IMG/VR virus record: IMGVR_UViG_3300046796_000064
Coordinates: 1 to 39,794 of that record
DNA: 39,794 nucleotides
DNA from: a virus
Strand: one strand, 5' to 3'
This document shows, one piece after another, positions 1 to 39,794 of this stretch. The stretch's first letter is position 1; every line of letters starts with the position of its first letter. Below the pieces are notes generated by a model that did no database searches, was not told where the DNA came from, and saw only the letters and a list, made by a program, of their open reading frames with translations. Position numbers and translations under genes: made by a program.

Positions 1-146
1 GTATTGGTGCCAGTGAACGTGTTGTTTCCATTCAGGAATATGCCAACCTGGAAGTTATCCACCGTCCATTGCAGATTGGAAGGCGATCCACAAGTCCCAC
101 CGCCAGCCAGAACTACCTTATATGCCTGAGATTCCCACCAGATATT
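1..146. repeat. Direct terminal repeat, left copy (circular overlap)
   Basis: Bases 1-146 repeat 39649-39794. The first 126 bases are identical. Position 127 is T here and G at 39775, and the remaining 19 bases match. The reading frame of the fibre gene stays open across the joined ends, so the repeat is best read as overlap of a circular (or circularly permuted, headful-packaged) genome of about 39,648 bp. A true short terminal repeat of the virion DNA is the less likely alternative. Confidence 0.93.
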
Positions 147-425
147 GGCTCTGCCTGCCGAGTTAAGAACGATTGGATTGCTGTTCTGGACCGTTCCCGT
201 AGAGTCCGTGTACGTTGGCTGGGGCGAGGATGTGCCCGCCGCATACGTGCAGACGATACCTCCAGAAAGAGGCGTGCCCGTAGCATCCAGAAACTGGGTT
301 TGTGGTTCTGGACCCACTTGTACTGGAACTTGGGCAAAAGATGTGGTAGCGTACGCGCATGCTACGCAGAGCATGGCTGCTATTCTCAATAGTATGGGCA
401 CTGCTTTGTGTTTACGCAAATCCAT
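1..425 (-). CDS. Secreted tail-fibre-like protein, N-terminal part (continues at 39794-38844)
   Basis: This is the start of the fibre gene that crosses the window ends. Read leftward from 425 through 147, then 146/39794 to 38844, the frame is open for 409 residues. It begins MDLRKHKAVPILL and has a basic n-region, a hydrophobic core and an Ala-rich end reading TTSFAQ, a convincing Sec signal peptide. The mature part has a short domain containing GTPLSGGIV and ANIWWES, of a kind common at the start of phage fibre proteins. The ATG at 425 directly abuts an AGGAG element. A TTG at 419 lies at an ideal 6-nt spacing and may be the true start. Position 127 differs between the two end copies and changes a residue between Gln and Pro. 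The ribosome-binding site and frame are seen; a fibre role is inferred. Confidence 0.8.
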   Translation of the reverse strand, partial: MDLRKHKAVPILLRIAAMLCVACAYATTSFAQVPVQVGPEPQTQFLDATGTPLSGGIVCTYAAGTSSPQPTYTDSTGTVQNSNPIVLNSAGRANIWWESQAYKVVLAGGGTCGSPSNLQWTVDNFQVGIFLNGNNTFTGTN

Positions 426-467
426 CTCCTATTTCTGGCTGGCATTTCTTGGAATTTCTGTCCGCTG

Positions 468-493
468 CGCAAGTATTTATTGCGGGCTTTTTT
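468..493 (+). terminator. Terminator-like hairpin with T-run, plus orientation
   Basis: CGCAA (468-472) pairs with TTGCG (480-484) around a 7-nt loop. GGC and a run of six T follow on the plus strand. It lies in the 111-nt gap between the ejection-protein gene (stop at 537) and the fibre gene (start near 425), both on the minus strand, so it would stop plus-strand antisense transcription rather than the late transcript. The stem is only 5 bp. Confidence 0.35.
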
Positions 494-536
494 ATTTATG
501 TCTGCTGGAAATTCATTCGCGGAAAGAAAAAAATTA

Positions 537-2876
537 CTATTTACCGCCAGTAGCAAGAAACGCTCTGACCTCTGGACCGCTCATCGTTCCCTTAACATTC
601 AGCATCGTAGCCAGTGAATCAATCATGCTTCTGGTCTTGGGATCTGCGAGTAGTGCATTCACGCGGGCCTTTGCTTCTGCCTGTTGCTCATTCGCCTGCA
701 AGAATTGATCCTGTCCGAACGTGTGGCCAGTCAGGATGCGGGCGAAGTTACTTAGCGGCGTGGTCGCACTGCCAGAGAGAATATCTGCCCTGCGTGCTTG
801 ATCTGGACCGACATGCTTTGCTGTGGTGCCCCCAGGTTCAGACATTCCACCCGCATAGCTAACAGCTACCAGATTCCTGATTTCATCTGGATTAAGCTGC
901 TTGGTGCTTGTCTTTCCCATTGGCGGAGAAGCGAGGGTATATCCGCCAGACTCGTCCAGACCTAGACCTTGCACGGAATTGGGGCGCAACAGTTCGCTGA
1001 TTACCGCGTGTCCCGCTTCATGGCGTGCGGTGTTGAATCGCGTGTCTGGATCGGCCATGCTTTCGGTTTCATTTAGATTCTGACGGAACTTTATTGGCTT
1101 GGCTTTTTCTCCCTGATCTAGGACTTGATCCGGCTTACCTGGCTGGCGTTTAACGATGCGCTCATACGGTCCTGCCTTGGCGTCCACTGCGTCCGTACCG
1201 ATTAGTGGAGTCTCTTTACCTGAGCGCGTGTCTATTTTAACCCGCGAAACATTGGCCCTGCGCTCGGACGATGCGCGGTTAATTGCCTCCATGCTGGCAG
1301 AGCTTTCACCGCTGGCATTAGGAACAATAGAGGGTGGTGTGGATTCAATCTGTGGAATAGCCCCCGGTGGAACCTTTCCAACGGAAACACCCAGCGGACC
1401 AACTGGAGCGTTGAGCGTTCTGGTTGCCTCAGGAGCGCCGGAAGATACTGCATTTTTGGCTAAATCCGTTTTCAGTAGCTTGCTAACCAAAAACCGTGTA
1501 GGAATATTGGGCTGTAGAGCTTCTGGGACTAATGGAATATCTGATTTCTTTCTCATTGCCCAAGCGGGTAAGCGAGCCTGGGCAGAAGAGGGCATGCGGT
1601 TAAATTGGGCTTGATCTATGCTCTCTTGTAGCCTCTGCAATCCGTAGGCTTCAGGCCCCACCTTGCGAAGTTTTGCAGCTTCAGCCACATCTATCTTTAG
1701 CGGAGTCGCGCCCTTGGAAAGTAAGTCTGTTACTGGAGTGGTATCTGCTCCATAGGATTTCATTACTTCGATAGCCCGAGGACCCCTATCTGGGTTTAAG
1801 AAATGACCTACAATCTTATTGGAGTCTGCGGGATTCATTTCCAGTAAAGGCTCAACAGCGGAACCCCTATTGTGGAAATCGTTCATAAATTGACGGAACT
1901 GTCTTTGCGCAGAGTTATACTCATCTAATTTTCCAGACGATTCTGCGGCATCCTGCATTGCATCGCCCAACGCCTGCTTTTCTCTTAGGATTGCAGCCTC
2001 ATCAAATCCAGTAATAAGTCCCTGCATTCGAGCGCGATGGGCAGCGCGGGCATCAATTCCGAGCTGGCTGTATCTTTCTTGGGCGTCCTTAAAAGGTATT
2101 GTTTCCTGTTTTGCGCCTATGGTGGCAGTTGGATCAAATGGTTCTGCTTCGGCAACCGGAGGGCCAATCTTTACTGGGGTGTTAATTTCTGGATAGGCAG
2201 CTTTGGCGGCAGCTCTGGCCGATGCCTCCGTCTTAACTGCCAATTGGTGGATATCCGCAACTTTTTCAGGAATGTCTTGCAGTTCAGAAATTCTTTCTGG
2301 GGTGGTCCCTGTCATTTCGCGGATTAAGTTCCCAGACTTTGCGCGTAGCAATCCAGGTCCAGAAGATGGTGCCTCTTTGGGTGCTTCTTTAAAAATTTCC
2401 GGTGCGGCTAACTGACCCACCACGCCAGTCAATCCACCGGCAGCTCCGGCATAATTATGTTGTGCAATATCTTTTCCCGCTGTTTCAATTGGAGGGCCGA
2501 TAAAAGGCGTGGCCTGCAATCCAGCGTGCAACACACCAGAACCGGCCTTTCCTAGATTGGCTCCGACCGGACCGCCCTGCGCGATATTGTGGGCCGCTTC
2601 GGATACATCCTGAGAACCTTCCTTGATCCCCTGAATTGCGTTTCTGCCGTAGTTTTCTGCCATCTTCACGGCAGTATTAACGCCCGGAGGAAGAATCATA
2701 TCCCTAGCAGTTGGGGCCATTGCATTAAGTTCTTCCATCGAAGTGGGCACACCGATGGACTGGCCGAGGCGTTTAAAGAATCCCGGTTGCGCGGGTTTCT
2801 GCGTATCCAGCGGAGTTACGTCCGAAAAGGTCTGCTGGATGGGCTGTACGTCTGTGAAGGTCTGTGTTTGTGGCAT
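537..2876 (-). CDS. Large ejection-type internal virion protein with M41 (FtsH-like) zinc metalloprotease domain
   Basis: The protein has 779 residues. The first 200 or so are Gly/Ala/Pro-rich, residues about 200-480 are mostly helical, and the last 170 form a compact domain. That domain holds TARHEAGHAVISELL with HEAGH at about 619-623, then GGYTLASPP, SYAGGMSE and GPDQARRAD. These match the order of FtsH peptidase (M41) elements: HEAGH zinc and catalytic site, GYT strand, GGR-like helix, and the Asp third ligand (about residue 692). No AAA+ ATPase motif is present. It is the third of three consecutive genes after the neck and fibre genes, the position of P22 gp7/gp20/gp16 ejection proteins. 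It may cleave scaffold, cell-wall-associated or host proteins during assembly or entry. The motif is clear; the virion location is inferred from context. The start overlaps the previous stop by 1 nt (TAATG). Confidence 0.75.
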   Translation of the reverse strand: MPQTQTFTDVQPIQQTFSDVTPLDTQKPAQPGFFKRLGQSIGVPTSMEELNAMAPTARDMILPPGVNTAVKMAENYGRNAIQGIKEGSQDVSEAAHNIAQGGPVGANLGKAGSGVLHAGLQATPFIGPPIETAGKDIAQHNYAGAAGGLTGVVGQLAAPEIFKEAPKEAPSSGPGLLRAKSGNLIREMTGTTPERISELQDIPEKVADIHQLAVKTEASARAAAKAAYPEINTPVKIGPPVAEAEPFDPTATIGAKQETIPFKDAQERYSQLGIDARAAHRARMQGLITGFDEAAILREKQALGDAMQDAAESSGKLDEYNSAQRQFRQFMNDFHNRGSAVEPLLEMNPADSNKIVGHFLNPDRGPRAIEVMKSYGADTTPVTDLLSKGATPLKIDVAEAAKLRKVGPEAYGLQRLQESIDQAQFNRMPSSAQARLPAWAMRKKSDIPLVPEALQPNIPTRFLVSKLLKTDLAKNAVSSGAPEATRTLNAPVGPLGVSVGKVPPGAIPQIESTPPSIVPNASGESSASMEAINRASSERRANVSRVKIDTRSGKETPLIGTDAVDAKAGPYERIVKRQPGKPDQVLDQGEKAKPIKFRQNLNETESMADPDTRFNTARHEAGHAVISELLRPNSVQGLGLDESGGYTLASPPMGKTSTKQLNPDEIRNLVAVSYAGGMSEPGGTTAKHVGPDQARRADILSGSATTPLSNFARILTGHTFGQDQFLQANEQQAEAKARVNALLADPKTRSMIDSLATMLNVKGTMSGPEVRAFLATGGK

Positions 2877-4267
2877 TATTCGGCTAATCCGAGGTCTTTG
2901 CCTTGGGCATCAAGCCAGTGCTTTTTCTTGTCCACTGAACCAACACCCGTATGCGTGGCATTGGGTGGCTTGGAAGGAGCGCCAGAATGCGATTGACCAC
3001 CTCCTCCTTGCGCTCCCCCTGTGTCGATCTGAGAAAGCCTGGAATTTACATTAGCAACGATCTTGCGGTGTTCCGTGGGATCTTGCGTGCCAATCAATTG
3101 CTGCCGTGCCTCGTCTAATGCCTGCTGCTTTGCTGTTACCTTGTCATTCACAACCTGAGTCAGTGCCCGTATTTCCTGGCGCTGTTCAGGGGTGATGCTG
3201 AGGGCTTCTTTGGGATCTAATTGCCACTTGTTAACCGCAGCCTTCAGGTCTTCCCACTTGGAGCGACCACCGACCACGCGGTTAATTTCTGCCTCATTAA
3301 TGCGGATACCGGAACCCTGCCCACCGGCCATGACTGTCATCAATTCCGGGGCAACTAGCGCATCAGCTTGAGGGCTATTCTGGGCGAGCGTATCGTTCAA
3401 GCGGGACAGACGAGAGACCACCGCATCTATAGGTGTTTTCATCTTATCGAGTTGTGTACTGGAGAACTGATAGCTCTTGTCTGCTCTGGCTTGATCGTGA
3501 AAATCTGTATTGGGTGGCGTGCGTGCTACATTGGTCTTCCAGTCTTCGAATGTGCCCTTGTAGCCCTGCTTCTGGGCATATTCATAGTCCCGCACATCGG
3601 GGGGCTTGCTGGTTTCAGCCTGATTTATTTCTGCCTGCTTCTCTCTCTTGGCGGTTGTCTGGGCTGTGAGCTGCTTGTCTGCAAGGTCCAGTTGATCCTT
3701 TGCGGTCAAGGCTTGCTGTTGAATCTGCTTCACTTCATCAGGGCTGAATGGCTGAGATAGATACTTTGCGGCAGTGGGACCATCTATCAGATTCTCGGAA
3801 AGTGCCCTACCGATAGCGTTATGGAATGAAGTTTCATCTGTGACCCCCCCGGCCAGTTGCGCCAGCCTTCCCGCAGTCTCATTGTGGTATTGGATGATGG
3901 CTTTTTTGTGGTTTAGGTCGGCAGCATCAGAATCCATTATGCTTTTCTGATATTGGAGACCCAATTGCGGATTAACAGCCATGATCTGGGGAATGGCAGA
4001 CTTAAAATCGCTTCCAGAATCGGTAAGAATCTTCTCTATCTTGGCTTGATCCTCAATTTCCTTCTGCTTCTGCTGGATATTGATGGCATTCATCTGCTGG
4101 TTCTGTTGACCTAGGGCAAGATTCTGCTGCTGGGCCTGTAATTGCCCAGGTTGCAGAGCATTTTGACCAAGTAGATTGCCAATGGAGGCAGCTTTGGCGG
4201 CACTCCCAAGAATATCGGGAGCTTCTGGTTGCTTGGCGGAAAGTGCTACGAGAGGAATTGTTCCCAT
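2876..4267 (-). CDS. Putative ejection/internal virion protein, helical and Gln-rich
   Basis: The protein has 463 residues from the ATG at 4267, which lies 1 nt after the preceding stop. An in-frame ATG at 4285 would add MRRIHK. Residues about 40-90 are strongly Gln/Asn-rich (QLQAQQQNLALGQQNQQMNA), followed by long helices, probably coiled coil, through about 400, and a Gly/Ser/Pro tail. No enzymatic motif is seen. Its place between the gp7-like protein and the M41-domain protein suggests the second member of a three-protein DNA-ejection set (P22 gp20/gp16 role). That role is inferred from order and composition, not from a recognised domain. Confidence 0.7.
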   Translation of the reverse strand: MGTIPLVALSAKQPEAPDILGSAAKAASIGNLLGQNALQPGQLQAQQQNLALGQQNQQMNAINIQQKQKEIEDQAKIEKILTDSGSDFKSAIPQIMAVNPQLGLQYQKSIMDSDAADLNHKKAIIQYHNETAGRLAQLAGGVTDETSFHNAIGRALSENLIDGPTAAKYLSQPFSPDEVKQIQQQALTAKDQLDLADKQLTAQTTAKREKQAEINQAETSKPPDVRDYEYAQKQGYKGTFEDWKTNVARTPPNTDFHDQARADKSYQFSSTQLDKMKTPIDAVVSRLSRLNDTLAQNSPQADALVAPELMTVMAGGQGSGIRINEAEINRVVGGRSKWEDLKAAVNKWQLDPKEALSITPEQRQEIRALTQVVNDKVTAKQQALDEARQQLIGTQDPTEHRKIVANVNSRLSQIDTGGAQGGGGQSHSGAPSKPPNATHTGVGSVDKKKHWLDAQGKDLGLAE

Positions 4268-4268
4268 T

Positions 4269-5045
4269 TTATGTATCCGCCTCATTGCCGTAGCCGTACC
4301 ATGTATTGCTTCCGCTACTTTTGATCTGGTCTGGCTTGTAGGCGTTGTTTAGGGCATTCAGTTGAGAGATTTGCATGAGTCCGTTTCCGGCATTGCTTAG
4401 ACCTCCACCAATCGCATTACCGAGGGACGTGTAACCGCTCGCCCGCGCAGCCGCAGCGTTGTTATTCTGCTGGTTTACCTGGTTCGTTTCGTTGCCGAGG
4501 ATGTTTGCATTGAGACCGGATGCGTTCTGTCCTGCCGCGCCCAATTCATTAGCAGCGCCTTGACCAATTCCAGCCAGGCCGAACTGGTTATTGGCGTTGG
4601 TCTGGTAAGTCTGGAGTGCTCGGTTGTAGACGTTTCCGTATTCATTGGAGGCTGAACCTTGGGCATAGTCGTTAATCGCCTTAGCGGTGCCACCCGAAAG
4701 CAATCCACCACGAGCAGCCGCCGAGTTCTCCAGGGCCTTCTGGCCTTGCTGCAAACGGAACTGATAGCCAGGGTCGTTCTGCTCCGTCACATTCGTGGGT
4801 GCTGCGAATGGAGACATGCCACTCAAAGAAGAAATCGCCTTGGTTCCAGCTTGTAGATAAGGATTCTGGTTCTGTTGGTTCTGCTGGAGTTGGGCGTTGC
4901 TATAGTCAATGGCCTGGGTACCATTGTTCTTGGCAAGGGCAGAGGCTTGCTGGGCAGCTTGCTGTTGAGCGCCCGCAGCCTTACTGCCTGCAATTCCCTG
5001 GATTACACTTCCCGCAACGCTTCCCGCTACTGCCGCTAGTGGCAT
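4269..5045 (-). CDS. P22 gp7-like DNA ejection (transfer) protein
   Basis: The protein has 258 residues, rich in Ala, Gly, Gln and Asn. An N-terminal small-residue helix (AAVAGSVAGSVIQGIAGSKA) could insert in membranes. The core follows the pattern of P22 gp7-type ejection proteins: NPYLQAG, then DPGYQFRLQQGQKALENSAA, then ARGGLLSGGTAKAI, then NEYGNVYNRALQTYQTN. In P22 these proteins leave the capsid before DNA and help it cross the cell envelope. The gene heads the ejection trio and is directly followed by the helical 463-residue protein. Confidence 0.75.
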   Translation of the reverse strand: MPLAAVAGSVAGSVIQGIAGSKAAGAQQQAAQQASALAKNNGTQAIDYSNAQLQQNQQNQNPYLQAGTKAISSLSGMSPFAAPTNVTEQNDPGYQFRLQQGQKALENSAAARGGLLSGGTAKAINDYAQGSASNEYGNVYNRALQTYQTNANNQFGLAGIGQGAANELGAAGQNASGLNANILGNETNQVNQQNNNAAAARASGYTSLGNAIGGGLSNAGNGLMQISQLNALNNAYKPDQIKSSGSNTWYGYGNEADT

Positions 5046-5393
5046 TTATAACTCCTTCTCGAATACGACTAATTCCGTTCTCTTGTATCCCAGGCGCTCC
5101 AGATAGCCGCCCACTTCTTCATTCTTGGCGTAGGCAAATAGGCTACTTATGCCGATATTCTTGGCTTCCTTCTCCATGAGCTTAATCATGCGAACGGCAA
5201 GCGTTCCATTGCGGTGCTGCTTGTTAATCCACGTACCCTCAATGTGAGCCAGTGACAGGAGAAACATGCGTCCCACCACTTCTCCGTCATCCCGAGCGAC
5301 CACAACGATGCTTCCGTTTGGATCTGGGCAGTATCCATCCTCAACTTCCATGAGCACATCGTATTGGTCTTCTGGTAAGCGTTCGACTTTCAT
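5046..5393 (-). CDS. GNAT-family N-acetyltransferase
   Basis: The protein has 115 residues. The pattern fits the GNAT fold: a beta strand SIVVVARDDGEVVGRMFL, a strand-helix unit with HIEGTWINKQHRNGTLAVRM (the HRNGTLA stretch at the usual R/Q-x-x-G-x-A acetyl-CoA loop), then NIGISSLFAYAKN and YLERLGYKRTELVVFEKEL, the typical C-terminal strand pair. GNAT genes of this size recur in structural modules of many phages, where substrates are usually unknown. The start overlaps the preceding stop by 1 nt. Substrate and role are unknown. Confidence 0.8.
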   Translation of the reverse strand: MKVERLPEDQYDVLMEVEDGYCPDPNGSIVVVARDDGEVVGRMFLLSLAHIEGTWINKQHRNGTLAVRMIKLMEKEAKNIGISSLFAYAKNEEVGGYLERLGYKRTELVVFEKEL

Positions 5394-6040
5394 CAGCAGT
5401 AAATGAGCGGTTTGCTCACCCCCGAATTAGTATCATTGAATGACATAATCTCTGTGTATATGCTTACCGAACTTGCATATGTGGCACTTAGTGAGAATGT
5501 TGCTGGAGCCTGGTTGAGTTGATCTACTAGAAAGCAGCCATCCACGTTGGCCCTGGAGTTCCACGCTCCGCTGATGGTTGGAGAAAGAGCACCGTTAGTA
5601 TCGTTACCAATGAATCCAAAAACGGACCCGGCAGATAGCGTAGTGATGTTTCCCGAACTTATGGAAGTGCTGGTTTGGTGAGCATGATTCTGGAAAGTAA
5701 ATGGTAATACCCCGGAATACTCCGAAAGAATTACACGAATGAATCCGGTATATGCGGGATTTACCGTAACCGTATTTGCTCCAGCTTTACAACGTGGTAC
5801 ATAAAAAGCCGCTAAATTAGACAACGAACCATTGTTAAAGTTACCTGGAACGGCGTACCAAATGTTTCCCTGAGTATCGGTAGGAACCCATGTTGCGAAT
5901 GATGTCGTGGTGGTAAAACTTCTAAATATCAATAATAAGAAGTTGTTCAGTGTATTGTTAGAAGAGTAGGCCCCAGCCAGGGATGTAGTCTGGGATCCGC
6001 CGGTAGTTAAAGTGTTAGCCTGCACGAAGGCTTCAGCCAT
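5393..6040 (-). CDS. Beta-rich virion or fibre protein
   Basis: The protein has 215 residues from the ATG at 6040, which follows the preceding stop after 1 nt. The frame also extends to 6088, but that would overlap the upstream gene. Composition is Ser/Thr/Asn/Gly-rich with alternating hydrophobic residues, typical of a beta-sandwich. Examples are NFLLLIFRSF, YTGFIRVILSEYSGV and ASSVSIYTEIMSF. It sits among fibre and appendage genes. No exact family is recognised. A carbohydrate- or receptor-binding role is possible but inferred only from fold style and position. Confidence 0.65.
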   Translation of the reverse strand: MAEAFVQANTLTTGGSQTTSLAGAYSSNNTLNNFLLLIFRSFTTTTSFATWVPTDTQGNIWYAVPGNFNNGSLSNLAAFYVPRCKAGANTVTVNPAYTGFIRVILSEYSGVLPFTFQNHAHQTSTSISSGNITTLSAGSVFGFIGNDTNGALSPTISGAWNSRANVDGCFLVDQLNQAPATFSLSATYASSVSIYTEIMSFNDTNSGVSKPLIYC

Positions 6041-6041
6041 A

Positions 6042-6614
6042 TTAGCTCTGGGTGTACCAGACGGTTCCGCTGATTTGAACCGCAGCACTATTGTTTATCT
6101 GAAATCCCTTACCGCTTCCTGTTATGAATAGTGGTTCTCCGCTTGGAGTGCCATTGAAGCTAGAGCTGGCGCTTAGGGCGAATGCACCAGAGAAGCTAGT
6201 GGGAGTACTGTCTTTAATCGTAATGTTTGTGGAGGCAGAGGGATCTGAGTTAACAAAGAATATACGCATGATGCGTATGGTTTGACCTCCAACACCTGCG
6301 ACAATCGTGTTATCTCCACTACTGCTAAAAGAAATAGCCGCTTGCGACCATCCAGCCGTGGTGGGTGAGGCTGGCCTATCTAATACGGGATTGGTTATGG
6401 TGGTTAAGGTAGCTAATGTTTGTGCTGCGGCAATGGTGATAGCATCTGCCGTTACAAGCGCCTTACTGCCCCCCGAAGAAAGGGGTATTGGATAGGCATT
6501 TGTGCCATCATTGCCTGCAACCTGCAATGCATTCGCAGGTTTGGTTGCACCAGAAGCAGCATCCATTACCGCTCCGGTGTTTCCGGTTACCTTCACCTGC
6601 TCAACAAAGCTCAT
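6042..6614 (-). CDS. Beta-rich structural protein, function unknown
   Basis: The protein has 190 residues and starts MSFVEQVKVTGNTG. It is rich in Ala, Thr, Ser and Gly, with beta strands such as GQTIRIMRIFFVNSDPSAST and a C-terminal AVQISGTVWYTQS. Similar proteins occur next to appendage genes of many environmental phages. The gene is packed between fibre-type genes, ending 1 nt before the next start and directly abutting the previous stop. A minor virion role is inferred. Confidence 0.65.
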   Translation of the reverse strand: MSFVEQVKVTGNTGAVMDAASGATKPANALQVAGNDGTNAYPIPLSSGGSKALVTADAITIAAAQTLATLTTITNPVLDRPASPTTAGWSQAAISFSSSGDNTIVAGVGGQTIRIMRIFFVNSDPSASTNITIKDSTPTSFSGAFALSASSSFNGTPSGEPLFITGSGKGFQINNSAAVQISGTVWYTQS

Positions 6615-7271
6615 TTATGCTATCCACCAGTTGGTTCCACCATCTGAGATCATTTCAATGTCCGTATATTGAAAAGTAATCACTTGTGTAGTGGCTCCAT
6701 CAATTAAATCTCCACCGGAACGAGCTATCGTTAATGTGTTAACGTCAGCCGAGGTCTTCTTAACCCGAATAGACTTATTCAAATTAGCTGCTGCCAAAGG
6801 AAGCGTTACCGTGAAACCGCCACCACTCGTATTCCCCAAAACCATTTCATTTGCAACGGCGTTGTAATTGGCGCTCTTTGCTGTAGTGCTCCATGAGCTA
6901 ACTACGATTGCCGATATCGCCGCTTGCACGAAAGCATCCGTAGCGATTTTGTTTGTGTTGTCTCCGGGTGCTTGTGTTGGAGCGCTGGGACTGCCCGTAA
7001 ATATAGGGCTATTTAGAGGTGCCGCCCCGGTTACCTGGTTGACGTTATAGTCACCAGAAACCGCTACAACGGTGCCAGATCTACCAAAGACCGAATTGAC
7101 AAGACCTGCCGCAGAACCAGCGTTAAACTCTGAAGCTATCTGCTGGAACCACTTCATCCACCCCCAAGAGGGATAGCCAGCTTCGTCTACCTTGTTTTTG
7201 CCGCCGCTAGCGGTCCACTGCTTATCCGGAAACGGTGTCCGTACCGGAGGGGCAGGGAATTGCGTTGCCAA
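6615..7271 (-). CDS. Tail-fibre protein with phage fibre repeat
   Basis: The protein has 218 residues. It begins with TTG, preceded by GGGGAAG at about 6 nt. The middle contains NSPIFTGSPSAPTQAPGD followed by NKIATDAFVQAAI, the classic short tail-fibre repeat (PxFTGxPxAPT...G..T..IATTAFV). The C-terminal half (FTVTLPLAAANLNKSIRVKK, then GGDLIDG, FQYTDIEMISDGGTNWWIA) is a small beta domain often found at fibre ends. The N-terminus has a Trp-rich WGWMKWFQQI segment. It likely forms or attaches part of the receptor-binding apparatus. It has no signal peptide, unlike its neighbour at 7272-8492. Confidence 0.75.
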   Translation of the reverse strand: MATQFPAPPVRTPFPDKQWTASGGKNKVDEAGYPSWGWMKWFQQIASEFNAGSAAGLVNSVFGRSGTVVAVSGDYNVNQVTGAAPLNSPIFTGSPSAPTQAPGDNTNKIATDAFVQAAISAIVVSSWSTTAKSANYNAVANEMVLGNTSGGGFTVTLPLAAANLNKSIRVKKTSADVNTLTIARSGGDLIDGATTQVITFQYTDIEMISDGGTNWWIA

Positions 7272-8492
7272 TTACTTCCCCACGCACATATAGCGAAGGT
7301 GATCCGTATTAGCCCCACCCGTTTCCACGATGGTCACAGAGGATGAAGCGTAGGTATTAAATGACACCACACCCGCAGCCGAAGTCAGATCGGAACCAGA
7401 GCATGAATAAAGGGCACCTGTGAATGGAAGGGTGGTAATTGACTGGCTTGTGGCCGTATTCAATAGCACGTCACCGTAAATCGTAAATGTTCCCGTCTGT
7501 ACCGTCTTGGCGCAAGCCTGCGTGGCACCTGTAGTAGCGCCGCAATACTCCACAACCGCGTGATTGCTTAGCCCTCCATCGTCGAACAGGGCCGCACCGC
7601 TACCGCCAGTATGGGAAAGTGTTAGCGTAGAAGTTGGATTTGAACCAGATCCTAAAACGCTCTCTAATTTCCAGTTATCGTCTGAGCTGGCAGCCCCAGT
7701 CCAATACTCTCCTATGAATTCGGCAGCACCAGAAGAAACATTGGCCATGCTTGTTGCTGGGGTGTTTCCCTGAATGAAAAGTCCAGGCCCCCCATTAATT
7801 TCCGCCGATCCAAGACCACCATTTGCGGTAACATTTCCGTTAGCGTTCAACGAACCAACGGAAACATTGTCAGGCATGGATACAGTGGCTATCCCCGATG
7901 ATCCAGAATGTGCAATTGCCAGGGTGGATGTGGGATTTGTTCCCCCTCCAAGTGTGCTTTGAAATAACCAGGTATCCGCTATGCTGGCCGCTCCATTCCA
8001 TGCCGTACCAGCCAAAGTTAAGGATGGGGTGTTCTGGTTGTTCACGTTGGTTGCAGCGGTAGTATTCGTTAGGGCCGCTGCTCCCGTGGTTCCGCTGGGA
8101 GTCCATTTCAGGGAATTGCTGCAACCTAGCGTATTGGAAGCTGTTCCATAAACAATCTGATTTGTGGTGCAGCTTCCAGAGAATAGTCCAGCTCCCGTAA
8201 GAGATACCCACGAAGTCCCATTTGTACGGCAAAGTGCCGCCGTAGAACCACCGCCAGACGTGCAATCAGAGGCGCTCTGGCCGTCCGTTACCACAACAAT
8301 TTCACGTGTTGGGCTAGTCGTGGTGGCGTTAGGGAGCGTACCCACGGTGTACTGGGCAAGTGCCGTGGCGAGGGAAGACGTGAAGATATTCGTTCCCGTG
8401 AAGGTGTTGTTAGTGTCTTCGGCGGGGAAAGTATGGGTCTGGGCTGCTGCCGTGATAGGCAACAGCATTAGCAGGAACAGTAGTTTCTTCAT
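7272..8492 (-). CDS. Exported fibre-like protein with Sec signal peptide and duplicated beta repeat
   Basis: The protein has 406 residues and opens with MKKLLFLLMLLPITAAAQ, a textbook Sec signal peptide with an AAA-Q cleavage site. Next comes NNTFTGTNIF, a fibre-like strand motif shared with the gene crossing the window ends. Two copies of a ~45-residue unit follow: WNGAASIADTW..STLGGGTNPTSTL and WTGAASSDDNW..SVLGSGSNPTSTL, each ending in an H-x-G-x-SG motif. Cys pairs are scattered through the mature part. The start overlaps the stop of the gp10-like gene (ATGA). A cytoplasmically assembled virion protein should not need a signal peptide, so it may act outside the cytoplasm. Fibre identity is inferred. 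Confidence 0.7.
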   Translation of the reverse strand: MKKLLFLLMLLPITAAAQTHTFPAEDTNNTFTGTNIFTSSLATALAQYTVGTLPNATTTSPTREIVVVTDGQSASDCTSGGGSTAALCRTNGTSWVSLTGAGLFSGSCTTNQIVYGTASNTLGCSNSLKWTPSGTTGAAALTNTTAATNVNNQNTPSLTLAGTAWNGAASIADTWLFQSTLGGGTNPTSTLAIAHSGSSGIATVSMPDNVSVGSLNANGNVTANGGLGSAEINGGPGLFIQGNTPATSMANVSSGAAEFIGEYWTGAASSDDNWKLESVLGSGSNPTSTLTLSHTGGSGAALFDDGGLSNHAVVEYCGATTGATQACAKTVQTGTFTIYGDVLLNTATSQSITTLPFTGALYSCSGSDLTSAAGVVSFNTYASSSVTIVETGGANTDHLRYMCVGK

Positions 8493-10261
8493 CCTTGATC
8501 CGCTCCTGTCTTCAAGTAAGCATCCGTGATACGCCAGGGAATAGGGTCCGACATGCTGATTTCATACACGCGGTCTCTGGCTCTTCCCAGCCTGCGGAAC
8601 ATAACGCGCTTGGTGTATTCCCCAGCCTTGCCAGCTCCGGCAGAGTATTCATTGCTCCAGGTGTGCCCGCCGTCATTGGACCAGCGCAGGTTAATCATGG
8701 GGTCTCTGCCATTTGGATCACCAATTCCGGTAGTAACGCTGCTGACCAACAGGCCCCCCGTAACGCCAATCGTCGCTCCGTACCCAGATGGGCTGGTGGA
8801 AATGGAATAGGTGGTGGGATTTCCAGCATTGAATACAACCGCAGTAAGAGTTAAAAGACCGCCCGCCGTGACTCCTAGTTGCCAGGTTGTACTTGGAACT
8901 GAATCGTTAATCAGTACGGTTGCTCCGGTCCCACTACCCACAGCCACGGTCTGCAATATCCCAGCATCGGTCATGTTGACTGCCCACAGATTCGATCCCG
9001 AATCCAAGGTGAAAGAACTGGCCACCGTAGAAGGCGCAAACAGCGGGGGCTGCGGACCTAATCCAGACTCCAGATAGACCTGTAACTGCGAGTGGAATAC
9101 CCATTCCTGCTGTCCAGAGGCGTGTGGGGCGCGTCTAACGCGGCGCAAGGGGTTACCTGCATCGTCATACAGCGAGATGCTCATATTGTAAATGTTGCCC
9201 GTTGCCCAATCGCCCACGAGGTGCTTTCCGAAGGCGAATGTATGGCACTGGCTGCGGTGCGCGGTGAATATGCCGTTACTGGATACCCAGTATCCGCGTT
9301 GGTGCCACATTCCCGTAGAAACGTCATAGACCCAGGTGGCATTAGCGGTAGGGAAGTAAAGTTGGTAGAAAGAATGGCCTTGGTCTTGAAAGGAATAGCC
9401 TATTGCATCGTTAAGACCTGTCTGCCCGTACTTGGTCAGGTAGCCCTGTAAGGCAAACTCTATCGCGTGATTACTGACACGTTGTGGCGTATAGCCCTGC
9501 GCCCTCCAGACTACTCCAGCACCGCGTTCATCACCGCCAAGCCAGAGAATCGAGTTATCCAGGCGTACAGGGCTGTTAGGAGCGAAGATACCAGCCTCAA
9601 TGAATCCGCCCGGAACGATGTCAAATACGCTTGCAGATCCCGAATCGTAGTAAACCTGCGTCTGCCGTTCGCCCCAGAACCATATTTCCCGATGGTCAAT
9701 CAGCATGGACAGCACGTTCCCGGTAAATACAGAGACCTTCTGGGTATCTAGCGGGTCCCACACGGTCGCATCCAGCAGGGAAGACCACTGGAACTGGTTG
9801 GAGTTCTTAAGCAGGGCGATAAAGAAGCCGTCGATATAGCCGACCTGCGATATTGGACCCAGGAATGTAGCACCGACAAGTGGAGTAAAGGTGTTCGTGC
9901 TAATGTCGAACACATAGCACATTCCCGCACTGGCAATCAGGATCTGAGTCGTACCTCCAGCCATAGATACGAGCTTGGAATCATTCAGTAGCGTTCCAAA
10001 GTTGGTCTTGGTGCCCGCTGAATCCACTTCGTAGAACCTGCTGCCACCCACCGCAAAATAGCGGTCATTGATGATAACGGAACCGCGTACGGGGGTATCT
10101 ACAAGGTTGGAAAATACCTCAAGGCCCCCGGTAGGATAGAGCGCAATGGGAGACTGTCCCATACCTTCCGAAGACTCAGGATAGAGGTTCATCGTGAGTT
10201 GATCGGCTAAGTTGGGTGATTGGCTTGTGTAACTTGGACCGCAAAGTCCAAATGGTGGCAT
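8489..10261 (-). CDS. P22 gp10-like packaged-DNA stabilisation (neck/hub) protein
   Basis: The protein has 590 residues. The N-terminus has NLYPESSEGMG and ALYPTGGLEVF, followed by blade-like repeats (DRYFAVGGSRFYEVD, GYIDGFFIALLKNS, REIWFWGERQTQVYYDSG). The C-terminus has DPMINLRWSNDGGHTWSNE, then YTKRVMFRRLGRARDRVYEI and a final WRITDAYL. This is the standard layout of P22 gp10-family proteins, which close the neck and hold DNA in the capsid. Residues about 405-500 look like an inserted beta domain (TLDSGSNLWAVNMTDAG ... LLTLTAVVFNAGNPTTY) between the conserved halves. It follows the gp4-like gene by 2 nt, as in P22-like gene order. Confidence 0.85.
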   Translation of the reverse strand: MPPFGLCGPSYTSQSPNLADQLTMNLYPESSEGMGQSPIALYPTGGLEVFSNLVDTPVRGSVIINDRYFAVGGSRFYEVDSAGTKTNFGTLLNDSKLVSMAGGTTQILIASAGMCYVFDISTNTFTPLVGATFLGPISQVGYIDGFFIALLKNSNQFQWSSLLDATVWDPLDTQKVSVFTGNVLSMLIDHREIWFWGERQTQVYYDSGSASVFDIVPGGFIEAGIFAPNSPVRLDNSILWLGGDERGAGVVWRAQGYTPQRVSNHAIEFALQGYLTKYGQTGLNDAIGYSFQDQGHSFYQLYFPTANATWVYDVSTGMWHQRGYWVSSNGIFTAHRSQCHTFAFGKHLVGDWATGNIYNMSISLYDDAGNPLRRVRRAPHASGQQEWVFHSQLQVYLESGLGPQPPLFAPSTVASSFTLDSGSNLWAVNMTDAGILQTVAVGSGTGATVLINDSVPSTTWQLGVTAGGLLTLTAVVFNAGNPTTYSISTSPSGYGATIGVTGGLLVSSVTTGIGDPNGRDPMINLRWSNDGGHTWSNEYSAGAGKAGEYTKRVMFRRLGRARDRVYEISMSDPIPWRITDAYLKTGADQG

Positions 10262-10263
10262 GT

Positions 10264-11007
10264 TTACTGGTTACGTCCGCCTACGGGCATGTCGCTGTAG
10301 TAGTTGTATCTAACGTTACGGGCAGTCAGTGCCGCATCGCAGAACGCTTCTACCAAGGGCACGTTCATAGACTTAATGCGAGCCAGCGATTCATTCGCAA
10401 GTTGTAATGTTGTAGATACCATGATGGGGTTGTATTCCCCGGGCATCTCAGCAATTAGCCGCATGGCTAGGTTGTAGCGCAGGGCCTCTATGTAGCCCGG
10501 TGGGTAATTATTATCCGTTACTAGGCTGGCAAAGGAAGTCAGCGCCGTCCAGCCATAAATTCGCGTATTGACCGCTGCAGTGGGGATGGGCCAGTAGCTC
10601 AGATTGCGGAGAGGATAGGCTCCATCGTCATACACAGCCTGCGGTAGTGTGGTTTGGATGTTCTTTACCGGAACCTGCTGCCAATCCCAATCCGTATACA
10701 GGTCTAGTGGCAATTCGAGTGGCTGGCTTGGATTGGTCAGTGAAATGATGCTGATACGGTCAATTCTGGCAGGCCGTGCAGCGTTGAAATCACCACCAAC
10801 TCCGTACGTGTACACTTGCTGATTCACGATTAGCGGGAACTCGGCAATGGTGATGGTGAATACCGTCAGGCGATCCGCAGTCCAGCTATCGAGCATCTGG
10901 TTAAGAACCATGAGCGCATCACTGGCTTCCGCAGAAGACGGAGGTTCTCCGCTTCCCAGGGCACCAATCAGACGCATTGAGCTGGAAATTAGGTCTAGGG
11001 CTTTCAT
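10264..11007 (-). CDS. P22 gp4-like head-completion / tail accessory protein
   Basis: The protein has 247 residues and begins MKALDLISSSMRLIGALGSG. The features are those of the P22 gp4 / head-closure family: an N-terminal helical hairpin with EASDALMVLNQMLDSWTADR, the strand RPARIDRISI, then YPPGYIEALRYNLAMRLIAE. In P22, gp4 binds the portal and the gp10 hub next. The gene order here, coat - small proteins - gp4-like - gp10-like, supports this. Its start overlaps the stop of the small AT-hook-like gene (ATGA). Confidence 0.82.
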   Translation of the reverse strand: MKALDLISSSMRLIGALGSGEPPSSAEASDALMVLNQMLDSWTADRLTVFTITIAEFPLIVNQQVYTYGVGGDFNAARPARIDRISIISLTNPSQPLELPLDLYTDWDWQQVPVKNIQTTLPQAVYDDGAYPLRNLSYWPIPTAAVNTRIYGWTALTSFASLVTDNNYPPGYIEALRYNLAMRLIAEMPGEYNPIMVSTTLQLANESLARIKSMNVPLVEAFCDAALTARNVRYNYYSDMPVGGRNQ

Positions 11008-11189
11008 TGTACGGTTGGTTCAGTCTTGAATGGCCTACCGCGCTTCTTGGGTGGTTCCGTAACTTCTGGCTCTGGCAGCTTGTTATCTATCCACTCGCCA
11101 CCAAGGGCCTTTTCCTGCACAGCGGAGGTAACAAGAATGCTACCCCCGCCGCGCAAGTGATACTTGATCTTCGGGAAATTCCCGTCCAT
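11004..11189 (-). CDS. Small structural-region protein with AT-hook-like RGRP tail
   Basis: The protein has 61 residues: a beta-like N-terminus (KIKYHLRGGGSILVTSA) and an acidic/Pro linker ending PPKKRGRPFK. RGRP is the core of AT-hook DNA-minor-groove binders, and small proteins with this kind of tail recur between coat and neck genes in phages. It overlaps both neighbours (1 nt upstream, 4 nt downstream), a sign of translational coupling. DNA binding is inferred from the motif only. Confidence 0.7.
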   Translation of the reverse strand: MDGNFPKIKYHLRGGGSILVTSAVQEKALGGEWIDNKLPEPEVTEPPKKRGRPFKTEPTVQ

Positions 11190-12175
11190 TAGCTAGTCAC
11201 AACCGCGATGCCGGAAGTTGTGGTGGTCGGTGCTGCCCCGTCGATGTAGACCTGGCCAAACGTGGTAGCGTCTGAACACCAGTCGGTGGCTCCCAGGATC
11301 GTGCTGTCCTTGAGCAGAATCATGCCGCCCGTGGAAGCCGCCAGCGTGATACCTGCCGTTAGGGTTGTAGAGCCAGACTTGATGGCATTCAGGAACAACG
11401 TACGCTCGAAGAGCTGTTCCCGGTCCATGCAAGCCGCTGCTGCTCCAACGATAAACAAGCTGCCCGCCGAAGAGGTATAACGGAGCACCTTGCAATCAAT
11501 GAACTGGTTACGCGGAGTGCCCGCCAAGAACTCAATCTGGGCGTTGGTGGTGTTGCTGGAAACCGTATCCAAGCCAATCCAGGTATTGACGAACATGTTC
11601 TCGCCCGTACCAGAGATGACCAAGGAACGGCTAGCAGAAGACTGTGCCGAGGCCGTATCTCCCATGCCTGCAATGTGGCAATTGGCAAACATATTACGCC
11701 CGCCAGTAACCTTCATTGCGATGGCGGAAGTCGTGCCAGTGTCGAATCCGTGGAAGAATTGGACATTGTTGAACTGGCAACCGGATCCGCTAACCACGAA
11801 GAAGTTGGCATAGGCCGTAGCTGCGGCGGTTGGGGCAATACGCGAACGGTTGGAGATATTGACTCCCGAAGAAACGCCAACCAAGTGCAGCGCATTCTTA
11901 GCCCAAGTAAATGTAGAGCTAACACGGGCCGTAGAAGTGGTCACGCCGTTGGAGATAAGGGCGATAACGTCATTCTTTCCCTCTCGTCCAATGCCGTAGG
12001 CTCGTCCAAGCGTATGAACCGGGGCAGTGATACCATCATTGTTATCGCTTCCCTTGAACGGGTCCAAAAGGATCACGTTCCCATTCAGGAAACCGATGCC
12101 TGCCGCTGAAATGTTCTGATTGATTTGATCTGCGATTGCTTTCGTAAAACTGCCGTACTGTGTAATTGGGGGCAT
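11189..12175 (-). CDS. Beta-helix (pectate-lyase-like) head fibre or decoration protein
   Basis: The protein has 328 residues. It opens with a helix (FTKAIADQINQNI), then VILLDPFKGSDNNDGITAPV, the classic entry into right-handed parallel beta-helices. Repeating rungs follow: CQFNNVQFFHG, NMFANCHIAGMG, NMFVNTWIGLD, NQFIDCKVLRY and LFERTLFLNAI. Similar proteins lie next to coat genes in environmental P22-like phages and are assumed to decorate the head or bind glycans. The start has GAGGT 9 nt upstream. No catalytic residues for polysaccharide cleavage can be assigned. Confidence 0.7.
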   Translation of the reverse strand: MPPITQYGSFTKAIADQINQNISAAGIGFLNGNVILLDPFKGSDNNDGITAPVHTLGRAYGIGREGKNDVIALISNGVTTSTARVSSTFTWAKNALHLVGVSSGVNISNRSRIAPTAAATAYANFFVVSGSGCQFNNVQFFHGFDTGTTSAIAMKVTGGRNMFANCHIAGMGDTASAQSSASRSLVISGTGENMFVNTWIGLDTVSSNTTNAQIEFLAGTPRNQFIDCKVLRYTSSAGSLFIVGAAAACMDREQLFERTLFLNAIKSGSTTLTAGITLAASTGGMILLKDSTILGATDWCSDATTFGQVYIDGAAPTTTTSGIAVVTS

Positions 12176-12211
12176 TTCGTCTTGACCTCGCCAAGAGATA
12201 GTCTAAGGATT

Positions 12212-12265
12212 CCTCCCAACGGGAGGGGTGTGTGGGCCGGGTAGTCTTCCACCGGCCCCACTTTT
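12212..12265. terminator. Two hairpins between head-protein genes
   Basis: CCTCCC (12212-12217) and GGGAGG (12221-12226) form a 6-bp hairpin with an AAC loop. GTGGGCCGG (12232-12240) pairs with CCGGCCCCAC (12252-12261) with one bulge, followed on the plus strand by TTTT. On the coding minus strand neither is followed by a T-run. They more likely act as a leader structure or processing site upstream of the beta-helix gene, or as an antisense terminator. Confidence 0.4.
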
Positions 12266-12293
12266 GTATCTCAACTAAAACAAACTACTTAGC

Positions 12294-12956
12294 TTAAGTC
12301 CAAACTACCGGACCGGAGTTAGTGCCCGTGCCACCGGTCGCGATAACGTGATAAAGCAGGTTGCAAACACGGAGCTTGATACCTGCTCCGATTTGTGCCG
12401 GGAAGGTGCAGATCGTACGGAGTCCGGAAGCACTGGCAACCGCAAAAGCTGCCGTTGCTGCCGTAACCGTATGGGCCTGAGCCGTTGCGCTCCAGATGTC
12501 GATAATGTTTCCTTCGTCACCCGCTACTGGCGTGGGGAGCGTAATCGCATCCACTCCAGCAGTCATGACAACGTTGTAAGTCGACACGCTGGAAAGAACC
12601 GCATCAGCAGATCCGATCAGTTTCACCGCATTCTGCGTGGTGCCCTCAAGGGTCTGCTGGCTGGTTTGCAGGCTTCCGTAGCTCTCAATGAACTTCGGGA
12701 AGTCTGTAGTCAGACCAATCTTGATAAGTGCTCCGTTGGCGTGGGAGGCTGCTACCGTACCACCCTGGCCACGAAGGACACTGATCTGGGTTCCGTTTAC
12801 GGCAATCACCAGGAACTGTTCCTGCTCGATAATCAGGACGGTGATACCGGACCCGGTTTGGAAGTTGGGGGCAGTAATGTTAGCAGCCGAAGCCACCGCC
12901 ATTATTGTCTGCGAAGCGTCAAGAGATGCTGCAAGGGTTGTGGTTGTGATAGACAT
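12294..12956 (-). CDS. Virion structural protein, head-associated, unknown fold
   Basis: The protein has 220 residues from the ATG at 12956 (MSITTTTLAASL), 1 nt after the coat gene stop. A longer frame would start at a TTG inside the coat gene. The N-terminal 80 residues form a beta domain (ITVLIIEQEQFLVIAVNGTQ, then ISVLRGQGGTVAASHANGA) typical of phage head-region proteins. The C-terminal half has DAITLPTPVAGDEGNIIDIW and a final beta hairpin. Its position directly after the coat gene suggests a decoration, vertex or head-fibre base protein. Confidence 0.68.
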   Translation of the reverse strand: MSITTTTLAASLDASQTIMAVASAANITAPNFQTGSGITVLIIEQEQFLVIAVNGTQISVLRGQGGTVAASHANGALIKIGLTTDFPKFIESYGSLQTSQQTLEGTTQNAVKLIGSADAVLSSVSTYNVVMTAGVDAITLPTPVAGDEGNIIDIWSATAQAHTVTAATAAFAVASASGLRTICTFPAQIGAGIKLRVCNLLYHVIATGGTGTNSGPVVWT

Positions 12957-12957
12957 G

Positions 12958-14178
12958 TTAGCTCGCAATCCTTACCGCAAGTTGCGGATACAGCGTGGAC
13001 CACCCACCGAGAAGATCCATACGGAGGGGTGCTCGGTCCATGTTGATGTCATAATCCCGAATGACGCGGATCGACATCTTCAGGTCTTGATCGTCAGAGA
13101 TACGATCACCCATGTCCAACCCGCCATACAGCGGCAGATCGGCAGAGGCAAAAGTGAAAGCATCTTCGTGGAAGGCCAAACCGCGCTGGCCAGTCACCGC
13201 CGAAGCTCCGTTGACCGTCACCGCGACGTTGTTAGCAACGCCAACAGTCACGTTCTGGTAGGGGCCCGTGGTGATGATGCCAGTGCCGTTGATGGCGATG
13301 GGGATAGTCGCGTTTCCGCCGCTGTCCGAGGTAACGTCCGCAGTCACAACAAAGTCAGCCAGGCGGTTAAACGAGGCCAAGCTCTGCGGGTTGACTGCGA
13401 ACACGTTTCCGAACTGGATCACGTCGCCGCGATTCAGAACTTGGATAGAGGCGGTCCAACCATCGGTGATGATGGAAGATCCGGTCTGTGTGGTGGCGCT
13501 ATTGGCAAGCGGGGTTCCGCCCTGGAGTCCGACCGTGTGGTTTCGCACGTTCTGATCCATGTACCAATCGAAGCCAACCGTATCCTCGGTCATCATGCCC
13601 TTGTCGTACTGTTCGGTAATGGTTCTCTGGGGATTAAACAAGCCAGAGAGGGCATTAACGATAGTCGCGTTCATGTTGGGGCTGATAACTACGCACCGAT
13701 CTTCAAGCGGAGCAGCTTCGTTAGACAGAAGAGCGCCCGCATCAAGATAGGTCTGGAGGGTGTTGGGGATTGTTCCAGGGGTACCGACTTCGTTGTTCAC
13801 GGTCTTGTACAGGTCCAGACCGTCGTAGTCGATTTCGTTCGCCATGCTCTTCATGGCCTTATCAATGAAGCGTTTACGGAAATCGTCCACGCTCAAGGCA
13901 AGGTCAGCAGAGGTAATGGCAAAGGAGCGCTGATACTGCTTGTTCAGCACCACCGGAACCGAAGATTCCGTCAGATCCTGAAGAATCAGGCCCTGGCCGG
14001 AACTGGCCACGAAACGCACAGGCAATCGCACGTTGAGTACGTTGCCAATCTTTGCGCCAGCCTTTGCAAACTGGGAATCATATGCTCGGCTGATCTGTTT
14101 CGTGAACGTAAGCTCGTTCTCAAGAACGCGCAGAGTTTCACGGGTAATCATACCGATTGTTAAAAGTGTGTTACTCAA
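12958..14178 (-). CDS. Major capsid protein, P22 coat (gp5) family
   Basis: The protein has 406 residues, near the 430 of P22 gp5. The N-terminal part has ITRETLRVLENELTF, then GNVLNVRLPVRF and the helix SVDDFRKRFIDKAMKSMANE. The middle has VVISPNMNATIVNALSGLFN and GFDWYMDQNVRNHTVG. The C-terminus has DLKMSIRVIRDYDINMD and a final GGWSTLYPQLAVRIA. This pattern and the scaffold-portal neighbours identify a P22-type HK97-fold coat protein. The start codon is TTG (14178-14176), but AAAAGGAGG at 14184-14192 gives one of the best ribosome-binding sites in the genome with a 5-nt spacer. An insertion around residues 280-330 (beta-rich, TSDSGGNATIPIAING) may be its I-domain-like part. Confidence 0.88.
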   Translation of the reverse strand: MSNTLLTIGMITRETLRVLENELTFTKQISRAYDSQFAKAGAKIGNVLNVRLPVRFVASSGQGLILQDLTESSVPVVLNKQYQRSFAITSADLALSVDDFRKRFIDKAMKSMANEIDYDGLDLYKTVNNEVGTPGTIPNTLQTYLDAGALLSNEAAPLEDRCVVISPNMNATIVNALSGLFNPQRTITEQYDKGMMTEDTVGFDWYMDQNVRNHTVGLQGGTPLANSATTQTGSSIITDGWTASIQVLNRGDVIQFGNVFAVNPQSLASFNRLADFVVTADVTSDSGGNATIPIAINGTGIITTGPYQNVTVGVANNVAVTVNGASAVTGQRGLAFHEDAFTFASADLPLYGGLDMGDRISDDQDLKMSIRVIRDYDINMDRAPLRMDLLGGWSTLYPQLAVRIAS

Positions 14179-14355
14179 GGATGCCTCCTTTTCTTCGAAA
14201 GTTTAGAAACGCTGGTTACTCGTTCCCGTTTCCGAAGCAGGAGGTTACGGAGCCAGAACTGGCCCCACGGATGGTTGTTTCTCTGCGCCTTAGGTCAGAG
14301 AGCTTTTGGGGCTTGGGTGCCCCTCAGGTTTATTGCTAGGGGTAGAAAACTCCCC
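14179..14355 (-). promoter_or_regulatory. Structured leader of the coat gene
   Basis: The gap between scaffold and coat genes can form four hairpins. TAGGGG (14337-14342) pairs with CCCCTA (14352-14357) and GGGGC (14308-14312) with GCCCC (14319-14323). TCTCTG (14280-14285) pairs with CAGAGA (14296-14301). GGAGCCAG (14249-14256) pairs with CTGGCCCC (14259-14266), including one G-U pair. None is followed by a convincing T-run on the minus strand. They may stabilise the coat mRNA or act as processing sites. Confidence 0.5.
14184..14192 (-). promoter_or_regulatory. Near-perfect ribosome-binding site for TTG-initiated coat gene
   Basis: Minus-strand AAAAGGAGG lies 5 nt from TTG at 14178. No ATG or GTG is in frame nearby until residue 10, so this site decides the start. 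Confidence 0.8.
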
Positions 14356-14381
14356 TATGTATAGTTTCTACCCACTGTCAA
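14356..14381 (-). promoter_or_regulatory. Candidate late promoter upstream of the coat gene
   Basis: On the minus strand TTGACA (14381-14376) is followed after 14 nt by TACATA (14361-14356) and GG. The same arrangement, TTGACG-N14-TACATAGG, lies at 21569-21542 before the first leftward gene. The 14-nt spacer is short for a sigma-70 promoter. The shared spacing and GG[GT]TAGAA stretch in both spacers make a phage-specific or modified-polymerase signal possible. It is inferred from two copies only. Confidence 0.4.
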
Positions 14382-14382
14382 G

Positions 14383-15288
14383 CTACCTGCGACCTTGGGC
14401 CACTAATTTCTTATAAGTCTGGTAATCCGTCTTATCGAGAGGTACGGTGGATTGAGTCTTCCCGCCAGAAATAGGCTTGATTGGTGCTGGTGCCTTGGTC
14501 TTGAGCTTGGGTTCTGGCTTTTCCTCGACTTCTTCAGCCTCTTCCTCTGGCTCTTCGTCATCCAGGCTGATCTTTTCACCTGCCAGCTTGCGAGAAACGT
14601 CCCATGCCATTGCAATTGCCTTAGAGGGGGGCGCTGCCACCATCTTTTCACACAATTCCGGGTGCTGGGCCAGGTAAATGGCCACTTCTGGACCATTATC
14701 CATCTCGTATTTGACCGGAAACTCAATGGCTACTGGAACCTTGATATCTTGCTTCATGAGTTCCACATATTCTTCGTTGGTGGCCTGAAGTTCGATCATT
14801 TTGGCGTTATAGGCCTTATCAGCCTCTGCCTTTTCGGTGGCTTGTTGCTGCTTGGCTTCTGATTCTCGCTCTGCCTTCAGTTCTTGCTTGGCTTCCCAGC
14901 GAACCACTGCACGCCAATAGGCTGCATCTGACTCGTAATTCTCTCTAGCTGGCTCGCCATCTTGCGTCTGTTCTGTTTTCGGAACGGCAGGATTAGACTT
15001 AGAGCGCAATTCTTCCTTTTCCTTGCGCTCTTCTGCCAGTTGAGCTTCCAGTGCCGCTTGCTGCTTAATCAGGCGGTCAATCCTAGCCTGCCAACCGCCC
15101 TTATGCTTGGGCTTTTCCTCTTTAGGCTCTTCGGACTCGCTCTTAACTTCTTCGGCGGTCTTCTCAACTTCCTGCGTTACCGTAGACTTGCCCTCCGCAC
15201 GGGCCTTCTTGTACTCGGCCATACTGGTAACTTGATCCAGCGGTACTTCCTTGGTTTCTGGTGCTTGAACTACTGTTTCTTCGGGCAT
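14383..15288 (-). CDS. Scaffolding protein (P22 gp8-like role)
   Basis: The protein has 301 residues, highly charged and helical. It has acidic/Lys tracts (EEPKEEKPKHKGG), a coiled coil ARIDRLIKQQAALEAQLAEE, a second charged helix WEAKQELKAERESEAKQQQA, an acidic stretch LDDEEPEEEAEEVEEKPEP, and a basic C-terminal end TYKKLVAQGRR. Scaffolds of P22-like phages bind coat through such a basic C-terminal helical hairpin. Its place between portal and coat is the standard P22 order. The start shares one base with the portal stop (TAATG). Confidence 0.8.
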   Translation of the reverse strand: MPEETVVQAPETKEVPLDQVTSMAEYKKARAEGKSTVTQEVEKTAEEVKSESEEPKEEKPKHKGGWQARIDRLIKQQAALEAQLAEERKEKEELRSKSNPAVPKTEQTQDGEPARENYESDAAYWRAVVRWEAKQELKAERESEAKQQQATEKAEADKAYNAKMIELQATNEEYVELMKQDIKVPVAIEFPVKYEMDNGPEVAIYLAQHPELCEKMVAAPPSKAIAMAWDVSRKLAGEKISLDDEEPEEEAEEVEEKPEPKLKTKAPAPIKPISGGKTQSTVPLDKTDYQTYKKLVAQGRR

Positions 15289-17444
15289 TATTGCTGCGCT
15301 CCTTCTGATTGTTGCTGCTGGGCTTGCTGTTCAGCCATGTTTTGCTCATGGGATTGGTCAGTTGCCTGCGAAAGCTGGGCCTGTTGTGCTTGCTGCTGTG
15401 CCATATCCTGCTGGTGGGCGTGATCCTGGGCTTGCATGGCGACGTCATGAGCCGCATCGTGCTGGGATTGCTGCTGGGCTGCGATTAGCTTGTATTGCGC
15501 AATCTCGTTCTCCGCGAACGCTTGATTGGCATCCTTGGAGGCATTAATCTGGGCCACTGCCAGCTTGGTGGCTTCTTGCAACTTCACTATCTCGGTCTTC
15601 GTCATCTCCTGAACTTGGGCTATTTGAAGCTTCCCTTGCTGCTCGATCTGCTTAGTTTCCACTACTTTTTGGGCATCTTGCAGGGCTTTAGTCAGGAGAT
15701 CATGCTGCTGGGCCAGTTGCTGCATTTGGGCTTGCATCTGCTGCATCTTGACTTGCGGATCCGAGTCATCGTCACCCACAATATTGGGAGGCAGTGTCTT
15801 CTTAATGCGGTCGGCTACCTGTTCAGCCCAGGGCGTATCCATCTCGCGCACAACCAGGTCAGTCACAATGGCTGATTGCTGGGGCGGGATGGTCTTCAGT
15901 AGGTCAATTCCGGTCTGAACCGATTCCTGACGCTTGGATTGGTAGGTTGGACCAACCGATATGATCACATCGTACTTGCCAACTCCGATGTTGTAGATAT
16001 TCTTGATGTTGGCTTGTTCGGCCATCATCTGGGCTTGTTCCTGCTGTTCCTCGCCGTTGTGGATTACCACATGCTTTACTGATCCATCGGGATTAATGAC
16101 GCGCTGCACCCGGGGAGTGTCGTAGATAACCTGAATCCACTCCAGCATCGACTTACCAAGCCGCTTCAGCATCCGGCCCATATTGTCCGAGTAGTTCAGG
16201 GTTGCTACGTTTCCCTGAGCTTGTAACCGCTCGATAGCCTTACCAGACTCATCCCCACGGCGCTGCCCCAAGGATGGGTCATAAATACCCAGAGACGCCT
16301 TAAGATCCAAGGAAGCCTGGGAAATCATCTGAGACATCCCGGCAATTGGAGGTTCTGCTATGTTGCGCTGTGGCGGTGGAGCTGGCTTACCGCCCACATC
16401 GGTCTGCTTATAGGTCAATACTGCGAAGTTACGGACGTTGGCTTGCTCCCACATGACTTGCTGGGCACCACCTATCTGGCCTTCCGCTACAATCCAAGGA
16501 GCCTTCGGAGCCAGTGAAACCGCCTCTGTCGCACCGGATACCATGTAGTTGTATTGCCGCTGTGGTCCCTTAGCGTTACGAACAAGACCGGCGACGTACC
16601 GCTTACCGTCCACGTCGATGTCATCTGCGTAGGCGGTAAAAACAGGTATGGACGTACCTGGTAGTTCCTGTCCTTCTTCTCCACCTTCGAGGATTTCATA
16701 GGCTGTTAGCTTCCTCCATATCACCTTCTTCTTCGGGCGCTTACCCTTACCCCGGTCAACATCCACCACCTCGAAATACTCAGCTACTCGGATGTAATCC
16801 TTGTTAATCCAGGTCGGTGGTTGGTTTCCCGTGGCTGTCCACTCGCTGGAACTGGCCATAATGGAGTCTGGAAACTCAGTATTGAAGGTCTCCATAGGCA
16901 TATCGCTTATAATGAAGCAGTAGCGAGCCTTTTCCTGCGGTACTCCCGGCTGCCAATAGACCGAAAATCCGTTCTTAATCCATTCAATTACAATGTCTTG
17001 CTCATCCGAATCATCGTCCGTGTAATCACTCAGCAGGCGGCAGCTATGGAATCCGGTGCGTACCATGCCTTCGTGGGTCTTCTCATAGACCACTTGAGCA
17101 TCCGAATTAACCTCGATATGCCTTACGCAGCCCTGGATAATCTCAGCCGTGTCCACATCCGCACCATTGCCCACGGGATTGATCGTAATGGAAGGTGGTT
17201 GCTGCCTATACTGGTTACAGACCAGACGAATGGACTGCTGGATCTGATCCATTACCAGGCACGGCCTTCCATCCTTCTCTCGAATGGTCTGGATCGTTAG
17301 CGGCCACTGGTTCCCAATGGAGAAATCCAGATCATCCAAGCATTCCATGCGCCATGACTCATCAGCTTCAGCGGCGAGCTTGAAGCGGTCTATGGCGGTC
17401 TGGATAACTGGGGAAATTAGGTGGGATTCTTGTTTAAGAGCCAA
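15288..17444 (-). CDS. Portal protein (P22 gp1-like)
   Basis: The protein has 718 residues, close to the 725 of P22 portal. Diagnostic segments include WRMECLDDLDFSIGNQWP, RPCLVMDQIQQSIRLVCNQYRQQPP, YEKTHEGMVRTGFHSCRLL, WKQPG-like VYWQPGVPQEKARYCFI, and RRGDESGKAIERLQAQGNVA in the wing-stem region. The last 150 residues are Gln/Ala/His-rich coiled coil, matching the long helical barrel of P22-type portals. The start codon appears to be TTG at 17444, overlapping the co-chaperonin gene by 11 nt, with only a weak ribosome-binding site. Translation may depend on coupling to the upstream gene. It forms the dodecameric DNA gate. Confidence 0.87.
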   Translation of the reverse strand: MALKQESHLISPVIQTAIDRFKLAAEADESWRMECLDDLDFSIGNQWPLTIQTIREKDGRPCLVMDQIQQSIRLVCNQYRQQPPSITINPVGNGADVDTAEIIQGCVRHIEVNSDAQVVYEKTHEGMVRTGFHSCRLLSDYTDDDSDEQDIVIEWIKNGFSVYWQPGVPQEKARYCFIISDMPMETFNTEFPDSIMASSSEWTATGNQPPTWINKDYIRVAEYFEVVDVDRGKGKRPKKKVIWRKLTAYEILEGGEEGQELPGTSIPVFTAYADDIDVDGKRYVAGLVRNAKGPQRQYNYMVSGATEAVSLAPKAPWIVAEGQIGGAQQVMWEQANVRNFAVLTYKQTDVGGKPAPPPQRNIAEPPIAGMSQMISQASLDLKASLGIYDPSLGQRRGDESGKAIERLQAQGNVATLNYSDNMGRMLKRLGKSMLEWIQVIYDTPRVQRVINPDGSVKHVVIHNGEEQQEQAQMMAEQANIKNIYNIGVGKYDVIISVGPTYQSKRQESVQTGIDLLKTIPPQQSAIVTDLVVREMDTPWAEQVADRIKKTLPPNIVGDDDSDPQVKMQQMQAQMQQLAQQHDLLTKALQDAQKVVETKQIEQQGKLQIAQVQEMTKTEIVKLQEATKLAVAQINASKDANQAFAENEIAQYKLIAAQQQSQHDAAHDVAMQAQDHAHQQDMAQQQAQQAQLSQATDQSHEQNMAEQQAQQQQSEGAQQ

Positions 17445-17856
17445 TGTTGGTTATCTTTTTAACGTCTGTGGGACGTTGGGGTACATCTGGGTCTGGGTAC
17501 CCTTTAAGCACGTCCCAGCGCGTAATATTGGGATTTTCTTTTAGGAAAATGTCGCCTTCGTAGATCAAATGAAGTCCTGATGGAGTTCCAATCATCTCTT
17601 CGCCTGCAAAATGGCTCCCAGAGAACTCATTCCACTTGGAATTGAAGTAAACGATGTCACCGGGCTTAACTTCCACCGGCTTACGCACCAAACCACCGTT
17701 AATGCCTTCAATAAGCTTACCGGGACCCACAGCCAGGACCTTGCCCTTAAGTCCACGTTCTTTGGCTACTTCGGGGATCACAATAGCCGACTTAGGGACA
17801 TCATCAAGGCGCTCGATCAGCACCAGGTCATTACGCGGCTGGATATCTACCTTCAC
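17434..17856 (-). CDS. GroES-like co-chaperonin
   Basis: The protein has 140 residues and starts with GTG. It follows the GroES plan: RNDLVLIERLDDVPKSAIVI, with the hydrophobic mobile-loop tripeptide IVI at 25-27 that docks GroEL, then GLKGKVLAVGPGKL, the dome loop, VKPGDIVYFN and the closing LIYEGDIFL. GroES is about 97 residues. Here about 40 extra C-terminal residues (NITRWDVLKGYPDPDVPQRP...) follow the barrel. T4 gp31 is the classic phage GroES analogue needed for coat folding. This gene sits directly before portal, scaffold and coat, which supports such a role. The start overlaps the previous stop (GTGA). The family call is confident; the coat-folding role is inferred. Confidence 0.85.
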   Translation of the reverse strand: MKVDIQPRNDLVLIERLDDVPKSAIVIPEVAKERGLKGKVLAVGPGKLIEGINGGLVRKPVEVKPGDIVYFNSKWNEFSGSHFAGEEMIGTPSGLHLIYEGDIFLKENPNITRWDVLKGYPDPDVPQRPTDVKKITNIGS

Positions 17857-18074
17857 TTAGCCCTCGCCAAGGAACCAATTTTAATGCTGGGGTACTTCCG
17901 ATGCACCGCCGCTCTAACCTTGCCCGCTACGGCCTTCCCAGATGACCTGGCGAGCGCATTACGCGCATGGCTAGGATTGTTAATGGGGTAGCTGCCCGAC
18001 TTCGGAGCCTTGGACGGCACCGCAAAGCTGGACTTGGGTATTCGCTTCCTTGCTGCCATCGTGAGTTTAGCCAC
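17853..18074 (-). CDS. Small conserved basic phage protein
   Basis: The protein has 73 residues and a GTG start with GAGGT just upstream. It has the pattern LT..ARK..P.S.FA.P, YPI....HARNALAR, and VRAAVHRKYPSI. This conserved arrangement is seen in many phage and prophage small proteins near terminase or portal genes. Its function is unknown. It is basic (many Lys/Arg) and may bind nucleic acid or virion parts. It overlaps both neighbours, by 8 nt upstream and 4 nt downstream. Confidence 0.75.
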   Translation of the reverse strand: MAKLTMAARKRIPKSSFAVPSKAPKSGSYPINNPSHARNALARSSGKAVAGKVRAAVHRKYPSIKIGSLARAK

Positions 18075-18264
18075 GCGACCTCGCTAAGCTGCTGATTTTA
18101 ATAGTATGTTTCTTCTGCATTGCCTTGCCCTTCGCCGTTTCCTTATTGCCCCTCATGGCTCCCATGTTGTTCATTGCGCCATAGATATACTTGGCAGCAC
18201 GCTTTCCAGTGAAACCCTTCTTGCTGGCCTCCGATTTGAGCTTGTTTTCAAGGAACTTGGGCAT
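18067..18264 (-). CDS. Small conserved basic phage protein (MGAMRGNKETAKG motif)
   Basis: The protein has 65 residues, strongly basic. The segment FTGKRAAKYIYGAMNNMGAM and the following RGNKETAKG recur in small proteins of many phages, usually beside terminase or portal genes. The biochemical role is unknown. It overlaps the next gene by 8 nt and the previous one by 17 nt, so it is part of the late operon. Confidence 0.72.
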   Translation of the reverse strand: MPKFLENKLKSEASKKGFTGKRAAKYIYGAMNNMGAMRGNKETAKGKAMQKKHTIKISSLARSRG

Positions 18265-18445
18265 GGATTTCCTCTAAGAAATCATTGAATGACTTCGCAC
18301 ATTCGGCGCAGAACAAATATTCCAGGTCTTGTAGGGTGATTATGTCTCTACGGTAAAACATGACCCATCTTGGTTTATCTGTTAAGTCTAGGGATTTAAT
18401 GCACTTCTCAAATTTACCGCAGCGATCACAACAAACAGCACGCAT
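18248..18445 (-). CDS. Small zinc-ribbon-like protein
   Basis: The protein has 65 residues. CCDRCGKFEKC near the N-terminus and FCAECAKSFNDFL near residue 46 form two CxxC pairs, consistent with a zinc ribbon. It lies tightly between two late-operon genes, starting 1 nt after the previous stop. The target is unknown. The call rests on the cysteine spacing. Confidence 0.65.
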   Translation of the reverse strand: MRAVCCDRCGKFEKCIKSLDLTDKPRWVMFYRRDIITLQDLEYLFCAECAKSFNDFLEEIHAQVP

Positions 18446-18446
18446 A

Positions 18447-18746
18447 TTAAACCCCCTTGCACGGCTTACCCTCTATCTCGTATAACGCGAAGACTTCTTG
18501 GACTGTCTTACCGGCTGGCACCTTAAGCGGGAGGATCGAAGCACCCACAAGTGGACTATCCTTGTCAACGGCAAACACAGAATCAGGGCCAATAGCATCT
18601 TCATCGATCACCACCAGATAAGACGTATCTGCCTTTATGACTGCCTGCGCAGCTTGCTTGCTGGGTCCCTGCGTGGTCTTTACGTCCATGAAGGGAACTG
18701 CAATCAAGGACTTAATGAGTGTTCTACGGCCCAAAGTATCGGTCAT
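18447..18746 (-). CDS. Hypothetical protein with twin-arginine-like N-terminus
   Basis: The protein has 99 residues from the ATG at 18746, which overlaps the terminase stop (ATGA). A start at 18758 would add MDGS. The N-terminus MTDTLGRRTLIKSLIAVPF resembles a Tat signal (RR followed by a hydrophobic stretch), but the hydrophobic part is short. The rest is a small alpha/beta domain (SYLVVIDEDAIGP, then ASILPLKVPAGKT). Function is unknown. Export is possible but not certain. Confidence 0.6.
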   Translation of the reverse strand: MTDTLGRRTLIKSLIAVPFMDVKTTQGPSKQAAQAVIKADTSYLVVIDEDAIGPDSVFAVDKDSPLVGASILPLKVPAGKTVQEVFALYEIEGKPCKGV

Positions 18747-20224
18747 GCTCCCATCCAAGACAGCCTGGATTCACCTGGATACCGCATCTCTGGCTCTGGC
18801 TTGGGCGCTGGAGGCGCTACCTTGACAGAGAATGTCATGGCTAGCATATCGGCCCTATCTGGAGATCCAATCTCGGGAAACCGCTTCTTTAGGTCTTCTT
18901 TTCGTTCAAGCTGTATTTGGCCCTTATTGCTGAAGCCGTATTCAAGCGCACAGAGTTGAGCACAGAGGTCAGGATCGTCCGGTATTTCGACTTGAGAGTT
19001 AAGCCAATCACGCATGAGTCCCCAGACTTCAGCGCGTCTATTAAAATATGTGGTGGAGTCATTAGCAGTAGCGCCTCCGTGAAATCCGTGGACTCGCTCT
19101 GCGTATCCCCTGATCTCCATATGGTCAATGACTCCGCCTCCGACTCCATCCTCGTCAATCACAATCGCATCCGGGCTTTCCTTGCCCATGAACTCAATAA
19201 CTCGCTCTGCCACTTGCGCTGTGCTCAATCCCCGGAACGTAGCCAGGATCACTGCCTTGCGTCCTTGTCTCCAACCGATGACCGTCTCGTCCGCACCGAA
19301 CCTGGCGACGTCCACAGACAGAATCTTAGGTAGTCCCTCGTAGCCCTCAGCCCTGTACTTTCTGGCAGCTTCGACAATATCTGTGGGGATAAACTGTGCA
19401 GAACCAGCGCGGGGAAACTCACCCCGTACCCTAACTCTAACGAAGTCTGAGTCTTCGCCGTAGTCCGCAATCCACTTCTCAATCTGGGCTTTGTTGGTTC
19501 CCTCAACGGTTCTGCTATCTATTTGGAAGGTCTTCCAGCGGTGCTTGAGTCGTCCGAAGCACTCACGGAAGCGACCAGTATTTTGAGTAGGGTTTCCGAA
19601 GGCCAGCCAAATGATCTCAGTGTCTTCGTCAGTAAGAGCGCCTTCTGCCACTTGCCAGACCGAATCAGCGATTGCAGATGCCTCGTCAAAGATAAGTAAG
19701 ATTCTTTTGCCCTTATTGTGGAGGCCAGCAAAGGCTTCCGTGTTGTTTTCCGACCAGGGTATCGCATCTACCCTCCATAGTTTGGAATGCTCTGGATCTT
19801 TAACCGTAATGCTGGTGGCTTTCATCTCCCACCAGTGAGAGTTAATGCTGAGCCTAAACCACTTATGTATCTCCGGGACTGTCTTGGTGGCGAGCTGCGT
19901 ACCCGTATTGGCCGTTACGATTACTTTACAATCCTCGCAAGTAGAAACAGCCCAGTGAATGACCATCGACACAAGCGCTGACTTACCGATTCCATGCCCA
20001 GAAGCCACAGCAACCATGCAAGGCTGAAAGCGAGTGCTAGGATTGGATAGATGGTTGCCAATCTCAGCCAACACCCCCGCTTGCCAGGGACGCGGGCCAG
20101 TCGATCCATCCAGCTCGTCTTTTCCCCATTCATAAGAACCTTCTGCCAGTCTAACGGGATCGTGCGTAAGTTCGGCAATCGCATCAATGAGCTGATCTTC
20201 TAGGTTAGGTTCAGTTTTATGCAT
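18743..20224 (-). CDS. terL: Terminase large subunit
   Basis: The protein has 493 residues. The N-terminal ATPase has Walker A ASGHGIGKSA at about 74-83 (Lys81) and Walker B RILLIFDEAS with Asp180-Glu181. An FGNPTQNTGRF segment follows as coupling motif. The RNase-H-like nuclease has SVDVARFGADE (Asp305), VIDEDGVGGGV (acidic pair at about 357-359) and SPDRADMLAM. It cuts and pumps concatemeric DNA into proheads through the portal. With the P22-type virion, headful packaging is likely, which agrees with circular permutation. No clear ribosome-binding site precedes the ATG. A 188-nt gap with two perfect hairpins separates it from terS. Confidence 0.92.
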   Translation of the reverse strand: MHKTEPNLEDQLIDAIAELTHDPVRLAEGSYEWGKDELDGSTGPRPWQAGVLAEIGNHLSNPSTRFQPCMVAVASGHGIGKSALVSMVIHWAVSTCEDCKVIVTANTGTQLATKTVPEIHKWFRLSINSHWWEMKATSITVKDPEHSKLWRVDAIPWSENNTEAFAGLHNKGKRILLIFDEASAIADSVWQVAEGALTDEDTEIIWLAFGNPTQNTGRFRECFGRLKHRWKTFQIDSRTVEGTNKAQIEKWIADYGEDSDFVRVRVRGEFPRAGSAQFIPTDIVEAARKYRAEGYEGLPKILSVDVARFGADETVIGWRQGRKAVILATFRGLSTAQVAERVIEFMGKESPDAIVIDEDGVGGGVIDHMEIRGYAERVHGFHGGATANDSTTYFNRRAEVWGLMRDWLNSQVEIPDDPDLCAQLCALEYGFSNKGQIQLERKEDLKKRFPEIGSPDRADMLAMTFSVKVAPPAPKPEPEMRYPGESRLSWMGA

Positions 20225-20412
20225 TCGAAATGTGTTTTAGTTCTCTAAACCCCGTGTTTTTCGATCTAACTTGTTGATTCTATTGAAACGGAATAAATGG
20301 GCTGGACTGCATAAAACACGCTTGCTACATCTCAACAATGTAGCATTAAACCATAACTGTTTATTATTCAGCGTGTTGTATGTACTGGGTTAGATTGTAT
20401 GATTCTAACCCA
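20225..20412 (-). promoter_or_regulatory. Gap between terS and terL with two perfect hairpins
   Basis: TGGGTTAGA (20386-20394) pairs perfectly with TCTAACCCA (20404-20412) around a 9-nt loop, starting at the base next to the terS stop. TGCTACAT (20323-20330) pairs perfectly with ATGTAGCA (20338-20345) around a 7-nt loop. On the minus strand, TTTT appears a few bases after the second hairpin. This is the only long gap in the packaging operon. A packaging (pac) signal, attenuator or processing site would all fit. Confidence 0.5.
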
Positions 20413-20757
20413 CTACTTGGGGGCTTGTTTCTTAGCTCTCAGGCGGGCTACTCGCGCTGCCAGGCCCTCGTTAACCGTTACGTCCAGCTCATCCTTGACC
20501 TTGCCCTCTACGCGGTCTGCCATCTTGTCCAGCAGGAGGACTTTCGCCATGCCCTTAGACTGCAAAGTCTCCATAACTGCCTTGGCTACAAGTTCCATGT
20601 TTCCAGTATCTTCCAAGAGCTTTTCAAACATTTCAGTTATGGGCTTTTTCTTGGGTCGGCCAGACGGATTGCCGGATTGCCCCTTAACCCACATGTTGGG
20701 AGGTTTGCGCCGTGTTTTTGCCGTGTTCCCAGGATTTTCTGCTGGCAGTCCCATCAT
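20413..20757 (-). CDS. terS: Small terminase-like protein (KGQSGNPSGRPK motif, DUF5681 type)
   Basis: The protein has 114 residues. The N-terminus carries WVKGQSGNPSGRPKKKPI, the hallmark of the DUF5681 domain, found in many small proteins just upstream of terL. Two helices follow, ITEMFEKLLEDTGNMELVAK and MAKVLLLDKMADRVEGKV, then a basic end. Small terminases recognise packaging sites and regulate the large subunit. Position 188 nt upstream of terL on the same strand supports that role. The symbol is given by position and motif. The start is ATG at 20757, overlapping the stop of the upstream 35-residue membrane peptide. Confidence 0.72.
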   Translation of the reverse strand: MMGLPAENPGNTAKTRRKPPNMWVKGQSGNPSGRPKKKPITEMFEKLLEDTGNMELVAKAVMETLQSKGMAKVLLLDKMADRVEGKVKDELDVTVNEGLAARVARLRAKKQAPK

Positions 20758-20861
20758 CTCGCAATCACCCCAAAATGAATGAATAAACCCAATGTAATCA
20801 CACCGATAGCGAATAACAACAGGATAAGCGCAGCCATTTGGTCTACCACTCTAGGCTTCAT
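20754..20861 (-). CDS. 35-residue single-span membrane peptide
   Basis: This gene is below usual gene-finder limits. It starts ATG at 20861, sharing one base with the previous stop (TGATG), and its TGA at 20756-20754 overlaps the ATG of terS. It begins MKPRVVDQM, then about 23 hydrophobic residues (AALILLLFAIGVITLGLFI) and ends VIAR. It looks like one transmembrane helix with a short basic cytoplasmic end. Both-side coupling argues for a real gene. Function is unknown. Confidence 0.65.
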   Translation of the reverse strand: MKPRVVDQMAALILLLFAIGVITLGLFIHFGVIAR

Positions 20862-21037
20862 CACGTATGGTTCTTAACTAAGGGTCTGAAATCCGGTGGG
20901 TGTATGCCGTGGAGCGTCCTTGCGTGGACATAGCAGCCCTTAATGCTTCGGCCTCCGTATTCATGCTTAACCAGCGGGCTGTATAATCGGCAGTTCTTGT
21001 GCTTCTCGCAGGGTTGCCACCAGACATGCAGGATCAC
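20861..21037 (-). CDS. Small Cys/His-containing hypothetical protein
   Basis: The protein has 58 residues from the GTG at 21037. GTG overlaps the upstream stop (GTGA) and GGAG lies 7 nt before it, so this start is preferred over the TTG at 21043. It contains HVWWQPCEKHKNCRLYSP and KGCYVHARTLHGIHPP, three Cys and several His, suggesting metal binding or a compact fold. No family is recognised. It is a link in a chain of four small coupled genes ahead of terS. Confidence 0.62.
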   Translation of the reverse strand: MILHVWWQPCEKHKNCRLYSPLVKHEYGGRSIKGCYVHARTLHGIHPPDFRPLVKNHT

Positions 21038-21180
21038 AACCAAACTCCAAATACGTCATACCAAGCTTCTCGGAAGGTGTAGCAAAAACGCATCGTGCCG
21101 CCAAATTCATACCCATGCTGACCATGAGACCTGTCTACTACCCAAAAGCCAGCACTGACCTTGCTTATTCTGATCCTCAC
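21034..21180 (-). CDS. 48-residue hypothetical protein, coupled on both sides
   Basis: GTG at 21180 overlaps the stop of the upstream gene (GTGA), and its own TGA overlaps the GTG of the next (GTGA). It begins MRIRISKVSAGFWVVDRSHG and ends FREAWYDVFGVWL, a beta-rich, aromatic-rich small domain. It is too short for most gene finders. The double 4-nt overlap makes it credible. Function is unknown. Confidence 0.62.
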   Translation of the reverse strand: MRIRISKVSAGFWVVDRSHGQHGYEFGGTMRFCYTFREAWYDVFGVWL

Positions 21181-21440
21181 TGGCTGGCCTCATACAGATT
21201 AAGCCTTGCTGCGTATGCTTCCGGGGTCTCCAGGCGCTCTCGGTGGCGCTTGCCGTCATGCTCGAATATGAAAGATCCTGGATAGAATCGCTTATGTGGC
21301 TCCGTGCCTATCTTCAGCTTGCCCAGATCGGCCATCGTATGCATCGTATGCTGGGGACCAATATAGGCGTAATAGCCATCGTTCTCTTTGGCTAGGCCAG
21401 ACAACACAAGATCATCCCGCAATTGGCGGTCTATGTGCAT
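21177..21440 (-). CDS. Hypothetical protein, first gene of the leftward arm
   Basis: The protein has 87 residues from the ATG at 21440. The frame stays open upstream to 21491, reading RRYLLKYPDGSK, which looks coding, so the true start may be an unusual codon further up. The sequence has a helical start (DRQLRDDLVLSGLAKENDGY), a strand-rich middle and HRERLETPEAYAARLNLYEA at the end. The family is not recognised. It is the leftmost-reading gene next to the divergent promoter region. Confidence 0.55.
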   Translation of the reverse strand: MHIDRQLRDDLVLSGLAKENDGYYAYIGPQHTMHTMADLGKLKIGTEPHKRFYPGSFIFEHDGKRHRERLETPEAYAARLNLYEASQ

Positions 21441-21543
21441 CTTGCTGCCATCTGGATATTTAAGCAGGTATCGTCTGGAGATAGGAGAACCCTATGCTTA
21501 CTTTAGGCAACGGGAAATTGGCCCGCCCGCGCTCAGGTACACC

Positions 21544-21569
21544 TATGTACATTCTAACCTGCGCGTCAA
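21544..21569 (-). promoter_or_regulatory. Candidate promoter for the leftward (late) arm
   Basis: On the minus strand TTGACG (21569-21564) is followed after 14 nt by TACATA (21549-21544) then GG. The same layout occurs before the coat gene (14381-14356). It lies about 100 nt ahead of the first leftward gene. The short spacer is atypical for sigma-70. Confidence 0.4.
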
Positions 21570-21615
21570 CTTTCGCTTTTTCTTCAAACTATTTTAGGTC
21601 TGGCTCACTTTATAC

Positions 21616-21644
21616 TTGACATTATTAGGTAGTAGTAGTAATCT
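21616..21644 (+). promoter_or_regulatory. Candidate early promoter P1
   Basis: TTGACA (21616-21621), a 17-nt spacer and TAATCT (21639-21644) face right. The start of transcription would fall near 21651. The -35 hexamer is perfect; the -10 is weak. A second copy with the same upstream TACTTGACA context lies 241 bases downstream. Confidence 0.6.
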
Positions 21645-21665
21645 ATAAGCATGGAGATGATGGAC

Positions 21666-21845
21666 ATGGAAAATAAAGGAATACAGATCAAGGTAGGGCG
21701 AAGCAAAAAGATGTACTTTGCATTCTACTCTGAAAATGAAAGCTCGCAGCCAAATTCCGTACCAACCTACCGAGTCTATACTAGTGATGGCACCTACTTT
21801 ATGCACATGTACCAAAGCGACATAGACAGGTACCGCGTACGTTAA
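21666..21845 (+). CDS. Small hypothetical protein, first gene of the rightward arm
   Basis: The protein has 59 residues from the ATG at 21666, with GGAG 9 nt upstream. In-frame ATGs at 21651, 21657 and 21660 precede it, and with P1 the ATG at 21651 could be read from a leaderless message. It is a beta-rich small domain (GIQIKVGRSKKMYFAFYSE, TYRVYTSDGTYFMHMYQ). First genes after an early promoter often encode host-takeover factors, but there is no direct evidence of that here. Confidence 0.68.
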   Translation: MENKGIQIKVGRSKKMYFAFYSENESSQPNSVPTYRVYTSDGTYFMHMYQSDIDRYRVR

Positions 21846-21856
21846 TAAGATTTTAC

Positions 21857-21885
21857 TTGACAAAGAAAGTGACTGATACTACTAT
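21857..21885 (+). promoter_or_regulatory. Candidate early promoter P2
   Basis: TTGACA (21857-21862), 17 nt, TACTAT (21880-21885). It matches sigma-70 consensus well (6/6 and 4/6). It lies 7 nt before the ATG of the zinc-ribbon gene, so the transcript would be leaderless or nearly so. Confidence 0.65.
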
Positions 21886-21892
21886 CAAGCCA

Positions 21893-22033
21893 ATGAACGC
21901 ACAAACACAAACCGAATGCAAGTGCCCCAAGTGCGAATACCGCTGGTATCCCAGGGTTGAAGATCCCAAGGCATGCCCACGTTGCAAGTCTCGCCTAGAC
22001 TCAATATCCAAACAGAAAGTGCAGGTCTCCTAA
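21893..22033 (+). CDS. 46-residue zinc-ribbon protein
   Basis: The protein begins MNAQTQTECKCPKCEYRWYP and continues with KACPRCKSRLDS. Two CxxC knuckles separated by about 15 residues with WYPR between them form a classic one-ribbon zinc protein. It may act on transcription or translation machinery, but the target is unknown. It directly follows promoter P2. It is short and easily missed. Confidence 0.75.
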   Translation: MNAQTQTECKCPKCEYRWYPRVEDPKACPRCKSRLDSISKQKVQVS

Positions 22034-22073
22034 AATGGATAACTCTTTTTTTATGGCTGACCTACGTCCCGTA

Positions 22074-22106
22074 AGCTATACTAGGAAAAGGACTTATAGT
22101 TATTTT
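22074..22106. terminator. Hairpin at a convergent gene junction
   Basis: AGCTATA (22074-22080) pairs with TATAGTT (22095-22101), including one G-U pair, and is followed on the plus strand by ATTTTGG. It sits between the end of the first rightward mini-operon and the end of the lone leftward gene. Confidence 0.4.
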
Positions 22107-22411
22107 GGTGTTTTAGTAGTACCATGTTTCTTATCTTCAGGGCAACATAATTCTTCTACTACGCCTCGTCCGACAGACCTTCCATCTAGCACGTTGGGCA
22201 GCTCAAGGGACTCCATTGCTTTCCTGATCTCGTCTCTGTGGTTCAGCATCCAGCGTGCGAATGCCGCTTTTATGGCTGCGTCTATCATCTGGTCTATCTC
22301 CATACGCAGCGCCTTACGGTGGTTTGCTGCCTCGTTCTCACTGCTGAGCATTAAGTCTTCAATGCTTCTAATCGAGCAATTTGCCAAGAAGTCTATCGGT
22401 ATCTCAGACAC
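22100..22411 (-). CDS. Lone leftward helical protein inside the early region
   Basis: The protein has 103 residues. The GTG start is preceded by GGGAGG at about 5 nt, a strong site that favours this strand over the overlapping plus-strand frame. It is mostly helical (MEIDQMIDAAIKAAFARWML and HRDEIRKAMESLEL) with two Cys near the end. No helix-turn-helix is obvious. It is the only leftward gene between 21.6 and 32.2 kb. A regulatory or anti-host role is possible. Function is unknown. Confidence 0.65.
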   Translation of the reverse strand: MSEIPIDFLANCSIRSIEDLMLSSENEAANHRKALRMEIDQMIDAAIKAAFARWMLNHRDEIRKAMESLELPNVLDGRSVGRGVVEELCCPEDKKHGTTKTPK

Positions 22412-22440
22412 GCGGGCCTCCCAGGGTAATTTGCTCGTTG

Positions 22441-22461
22441 ATTGTGCGGTAGCGCACCAAT
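22441..22461. promoter_or_regulatory. Inverted repeat between divergent genes, operator candidate
   Basis: GTGCG (22444-22448) and CGCAC (22453-22457) flank GTAG, with ATT and AAT extending the symmetry around one extra C. It lies between the leftward gene starting at 22411 and the rightward operon starting at 22510, which encodes a ribbon-helix-helix protein. Confidence 0.4.
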
Positions 22462-22509
22462 GGGGTCACTAGTACAGACGTTCCAGGGTGTAACAGTACG
22501 GAGGGGTTA

Positions 22510-22674
22510 ATGGCTTGTGAAGAATGCAACAAAGAAATCAAGTTTGGATTCAACTGTAAATGTCCATCTTGCCCTGGACATATTTGGTGTTTCCGCTGCT
22601 TCGGCAAGCACTTGAATGAGAAGTCCTGCAAGTATGCCACATCCAAATCAATTCCAGTAAGTGTGGAGGGGTAA
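22510..22674 (+). CDS. 54-residue Cys-rich zinc-binding protein
   Basis: It begins MACEECNKEIKFGF and has eight Cys and two His, including CKCPSCPGHIWCFRCFGKHL. Two zinc sites are likely. GGAGGGG lies just upstream of the ATG. The stop is followed directly by the next ATG. It is the first gene of the second rightward operon. Target unknown. Confidence 0.7.
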   Translation: MACEECNKEIKFGFNCKCPSCPGHIWCFRCFGKHLNEKSCKYATSKSIPVSVEG

Positions 22675-22809
22675 ATGGATCGCAAAAATGAAATTCTGGA
22701 AGCGTGCGAAAGGGCAGTCCGGCTAATCACTAAATATAGCAGTAGGATCGCCGTAGATGAGGCGATAGATGTTCTGAAGGAAGCCATCGCCAAAGTGGAG
22801 GGTGAGTAA
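22675..22809 (+). CDS. 44-residue helical hypothetical protein
   Basis: It begins MDRKNEILEACERAVRLITK and ends VLKEAIAKVEGE, two amphipathic helices. It starts at the base after the preceding stop, and its own stop is followed directly by the next ATG. The ribosome-binding site GGAGGGG overlaps the end of the upstream gene. Function is unknown. It could pair with the regulator encoded next, but that is a guess. Confidence 0.6.
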   Translation: MDRKNEILEACERAVRLITKYSSRIAVDEAIDVLKEAIAKVEGE

Positions 22810-23067
22810 ATGGCTTTTAACGGAAAGCGAAGCGCAAGAGAGCGAATACCGTCCCAAGTGAATCTAGACCCTGACTTAGTGGCAATAATCGCGGATCGGG
22901 CAGCTCGTAATCGCCGTACCAAGGGAGCCGAGATCGTCCATCTGCTCACGTTCGCAATCTTGAATGATCCAGAAGCTGGAATCCACGAGCATTTCCGCAT
23001 GAATGCTCCCCAATACGCACATCCGCGCACTGTTACGCACATCGACGCACAAAGGAGGTCAGCATGA
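22810..23067 (+). CDS. Ribbon-helix-helix (Arc/CopG-like) DNA-binding protein
   Basis: The protein has 85 residues. IPSQVNLDPDLVAIIADRAA followed by RNRRTKGAEIVHLLTFAIL fits the RHH plan: an N-terminal beta strand for DNA contact, helix A, a turn with an RTKGAEI-like junction, and helix B. RHH proteins such as P22 Arc repress phage operons as dimers. The nearby inverted repeat at 22441-22461 is a plausible target. The C-terminal 25 residues are His-rich and may be flexible. Confidence 0.72.
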   Translation: MAFNGKRSARERIPSQVNLDPDLVAIIADRAARNRRTKGAEIVHLLTFAILNDPEAGIHEHFRMNAPQYAHPRTVTHIDAQRRSA

Positions 23068-23180
23068 GGGCCTATGCCGGATTCGGAACTGTTCTGGAGT
23101 GTAATGGCAAATTCCAGTGGGGTAGAAAGGTTACATTCCTCCAAAACTGGATTTCCAGCATGGTCTGGTGGTCACGATGA
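23064..23180 (+). CDS. 38-residue hypothetical protein
   Basis: The ATG at 23064 overlaps the RHH stop (ATGA) and has AGGAGG 5 nt upstream, one of the best sites in the region. The protein, MRAYAGFGTVLECNGKFQWG and so on, is beta-rich and aromatic and ends MVWWSR. The family is unknown. The strong ribosome-binding site argues that it is translated. Confidence 0.62.
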   Translation: MRAYAGFGTVLECNGKFQWGRKVTFLQNWISSMVWWSR

Positions 23181-23344
23181 ATAACTTCAGCCGCATTACT
23201 GACCATGAAGTGAAAGAGCTGTGCCATGAAATCAACCGGGACATGAAGAGGGAGCGCAAAGACTTACTGGCTGTGATTACGTGTCTGATCGTCATCGAAC
23301 TGGGATGCTTTTACGGAATCCTCAAACTTATAGGAGTGCTCTAA
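23177..23344 (+). CDS. 55-residue single-span membrane protein
   Basis: The ATG overlaps the previous stop (ATGA). The N-terminal half is charged and helical (DHEVKELCHEINRDMKRERK), followed by one hydrophobic segment LLAVITCLIVIELGCFYGIL to the end. The topology would be N-in with a C-terminal anchor. The stop overlaps the next start (TAATG). Function is unknown. Small early membrane proteins often block superinfection, but nothing here proves that. Confidence 0.65.
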   Translation: MNNFSRITDHEVKELCHEINRDMKRERKDLLAVITCLIVIELGCFYGILKLIGVL

Positions 23345-23598
23345 TGAACCTCAAAGACTCACGCGATATAGACGCCATCGTGGCCGCCTGTAACGAAGCG
23401 GTAGAACACGTGATGAACGCACGGCGCTGCCCCAACTGCCACTTCCGTGGTCTTGAGATATTTTCCCTAAGCCATCCTTGCAATTACACGGGGATCTTCC
23501 GGTGCTTGAACCCGGACTGCCACATTAACGAGTTTGATCCCCAACTTCCCTATATCAGACCAACCGAGAAGAACCCAAACAACCGGAGTTCCATATGA
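23344..23598 (+). CDS. Zinc-ribbon protein
   Basis: The protein has 84 residues from the ATG at 23344, which has AGGAG 8 nt upstream and overlaps the previous stop. A longer frame from a GTG at 23281 would overlap the membrane-protein gene. Helix SRDIDAIVAACNEAVEHVMN is followed by CPNCHFRGLEIF and FRCLNPDCHINEF, two Cys knuckles. It resembles ribbons that bind nucleic acids or polymerase. Target unknown. Confidence 0.68.
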   Translation: MNLKDSRDIDAIVAACNEAVEHVMNARRCPNCHFRGLEIFSLSHPCNYTGIFRCLNPDCHINEFDPQLPYIRPTEKNPNNRSSI

Positions 23599-23642
23599 GC
23601 GGAGATTGGCTGGATCTTATGAATGGGGAGGGTCTGTCCTAA
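23595..23642 (+). CDS. 15-residue coupling peptide (putative)
   Basis: ATG at 23595 overlaps the previous stop (ATGA), and its TAA overlaps the next ATG (TAATG). It encodes MSGDWLDLMNGEGLS. Its likely purpose is translational coupling of neighbours that would otherwise be separated. It may have no function as a peptide. Confidence 0.35.
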   Translation: MSGDWLDLMNGEGLS

Positions 23643-23773
23643 TGTGCTCCGAATGTGGTTATGACTACAGCCATCCTCCTTGCGATAACTGCGGTGAGCC
23701 TTGGGAGGAATGCGACTGCGGACACTACAAGGCTGTGGAACTGGAAGACCTGGATGCTGACCATGACCAGTAA
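23642..23773 (+). CDS. 43-residue zinc-binding protein with acidic tail
   Basis: It begins MCSECGYDYSHPPCDNCGEP and continues WEECDCGHYKAVELEDLDAD. Four Cys pairs suggest one or two zinc sites, with an acidic C-terminus that could mimic nucleic acid. GGAGGG lies upstream, and the ATG overlaps the 15-codon frame. A longer reading from 23534 would overlap the previous gene and is less likely. Function is unknown. Confidence 0.62.
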   Translation: MCSECGYDYSHPPCDNCGEPWEECDCGHYKAVELEDLDADHDQ

Positions 23774-23966
23774 GCTGCGATCTATGAAAGAAATATTGAT
23801 TGCCCTGCATGCTGCGGCATTACAGATCGAATATTTGCATTGGAAATTTCAAGAAACTGGATCTGGTAACTCTACCTTGGCGCAGTTGGAGCACACCATA
23901 AAACTCGCAGAAACTCTTGCAAGGGAAGCAAAGGCTGAAGAGGAGAGCCATACACAATGCCAGTAG
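23763..23966 (+). CDS. Helical hypothetical protein
   Basis: The protein has 67 residues from the ATG at 23763, overlapping the upstream gene by 11 nt. A second possible start is ATG 23784. It is almost entirely helical (MKEILIALHAAALQIEYLHW and LEHTIKLAETLAREAKAEEE). No family is recognised. It overlaps the next gene by 10 nt and so belongs to the same operon. Confidence 0.6.
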   Translation: MTSKLRSMKEILIALHAAALQIEYLHWKFQETGSGNSTLAQLEHTIKLAETLAREAKAEEESHTQCQ

Positions 23967-24187
23967 TAACCAAGTACATCTGTGATGGCTGCGGGGCAGA
24001 GAAGGGCCTCGTCAATCACTGGTGGATGACCTGGGAAAACGGGGTCATTTGGGAAGTAATGACCTTCGATGAAACAAGGATTTTTCATCTGGCCTATTGC
24101 GGAGAATCTTGCGTGAGCAAAGCGTTCTCCGAGTGGATGCGGGCACGTAGGGAGCAAGGCAAAGACACAGATACAGGAAAGGGGTAA
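23957..24187 (+). CDS. Small zinc-finger-like protein
   Basis: The protein has 76 residues. ICDGCGAEKGLVNHWW near the N-terminus and YCGESCVSKAFSEWMRAR later form two CxxC-type pairs with a helix after the second, like a treble-clef or ribbon. Similar short proteins precede recombination genes in other phages. It ends 4 nt before the ERF gene. Function is unknown. Confidence 0.66.
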   Translation: MPVVTKYICDGCGAEKGLVNHWWMTWENGVIWEVMTFDETRIFHLAYCGESCVSKAFSEWMRARREQGKDTDTGKG

Positions 24188-24191
24188 CGAG

Positions 24192-25277
24192 ATGAGCGAA
24201 GTACCTGTCGCAATCGGCTTAGTAAAGAAGCTCTGTCAGGTAATGGCCGAGGCTGGCTATATTAAGAAGCGCGGGCGCAACGAAAAGTTTAACTACGACT
24301 ATGCCACCGAAGCTGACGTGGTTGACGCCCTAAGAGAGAAGTTGGCTTCCCGTAATGTATTTGTCTTCCCCAGTGTAATCCAAGCCGAACGCAAGCAGCA
24401 CTCCAAGACTTCCAATGGTGGAGACATGTTCATTACCGATATTGTGGTTAAGTGGACATTTCTGGACGGAGATACCGGAGAAACACAAGAATGCCTTATG
24501 CCTGGATGTGGCACCGATACGGGCGATAAGGGAGTCTACAAAGCCATAACTGGAAGCTCTAAATATCTCTTCCTTAAAGCGTTCATGCTTCCTACTGGAG
24601 ATGATCCAGAGAATGAGAAACCAGACCACCACGAAGGTGTTAAGGCAGCTCAATCTGTAGCCACCGCTAAGCTGCGATCCAAGGACGGCAGTGAGATCCT
24701 ATCCATCATTCCCTACATGCAGGGATTTGCGGCTTTATCTGGCTCTGGACTTTCACTTGTCCGCGCCAACATGGACGATGCTATGCGCGGAAAGTTTGGC
24801 TGGGTCCAGAAGGGTAACGTCTTCATGATCCCGGTAGAGAAGGTCTCCGCGCTTGTGGAGTTCTGCACCTTCCACTCTATCAGCGTACTGAACGAAGTCC
24901 CCGCAGTCGCAACCCATCCGGAGCAGAAGCCCAATGGCCATGCTCCGGTTACCTCCATGACTACTGATAAGTTCAAAGAAGCATGGACAGCACTTACTAA
25001 CGATGGATCTACGGATCCGCTGATCCTCAGCGCCAAGATAACAATGAGCAGGGCTGGAAAAGCTACCATGTGGATAAAGTGGAACGGCCATGAAATCAGC
25101 ACCTTCGACAAAGACCTATTTCCAGTTCTTGAAATGGCTATCAACAAGCCAGCCATGCTGGAGTTCAAGGAAAACGGAAAGTACAAGAATCTGACCAGGG
25201 TGGTGCGCCTTGGAGGTCTGGACTTCTCCAAAACAGATCAACCCTATGAGGCTAGCGATTCGGACGTGGGCTTCTAA
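24192..25277 (+). CDS. erf: ERF-family single-strand annealing recombinase
   Basis: The protein has 361 residues. The first 170 match the ERF family: FNYDYATEADVVDALREKLA, then ITDIVVKWTFLDGDTGE, and the signature GTDTGDKGVYKAITGSSKYL followed by KAFMLPTGDDPE. ERF proteins anneal complementary ssDNA and circularise or recombine phage genomes, as in P22. The C-terminal half is a separate variable domain. The acidic, aromatic end (ASDSDVGF) resembles SSB tails that recruit partners. The start has AAGGGG upstream. With headful-packaged, terminally redundant DNA, an annealing protein would close the genome after entry. Confidence 0.85.
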   Translation: MSEVPVAIGLVKKLCQVMAEAGYIKKRGRNEKFNYDYATEADVVDALREKLASRNVFVFPSVIQAERKQHSKTSNGGDMFITDIVVKWTFLDGDTGETQECLMPGCGTDTGDKGVYKAITGSSKYLFLKAFMLPTGDDPENEKPDHHEGVKAAQSVATAKLRSKDGSEILSIIPYMQGFAALSGSGLSLVRANMDDAMRGKFGWVQKGNVFMIPVEKVSALVEFCTFHSISVLNEVPAVATHPEQKPNGHAPVTSMTTDKFKEAWTALTNDGSTDPLILSAKITMSRAGKATMWIKWNGHEISTFDKDLFPVLEMAINKPAMLEFKENGKYKNLTRVVRLGGLDFSKTDQPYEASDSDVGF

Positions 25278-25393
25278 TGAAGACACTCATCCTGGCACTT
25301 GGGAGTATGTTTCTGGCTATCGGCGCGACGATTGCCTTCTACGTGGCTATTGGCTGGGCTGTAGTCCACCTACTTAGCAAGTTCTGGCTGTGA
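25277..25393 (+). CDS. 38-residue hydrophobic membrane peptide
   Basis: The ATG overlaps the ERF stop (TAATG), and its TGA overlaps the GTG of the HNH gene (GTGA). It begins MKTLILALGSMFLAIGATIA and continues FYVAIGWAVVHLLSKFWL. It is hydrophobic from end to end, with one or two spans. It is below common gene-length limits, but double coupling supports it. Function is unknown. Confidence 0.62.
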   Translation: MKTLILALGSMFLAIGATIAFYVAIGWAVVHLLSKFWL

Positions 25394-25716
25394 GATTCGC
25401 TAAGTACAGCGAGAGCCTGACGAAGGAAGCCAAGTTCAAGGATAAGCGTAGCAAGATCGGCATTCGCTGGGATGGCACGCAGAGAGTGGTTCTTAAGGGC
25501 AAGGATATGTCTGATCTTCGCCAGCGAGTGTTCGAGCGCGACAAGTGGACTTGCGTGGACAGTGATTATGGAGATAGGTGCATGGGACCGCTAGAGCTGA
25601 GTCACTGGCCACCGCGCAGTAAGTCAGAAGGTTCAGACACTATGGAAGGAACGGCCTGTAGGTGCAAAAAACATCACCTACTGTTGGATGGACACCGTAT
25701 GCCGATGCATTTCTGA
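25390..25716 (+). CDS. HNH-like endonuclease
   Basis: The protein has 108 residues with a GTG start. LRQRVFERDKWTCVDSDYGD, GPLELSHWPPRSKSEGSD, then TACRCKKHHLLLDGH give the HNH beta-beta-alpha-metal pattern: Cys55, Cys64, the His of ELSH at 72, and Cys90/Cys92 with HH at 95-96. It is standalone, beside recombination genes, so it could process recombination intermediates or be a homing-type nuclease. No intron or intein is seen. Zinc and HNH residues are visible; the substrate is unknown. Confidence 0.75.
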   Translation: MRFAKYSESLTKEAKFKDKRSKIGIRWDGTQRVVLKGKDMSDLRQRVFERDKWTCVDSDYGDRCMGPLELSHWPPRSKSEGSDTMEGTACRCKKHHLLLDGHRMPMHF

Positions 25717-25753
25717 ATAGATTTAGCATGGAAAGTTTAATATCGACTTTAAA

Positions 25754-25939
25754 ATGTGGACCGTTAACCATCGCCGGAAAATGTGCCAGCACAACTTAAG
25801 GCGCTATCGTTTCCTGGTTAATAGAAAGCTTTGTTTTAACTGTAAGTCAGATGTGGATGGAAGTCATGTGCGCTGCCGAAAGTGCCATGAAGGAATGCTT
25901 GCGGCACAGAGACAAGCGTACAGAAACAAGGCCAGATAA
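25754..25939 (+). CDS. Small zinc-finger-like basic protein
   Basis: The protein has 61 residues from the ATG at 25754. A start at ATG 25781 (MCQHNLRR) is also possible and neither has a strong ribosome-binding site. It contains LCFNCKSDVDGSHVRCRKCH, two CxxC pairs, with Arg-rich flanks. Proteins with this layout are common in phages and may bind nucleic acid. Function is unknown. Confidence 0.6.
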   Translation: MWTVNHRRKMCQHNLRRYRFLVNRKLCFNCKSDVDGSHVRCRKCHEGMLAAQRQAYRNKAR

Positions 25940-25941
25940 AA

Positions 25942-26058
25942 ATGACGCCCTCAAAATTCGATCACGCTTTTTGTGGCCATCGTGAGTACGGCGTCGAACC
26001 ATCGGGGATTGCGGTTTGCCGTCCCGTGTATCCGGTGTTCTCACGATCAGGTGAGTAA
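25942..26058 (+). CDS. Doubtful 38-residue frame over a structured region
   Basis: ATG at 25942, 2 nt after the previous stop, encodes MTPSKFDHAFCGHREYGVEP and runs to a TAA at 26058. No clear ribosome-binding site is seen. The frame coincides with long inverted repeats, so the stretch may be non-coding. Confidence 0.25.
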   Translation: MTPSKFDHAFCGHREYGVEPSGIAVCRPVYPVFSRSGE

Positions 26059-26115
26059 CGGCTCGTTGGGAGCCAATCGTCTTGGGCACGGGCTGGGCAG
26101 TCTGCGAACGCTGAC
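25979..26115. other. Structured, mostly non-coding stretch upstream of replication genes
   Basis: ATCGTGAG (25979-25986) pairs perfectly with CTCACGAT (26040-26047). Inside it ACGGC (25988-25992) pairs with GCCGT (26018-26022) and AACC (25997-26000) with GGTT (26013-26016). A second hairpin is GGCTC (26060-26064) with GAGCC (26070-26074). A third is GGGCAG with CTGACCC near 26094-26116. It is the largest poorly coding gap (25940-26195) in a tightly packed operon. A structured RNA, a regulatory leader or a replication origin would fit. Confidence 0.4.
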
Positions 26116-26195
26116 CCATGAGCCTAAGAGGGAAAGCATTCAATAGTGCACCAACGATACACGGAAGGTAGTACAGACGGCAGAAGGGAGTTCGT

Positions 26196-26510
26196 GTGCC
26201 TAAAAGTAAGCAGAAAATAGAACTACCGAGTTGGTTAGACCAAAAAAGCTGGTCCGATTACCTCGAAATGAGACGCGCCATAGGTAAGCGAATGACCTTC
26301 AGGGCACAAGAGCTAGCCATTATGAAGCTGGCAGCACTCAGGAATGAAGGCGAAGATCCAACGCAAGTGTTAGAGCAGTCTATATTTTCAAGTTGGCAAG
26401 GGTTATTTCCAGTCAAACAAAACGGGAGGCAACAATTCAATGGCCGAGGACCAATTAGTGCTAAAGACGCTTTCAACCAGACCCTCAAAAACTTTGGAAT
26501 TACTCATTAG
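26196..26510 (+). CDS. Replisome-organiser C-terminal-domain-like protein
   Basis: The protein has 104 residues. It starts with GTG behind AAGGGAG. The core, SWSDYLEMRRAIGKRMTFRA then LAIMKLAALRNEGEDPTQVL and EQSIFSSWQGLFPV, follows the conserved C-terminal domain of phage replication initiators (W..Y...R...K..T.RA...L..KL..L...G.DP..VLEQSI..GW.GLFP). That domain is thought to bind DNA or the helicase loader. Here it stands alone, without the usual N-terminal winged helix. The next gene, overlapping by 71 nt, looks like a helicase loader. Confidence 0.65.
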   Translation: MPKSKQKIELPSWLDQKSWSDYLEMRRAIGKRMTFRAQELAIMKLAALRNEGEDPTQVLEQSIFSSWQGLFPVKQNGRQQFNGRGPISAKDAFNQTLKNFGITH

Positions 26511-27027
26511 GACGCGACTGGCTCGTCTCGCAGCTATCTACGGGCGGGCAGTAGAGGCCGAGACTCTGAGTGTTTGGATTGACGCGGTGAAGTTTATAAC
26601 TCCAACCCAGATAGCGGCTGCGTTCGATCTGCTGGAAGTTACGTTCATACCAACGGCAGCGTGTCCGTTCCCAGTTCCGGCAAATCTCTTGAAGTTTACG
26701 GAGGATGCTCAATCCAACCAAGAGGTAGTTAATGCGGGGATAGCCTGGGAAGACCTCTTGTTATGGATGCAGCGGTATTACCGCCCCGATTGCCGGGATA
26801 AGCGTTATCCGCTCATGGAAAGCAAGATGACGCACGCCGCCAATGCAGCTGGAGGACTGGAACACATCTCCAGTTGCCCGATAAAGGATCTTGCCTGGGC
26901 CAAGAAGAGATTCACGGAGGCATATCTGAGTCTGGCTAAACTGGAAGAGGATCGCCCGCTATTGGCTTCTGGCGATGTAATGAAGCAGATAGCCTCTGTA
27001 GCCGAAAACAAGTCACTGCGTGGCTAG
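26440..27027 (+). CDS. Putative replication protein, possible helicase loader
   Basis: The protein has 195 residues from the ATG at 26440, with GGGAGG about 10 nt upstream, inside the end of the previous gene. The N-terminal part (RLARLAAIYGRAVEAETLSV then WIDAVKFITPTQIAAAFDLL, and FPVPANLLKF) resembles the layout of small phage helicase-loader proteins (Tyr/Gly start, W..AL, ...I..A...., FP..A.L). The C-terminal half is helical (MTHAANAAGGLEHISSCPIK). Helicase loading by this protein would recruit the host DnaB, consistent with the absence of phage helicase and polymerase. The similarity is weak. Confidence 0.5.
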   Translation: MAEDQLVLKTLSTRPSKTLELLIRTRLARLAAIYGRAVEAETLSVWIDAVKFITPTQIAAAFDLLEVTFIPTAACPFPVPANLLKFTEDAQSNQEVVNAGIAWEDLLLWMQRYYRPDCRDKRYPLMESKMTHAANAAGGLEHISSCPIKDLAWAKKRFTEAYLSLAKLEEDRPLLASGDVMKQIASVAENKSLRG

Positions 27028-27070
27028 AATCGTCTCTAATTGCTATTAACGGTATATCTGGAGGGCGTCT

Positions 27071-27748
27071 GTGACTGAAGTTGTCATACAAAGCGGTTCT
27101 TTGGCTGGACCACAAGAAGCGGCCAACATTACTCGCTCACTGCAGGACGAATACTTGGGACTCCAGGCCCGCTGGGTGGATCTGGCTCGCCGTGTCCAGT
27201 TGGCGCTAGACCGCAGGGTACCGCAAGCTCTGGGGATGGGAGTCAGGGAATGGCTGCATAAGACCTTTAACCGGGATAGCCATTACCTGGAGAAGCAGAT
27301 GGACAATCTTCGGGCACTTCAGGGGGTGCCCGAAGAGATTCTAGGCCAGATCAGCGACTTCAACGCTGACCAGCTCGTAAGGCTACCGGAAGCAGACAGG
27401 AATAAGCCTGAGATTCTTAAGGCAGCGGTTGACCTCGTAGATAAGCCAACCGAGTTCAGGAATATGGTAACCGAGATCAGGAAAGCCAAGTACGGGATCG
27501 AGAAAGAGACGTGGACTAGTCTGGTTCGCCCGCTGCCGTCTAATCTGGTCGAGCGTTGGGAGGTGCAGGAAAAGCGTATAGCCGCAGGGTTGGGAGTAAG
27601 GCTCCCCAGGGCTCAAGAAGACCTGAAGGGCTGGAAGCATGGAGAAATTAACGTCTGGGAGTGGCTGATTACGGCAATAGAACAAACAGACGTTTGGCAG
27701 CTCCATGCTTGGATTCACGATCAGAACCCAAATGAGAGGGAAGAATGA
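27071..27748 (+). CDS. Helical hypothetical protein
   Basis: The protein has 225 residues and a GTG start behind GGAGGG. It has a long N-terminal helical region (LQDEYLGLQARWVDLARRVQ and LGMGVREWLHKTFN) and a possible helix-turn-helix-like stretch around HYLEKQMDNLRALQGVPEE. The rest is alpha/beta with many Trp. It could be a DNA-binding or partition-like factor, but no family is certain. It sits between replication genes and nuclease genes and is coupled to the next gene (ATGA). Confidence 0.6.
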   Translation: MTEVVIQSGSLAGPQEAANITRSLQDEYLGLQARWVDLARRVQLALDRRVPQALGMGVREWLHKTFNRDSHYLEKQMDNLRALQGVPEEILGQISDFNADQLVRLPEADRNKPEILKAAVDLVDKPTEFRNMVTEIRKAKYGIEKETWTSLVRPLPSNLVERWEVQEKRIAAGLGVRLPRAQEDLKGWKHGEINVWEWLITAIEQTDVWQLHAWIHDQNPNEREE

Positions 27749-27903
27749 AGTTCACATTTGAAGAATTAGCAGATCTTATTTGTGAGTTCACGAAGGATGG
27801 AGCGCGTCCCGATAGAAGGGATGTTGTGCATTGGTTCAAGTGGCTTGAAAAGAAGTGCGGGGTCAAGAAGTCACACATTCAAATATTTGGGAGAAAGTCT
27901 TGA
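27745..27903 (+). CDS. 52-residue hypothetical protein
   Basis: ATG at 27745 overlaps the previous stop (ATGA). It begins MKFTFEELADLICEFTKDGA and includes RRDVVHWFKWLEKKCGVKKS. It looks like a compact three-helix domain, with an HTH-like spacing at the end. The stop overlaps the TTG of the next gene (TTGA). Function is unknown. Confidence 0.6.
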   Translation: MKFTFEELADLICEFTKDGARPDRRDVVHWFKWLEKKCGVKKSHIQIFGRKS

Positions 27904-28277
27904 AACCAACCTGTCCCCATCACCCGAGTATGCGTATGCGCCTGGTCTCTTCCGGGGAACCTATGTTCACAAATACACGCAGCTCCTTTAGCAATGATAA
28001 GCGTGAGCAGAAACTGAAGGCAAAGAAGGAAGAAAGAAAGATCTGGCGTTGCGGTGCTCCTGGTTGCCCTCGCGTTCAGCATATGTTCTCCGAGCCAGAG
28101 CTTTACCTGTGCGTGGGAAGGGGCTGTAAGGAATACGCAGACGGGGAGTTGACAGCTAGGTCAATCTATAGGTGTAGGGCTTGCTACAAGAAGTACAATC
28201 ATGAGTACTGGGACAAGGTAGGTAGGGCCAATCATAAGAGAAACGGGAGAATGAATGCCAAGTCCGCTACAGCGTAG
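27900..28277 (+). CDS. Cys-rich zinc-binding protein
   Basis: The protein has 125 residues from TTG at 27900, which overlaps the previous stop (TTGA) and has GGGAG 6 nt upstream. The frame is also open from a GTG at 27855, inside the previous gene. WRCGAPGCPRVQHMFSEPEL, YLCVGRGCKEY and YRCRACYKKYNHEYW give at least three Cys pairs, and the ends are very basic. Two zinc sites are likely. It overlaps the nuclease gene by 23 nt. Nucleic-acid binding is inferred. Confidence 0.62.
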   Translation: MKPTCPHHPSMRMRLVSSGEPMFTNTRSSFSNDKREQKLKAKKEERKIWRCGAPGCPRVQHMFSEPELYLCVGRGCKEYADGELTARSIYRCRACYKKYNHEYWDKVGRANHKRNGRMNAKSATA

Positions 28278-28611
28278 CATTGCCATCCTGAAGGGGCAGG
28301 GCTATCACGTTGCCCGGGGCGAGCACTGGAACTCATTCGCCCGTATCAGGCAGGATCTGTATGGCTTTGGCGACCTGCTAGTTACAAATGGAGATCACAT
28401 TGCCCTCGTACAGGTGACTACAACAGGAAATATGGGAGCCAGGGAAAAGAAGATCTTCTCTCTACCTGTCCATCGTATATGGCTCGCTTCTGGAGGAAGG
28501 ATATTTGTTCATGGGTGGGCCAAGCGTGGGGCTAGGGGTAAGCGCAAGACATGGACCCTTGCAGAGCGAGAGTTACTAGACACAGATACGGAGCCAAGCG
28601 GACATGAGTGA
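28255..28611 (+). CDS. PD-(D/E)XK-like nuclease
   Basis: The protein has 118 residues. The centre reads RIRQDLYGFGDLLVTNGDHI followed by ALVQVTTTGNMGAREKKI. This fits a restriction-endonuclease-like fold: an acidic residue after a Gly (Asp40), then a strand with the second motif as Q-x-T (VQVT) in place of (D/E)-x-K, and Lys/Arg in the following helix. Comparable small phage proteins are thought to be Holliday-junction resolvase-like. The replaced metal residue may mean altered activity. It is next to recombination and replication genes. Confidence 0.62.
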   Translation: MPSPLQRSIAILKGQGYHVARGEHWNSFARIRQDLYGFGDLLVTNGDHIALVQVTTTGNMGAREKKIFSLPVHRIWLASGGRIFVHGWAKRGARGKRKTWTLAERELLDTDTEPSGHE

Positions 28612-28620
28612 CCGACCGAA
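28602..28620 (+). repeat. Junction repeat A, copy 1
   Basis: ACATGAGTGACCGACCGAA is found here and identically at 28792-28810. Each copy holds the stop of one gene and the ATG and first four codons of the next (MSDRP). Confidence 0.9.
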
Positions 28621-28801
28621 CGAAAAGCAAGTATGCGACGAGATACTAGCGATTATGCGTGTCTACCATGAACAATGGCCTAACATTTCGACTCCGGGCG
28701 GCTTCGAGCACATGGGCGATGTATGGTCGCAGTTCTTGAAGTGGGAAAGCCTGTTACTGGCCGGGCAGTCCCGCGCCACACAAGAGCAGAAACATGAGTG
28801 A
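28604..28801 (+). CDS. Small cassette protein 1
   Basis: The protein has 65 residues. It begins MSDRPNEKQVCDEILAIMRV and ends SRATQEQKHE. It is helical with no known domain. Its first residues match those of the next gene through repeat A, and its last residues (RATQEQ) match the next gene's end through repeat B. It seems to be one of a set of interchangeable small genes. Function is unknown. Confidence 0.6.
   Translation: MSDRPNEKQVCDEILAIMRVYHEQWPNISTPGGFEHMGDVWSQFLKWESLLLAGQSRATQEQKHE
28770..28789 (+). repeat. Junction repeat B, copy 1
   Basis: CCCGCGCCACACAAGAGCAG is identical to 29011-29030. It encodes the common C-terminal RATQEQ of two adjacent genes. Confidence 0.9.
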
Positions 28802-28810
28802 CCGACCGAA
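28792..28810 (+). repeat. Junction repeat A, copy 2
   Basis: Identical to 28602-28620. It covers the stop of cassette 1 and the start of cassette 2. Confidence 0.9.
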
Positions 28811-29045
28811 GTCAAAGTGCGATTGTCAGAAAGCCGTCGAAACCGCACTTCGTCAAGCTGCTCAGATGTTGAAGCATGAGGCTTTTGGGGCAAGACGATT
28901 GATGTTGGACCGCAACGCTACCAAACTAGGAATCACTTTGGCACGAACGGTGATGAATACTGATTTGGAAAACGCTAAGAAAGTTATGGCTATGATCCCA
29001 AAGCGCCAGCCCCGCGCCACACAAGAGCAGGGAGGCGACAAGTGA
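28794..29045 (+). CDS. Small cassette protein 2
   Basis: The protein has 83 residues: MSDRPKSKCDCQKAVETALR, then helices (LDRNATKLGITLARTVMNTD) and the end PRATQEQGGDK. Only the two ends are shared with cassette 1. The middles differ, as expected if the ends are recombination points. One CDC motif is present. Function is unknown. Confidence 0.6.
   Translation: MSDRPKSKCDCQKAVETALRQAAQMLKHEAFGARRLMLDRNATKLGITLARTVMNTDLENAKKVMAMIPKRQPRATQEQGGDK
29011..29030 (+). repeat. Junction repeat B, copy 2
   Basis: Identical to 28770-28789, at the 3' end of cassette 2. Confidence 0.9.
29018..29045 (+). repeat. Junction repeat C, copy 1
   Basis: These 28 bases are identical to 29542-29569. They include GGGAGG, the spacer and a GTG start codon (29042), so the repeat carries a complete ribosome-binding site and start. 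It overlaps repeat B. Confidence 0.9.
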
Positions 29046-29284
29046 GCAATCCTAAGTTCAGGGTCGGTCAGGTTGTGCGAGTCAGGGGGACCAAGAAACT
29101 TCGCAGCTTTCTCCCTGACTATTTTCGAATCGCTAAGGTCGCGCACGATAATCGGTCGGCAATCTATCGGGTTAGCGAACACGATGAAAAAGGGCCGTGG
29201 GTGATGGAGTGCTCGATACGAGCATTGACGAAACGCGAGCAAGGCCAGTCACACAGAAATTCTGAACCGGAGGGGAGCAAATGA
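29042..29284 (+). CDS. Small SH3-like-barrel candidate protein
   Basis: The protein has 80 residues and a GTG start overlapping the previous stop (GTGA), both inside repeat C. The pattern KFRVGQVVRVRGTKKL, YFRIAKV, AIYRVSEHDEKGPWVMECSI, then RALTKRE is typical of small SH3-like beta barrels in phages. The partner is unknown. Confidence 0.6.
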   Translation: MSNPKFRVGQVVRVRGTKKLRSFLPDYFRIAKVAHDNRSAIYRVSEHDEKGPWVMECSIRALTKREQGQSHRNSEPEGSK

Positions 29285-29529
29285 ACAAAAAAGATGAAGC
29301 GTTACGAATCGCGGCCAAAGCGTTTCTGATTATCCGGTTCGGCGGTCATTTGACTAAGAACGAAGCCAATACTTTTTATAATTTGTGCTGTCTCGCATTG
29401 CCGATGAAGTACCGATTTAGCAGTCCGGAACTGGTGAGCATTGAAGGTGGTGTTCGCTTGGCACTCGAAGAAAATGACCCACGCAACGATTCATATGCGG
29501 AAACAGATAAACCGATGAGTGGACGGTAG
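29281..29529 (+). CDS. Small cassette protein 4
   Basis: The protein has 82 residues, starting ATG (overlap ATGA) with GGAGGGG upstream. It is helical (MNKKDEALRIAAKAFLIIRF, then TFYNLCCLALPMKYRF) with an acidic end. The family is unknown. A 36-nt gap follows, holding most of junction repeat C. Confidence 0.58.
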   Translation: MNKKDEALRIAAKAFLIIRFGGHLTKNEANTFYNLCCLALPMKYRFSSPELVSIEGGVRLALEENDPRNDSYAETDKPMSGR

Positions 29530-29541
29530 TCGCACAGAAGT

Positions 29542-29569
29542 CACACAAGAGCAGGGAGGCGACAAGTGA
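29542..29569 (+). repeat. Junction repeat C, copy 2
   Basis: Identical over 28 bases to 29018-29045. It supplies the ribosome-binding site and GTG start of the ASCH gene. Confidence 0.9.
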
Positions 29570-29949
29570 AAGTTCTATCGCTTTGGCAACCGTGGGCTTC
29601 TTTGATGGCTGATGGCCGGAAGGTTATCGAGACTCGCCACTGGCCTGCTCCGAAATGGTTGATCGGGCAGGAATACGCAATCCACGCGACAGTGAAGGTT
29701 GATCGGGATGCCTGTCTCGATTTCGGCTATGACCCGTTGATGATCCCGCGTGGCTGTATTGTCTCGATCCACAGGCTAACGAAGTGCGTGAAGTTCACCG
29801 AAAATAGCTGGAAGGAAATCGGTGACAAGTATGGAGATTTTGAAATGGGGCGTTATGGATTCTTTTCGCCACTCGTCAGAAAACTATCTCCACCGATTGC
29901 GGCTGTCGGACATCAAGGAATCTGGAATTTTGAAGTGGCTAGTCGCTAA
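29566..29949 (+). CDS. ASCH-domain protein
   Basis: The protein has 127 residues. It opens with MKVLSLWQPWASLMADGRKV and IETRHWPAP, the hallmark of ASCH domains (PUA-like RNA-binding fold). YAIHATVKVD, then MIPRGCIVSIHRLTKCVKF and AAVGHQGIWNFE complete the barrel. ASCH proteins bind or modify RNA, and some are nucleases or modified-nucleoside hydrolases. Many phages carry one of unknown target. The start lies in repeat C. Confidence 0.78.
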   Translation: MKVLSLWQPWASLMADGRKVIETRHWPAPKWLIGQEYAIHATVKVDRDACLDFGYDPLMIPRGCIVSIHRLTKCVKFTENSWKEIGDKYGDFEMGRYGFFSPLVRKLSPPIAAVGHQGIWNFEVASR

Positions 29950-29952
29950 AGG

Positions 29953-29968
29953 CCCCACCGGGATATCG
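29953..29968 (+). repeat. Short repeat D, copy 1
   Basis: CCCCACCGGGATATCG, 15 of 16 bases identical to 30480-30495. Both copies follow a stop codon directly or by a few bases, so this is another gene-junction element. Confidence 0.75.
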
Positions 29969-30009
29969 CTTTCTATGACCGAGTTTTAGATGCAGAGGAA
30001 GTACGTTAA

Positions 30010-30120
30010 GTGAGTCTGAACGCGCTCGGATTGAGTTGGACATTCGCTAGAGCCGCGCAAAGCGGGCGAATCGAGACGCACCCGACGCGGATTGCGGTGC
30101 GGAATACTACCCTCGGCTGA
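30010..30120 (+). CDS. Doubtful 36-residue frame
   Basis: GTG at 30010 has GAGGAAG about 8 nt upstream and encodes MSLNALGLSWTFARAAQSGR and 16 more residues. The flanking 29950-30179 has no other frame supported by a start site, and the codon pattern is not convincing. It could be a remnant of a lost cassette. Confidence 0.25.
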   Translation: MSLNALGLSWTFARAAQSGRIETHPTRIAVRNTTLG

Positions 30121-30179
30121 GATGCCGACTGGCGAGTGTCCTACTGAGTCTGAATGCACGCAGGCGAGGGAGGTGAAAG

Positions 30180-30479
30180 GTGAAACGAGCAATTATAGTT
30201 GCTTTATTGTTGTCGGGCACGGTATGGGCGCAGCAGTCGGTAAAAGACGCCCCTCCGAAGCCTGAATGGATTCCTGACCCAAGTGCCGGTCACTATGACT
30301 GTCCCGCTGGATGGATGGCCTATCAGAAGGCCGAGCCGCCTGTGTTGTGGGATGGTCCGGTGGCGGCGAGTGCGAGCTCCACTTCAGCCGTTTATATCAC
30401 GCCACCAAAGGACAAGAAGGGCCATTTGATCGGCGCTCAGCCACCGCCACCAATTTGCATTAAAGAACCGGCGATCTGA
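30180..30479 (+). CDS. Small secreted Pro-rich protein
   Basis: The protein has 99 residues and a GTG start behind GGGAGG. The N-terminus MKRAIIVALLLSGTVWAQ is a clear Sec signal peptide with a WAQ cleavage region. The mature part is Pro-rich with two Cys (HYDCPAGW and PPICIKEP) that may form a disulfide. No family is known. Its exported nature in the early arm is notable; it could act in the periplasm early in infection. Confidence 0.65.
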   Translation: MKRAIIVALLLSGTVWAQQSVKDAPPKPEWIPDPSAGHYDCPAGWMAYQKAEPPVLWDGPVAASASSTSAVYITPPKDKKGHLIGAQPPPPICIKEPAI

Positions 30480-30495
30480 CCCCACCGGGACATCG
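30480..30495 (+). repeat. Short repeat D, copy 2
   Basis: CCCCACCGGGACATCG, one mismatch from 29953-29968. It begins at the base after the preceding stop codon. Confidence 0.75.
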
Positions 30496-30503
30496 AAGGG
30501 AGG

Positions 30504-31505
30504 ATGCACTTGGCAATAATCCGATGCAACGATTGCGGCAGCGCTTTACTGTGCAACAAAACTGACGAAGGCTATCTCGTCCTTCACGACTGCAAGAACG
30601 GTAAAGCAGCGCGTGAAATGTGGGAGGCACGGGAGAAGGAACTCAAGGCTCCAGTCTGCAAGTGCGTCTGTCACGAATACCCGGACCACATGAAGCTACA
30701 GGACGCTTTGGAGGCGCTGAGATTTCATCAGGCCGAGACAGCCAAGTTGCAGGCCCAAGTGTACGCGCTGGAAAGCCAAATTGCGGAAGTCTGCCCTGAA
30801 GATACGGACATTCGTGAGCATGTTCGATTACTGCAATCGCTGATTGAAGGACATCGGGCGAAGATAAGCCAGTTGCAGGTCGATATCGCGGAACTGCGTG
30901 CTGGCGCGGCTGCGGTGATGGAGAAGGCAATCGCGCTTTGCCAACAGTATGCAGAACAATATAGCGATTATCGAAGCGGAGCCTCTTACTGTGCTCACAA
31001 ATTGGCTTTCCTCATCCCCGCCGATTCAGCCGCTGCGCTGGCCGAGGTGAAGTTGAAGGCGCGGCTGGAAGAAGCGGAGTGGTGGCACAAAATGCAATCT
31101 GGAGAACATCAATGTGTTCCAGTGAGAAACAATATTTTATATCTTGGCTGTGAACGGCTCGCACAGCTTCGCGCCGAAAAGGAACAACGAACAGGTTTCA
31201 AAATGTCGGAGTTGCTGGAGGCGCGGGAGAAGGAACTCAAGGCTCCGGGGCTGATCGAGCATATGCGTATGCTTCAAGATAGGAACAAGTTCCTACAGGC
31301 CGAGACAGCCAAGTTGCAGGCCGAGATCGCGGAACTCAAGGCTCCAATGAAGTGCGGACACCCTTACGCTTGTTGGGCACCCGGCGTAGTGGTGTTCGAT
31401 TCGATAGACGTATTGAATCGTGAGAAAACGAAGATGCCATACTGCGCGTGGTGTGCCGAGATCGCGGAACTCAATCGTAAGGTTTTCAAGGACTACCTGA
31501 AATGA
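30504..31505 (+). CDS. Mosaic coiled-coil protein with zinc-binding ends
   Basis: The protein has 333 residues from ATG 30504, which directly abuts GGGAGG. A TTG at 30510 has ideal 6-nt spacing and may be used. The N-terminal CNDCGSALLC and later CKCVCHEY look zinc-binding. Most of the length is heptad-like coiled coil (QAETAKLQAQ, ISQLQVDIAELRA). The C-terminal CGHPYACW and YCAWCAEI form a second zinc site. Internal DNA repeats (22 nt at 30631/31225, 27 nt at 30729/31296) encode EAREKELKAP and QAETAKLQA twice, so the gene seems to have grown by duplication. Function is unknown. Confidence 0.68.
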   Translation: MHLAIIRCNDCGSALLCNKTDEGYLVLHDCKNGKAAREMWEAREKELKAPVCKCVCHEYPDHMKLQDALEALRFHQAETAKLQAQVYALESQIAEVCPEDTDIREHVRLLQSLIEGHRAKISQLQVDIAELRAGAAAVMEKAIALCQQYAEQYSDYRSGASYCAHKLAFLIPADSAAALAEVKLKARLEEAEWWHKMQSGEHQCVPVRNNILYLGCERLAQLRAEKEQRTGFKMSELLEAREKELKAPGLIEHMRMLQDRNKFLQAETAKLQAEIAELKAPMKCGHPYACWAPGVVVFDSIDVLNREKTKMPYCAWCAEIAELNRKVFKDYLK

Positions 31506-31529
31506 AGTTGCGTGGCAAGGTAAAATGTA

Positions 31530-31592
31530 CTTAGTGACCAGGCGCGACCTTAGACGCGCAACACTAAGGGGCCGCTTTACCCCCGGCCCCTT
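31530..31592 (+). promoter_or_regulatory. Mutually exclusive hairpins before the lipoprotein gene
   Basis: CTTAGTG (31530-31536) pairs with CACTAAG (31562-31568), enclosing GCGCG (31542-31546) with CGCGC (31555-31559). AAGGGGCC (31566-31573) pairs perfectly with GGCCCCTT (31585-31592). The two outer stems share AAG (31566-31568), so full forms exclude each other. A pyrimidine run follows, but no proper T-tract. It could be a terminator remnant, an attenuator or an mRNA processing site. Confidence 0.45.
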
Positions 31593-31622
31593 CCTCCCTA
31601 CTTGGGAGAAACGGAGTAAACA

Positions 31623-32048
31623 TTGCGAAAGCTACTGATTCTACCCTTGTTACTGGCTCTTACGGGATGCTCTGATCCTTACGGGACTGCTGCCAAGCTC
31701 GCTCAGGACGTTGCCGTTACTGTGAATCAGGCCGATGTAACCGTGGATCAGTTCCGCGTGGCTGGTACGGTCTCTGCTGATGAAGAGCGGGCCATTCTGG
31801 GCTATCTATCCTCGCTGAATACCCTAGATGGCGCGTATATCGGATGCGTACAGGCAGCGCATGGCAATACGGGCACGGTGGGAGGGTTCACGGCTTGCGC
31901 TCAGAACCTAGCCTCATCCGTAGGCAATCCGGCCACACTTGCAGCCATCCACGTATCTAATCCAGATACGCAGGCAAAAGTTACGGCAATCGTTCAGGGA
32001 ATTGTGACGCTGGTGGATACGACTATCACCGCATTGAATGGAAAGTAA
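31623..32048 (+). CDS. Lipoprotein (lipobox LTGC)
   Basis: The protein has 141 residues. The TTG start has GGAG 7 nt upstream. MRKLLILPLLLALTGCSDPY is a lipoprotein signal with lipobox LTGC and acylated Cys16. The mature part is helical and small-residue-rich (AAKLAQDVAVTVNQADVTVD) with two more Cys. The residue after Cys is Ser, favouring outer-membrane sorting under the E. coli rule. It could block superinfection or stabilise the envelope, but that is inference. Confidence 0.7.
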   Translation: MRKLLILPLLLALTGCSDPYGTAAKLAQDVAVTVNQADVTVDQFRVAGTVSADEERAILGYLSSLNTLDGAYIGCVQAAHGNTGTVGGFTACAQNLASSVGNPATLAAIHVSNPDTQAKVTAIVQGIVTLVDTTITALNGK

Positions 32049-32059
32049 AGGAGATCACA

Positions 32060-32239
32060 TTGGACCCTATCGCTACAATTAACGAAGCTCTCGCAGCCTT
32101 GGACGCCCTGCTGAATATTATAAATGCCATTCGTGGTCAGGCTGGACTGTCAGGGGATCAGATTATCGCCGCAGCCAAAGACCAGACACTAGCCAACAGC
32201 GAACAGATTCAACAATTGCTGGCCAATCTTCCTAAGTAA
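32060..32239 (+). CDS. 59-residue helical protein, partner of the lipoprotein
   Basis: TTG at 32060 has AGGAG 6 nt upstream. It begins MDPIATINEALAALDALLNI and continues with DQIIAAAKDQTLANSEQIQQ. It consists of two helices, amphipathic. It is the last gene of the rightward arm and starts 11 nt after the lipoprotein stop. It is short and non-ATG, so easily missed. Function is unknown. Confidence 0.6.
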   Translation: MDPIATINEALAALDALLNIINAIRGQAGLSGDQIIAAAKDQTLANSEQIQQLLANLPK

Positions 32240-32257
32240 CGATAAGGTGTCTTATAA

Positions 32258-32296
32258 TGGACCATATCTCGGTTAAGGTCCATCATTACGGACCTT
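32258..32296. terminator. Convergent terminator region with alternative stems
   Basis: TGGACC (32258-32263) can pair with GGTCCA (32277-32282). Alternatively AAGGTCC (32275-32281) pairs perfectly with GGACCTT (32290-32296). They exclude each other. The second stem overlaps the stop of the leftward gene ending at 32295. It lies exactly where the two arms of the genome meet. T-runs are short on both strands. Confidence 0.55.
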
Positions 32297-32573
32297 ATTC
32301 CCCAAAGTAAACAGCCTTAAGCTCCAGAACCGCATTACCGCACAGGAACTGTACCTCCCTGTCCTCATGCTCCGCGAATCCCTTATCTACCGTGGTCTGG
32401 GTGCAATTGACGGTGGATTCCTCTATGTGCCCAGACTTCAGCTTCAGGATTAATTGGGGAGCAGTGTACGGGCGAGCAACAATCATGTTGCCCTTTATTC
32501 TCTGTATATGGACAGGGAAAGAGCCATCACCTGGCAGCGAGCTGACGATTAACAACAGGACAGTGAACTTCAT
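32295..32573 (-). CDS. Small secreted protein, last gene of the leftward arm
   Basis: The protein has 92 residues from the ATG at 32573; a TTG at 32585 adds four. MKFTVLLLIVSSLPGDGS is signal-like but short of a classic cleavage site. The mature part is beta-rich (VHIQRIKGNMIVARPYT) with two Cys (STVNCTQ and VQFLCGN) that may form a disulfide. It overlaps the zinc-ribbon gene before it by 47 nt. Function is unknown. Confidence 0.55.
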   Translation of the reverse strand: MKFTVLLLIVSSLPGDGSFPVHIQRIKGNMIVARPYTAPQLILKLKSGHIEESTVNCTQTTVDKGFAEHEDREVQFLCGNAVLELKAVYFGE

Positions 32574-32676
32574 ACCTCTTCGCAATCACAAAGTCAGCAC
32601 GTCCGCAGGGGCAGCGAAGCATCTCTGGTTTCTTGGCCATTAGCTCACGGTAGCAATAGGGACAGGTAATCTTCAC
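32527..32676 (-). CDS. 49-residue zinc-ribbon protein
   Basis: GTG at 32676 has GGGG 7 nt upstream. The protein is MKITCPYCYRELMAKKPEML, then RCPCGRADFVIAKRYEVHCP. CxxC and CxC pairs separated by 13 residues form a compact zinc ribbon. It lies 11 nt after the metallophosphoesterase stop and overlaps the next gene's start. Target unknown. Confidence 0.6.
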   Translation of the reverse strand: MKITCPYCYRELMAKKPEMLRCPCGRADFVIAKRYEVHCPVVNRQLAAR

Positions 32677-32687
32677 GGATTTTCCCC

Positions 32688-33563
32688 TTATCGAATGGTG
32701 GTTTCGAACTTGCCGGAAGGCTCTAAGATAGTTCGAAGCATAATTGTATCACTAGGGGAAAGGCCCATAACTTCAGCATATCCGCCAAAGAAATCGAGGA
32801 AGCTGGAAGACATTCCACCAAAGCACTTCTCCAGCTTGATATTGTTCTGTCCGGGCATCCTTGTAGGCGTGGCGCAGGGCAGCAGGATGCAATCGTGGAG
32901 GTGGCCAACGAGGTAAAGGTGCGATCCGGGGAATCGAGTCATGAAGTGGTATATCATCATGGCCTTGGCACCCTTGGTCTTGGCGTTACCAGATCCATGC
33001 CAGAGATGGACCTTGAAACTTTTCCAGCGTCCGTAATTTATGTCTATGAACTGCTGGCCAGAGCTGTAGGGGATCTTCAGCAGGTAGGCGATCATTAGGC
33101 CAATATCACCAAAGGTCTTAAGGCCCCTACGTTCATGATTCCCTCCGACATAGCCCAGAATACGGTGACGCATGGGGGCTACCAACTCGCAGAACTGGTA
33201 AACCTGCCCTTGGGGCCCGCAGATGTTCTCCCACGGCTGTCCTGGTGATAGCACGGTGGCAGCGTCAATCATGTCACCGCCGAAGACTACGAAGCGGTTG
33301 GGCTTATCCAGAATCCAGTTGCAGTATTTCTTGAATTGGGGAATGTTGCAGTTGACATGCCCGAACTGCACGTCGGTAATGTGGATTATTTCTATGGTCT
33401 TGAACTCGGTGGGATCGAACTTCCAGGTTACGTATTTGTTTTCACGGCCATAGGCCATTCCGAGAGAAGGTTGTGCGGCGTATTCTTGAAGGGAGTTTTC
33501 TAAAGTAGTGAGGGCGTCTAATGTAGAGGGGGAAAGCTTCTTTCTTGGAATCAGTTCAGTCAT
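32688..33563 (-). CDS. Calcineurin-like metallophosphoesterase
   Basis: The protein has 291 residues. Metal-binding motifs appear in order: HITDVQFGH (Asp64, His69), FGGDMID (Asp97), GGNHE (Asn142, His143), HGSG (His189) and GHLHD (His221, His223). This is the complete two-metal set of calcineurin-type phosphoesterases, active on nucleic acids, nucleotides or phosphoproteins. Phage relatives include DNA-repair-like and signalling-nucleotide-cleaving enzymes. Placement in the lysis/secreted block is unusual. It is coupled to the upstream gene (ATGA). Substrate unknown. Confidence 0.82.
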   Translation of the reverse strand: MTELIPRKKLSPSTLDALTTLENSLQEYAAQPSLGMAYGRENKYVTWKFDPTEFKTIEIIHITDVQFGHVNCNIPQFKKYCNWILDKPNRFVVFGGDMIDAATVLSPGQPWENICGPQGQVYQFCELVAPMRHRILGYVGGNHERRGLKTFGDIGLMIAYLLKIPYSSGQQFIDINYGRWKSFKVHLWHGSGNAKTKGAKAMMIYHFMTRFPGSHLYLVGHLHDCILLPCATPTRMPGQNNIKLEKCFGGMSSSFLDFFGGYAEVMGLSPSDTIMLRTILEPSGKFETTIR

Positions 33564-33769
33564 ATTTTGTTAGCCTGAATCCTTTTAGCTGTCCTATTGG
33601 ATACTTGTCTTAAAGCGTTCCATACTTTGTATCTGGGCAACTGCCACAATCGCTGATGGGCCTTACGGGACAGTCGGTTATGGCACCTGCAACATATCCT
33701 TGCCGACCTACAGAGCTTCCTGCGGGACGGCAGAACCTTTCTCTCGTGGCATCTGTAACAAAGAATCAA
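33560..33769 (-). CDS. Small basic zinc-finger-like protein
   Basis: The protein has 69 residues from TTG at 33769, overlapping the endolysin stop (TTGA). CYRCHERKVLPSRRKLC and ICCRCHNRLSRKAH give CxxC/CxxC pairs with many Arg/Lys. It resembles HNH-flanking or ribosomal-type ribbons. It is coupled at both ends (TTGA, ATGA). Nucleic-acid binding is likely from charge; the role is unknown. Confidence 0.58.
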   Translation of the reverse strand: MILCYRCHERKVLPSRRKLCRSARICCRCHNRLSRKAHQRLWQLPRYKVWNALRQVSNRTAKRIQANKI

Positions 33770-34260
33770 GCGTCTAATCCCGTGTCATCCCACACCGCTT
33801 CTTGTCCTCCGGTCTCATAAGCTGCCCTTACCGCATCGTCTGGGCTTACCGGGAGTCGTCCTGTGAGTTGGAAGTGTGGGTAGTCTGGAAAGGTTCTCCA
33901 TTTGGCACCTGCAACAAGCCCAACGGATTCACCAACAGCCACGATACGTTTCCAAGCTGGATGACTTGCATTCCAGTCGGGTATTCCGTTGTCGAATGGG
34001 GCAACATCGGCTGCGAGACCGTAATTGTGCCAACTGGTTCCTGGTTTGGCATGGGTAACAACCAATGACTTACTGACCACATTTCCATTTGCGTCCCTAC
34101 CTTCAGCGTACAATGCAGCCTGTTCCTTCCAAGATCTGAGAGCCGTAGTCACCCGAATAGTTATGTTCTCCAGTGCCAGAAGTTCAGCCATTGACCTGAC
34201 CTTCTCGGCCAGTGCGGGATGAACTTCAGCCAGAAGTTTCTCGGAGAAGGAGTCCATCAT
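33766..34260 (-). CDS. Endolysin, peptidase M15 (L-alanyl-D-glutamate or D-Ala-D-Ala type)
   Basis: The protein has 164 residues. TTALRSWKEQAALYAEGRD, THAKPGTSWHNYGLAADVAP with His78 and Asp85 as zinc ligands, and FPDYPHFQL with His129 match the HxxxxxxD...H set of M15 peptidases, as in T5 endolysin. It cuts peptidoglycan peptide stems. No signal peptide is seen, so release needs a holin. Two membrane-protein genes lie just upstream. The start is ATG at 34260 or 34257 in an ATGATG overlapping the previous stop. Confidence 0.85.
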   Translation of the reverse strand: MMDSFSEKLLAEVHPALAEKVRSMAELLALENITIRVTTALRSWKEQAALYAEGRDANGNVVSKSLVVTHAKPGTSWHNYGLAADVAPFDNGIPDWNASHPAWKRIVAVGESVGLVAGAKWRTFPDYPHFQLTGRLPVSPDDAVRAAYETGGQEAVWDDTGLDA

Positions 34261-34478
34261 AGCCGGATGTGGTCCACCTTGGTTTCGATTCTGGACAGAC
34301 TGTTCATAATGTCCCTGTGTCTGGCTTCGTACTCGTCCCTGGTTATGAACTTTGCTGCTATGGATTGACTGCTACTGCCATTGCCGTTCTTGCCGATCAG
34401 CGATTTGGCCCAATTCAATCCAAGGATAAGGCCCGCAACTACTCCACCACTAGCCCCACCGTTAACGATGTCGCTCAT
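34257..34478 (-). CDS. Small membrane protein with coiled coil, lysis-related
   Basis: The protein has 73 residues. One hydrophobic segment (GGASGGVVAGLILGLNWAKS) is followed by a linker and a charged coiled coil (ITRDEYEARHRDIMNSLSRI). It is adjacent to endolysin and holin candidates and overlaps both. It could be an antiholin, a small holin or an inner spanin-like factor. The choice is uncertain. Confidence 0.6.
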   Translation of the reverse strand: MSDIVNGGASGGVVAGLILGLNWAKSLIGKNGNGSSSQSIAAKFITRDEYEARHRDIMNSLSRIETKVDHIRL

Positions 34479-34783
34479 TCCAGCACCACAGGCTTGTGTA
34501 CTACTGGACTGGGAATTGAATTAGGTGTTGGATTGGGTGTTGGATCTGGAAGCGTGGGAGTAGGCGGCTGTCCATTAGCCGTCTGGCCGTCCGTACGGGC
34601 AATGCGTCCCGTTAAGATCAGGATGAGAGCGCCTATTACGGTTGAAACCTCCGTCTCTATCCACTTAAGCGTATCTCCATCTACGCTATGGTGGACCATA
34701 TGCATAATCAATAGTCCACCGATGATTACCAGGATGAATAGAAGAAGCTTGTCCGTGTTGTGGTTTATCCAAGAGTCTTTCAT
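34475..34783 (-). CDS. Holin candidate
   Basis: The protein has 102 residues. Two hydrophobic helices (LLLFILVIIGGLLIMHMV and VSTVIGALILILTG) with a charged loop between are followed by a Pro-rich tail (PPTPTLPDPTPNPTPN). Two-span membrane proteins next to an endolysin are usually holins. The Pro-rich tail might extend through or along the wall. ATGA coupling links it to the next gene. Confidence 0.62.
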   Translation of the reverse strand: MKDSWINHNTDKLLLFILVIIGGLLIMHMVHHSVDGDTLKWIETEVSTVIGALILILTGRIARTDGQTANGQPPTPTLPDPTPNPTPNSIPSPVVHKPVVLE

Positions 34784-34795
34784 GGGGTTCCCCTG

Positions 34796-35176
34796 TTATT
34801 TACTGACAACCGCCAGCCCCGACGGAGCCGCCGGTTTGTCCCCCAAAAAAAGTGCACTCACTTCATTTGAATTGGGAGATTCACCGAATTGGTTAGAGGC
34901 GCTGACCACGTAAAAGTAAGTCGTGCCAGCCGTGCCCGTAGTGTCGACGAAGCTGGTCTGCGTAGATGGGACTGTGGCAATCGTCACTTCTGTACCCGCG
35001 CTAGCGGATCGCTTGACGTTGTATGTAGCCACTGCACCGCCCGTGGTGGGAGCCGTCCAAGACAGCGTGTTACTGTGCGTTCCTTGACTTTGCCCGATTC
35101 TTGGCCAAAACACGATCAATGCGATGACTGCCAGAAATATTACTGTTGAGGTGAATCTGGAACGATTCGAAACCAT
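34796..35176 (-). CDS. Membrane-anchored or secreted fibronectin-III protein
   Basis: The protein has 126 residues from ATG 35176, with GGAGG about 6 nt upstream; this excludes the TTG at 35191. MVSNRSRFTSTVIFLAVIAL continues to IVFWPRIGQSQG, a signal peptide or anchor. The mature part is a single FN3 domain: NTLSWTAPTTGGAVATYNVK, then TYFYVVSASNQFGESPNSNE, with the typical W and Y positions. FN3 domains on phage products often aid weak carbohydrate binding. It belongs to the exported group in this half of the genome. Confidence 0.75.
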   Translation of the reverse strand: MVSNRSRFTSTVIFLAVIALIVFWPRIGQSQGTHSNTLSWTAPTTGGAVATYNVKRSASAGTEVTIATVPSTQTSFVDTTGTAGTTYFYVVSASNQFGESPNSNEVSALFLGDKPAAPSGLAVVSK

Positions 35177-35327
35177 GACCTTCCTCCACAAGTTGAGATA
35201 GTCTTACAAGATCAATCTTGATATTTGCCGAGTGCTCAACCAGTTCTTCGTAGTGCGGACTGCAATAATCGTGCCCATCAAATTCGTGATTCGCGAATCC
35301 TGAACAGAAGCGGCACCTAAAAAGCAT
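35070..35327 (-). CDS. Possible small zinc-binding protein overlapping the FN3 gene
   Basis: The protein has 85 residues from ATG 35327, with GGAAG close upstream. MLFRCRFCSGFANHEFDGHD and YCSPHYEELVEHSANIKIDL form a CxxC...CxxH pattern. The C-terminal 35 codons overlap the FN3 gene by 107 nt, which is longer than usual here, so the end may be poorly constrained. The start overlaps the barrel-protein stop by 11 nt. Confidence 0.45.
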   Translation of the reverse strand: MLFRCRFCSGFANHEFDGHDYCSPHYEELVEHSANIKIDLVRLSQLVEEGHGFESFQIHLNSNISGSHRIDRVLAKNRAKSRNAQ

Positions 35328-36183
35328 TTGCTTCCGTTGCCCTACGCCTTGGAAACTCCATAGACAGAATGCTGCTGAATGCTCCGCTACTGGCTCCTGA
35401 CCGTGGGCATGTAGTGGGTCCATATGTGCCATCGCATTGCGGATTGCCCTGGGTCAGTACATGGCCAATCTTGAAGTCAAATGACAGGCGAAAGCAGAAA
35501 TTCAAGTGGCAAGCTACTCGCATATCCAGATTAAACTGCCCTGCCTTAAGGTGTGCACTTTCAGTGCCCGTAGCATCAATGCCATTCTGTAATTGGGTGA
35601 GGTAATCGAAGGTGAATCGCATTGGTATTCCGGGCTTGGCTGTACGGTAGGTAATTCCGCCCGCTGCGTATTCGGCGTGCTTGCTGATTGAGACCTTGTA
35701 GTTGGAGTATTCAACATTGCCATTAACCCCCACAGACTGCGTAATCCAGCCAATACCGCCCGCATAGACCTGATTGGCCCAGCCATTACCGAGGGCTATG
35801 TGCTGCTCTATGGGTGAGAAGTTATCCTTCAGGTCCAGTTCGAAGTGCCGCGTAATAGGCCATTCCAGGGCCACGGAGGGGCCAAAGAAGAGATTCCCGA
35901 AGCTGCTACCCATATTGGCCCCAACTAATGCCCTGAAGCCCCCAGAAGGAGCTGTAACGATAGGGCCAAGGTCATATACAAATGGGGCGGTGGTTGGTGC
36001 TACTCCCTGCTCATTGAAAGTGAAGCAGGACATATCCGCAGAGCAGATTAATGCGGGCTGGAAAGTCTTGGATTGCTGACAATTATTGTCACATTCCAAG
36101 GATGCCTGAGCAAATGCGGGGGAAATACAGAAAAGAGCAACTAAAAGGACTTCGCCTGACTTTCTCCGTAACCAAGGTGCCAT
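35317..36183 (-). CDS. Putative outer-membrane beta-barrel protein
   Basis: The protein has 288 residues. A basic start (MAPWLRRKSGEVLLV) and ALFCISPAFAQ form a Sec signal peptide. The mature part has a Cys-bearing N-terminal segment, then alternating amphipathic strands of about ten residues with Gly/aromatic girdles: GGFRALVGANMGSSF, NLFFGPSVALEWPI, HFELDLKDNF, GGITYRTAKPGIPMRFTFDY, CFRLSFDFKIGHVLTQ and a near-terminal FSSILSMEFP. This is the look of an 8-10 stranded outer-membrane barrel. A barrel would place a phage protein in the host outer membrane, perhaps for receptor masking. Homology is not established. Confidence 0.6.
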   Translation of the reverse strand: MAPWLRRKSGEVLLVALFCISPAFAQASLECDNNCQQSKTFQPALICSADMSCFTFNEQGVAPTTAPFVYDLGPIVTAPSGGFRALVGANMGSSFGNLFFGPSVALEWPITRHFELDLKDNFSPIEQHIALGNGWANQVYAGGIGWITQSVGVNGNVEYSNYKVSISKHAEYAAGGITYRTAKPGIPMRFTFDYLTQLQNGIDATGTESAHLKAGQFNLDMRVACHLNFCFRLSFDFKIGHVLTQGNPQCDGTYGPTTCPRSGASSGAFSSILSMEFPRRRATEANAF

Positions 36184-36211
36184 GTACTGATTTTATATGC
36201 TGTAGCAAGTA

Positions 36212-37240
36212 CTAGGACTTAGTGCAGTAGATCACCTTTACGAAGGCGGAGCGATTATCCATGCTATTTAAAGTGCCTGTCACGGATGATGTTCCGTTAG
36301 TTCCCGTGGCAGTTAGTGTGTGGGTATGTGTCCCCAATGCGCTGCCCGTGAACGTCTCTGCGGGTATGGTGGAAGTGGCGTTAGTTGGGACTCCGGCAGG
36401 CCATGCAACGGTACCCGCTGGCGTGAAGGCTGCGGTTCCGTTTGTCCCAGCAGGAGTGATGGACGCCACACCCCCAGATGGATTGGCGCTAGTAGCAGTG
36501 ATGGAGTCCCCTGCGGTGATGGCTCGTGCGCTACCGCCGGTCGCAGTGCTGGTCATAACGTGTGTTCCGGTCGTGGCCGCCGTGGTGCCGCCCTGCACAA
36601 GCGAAGTAACTGTGATTGTGTGCGTGTGGTTGATGACGCTTGAAAACGGGGTGCCTGTGAACGTCTCCGCGGGAACTGTCCCAGCGCCGCCCGTGAATGT
36701 AGGCACGCCCGCAGGCCACGACACAACTTGTGCAGGTCCAGTTACGGTGCCATTCGTTCCCGCCGGGGTGCCCGCACTTACTGCTGAAGTAGTGGCGCTA
36801 GACCCAGTAAATGCTTGGGCTGCTGCCGTGAGAGTAGCTACCGTGGGCGTAACCGTATTGGCCCCTCCAGTTGCTCCAATATCTCCATTCGCTGCGACCG
36901 TGCCAAGCGGCATGGCTGCATTCAGCGCAGAAACTTCTGTGTATCCAGATGGGCAAGATCCAGAGACCACCATTGCAGTAAGACCGGACGGAACTCCACC
37001 GGCCGCTGAATCATCGACCCACGCTACTCCCGTGCATGTCCAGAGGTGTCCATTACTTGACTGAATGTAAACACTTCCAGGTGCATATGTGCTGGAAGTC
37101 CCGCAATTGGTTGGCGCTCCCGTTCCACTGCCTATAGACGTATTGGGAAGCTGGGCAAGCGCGGTCATGGAAAGCGGATTACGCACCAGCGCCAGAAAAA
37201 GAGCGAAGCAAGCAATCGTGAATGTGGCTTTATTTAGCAT
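36212..37240 (-). CDS. Exported tail-collar-like fibre protein with internal repeat
   Basis: The protein has 342 residues. The N-terminus (MLNKATFTIACFALFLALVR, ending SMTALAQLP) is a Sec signal. Next come CPSGYTEVSALNAAMPLGTV and DIGATGGANTV, then Thr/Ala/Gly-rich strands, and a final NRSAFVKVIYCTKS, the layout of collar-type fibre ends (PxGY...G...TGG...THTH...VIYC). A unit with GTNGT, WPAGVPT, AETFTG and HTHT occurs twice (first centred near residue 190, second near 295). Such domains usually bind surface sugars. Confidence 0.68.
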   Translation of the reverse strand: MLNKATFTIACFALFLALVRNPLSMTALAQLPNTSIGSGTGAPTNCGTSSTYAPGSVYIQSSNGHLWTCTGVAWVDDSAAGGVPSGLTAMVVSGSCPSGYTEVSALNAAMPLGTVAANGDIGATGGANTVTPTVATLTAAAQAFTGSSATTSAVSAGTPAGTNGTVTGPAQVVSWPAGVPTFTGGAGTVPAETFTGTPFSSVINHTHTITVTSLVQGGTTAATTGTHVMTSTATGGSARAITAGDSITATSANPSGGVASITPAGTNGTAAFTPAGTVAWPAGVPTNATSTIPAETFTGSALGTHTHTLTATGTNGTSSVTGTLNSMDNRSAFVKVIYCTKS

Positions 37241-37246
37241 AATTCC

Positions 37247-38824
37247 TCAATATGCAAAGCAGCTCACCGCGAGGACATCATTATCTACCCAGACGGCGGT
37301 GCCTGAGATATCAGTATAGTTCTGAAGGGCTGCATGGGTCGTATCGGAGCCGGTGGCCTTTTGTTTGGTCTGGGAGACGGTGGTACTGGTCGTGGTTATG
37401 TCAGTGGCATAGCAATTCCAACCAGTAGTGGCAGTAGGGAGGCCAATGATTCCAGTCCCGGTATTGCTTGTCCCAACGTTGATTCGGAAGGCAGCGGTAC
37501 CGTTACTTGCGGTGACGGACGCGCCAGTTCCAAATCCCGATGATACGCTGGGTGCGGTTGCGGAAATCAATAAATTAGAGCTAATGTCGATGTCTTTGAA
37601 TGAAGATGGGTCGGCTACGGAAAAGAATGACCATTTTGTGGTACCTACGGCGGGATCTGCGTAAAATCCATACGTTGTCGTAGGGGCAGTTCCTGCACCA
37701 AAGTGAGACCTGAATCCATATACGGTTGTGACAGGAGTAGCGGAAGCAAATCCAGGCTTAAATTCAAAACCTGTTAAAGTTGCTGCTGTTCCAGCGCCTA
37801 TATCTACGTTTGCCTGATAACCAAATAAGTCACCACTTACTGCCCCGACTGCATCCTGAACTAATGCAGCCTGGTTAGAGGTTGCTCCGCCTACGCCCCC
37901 CGTTCCTTCGATATACACATTGCTTTGAGTTCCAAAAACTCCAGAACTAGCTTGATCGGCAGTCTGAAATGAGACCATGGTCTCCTGAGAAACAATATCA
38001 AATTTACCGTCGGGGCCATGATCCTCCATCACCGTATTTGATGCGGTCGTATTCGTGGCAGCGGCTATTGTACTGGTGTTCAGCACGTTGGCCTGAAGCG
38101 CACCAAGATTCCCGGCAAAAAGGAAATTGTTTTGCGTAAAGGCATTGAATGACGCGTCAGGAGAACCAGCTAGTAACATCGGACCGGTTTGCGTGGCACT
38201 GAATGGCGGTAGGGTAACAGTTGTATTGGCATCGGCTTTTGTTTTGATGGTTGCCTCAGCATTCGTGGCATCCCATACCAAATTCGCATCGCAGGTCAGC
38301 GTGTTGTTCGTTCCATTTTCATAAGCCACTCCGCCTGAAGTGGTGCAGGAGGTTATGGAACCACCTGAACCACCACCCGCACCTTCTGAGCGGGCAGAAG
38401 CGGTGGAAAGGTTAATCGCCGCAGCAACCGTGCCGCTGGTATATGTGGAAACCCGGATGCGGATACGCTGATAGCCGGTCACATTGGCTTGCCATGCAGC
38501 ACTAAGACCAGAGCCAGATTCCGCGGATGAAGTTACCGCTCCCGTGCCATCGCTTGCAGCAGCACTAATAGCCACCCACTTAGCATCTGCCACCTGTACG
38601 GTAAGGGGATCTGCGGAGGCTTCAAACTGAATAACCACATTCATTGTTCCCGATATTTTAAAGGTAGCGCCTCCAACGTTTTCGGGAACATTGAGAACCA
38701 AGCAGGACCTTGATTTACTGCAATCCGTGCTATCGGCATTCAAATTACCAGTAACACCGTTCTGTGCGAACGAGGGCGGTCCGAGTAAAGCCAGGAACAA
38801 AGACACGTACAGAATTTTCTTCAC
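37247..38824 (-). CDS. Exported tail-fibre-like protein
   Basis: The protein has 525 residues. MKKILYVSLFLALLGPPSFAQ is a Sec signal peptide (cleavage after FAQ). A Cys-containing beta domain (TDCSKSRSCLVLNV) follows, then a beta-rich middle with repeated YGF/YGY strands (GDLFGYQANVDIGAG, TVYGFRSHFGAG, TTYGFYADPAVG). The C-terminal domain has SSGFGTGASVTASNGTAAF, then TTGWNCYATDI and WVDNDVLAVSCFAY, a fibre-tip arrangement seen in environmental phages. Receptor or surface binding is inferred. Confidence 0.7.
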   Translation of the reverse strand: MKKILYVSLFLALLGPPSFAQNGVTGNLNADSTDCSKSRSCLVLNVPENVGGATFKISGTMNVVIQFEASADPLTVQVADAKWVAISAAASDGTGAVTSSAESGSGLSAAWQANVTGYQRIRIRVSTYTSGTVAAAINLSTASARSEGAGGGSGGSITSCTTSGGVAYENGTNNTLTCDANLVWDATNAEATIKTKADANTTVTLPPFSATQTGPMLLAGSPDASFNAFTQNNFLFAGNLGALQANVLNTSTIAAATNTTASNTVMEDHGPDGKFDIVSQETMVSFQTADQASSGVFGTQSNVYIEGTGGVGGATSNQAALVQDAVGAVSGDLFGYQANVDIGAGTAATLTGFEFKPGFASATPVTTVYGFRSHFGAGTAPTTTYGFYADPAVGTTKWSFFSVADPSSFKDIDISSNLLISATAPSVSSGFGTGASVTASNGTAAFRINVGTSNTGTGIIGLPTATTGWNCYATDITTTSTTVSQTKQKATGSDTTHAALQNYTDISGTAVWVDNDVLAVSCFAY

Positions 38825-38843
38825 TTGAAATTACTCCTTTCGA

Positions 38844-39794
38844 TTAGTTAACACTGGGAATGACTGTAATTTGGTAAGTGCTGTGCCCCGATCCGGTAGC
38901 GGGGGTAGCTGCAATGTCTGTGGTATCGAGGTTCATCACGCCTTTAAGCGTAAAGGTCTTAACGTCGCCATTCTGGTAGTCAACCGAACTGAATCCACCG
39001 AAAGAACTGGTCCCGATTCCTGAGTTGGATACGCCCGTTTCAGAAGCTGCCATTTGGTTGGTACCGTCATCTACCCACACAGTCATCGTGCGGTTGTTTA
39101 CGCTGTTGTGCTGGAAGAGCGAGTAAGAGATAAACACTCGGAATGGACCGCCCACAGAAGGGAAAGTGACTGCCTGGGTCGCAATGGTCGTGGTGCCCGT
39201 AGTGACCGTAATGCCCGATACGTTGTTGCTGTACACTGCGGGAATCGTCTGCGGAATAACTGCCCAACCTGCTACCGTGGGACTAGATGCTGTCAACACC
39301 TGATTAGCAGTGGGCGTTCCGCTGATCGTTACTCCGTTAATCGTGGCGCTTGTCTGAGCATTCATGGTTGTAAATACAGAGGTATTGGGTGCCGTGGTTC
39401 CAATCGGGCAGGGTGATGCCCAATCGCAACCGTCCAAGAGGTCAGCGTTCAGGTTGGTAACCTTGGTTGTGCTGGCAACGATAAGGGGAGGTGTGCCAGT
39501 GCCTACCGTAGATTGGAACTGATTAGCGACAATGGTCCCGGTAAACGTGGGAGATCCTGAGAAGTTGGGATTCCCTGTAAAAGTACCGTTCATGGAACCG
39601 CCAGCGTTCATATTCACAGCGCCGTTGAAGTTGGTGGTTCCGTTGAATGTATTGGTGCCAGTGAACGTGTTGTTTCCATTCAGGAATATGCCAACCTGGA
39701 AGTTATCCACCGTCCATTGCAGATTGGAAGGCGATCCACAAGTCCCACCGCCAGCCAGAACTACCTTATATGCCGGAGATTCCCACCAGATATT
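38844..39794 (-). CDS. Secreted tail-fibre-like protein, C-terminal part (starts at 425 across the ends)
   Basis: This is the C-terminal part of the 409-residue protein whose signal peptide lies at 425-340. Repeated short strands NTFTGTNTFNGTTNFNGAVN and GSPTFTGTIVANQ lead to DLLDGCDWASPCPIGTTAPN, a short fibre segment with a Cys pair. The domain ending AGWAVIPQT and VYSNNVSGITVTTGTTTIAT is a beta-sandwich tip (FRVFISYSLFQHNSVNNRTM). A GTG at 39710 could be mistaken for a start, but it lies in the middle of the open frame. Confidence 0.78.
   Translation of the reverse strand, partial: NIWWESPAYKVVLAGGGTCGSPSNLQWTVDNFQVGIFLNGNNTFTGTNTFNGTTNFNGAVNMNAGGSMNGTFTGNPNFSGSPTFTGTIVANQFQSTVGTGTPPLIVASTTKVTNLNADLLDGCDWASPCPIGTTAPNTSVFTTMNAQTSATINGVTISGTPTANQVLTASSPTVAGWAVIPQTIPAVYSNNVSGITVTTGTTTIATQAVTFPSVGGPFRVFISYSLFQHNSVNNRTMTVWVDDGTNQMAASETGVSNSGIGTSSFGGFSSVDYQNGDVKTFTLKGVMNLDTTDIAATPATGSGHSTYQITVIPSVN
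39649..39794. repeat. Direct terminal repeat, right copy
   Basis: Repeats 1-146 with one base difference (39775 G, 127 T). It covers the part of the fibre gene just after its signal-peptide domain. Confidence 0.93.

Follow-up and report, generated by a model that had tools for sequence, protein, structure and literature searches.

Why should a tailed phage carry tailspike and fibre genes whose products open with export signals, when tailed-phage assembly is generally taken as cytoplasmic? The window (the whole stretch analysed, 39,794 nt of virus record IMGVR_UViG_3300046796_000064) raises this question: an earlier note, made from its letters alone, had pointed to five large fibre-like or barrel proteins with signal peptides and proposed a coordinated, undescribed phage system at the surface of the infected cell. 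All of the ORFs that it named were present where it had placed them. By its sequence the window can be classed as a P22-like podovirus record, with P22-type portal, coat and head-closure proteins, and its portal matched P22-like portals down to E=2e-95. Its ends (1-146 and 39649-39794) repeat the same 146 bases apart from one difference, which turns a Gln of gene A into Pro; this reflects either a circular or permuted molecule or an assembly overlap with a variant. Because the ends share these bases, gene A spans the junction and forms a 409-aa ORF on the minus strand, running from 425 to 1 and on from 39794 to 38844; in a near relative (L093) the gene is contiguous and 98% identical.

Signals were called with a home-made score that combines the n-, h- and c-regions with the cleavage site. 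Gene A and genes B (7272..8492), C (35317..36183) and E (37247..38824), all on the minus strand, together with a 99-aa protein (30180..30479) and a lipoprotein (31623..32048) on the plus strand, scored 6.8-7.8; every other ORF in the window scored 5.8 or less. Apart from the lipoprotein, whose signal is of the signal peptidase II type (LTG/C, the slash marking the predicted cut) and had been anticipated, these have the Sec/signal peptidase I form: a charged n-region, a hydrophobic core and an AxA-type site. The signals measure 31 aa in A (333..425; MDLRKHKAVPILLRIAAMLCVACAYATTSFA/Q), 17 aa in B (MKKLLFLLMLLPITAAA/Q), 25 aa in C and 20 aa in E (MKKILYVSLFLALLGPPSFA/Q), and the 99-aa protein reads MKRAIIVALLLSGTVWA/Q. 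B and E are fibre-like proteins of 406 and 525 aa with 8 and 6 Cys, respectively, and C has 288 aa with 8 mature Cys. The remaining large protein, the 342-aa fibre-like repeat protein D (36212..37240, minus strand), has a signal-like N-terminus that was not called, with an Arg after the hydrophobic stretch; a 310-aa relative in G001 is similar. The small FN3-domain protein (34796..35176, minus strand; Pfam fn3, 3.2e-7), also counted as exported in the earlier note, has an N-terminal hydrophobic segment that was not called in the window, but its G001 relative scores 7.0. Shine-Dalgarno-like sequences lie at the starts of A, B and E, with no clear one at C or D, and the ATG of B overlaps the stop of the upstream head-closure gene. 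A search of the window fibres against Pfam gave no useful match.

Behind its signal, gene A carries a tailspike head-binding (tail-anchoring) domain (residues 32-128; 42..332; Cys59 and Cys112) and then, as its sequence suggests, a low-complexity fibre shaft with a beta-rich tip (38844..39794). In 30 phage records, most of them from Vibrio, Shewanella, Rhodoferax and Xanthomonas phages, the tailspike begins with a domain that matches this one, and identity to signal-less tailspikes is 35-50%; in 6/6 of these records examined, the tailspike starts at the domain. A profile of the domain matched, at E=2.6e-15, PDB entry 7eeq (cyanophage Pam1, 'Tailspike head-binding domain') and also 9vyg, the tail complex of cyanophage Pan3. 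Foldseek with a low-confidence AlphaFold model of A (mean pLDDT 48) agreed with the profile, returning 9vyg and 7eeq. On these matches, A combines a virion anchor with an export signal that precedes it. Signal-less homologues begin MAV..P..QF.D..G.PLAGG and A reads signal/QVPVQVGPEPQTQFLDATGTPLSGG; mature A starts at the same point as signal-less tailspikes. The usual, though not strictly defining, tailspike form starts at the domain with no signal, as do 78 of the 80 best viral-contig homologues, which begin at or near it; the other two are L132, which bears a signal, and one with an ambiguous reading frame. A is the only tailspike identified in the window, and no tailspike copy without a signal was found in near-clade records. 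Because of this, and because its mature N-terminus is a head-binding domain, A is most likely the virion's own spike. Host-surface adhesins or receptor masks, among the options of the earlier note, lack support as the main reading, since that N-terminus is the one used by the tail machines of Pam1 and Pan3.

Relatives were gathered by the head-closure gene, and the head-closure (hub) protein was also used for a tree; in one relative (L018, in G009) this gene reads as split or interrupted, with one internal stop. The fibre genes bear signals in the near clade and none in the far clade. Over full records, signals were found on 72/597 near-clade genes and 3/249 far-clade genes, the latter three being one 118-aa family. 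The signals on the A, B, C and E set are real rather than chance, because 46/233 large genes (250 aa or more) from 14 same-clade records bear them, compared with 0/99 in six outgroup records. All of the near-clade tailspike domains that were found carry a signal, yet the signal sequences are dissimilar, and relatives have others in place of that of gene A. The hub tree shows a single change of signal state, with support of 100/100 for the signal-less side. Homologues of E in G009 and G016 have signals too, and L011 and L012 share the N-terminus of B (signal plus QTHTFPA); E and D had no relatives in the phage collection. The exported set recurs in related phages, as the earlier note had asked to be checked, and its view of the set as coordinated is supported. 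A general property of P22-like phages was rejected as the explanation, given the signal-less large outgroup genes and the lack of a signal on any Burkholderiales prophage tailspike.

The nearest bacterial genomes, located by hub alignment, are Acidobacteriota: the cultured Acidicapsa dinghuensis 4GSKX, whose prophage lies within a 1.16-Mb scaffold and is a member of the window clade, and several MAGs. The head-binding domain occurred in four of 396 Acidobacteriota genomes, three times with a signal, and in five of 300 Burkholderiales genomes, never with one (0/5). From these nearest genomes, and from signal-bearing domains being found in Acidobacteriota and in none of the Burkholderiales, we infer an Acidobacteriota host for the window. 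Two records do not follow this pattern: L246, a distant domain in an Acidobacteriota genome, has no signal, and L205, which bears one, was binned as Betaproteobacteria, perhaps as a misbin. About half of the clade signals end ...A/Q. Gln at +1 occurred in 10/14 signals from Acidobacteriota flanking DNA versus 0/3 from Pseudomonadota, and the phage signals imitate the host style.

The signals are linked to cysteine content. Exactly two Cys were present in 15/18 signal-bearing head-binding domains (including that of L205, which the score missed although its N-terminus is plainly signal-like) versus 1/135 signal-less ones; Fisher's test gave p of about 6e-17, a guide only as the sequences are related and not independent. 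The other three signal-bearing domains have no Cys. Of the mature signal-bearing proteins that contain Cys and have Gln close to the cut, 32/37 had even Cys counts, whereas signal-less proteins had 124 even and 134 odd counts. Because the exported domains hold two Cys and mature counts tend to be even, the pairing points to folding in an oxidising compartment, and the link between signal and paired Cys may be taken as indirect support for export.

No signal was called on the ejection proteins, coat, portal or hub; in the window these include the major capsid protein (12958..14178; phrog_283, 3.1e-68) and the head-closure/tail hub protein (8489..10261; phrog_578, 5.4e-100), both on the minus strand. 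A tail fibre protein on the same strand (6615..7271; phrog_4209, 7.6e-17) has neither signal nor Cys and is an internal contrast to the exported fibres. The head-adjacent protein encoded directly after the coat gene (12294..12968, minus strand, TTG start) lacks a signal in the window, while related proteins in six relatives bear signals, suggesting gain or loss inside the clade. Genes A, E, D, C and FN3 share a strand, and this exported-fibre cluster is followed directly by two small ORFs and then by the endolysin gene (33766..34260, minus strand; phrog_465, 4.6e-25). The small ORFs (34257..34783, minus strand), between endolysin and FN3 gene, are holin candidates, with no PHROG match. Separately, a large ejection-type protein without Cys (537-2876) has a HEAGH motif (TARHEAGHAVISELL) resembling zinc peptidases; a Pfam search with it gave no match.

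Signals were also found in cultured phages of Acidobacteriota, the Tunturi isolates, reached through a weak sequence match. Tunturi 1 and 2, of podovirus morphology (PMC11924767), have them on gp12, gp13, gp14, gp16 and gp17, and the siphovirus Tunturi 4 on gp113 and gp114. Some of these proteins are annotated as tailspike, tail fibre or virion structural protein, and all except gp16 have 8-34 mature Cys; coat, portal and other core proteins have no signal. The signal bearers of Tunturi share almost no sequence with those of the P22-like clade, belonging to other phage lineages with other fibre genes. Tunturi 3 (L303), which has the same host as Tunturi 2, was scanned and had no signals, fibres included, which makes it a natural control. 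A universal property of Acidobacteriota phages is thereby rejected and, as L246 lacks a signal too, export is not obligatory for them.

We propose that, in the window phage and its clade, the tailspike and several fibre proteins would start as Sec pre-proteins, be cleaved after ...A/Q on export, and fold in the periplasm, where disulfide bonds would form. Capsid assembly, together with that of portal, hub and ejection proteins, would take place in the cytoplasm as usual. Holin and endolysin would then open the cell and let the cytoplasmic and exported pools mix, whereupon the conserved head-binding domain could attach exported spikes to the tail hub and so complete the virion, either at lysis or just after it. 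In P22 the tailspike is the last part to attach, and in vitro it can be joined to particles. We think that this whole course, from Sec export through periplasmic oxidation to joining with cytoplasm-assembled particles at or after lysis, is probably right. Export of the tailspike and fibres is well supported; that the signals are in fact cleaved, that disulfides form and that joining follows export are steps that we infer. Among the roles that the earlier note offered, post-lysis action on the virion fits best and the surface system fits in part.

Several lines favour this course: the shared start of mature A and signal-less tailspikes and the fit to 7eeq and 9vyg; the 78/80 signal-less homologues against a uniformly signal-bearing clade, with a single change on the hub tree; the two-Cys domains and even Cys counts, with no signal on ejection, coat, portal or hub proteins; and the signals of Tunturi 1, 2 and 4, the host-like +1 Gln and the position of A, E, D, C and FN3 upstream of the endolysin. 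Against it stand the home-made nature of the score, the signal-less Tunturi 3 and L246, the window head-adjacent protein without its relatives' signal, the three Cys-free signal domains, the Betaproteobacteria bin of L205 and the low-confidence structure models. B, D and E, moreover, have no recognised tail-anchor domain, which leaves room for them to act in the envelope.

Extended to the whole set, that last point becomes a different account, which we regard as unlikely: instead of being virion parts, the exported proteins would remain with the infected host, inside it or at its surface, and act as adhesins, receptor masks or superinfection blockers. Protein C speaks for it. Its top structural matches were outer-membrane barrels (Z about 9; model pLDDT 42), and its C-terminal Phe recurs in signal-bearing relatives; C is barrel-like and probably a barrel of the outer membrane, which would place it in the envelope and not among the fibres. 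The lipoprotein and small secreted proteins that accompany the set point the same way. Such a set does not explain why A keeps a full tail-anchoring domain, why near-clade records yielded no signal-less tailspike copy or why signals also occur on the head-adjacent protein family and on Tunturi tailspike and virion structural proteins. Only C and the lipoprotein are likely to act in the envelope.

Alternatively, export might be slow or partial, with an unexported or internally started pool building the virion and the exported pool, for example, masking receptors on debris. In its favour, the window has a GTG four codons inside the domain, and several relatives have GTG or ATG codons close to the cut. 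However, the window GTG has no Shine-Dalgarno-like sequence, and in L025, L208, L015 and L040 the next start comes 14, 51, 52 and 134 codons inside the domain. As no start is conserved, a conserved internal start giving a cytoplasmic form was rejected; the paired Cys also suggest that the oxidised form is the functional one, and we consider dual targeting improbable. That the hydrophobic N-termini are mis-called starts (the case that the earlier note named against itself) or uncut anchors carried in the virion is hardly credible, despite the uncalled D with its Arg and the start of C, given the good start contexts of A, B and E with the start/stop overlap of B, a signal form conserved while its sequence diverges across lineages, a cleavage-site pattern like that of host signals, the Cys link and the 0/99 large outgroup genes.

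Among known systems, the nearest are P22-like podovirus tailspikes with a head-binding domain. Those of Rhodoferax phage P26218, Xanthomonas phage PBR31, Vibrio phage VvAW1 and Shewanella phage X14, and of Pam1 and Pan3, share with the window the N-terminal anchoring domain, at 35-50% identity, and a P22-type gene set, but they start at the domain with no signal, whereas the window type has a Sec signal and usually two added Cys inside the domain. The filamentous phage coat proteins pIII and pVIII are Sec-dependent virion proteins assembled outside the cytoplasm, as is predicted here; filamentous phages, however, are extruded through the membrane without lysis, and the window is from a tailed phage whose endolysin gene adjoins the cluster. 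A tailspike fold acting outside the cytoplasm is described for WceF of Pantoea, a secreted tailspike-like enzyme that works in biofilm and is bacterial, not a phage protein (PMC7949094). The open literature searched held no description of Sec signals on tailed-phage fibres, in line with the earlier note's 'undescribed', although absence there is not proof of novelty; the terms 'signal peptide' and 'SignalP' are absent from the text of the Tunturi paper (PMC11924767).

Prior export of receptor-binding proteins would, if it occurs, change where and in what order virions are assembled, how assembly is coupled to lysis, and the chemistry of the fibres (disulfides, perhaps periplasmic modification). 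There is about an even chance that many Acidobacteriota phages, podoviruses and siphoviruses alike, have a periplasmic, disulfide-bonded host-binding apparatus and complete their virions at or after lysis. The phages concerned infect one of the most abundant soil phyla, and cultured pairs carrying the trait are at hand (Tunturi 1, 2 and 4 on Tunturiibacter; the Acidicapsa prophage). Phage adhesins may also go unnoticed where an annotation pipeline takes a signal peptide as a mark of a host-like protein.

Among the relatives, a segment of signal plus head-binding domain occurs in G013 (about 25800-28100; L199, L201 and L202) as three tandem copies, two short and one full, which looks like a tailspike cassette array. 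A relative of the barrel protein C, with a clear signal, is found in L092, a much larger viral contig of 100,810 bases.
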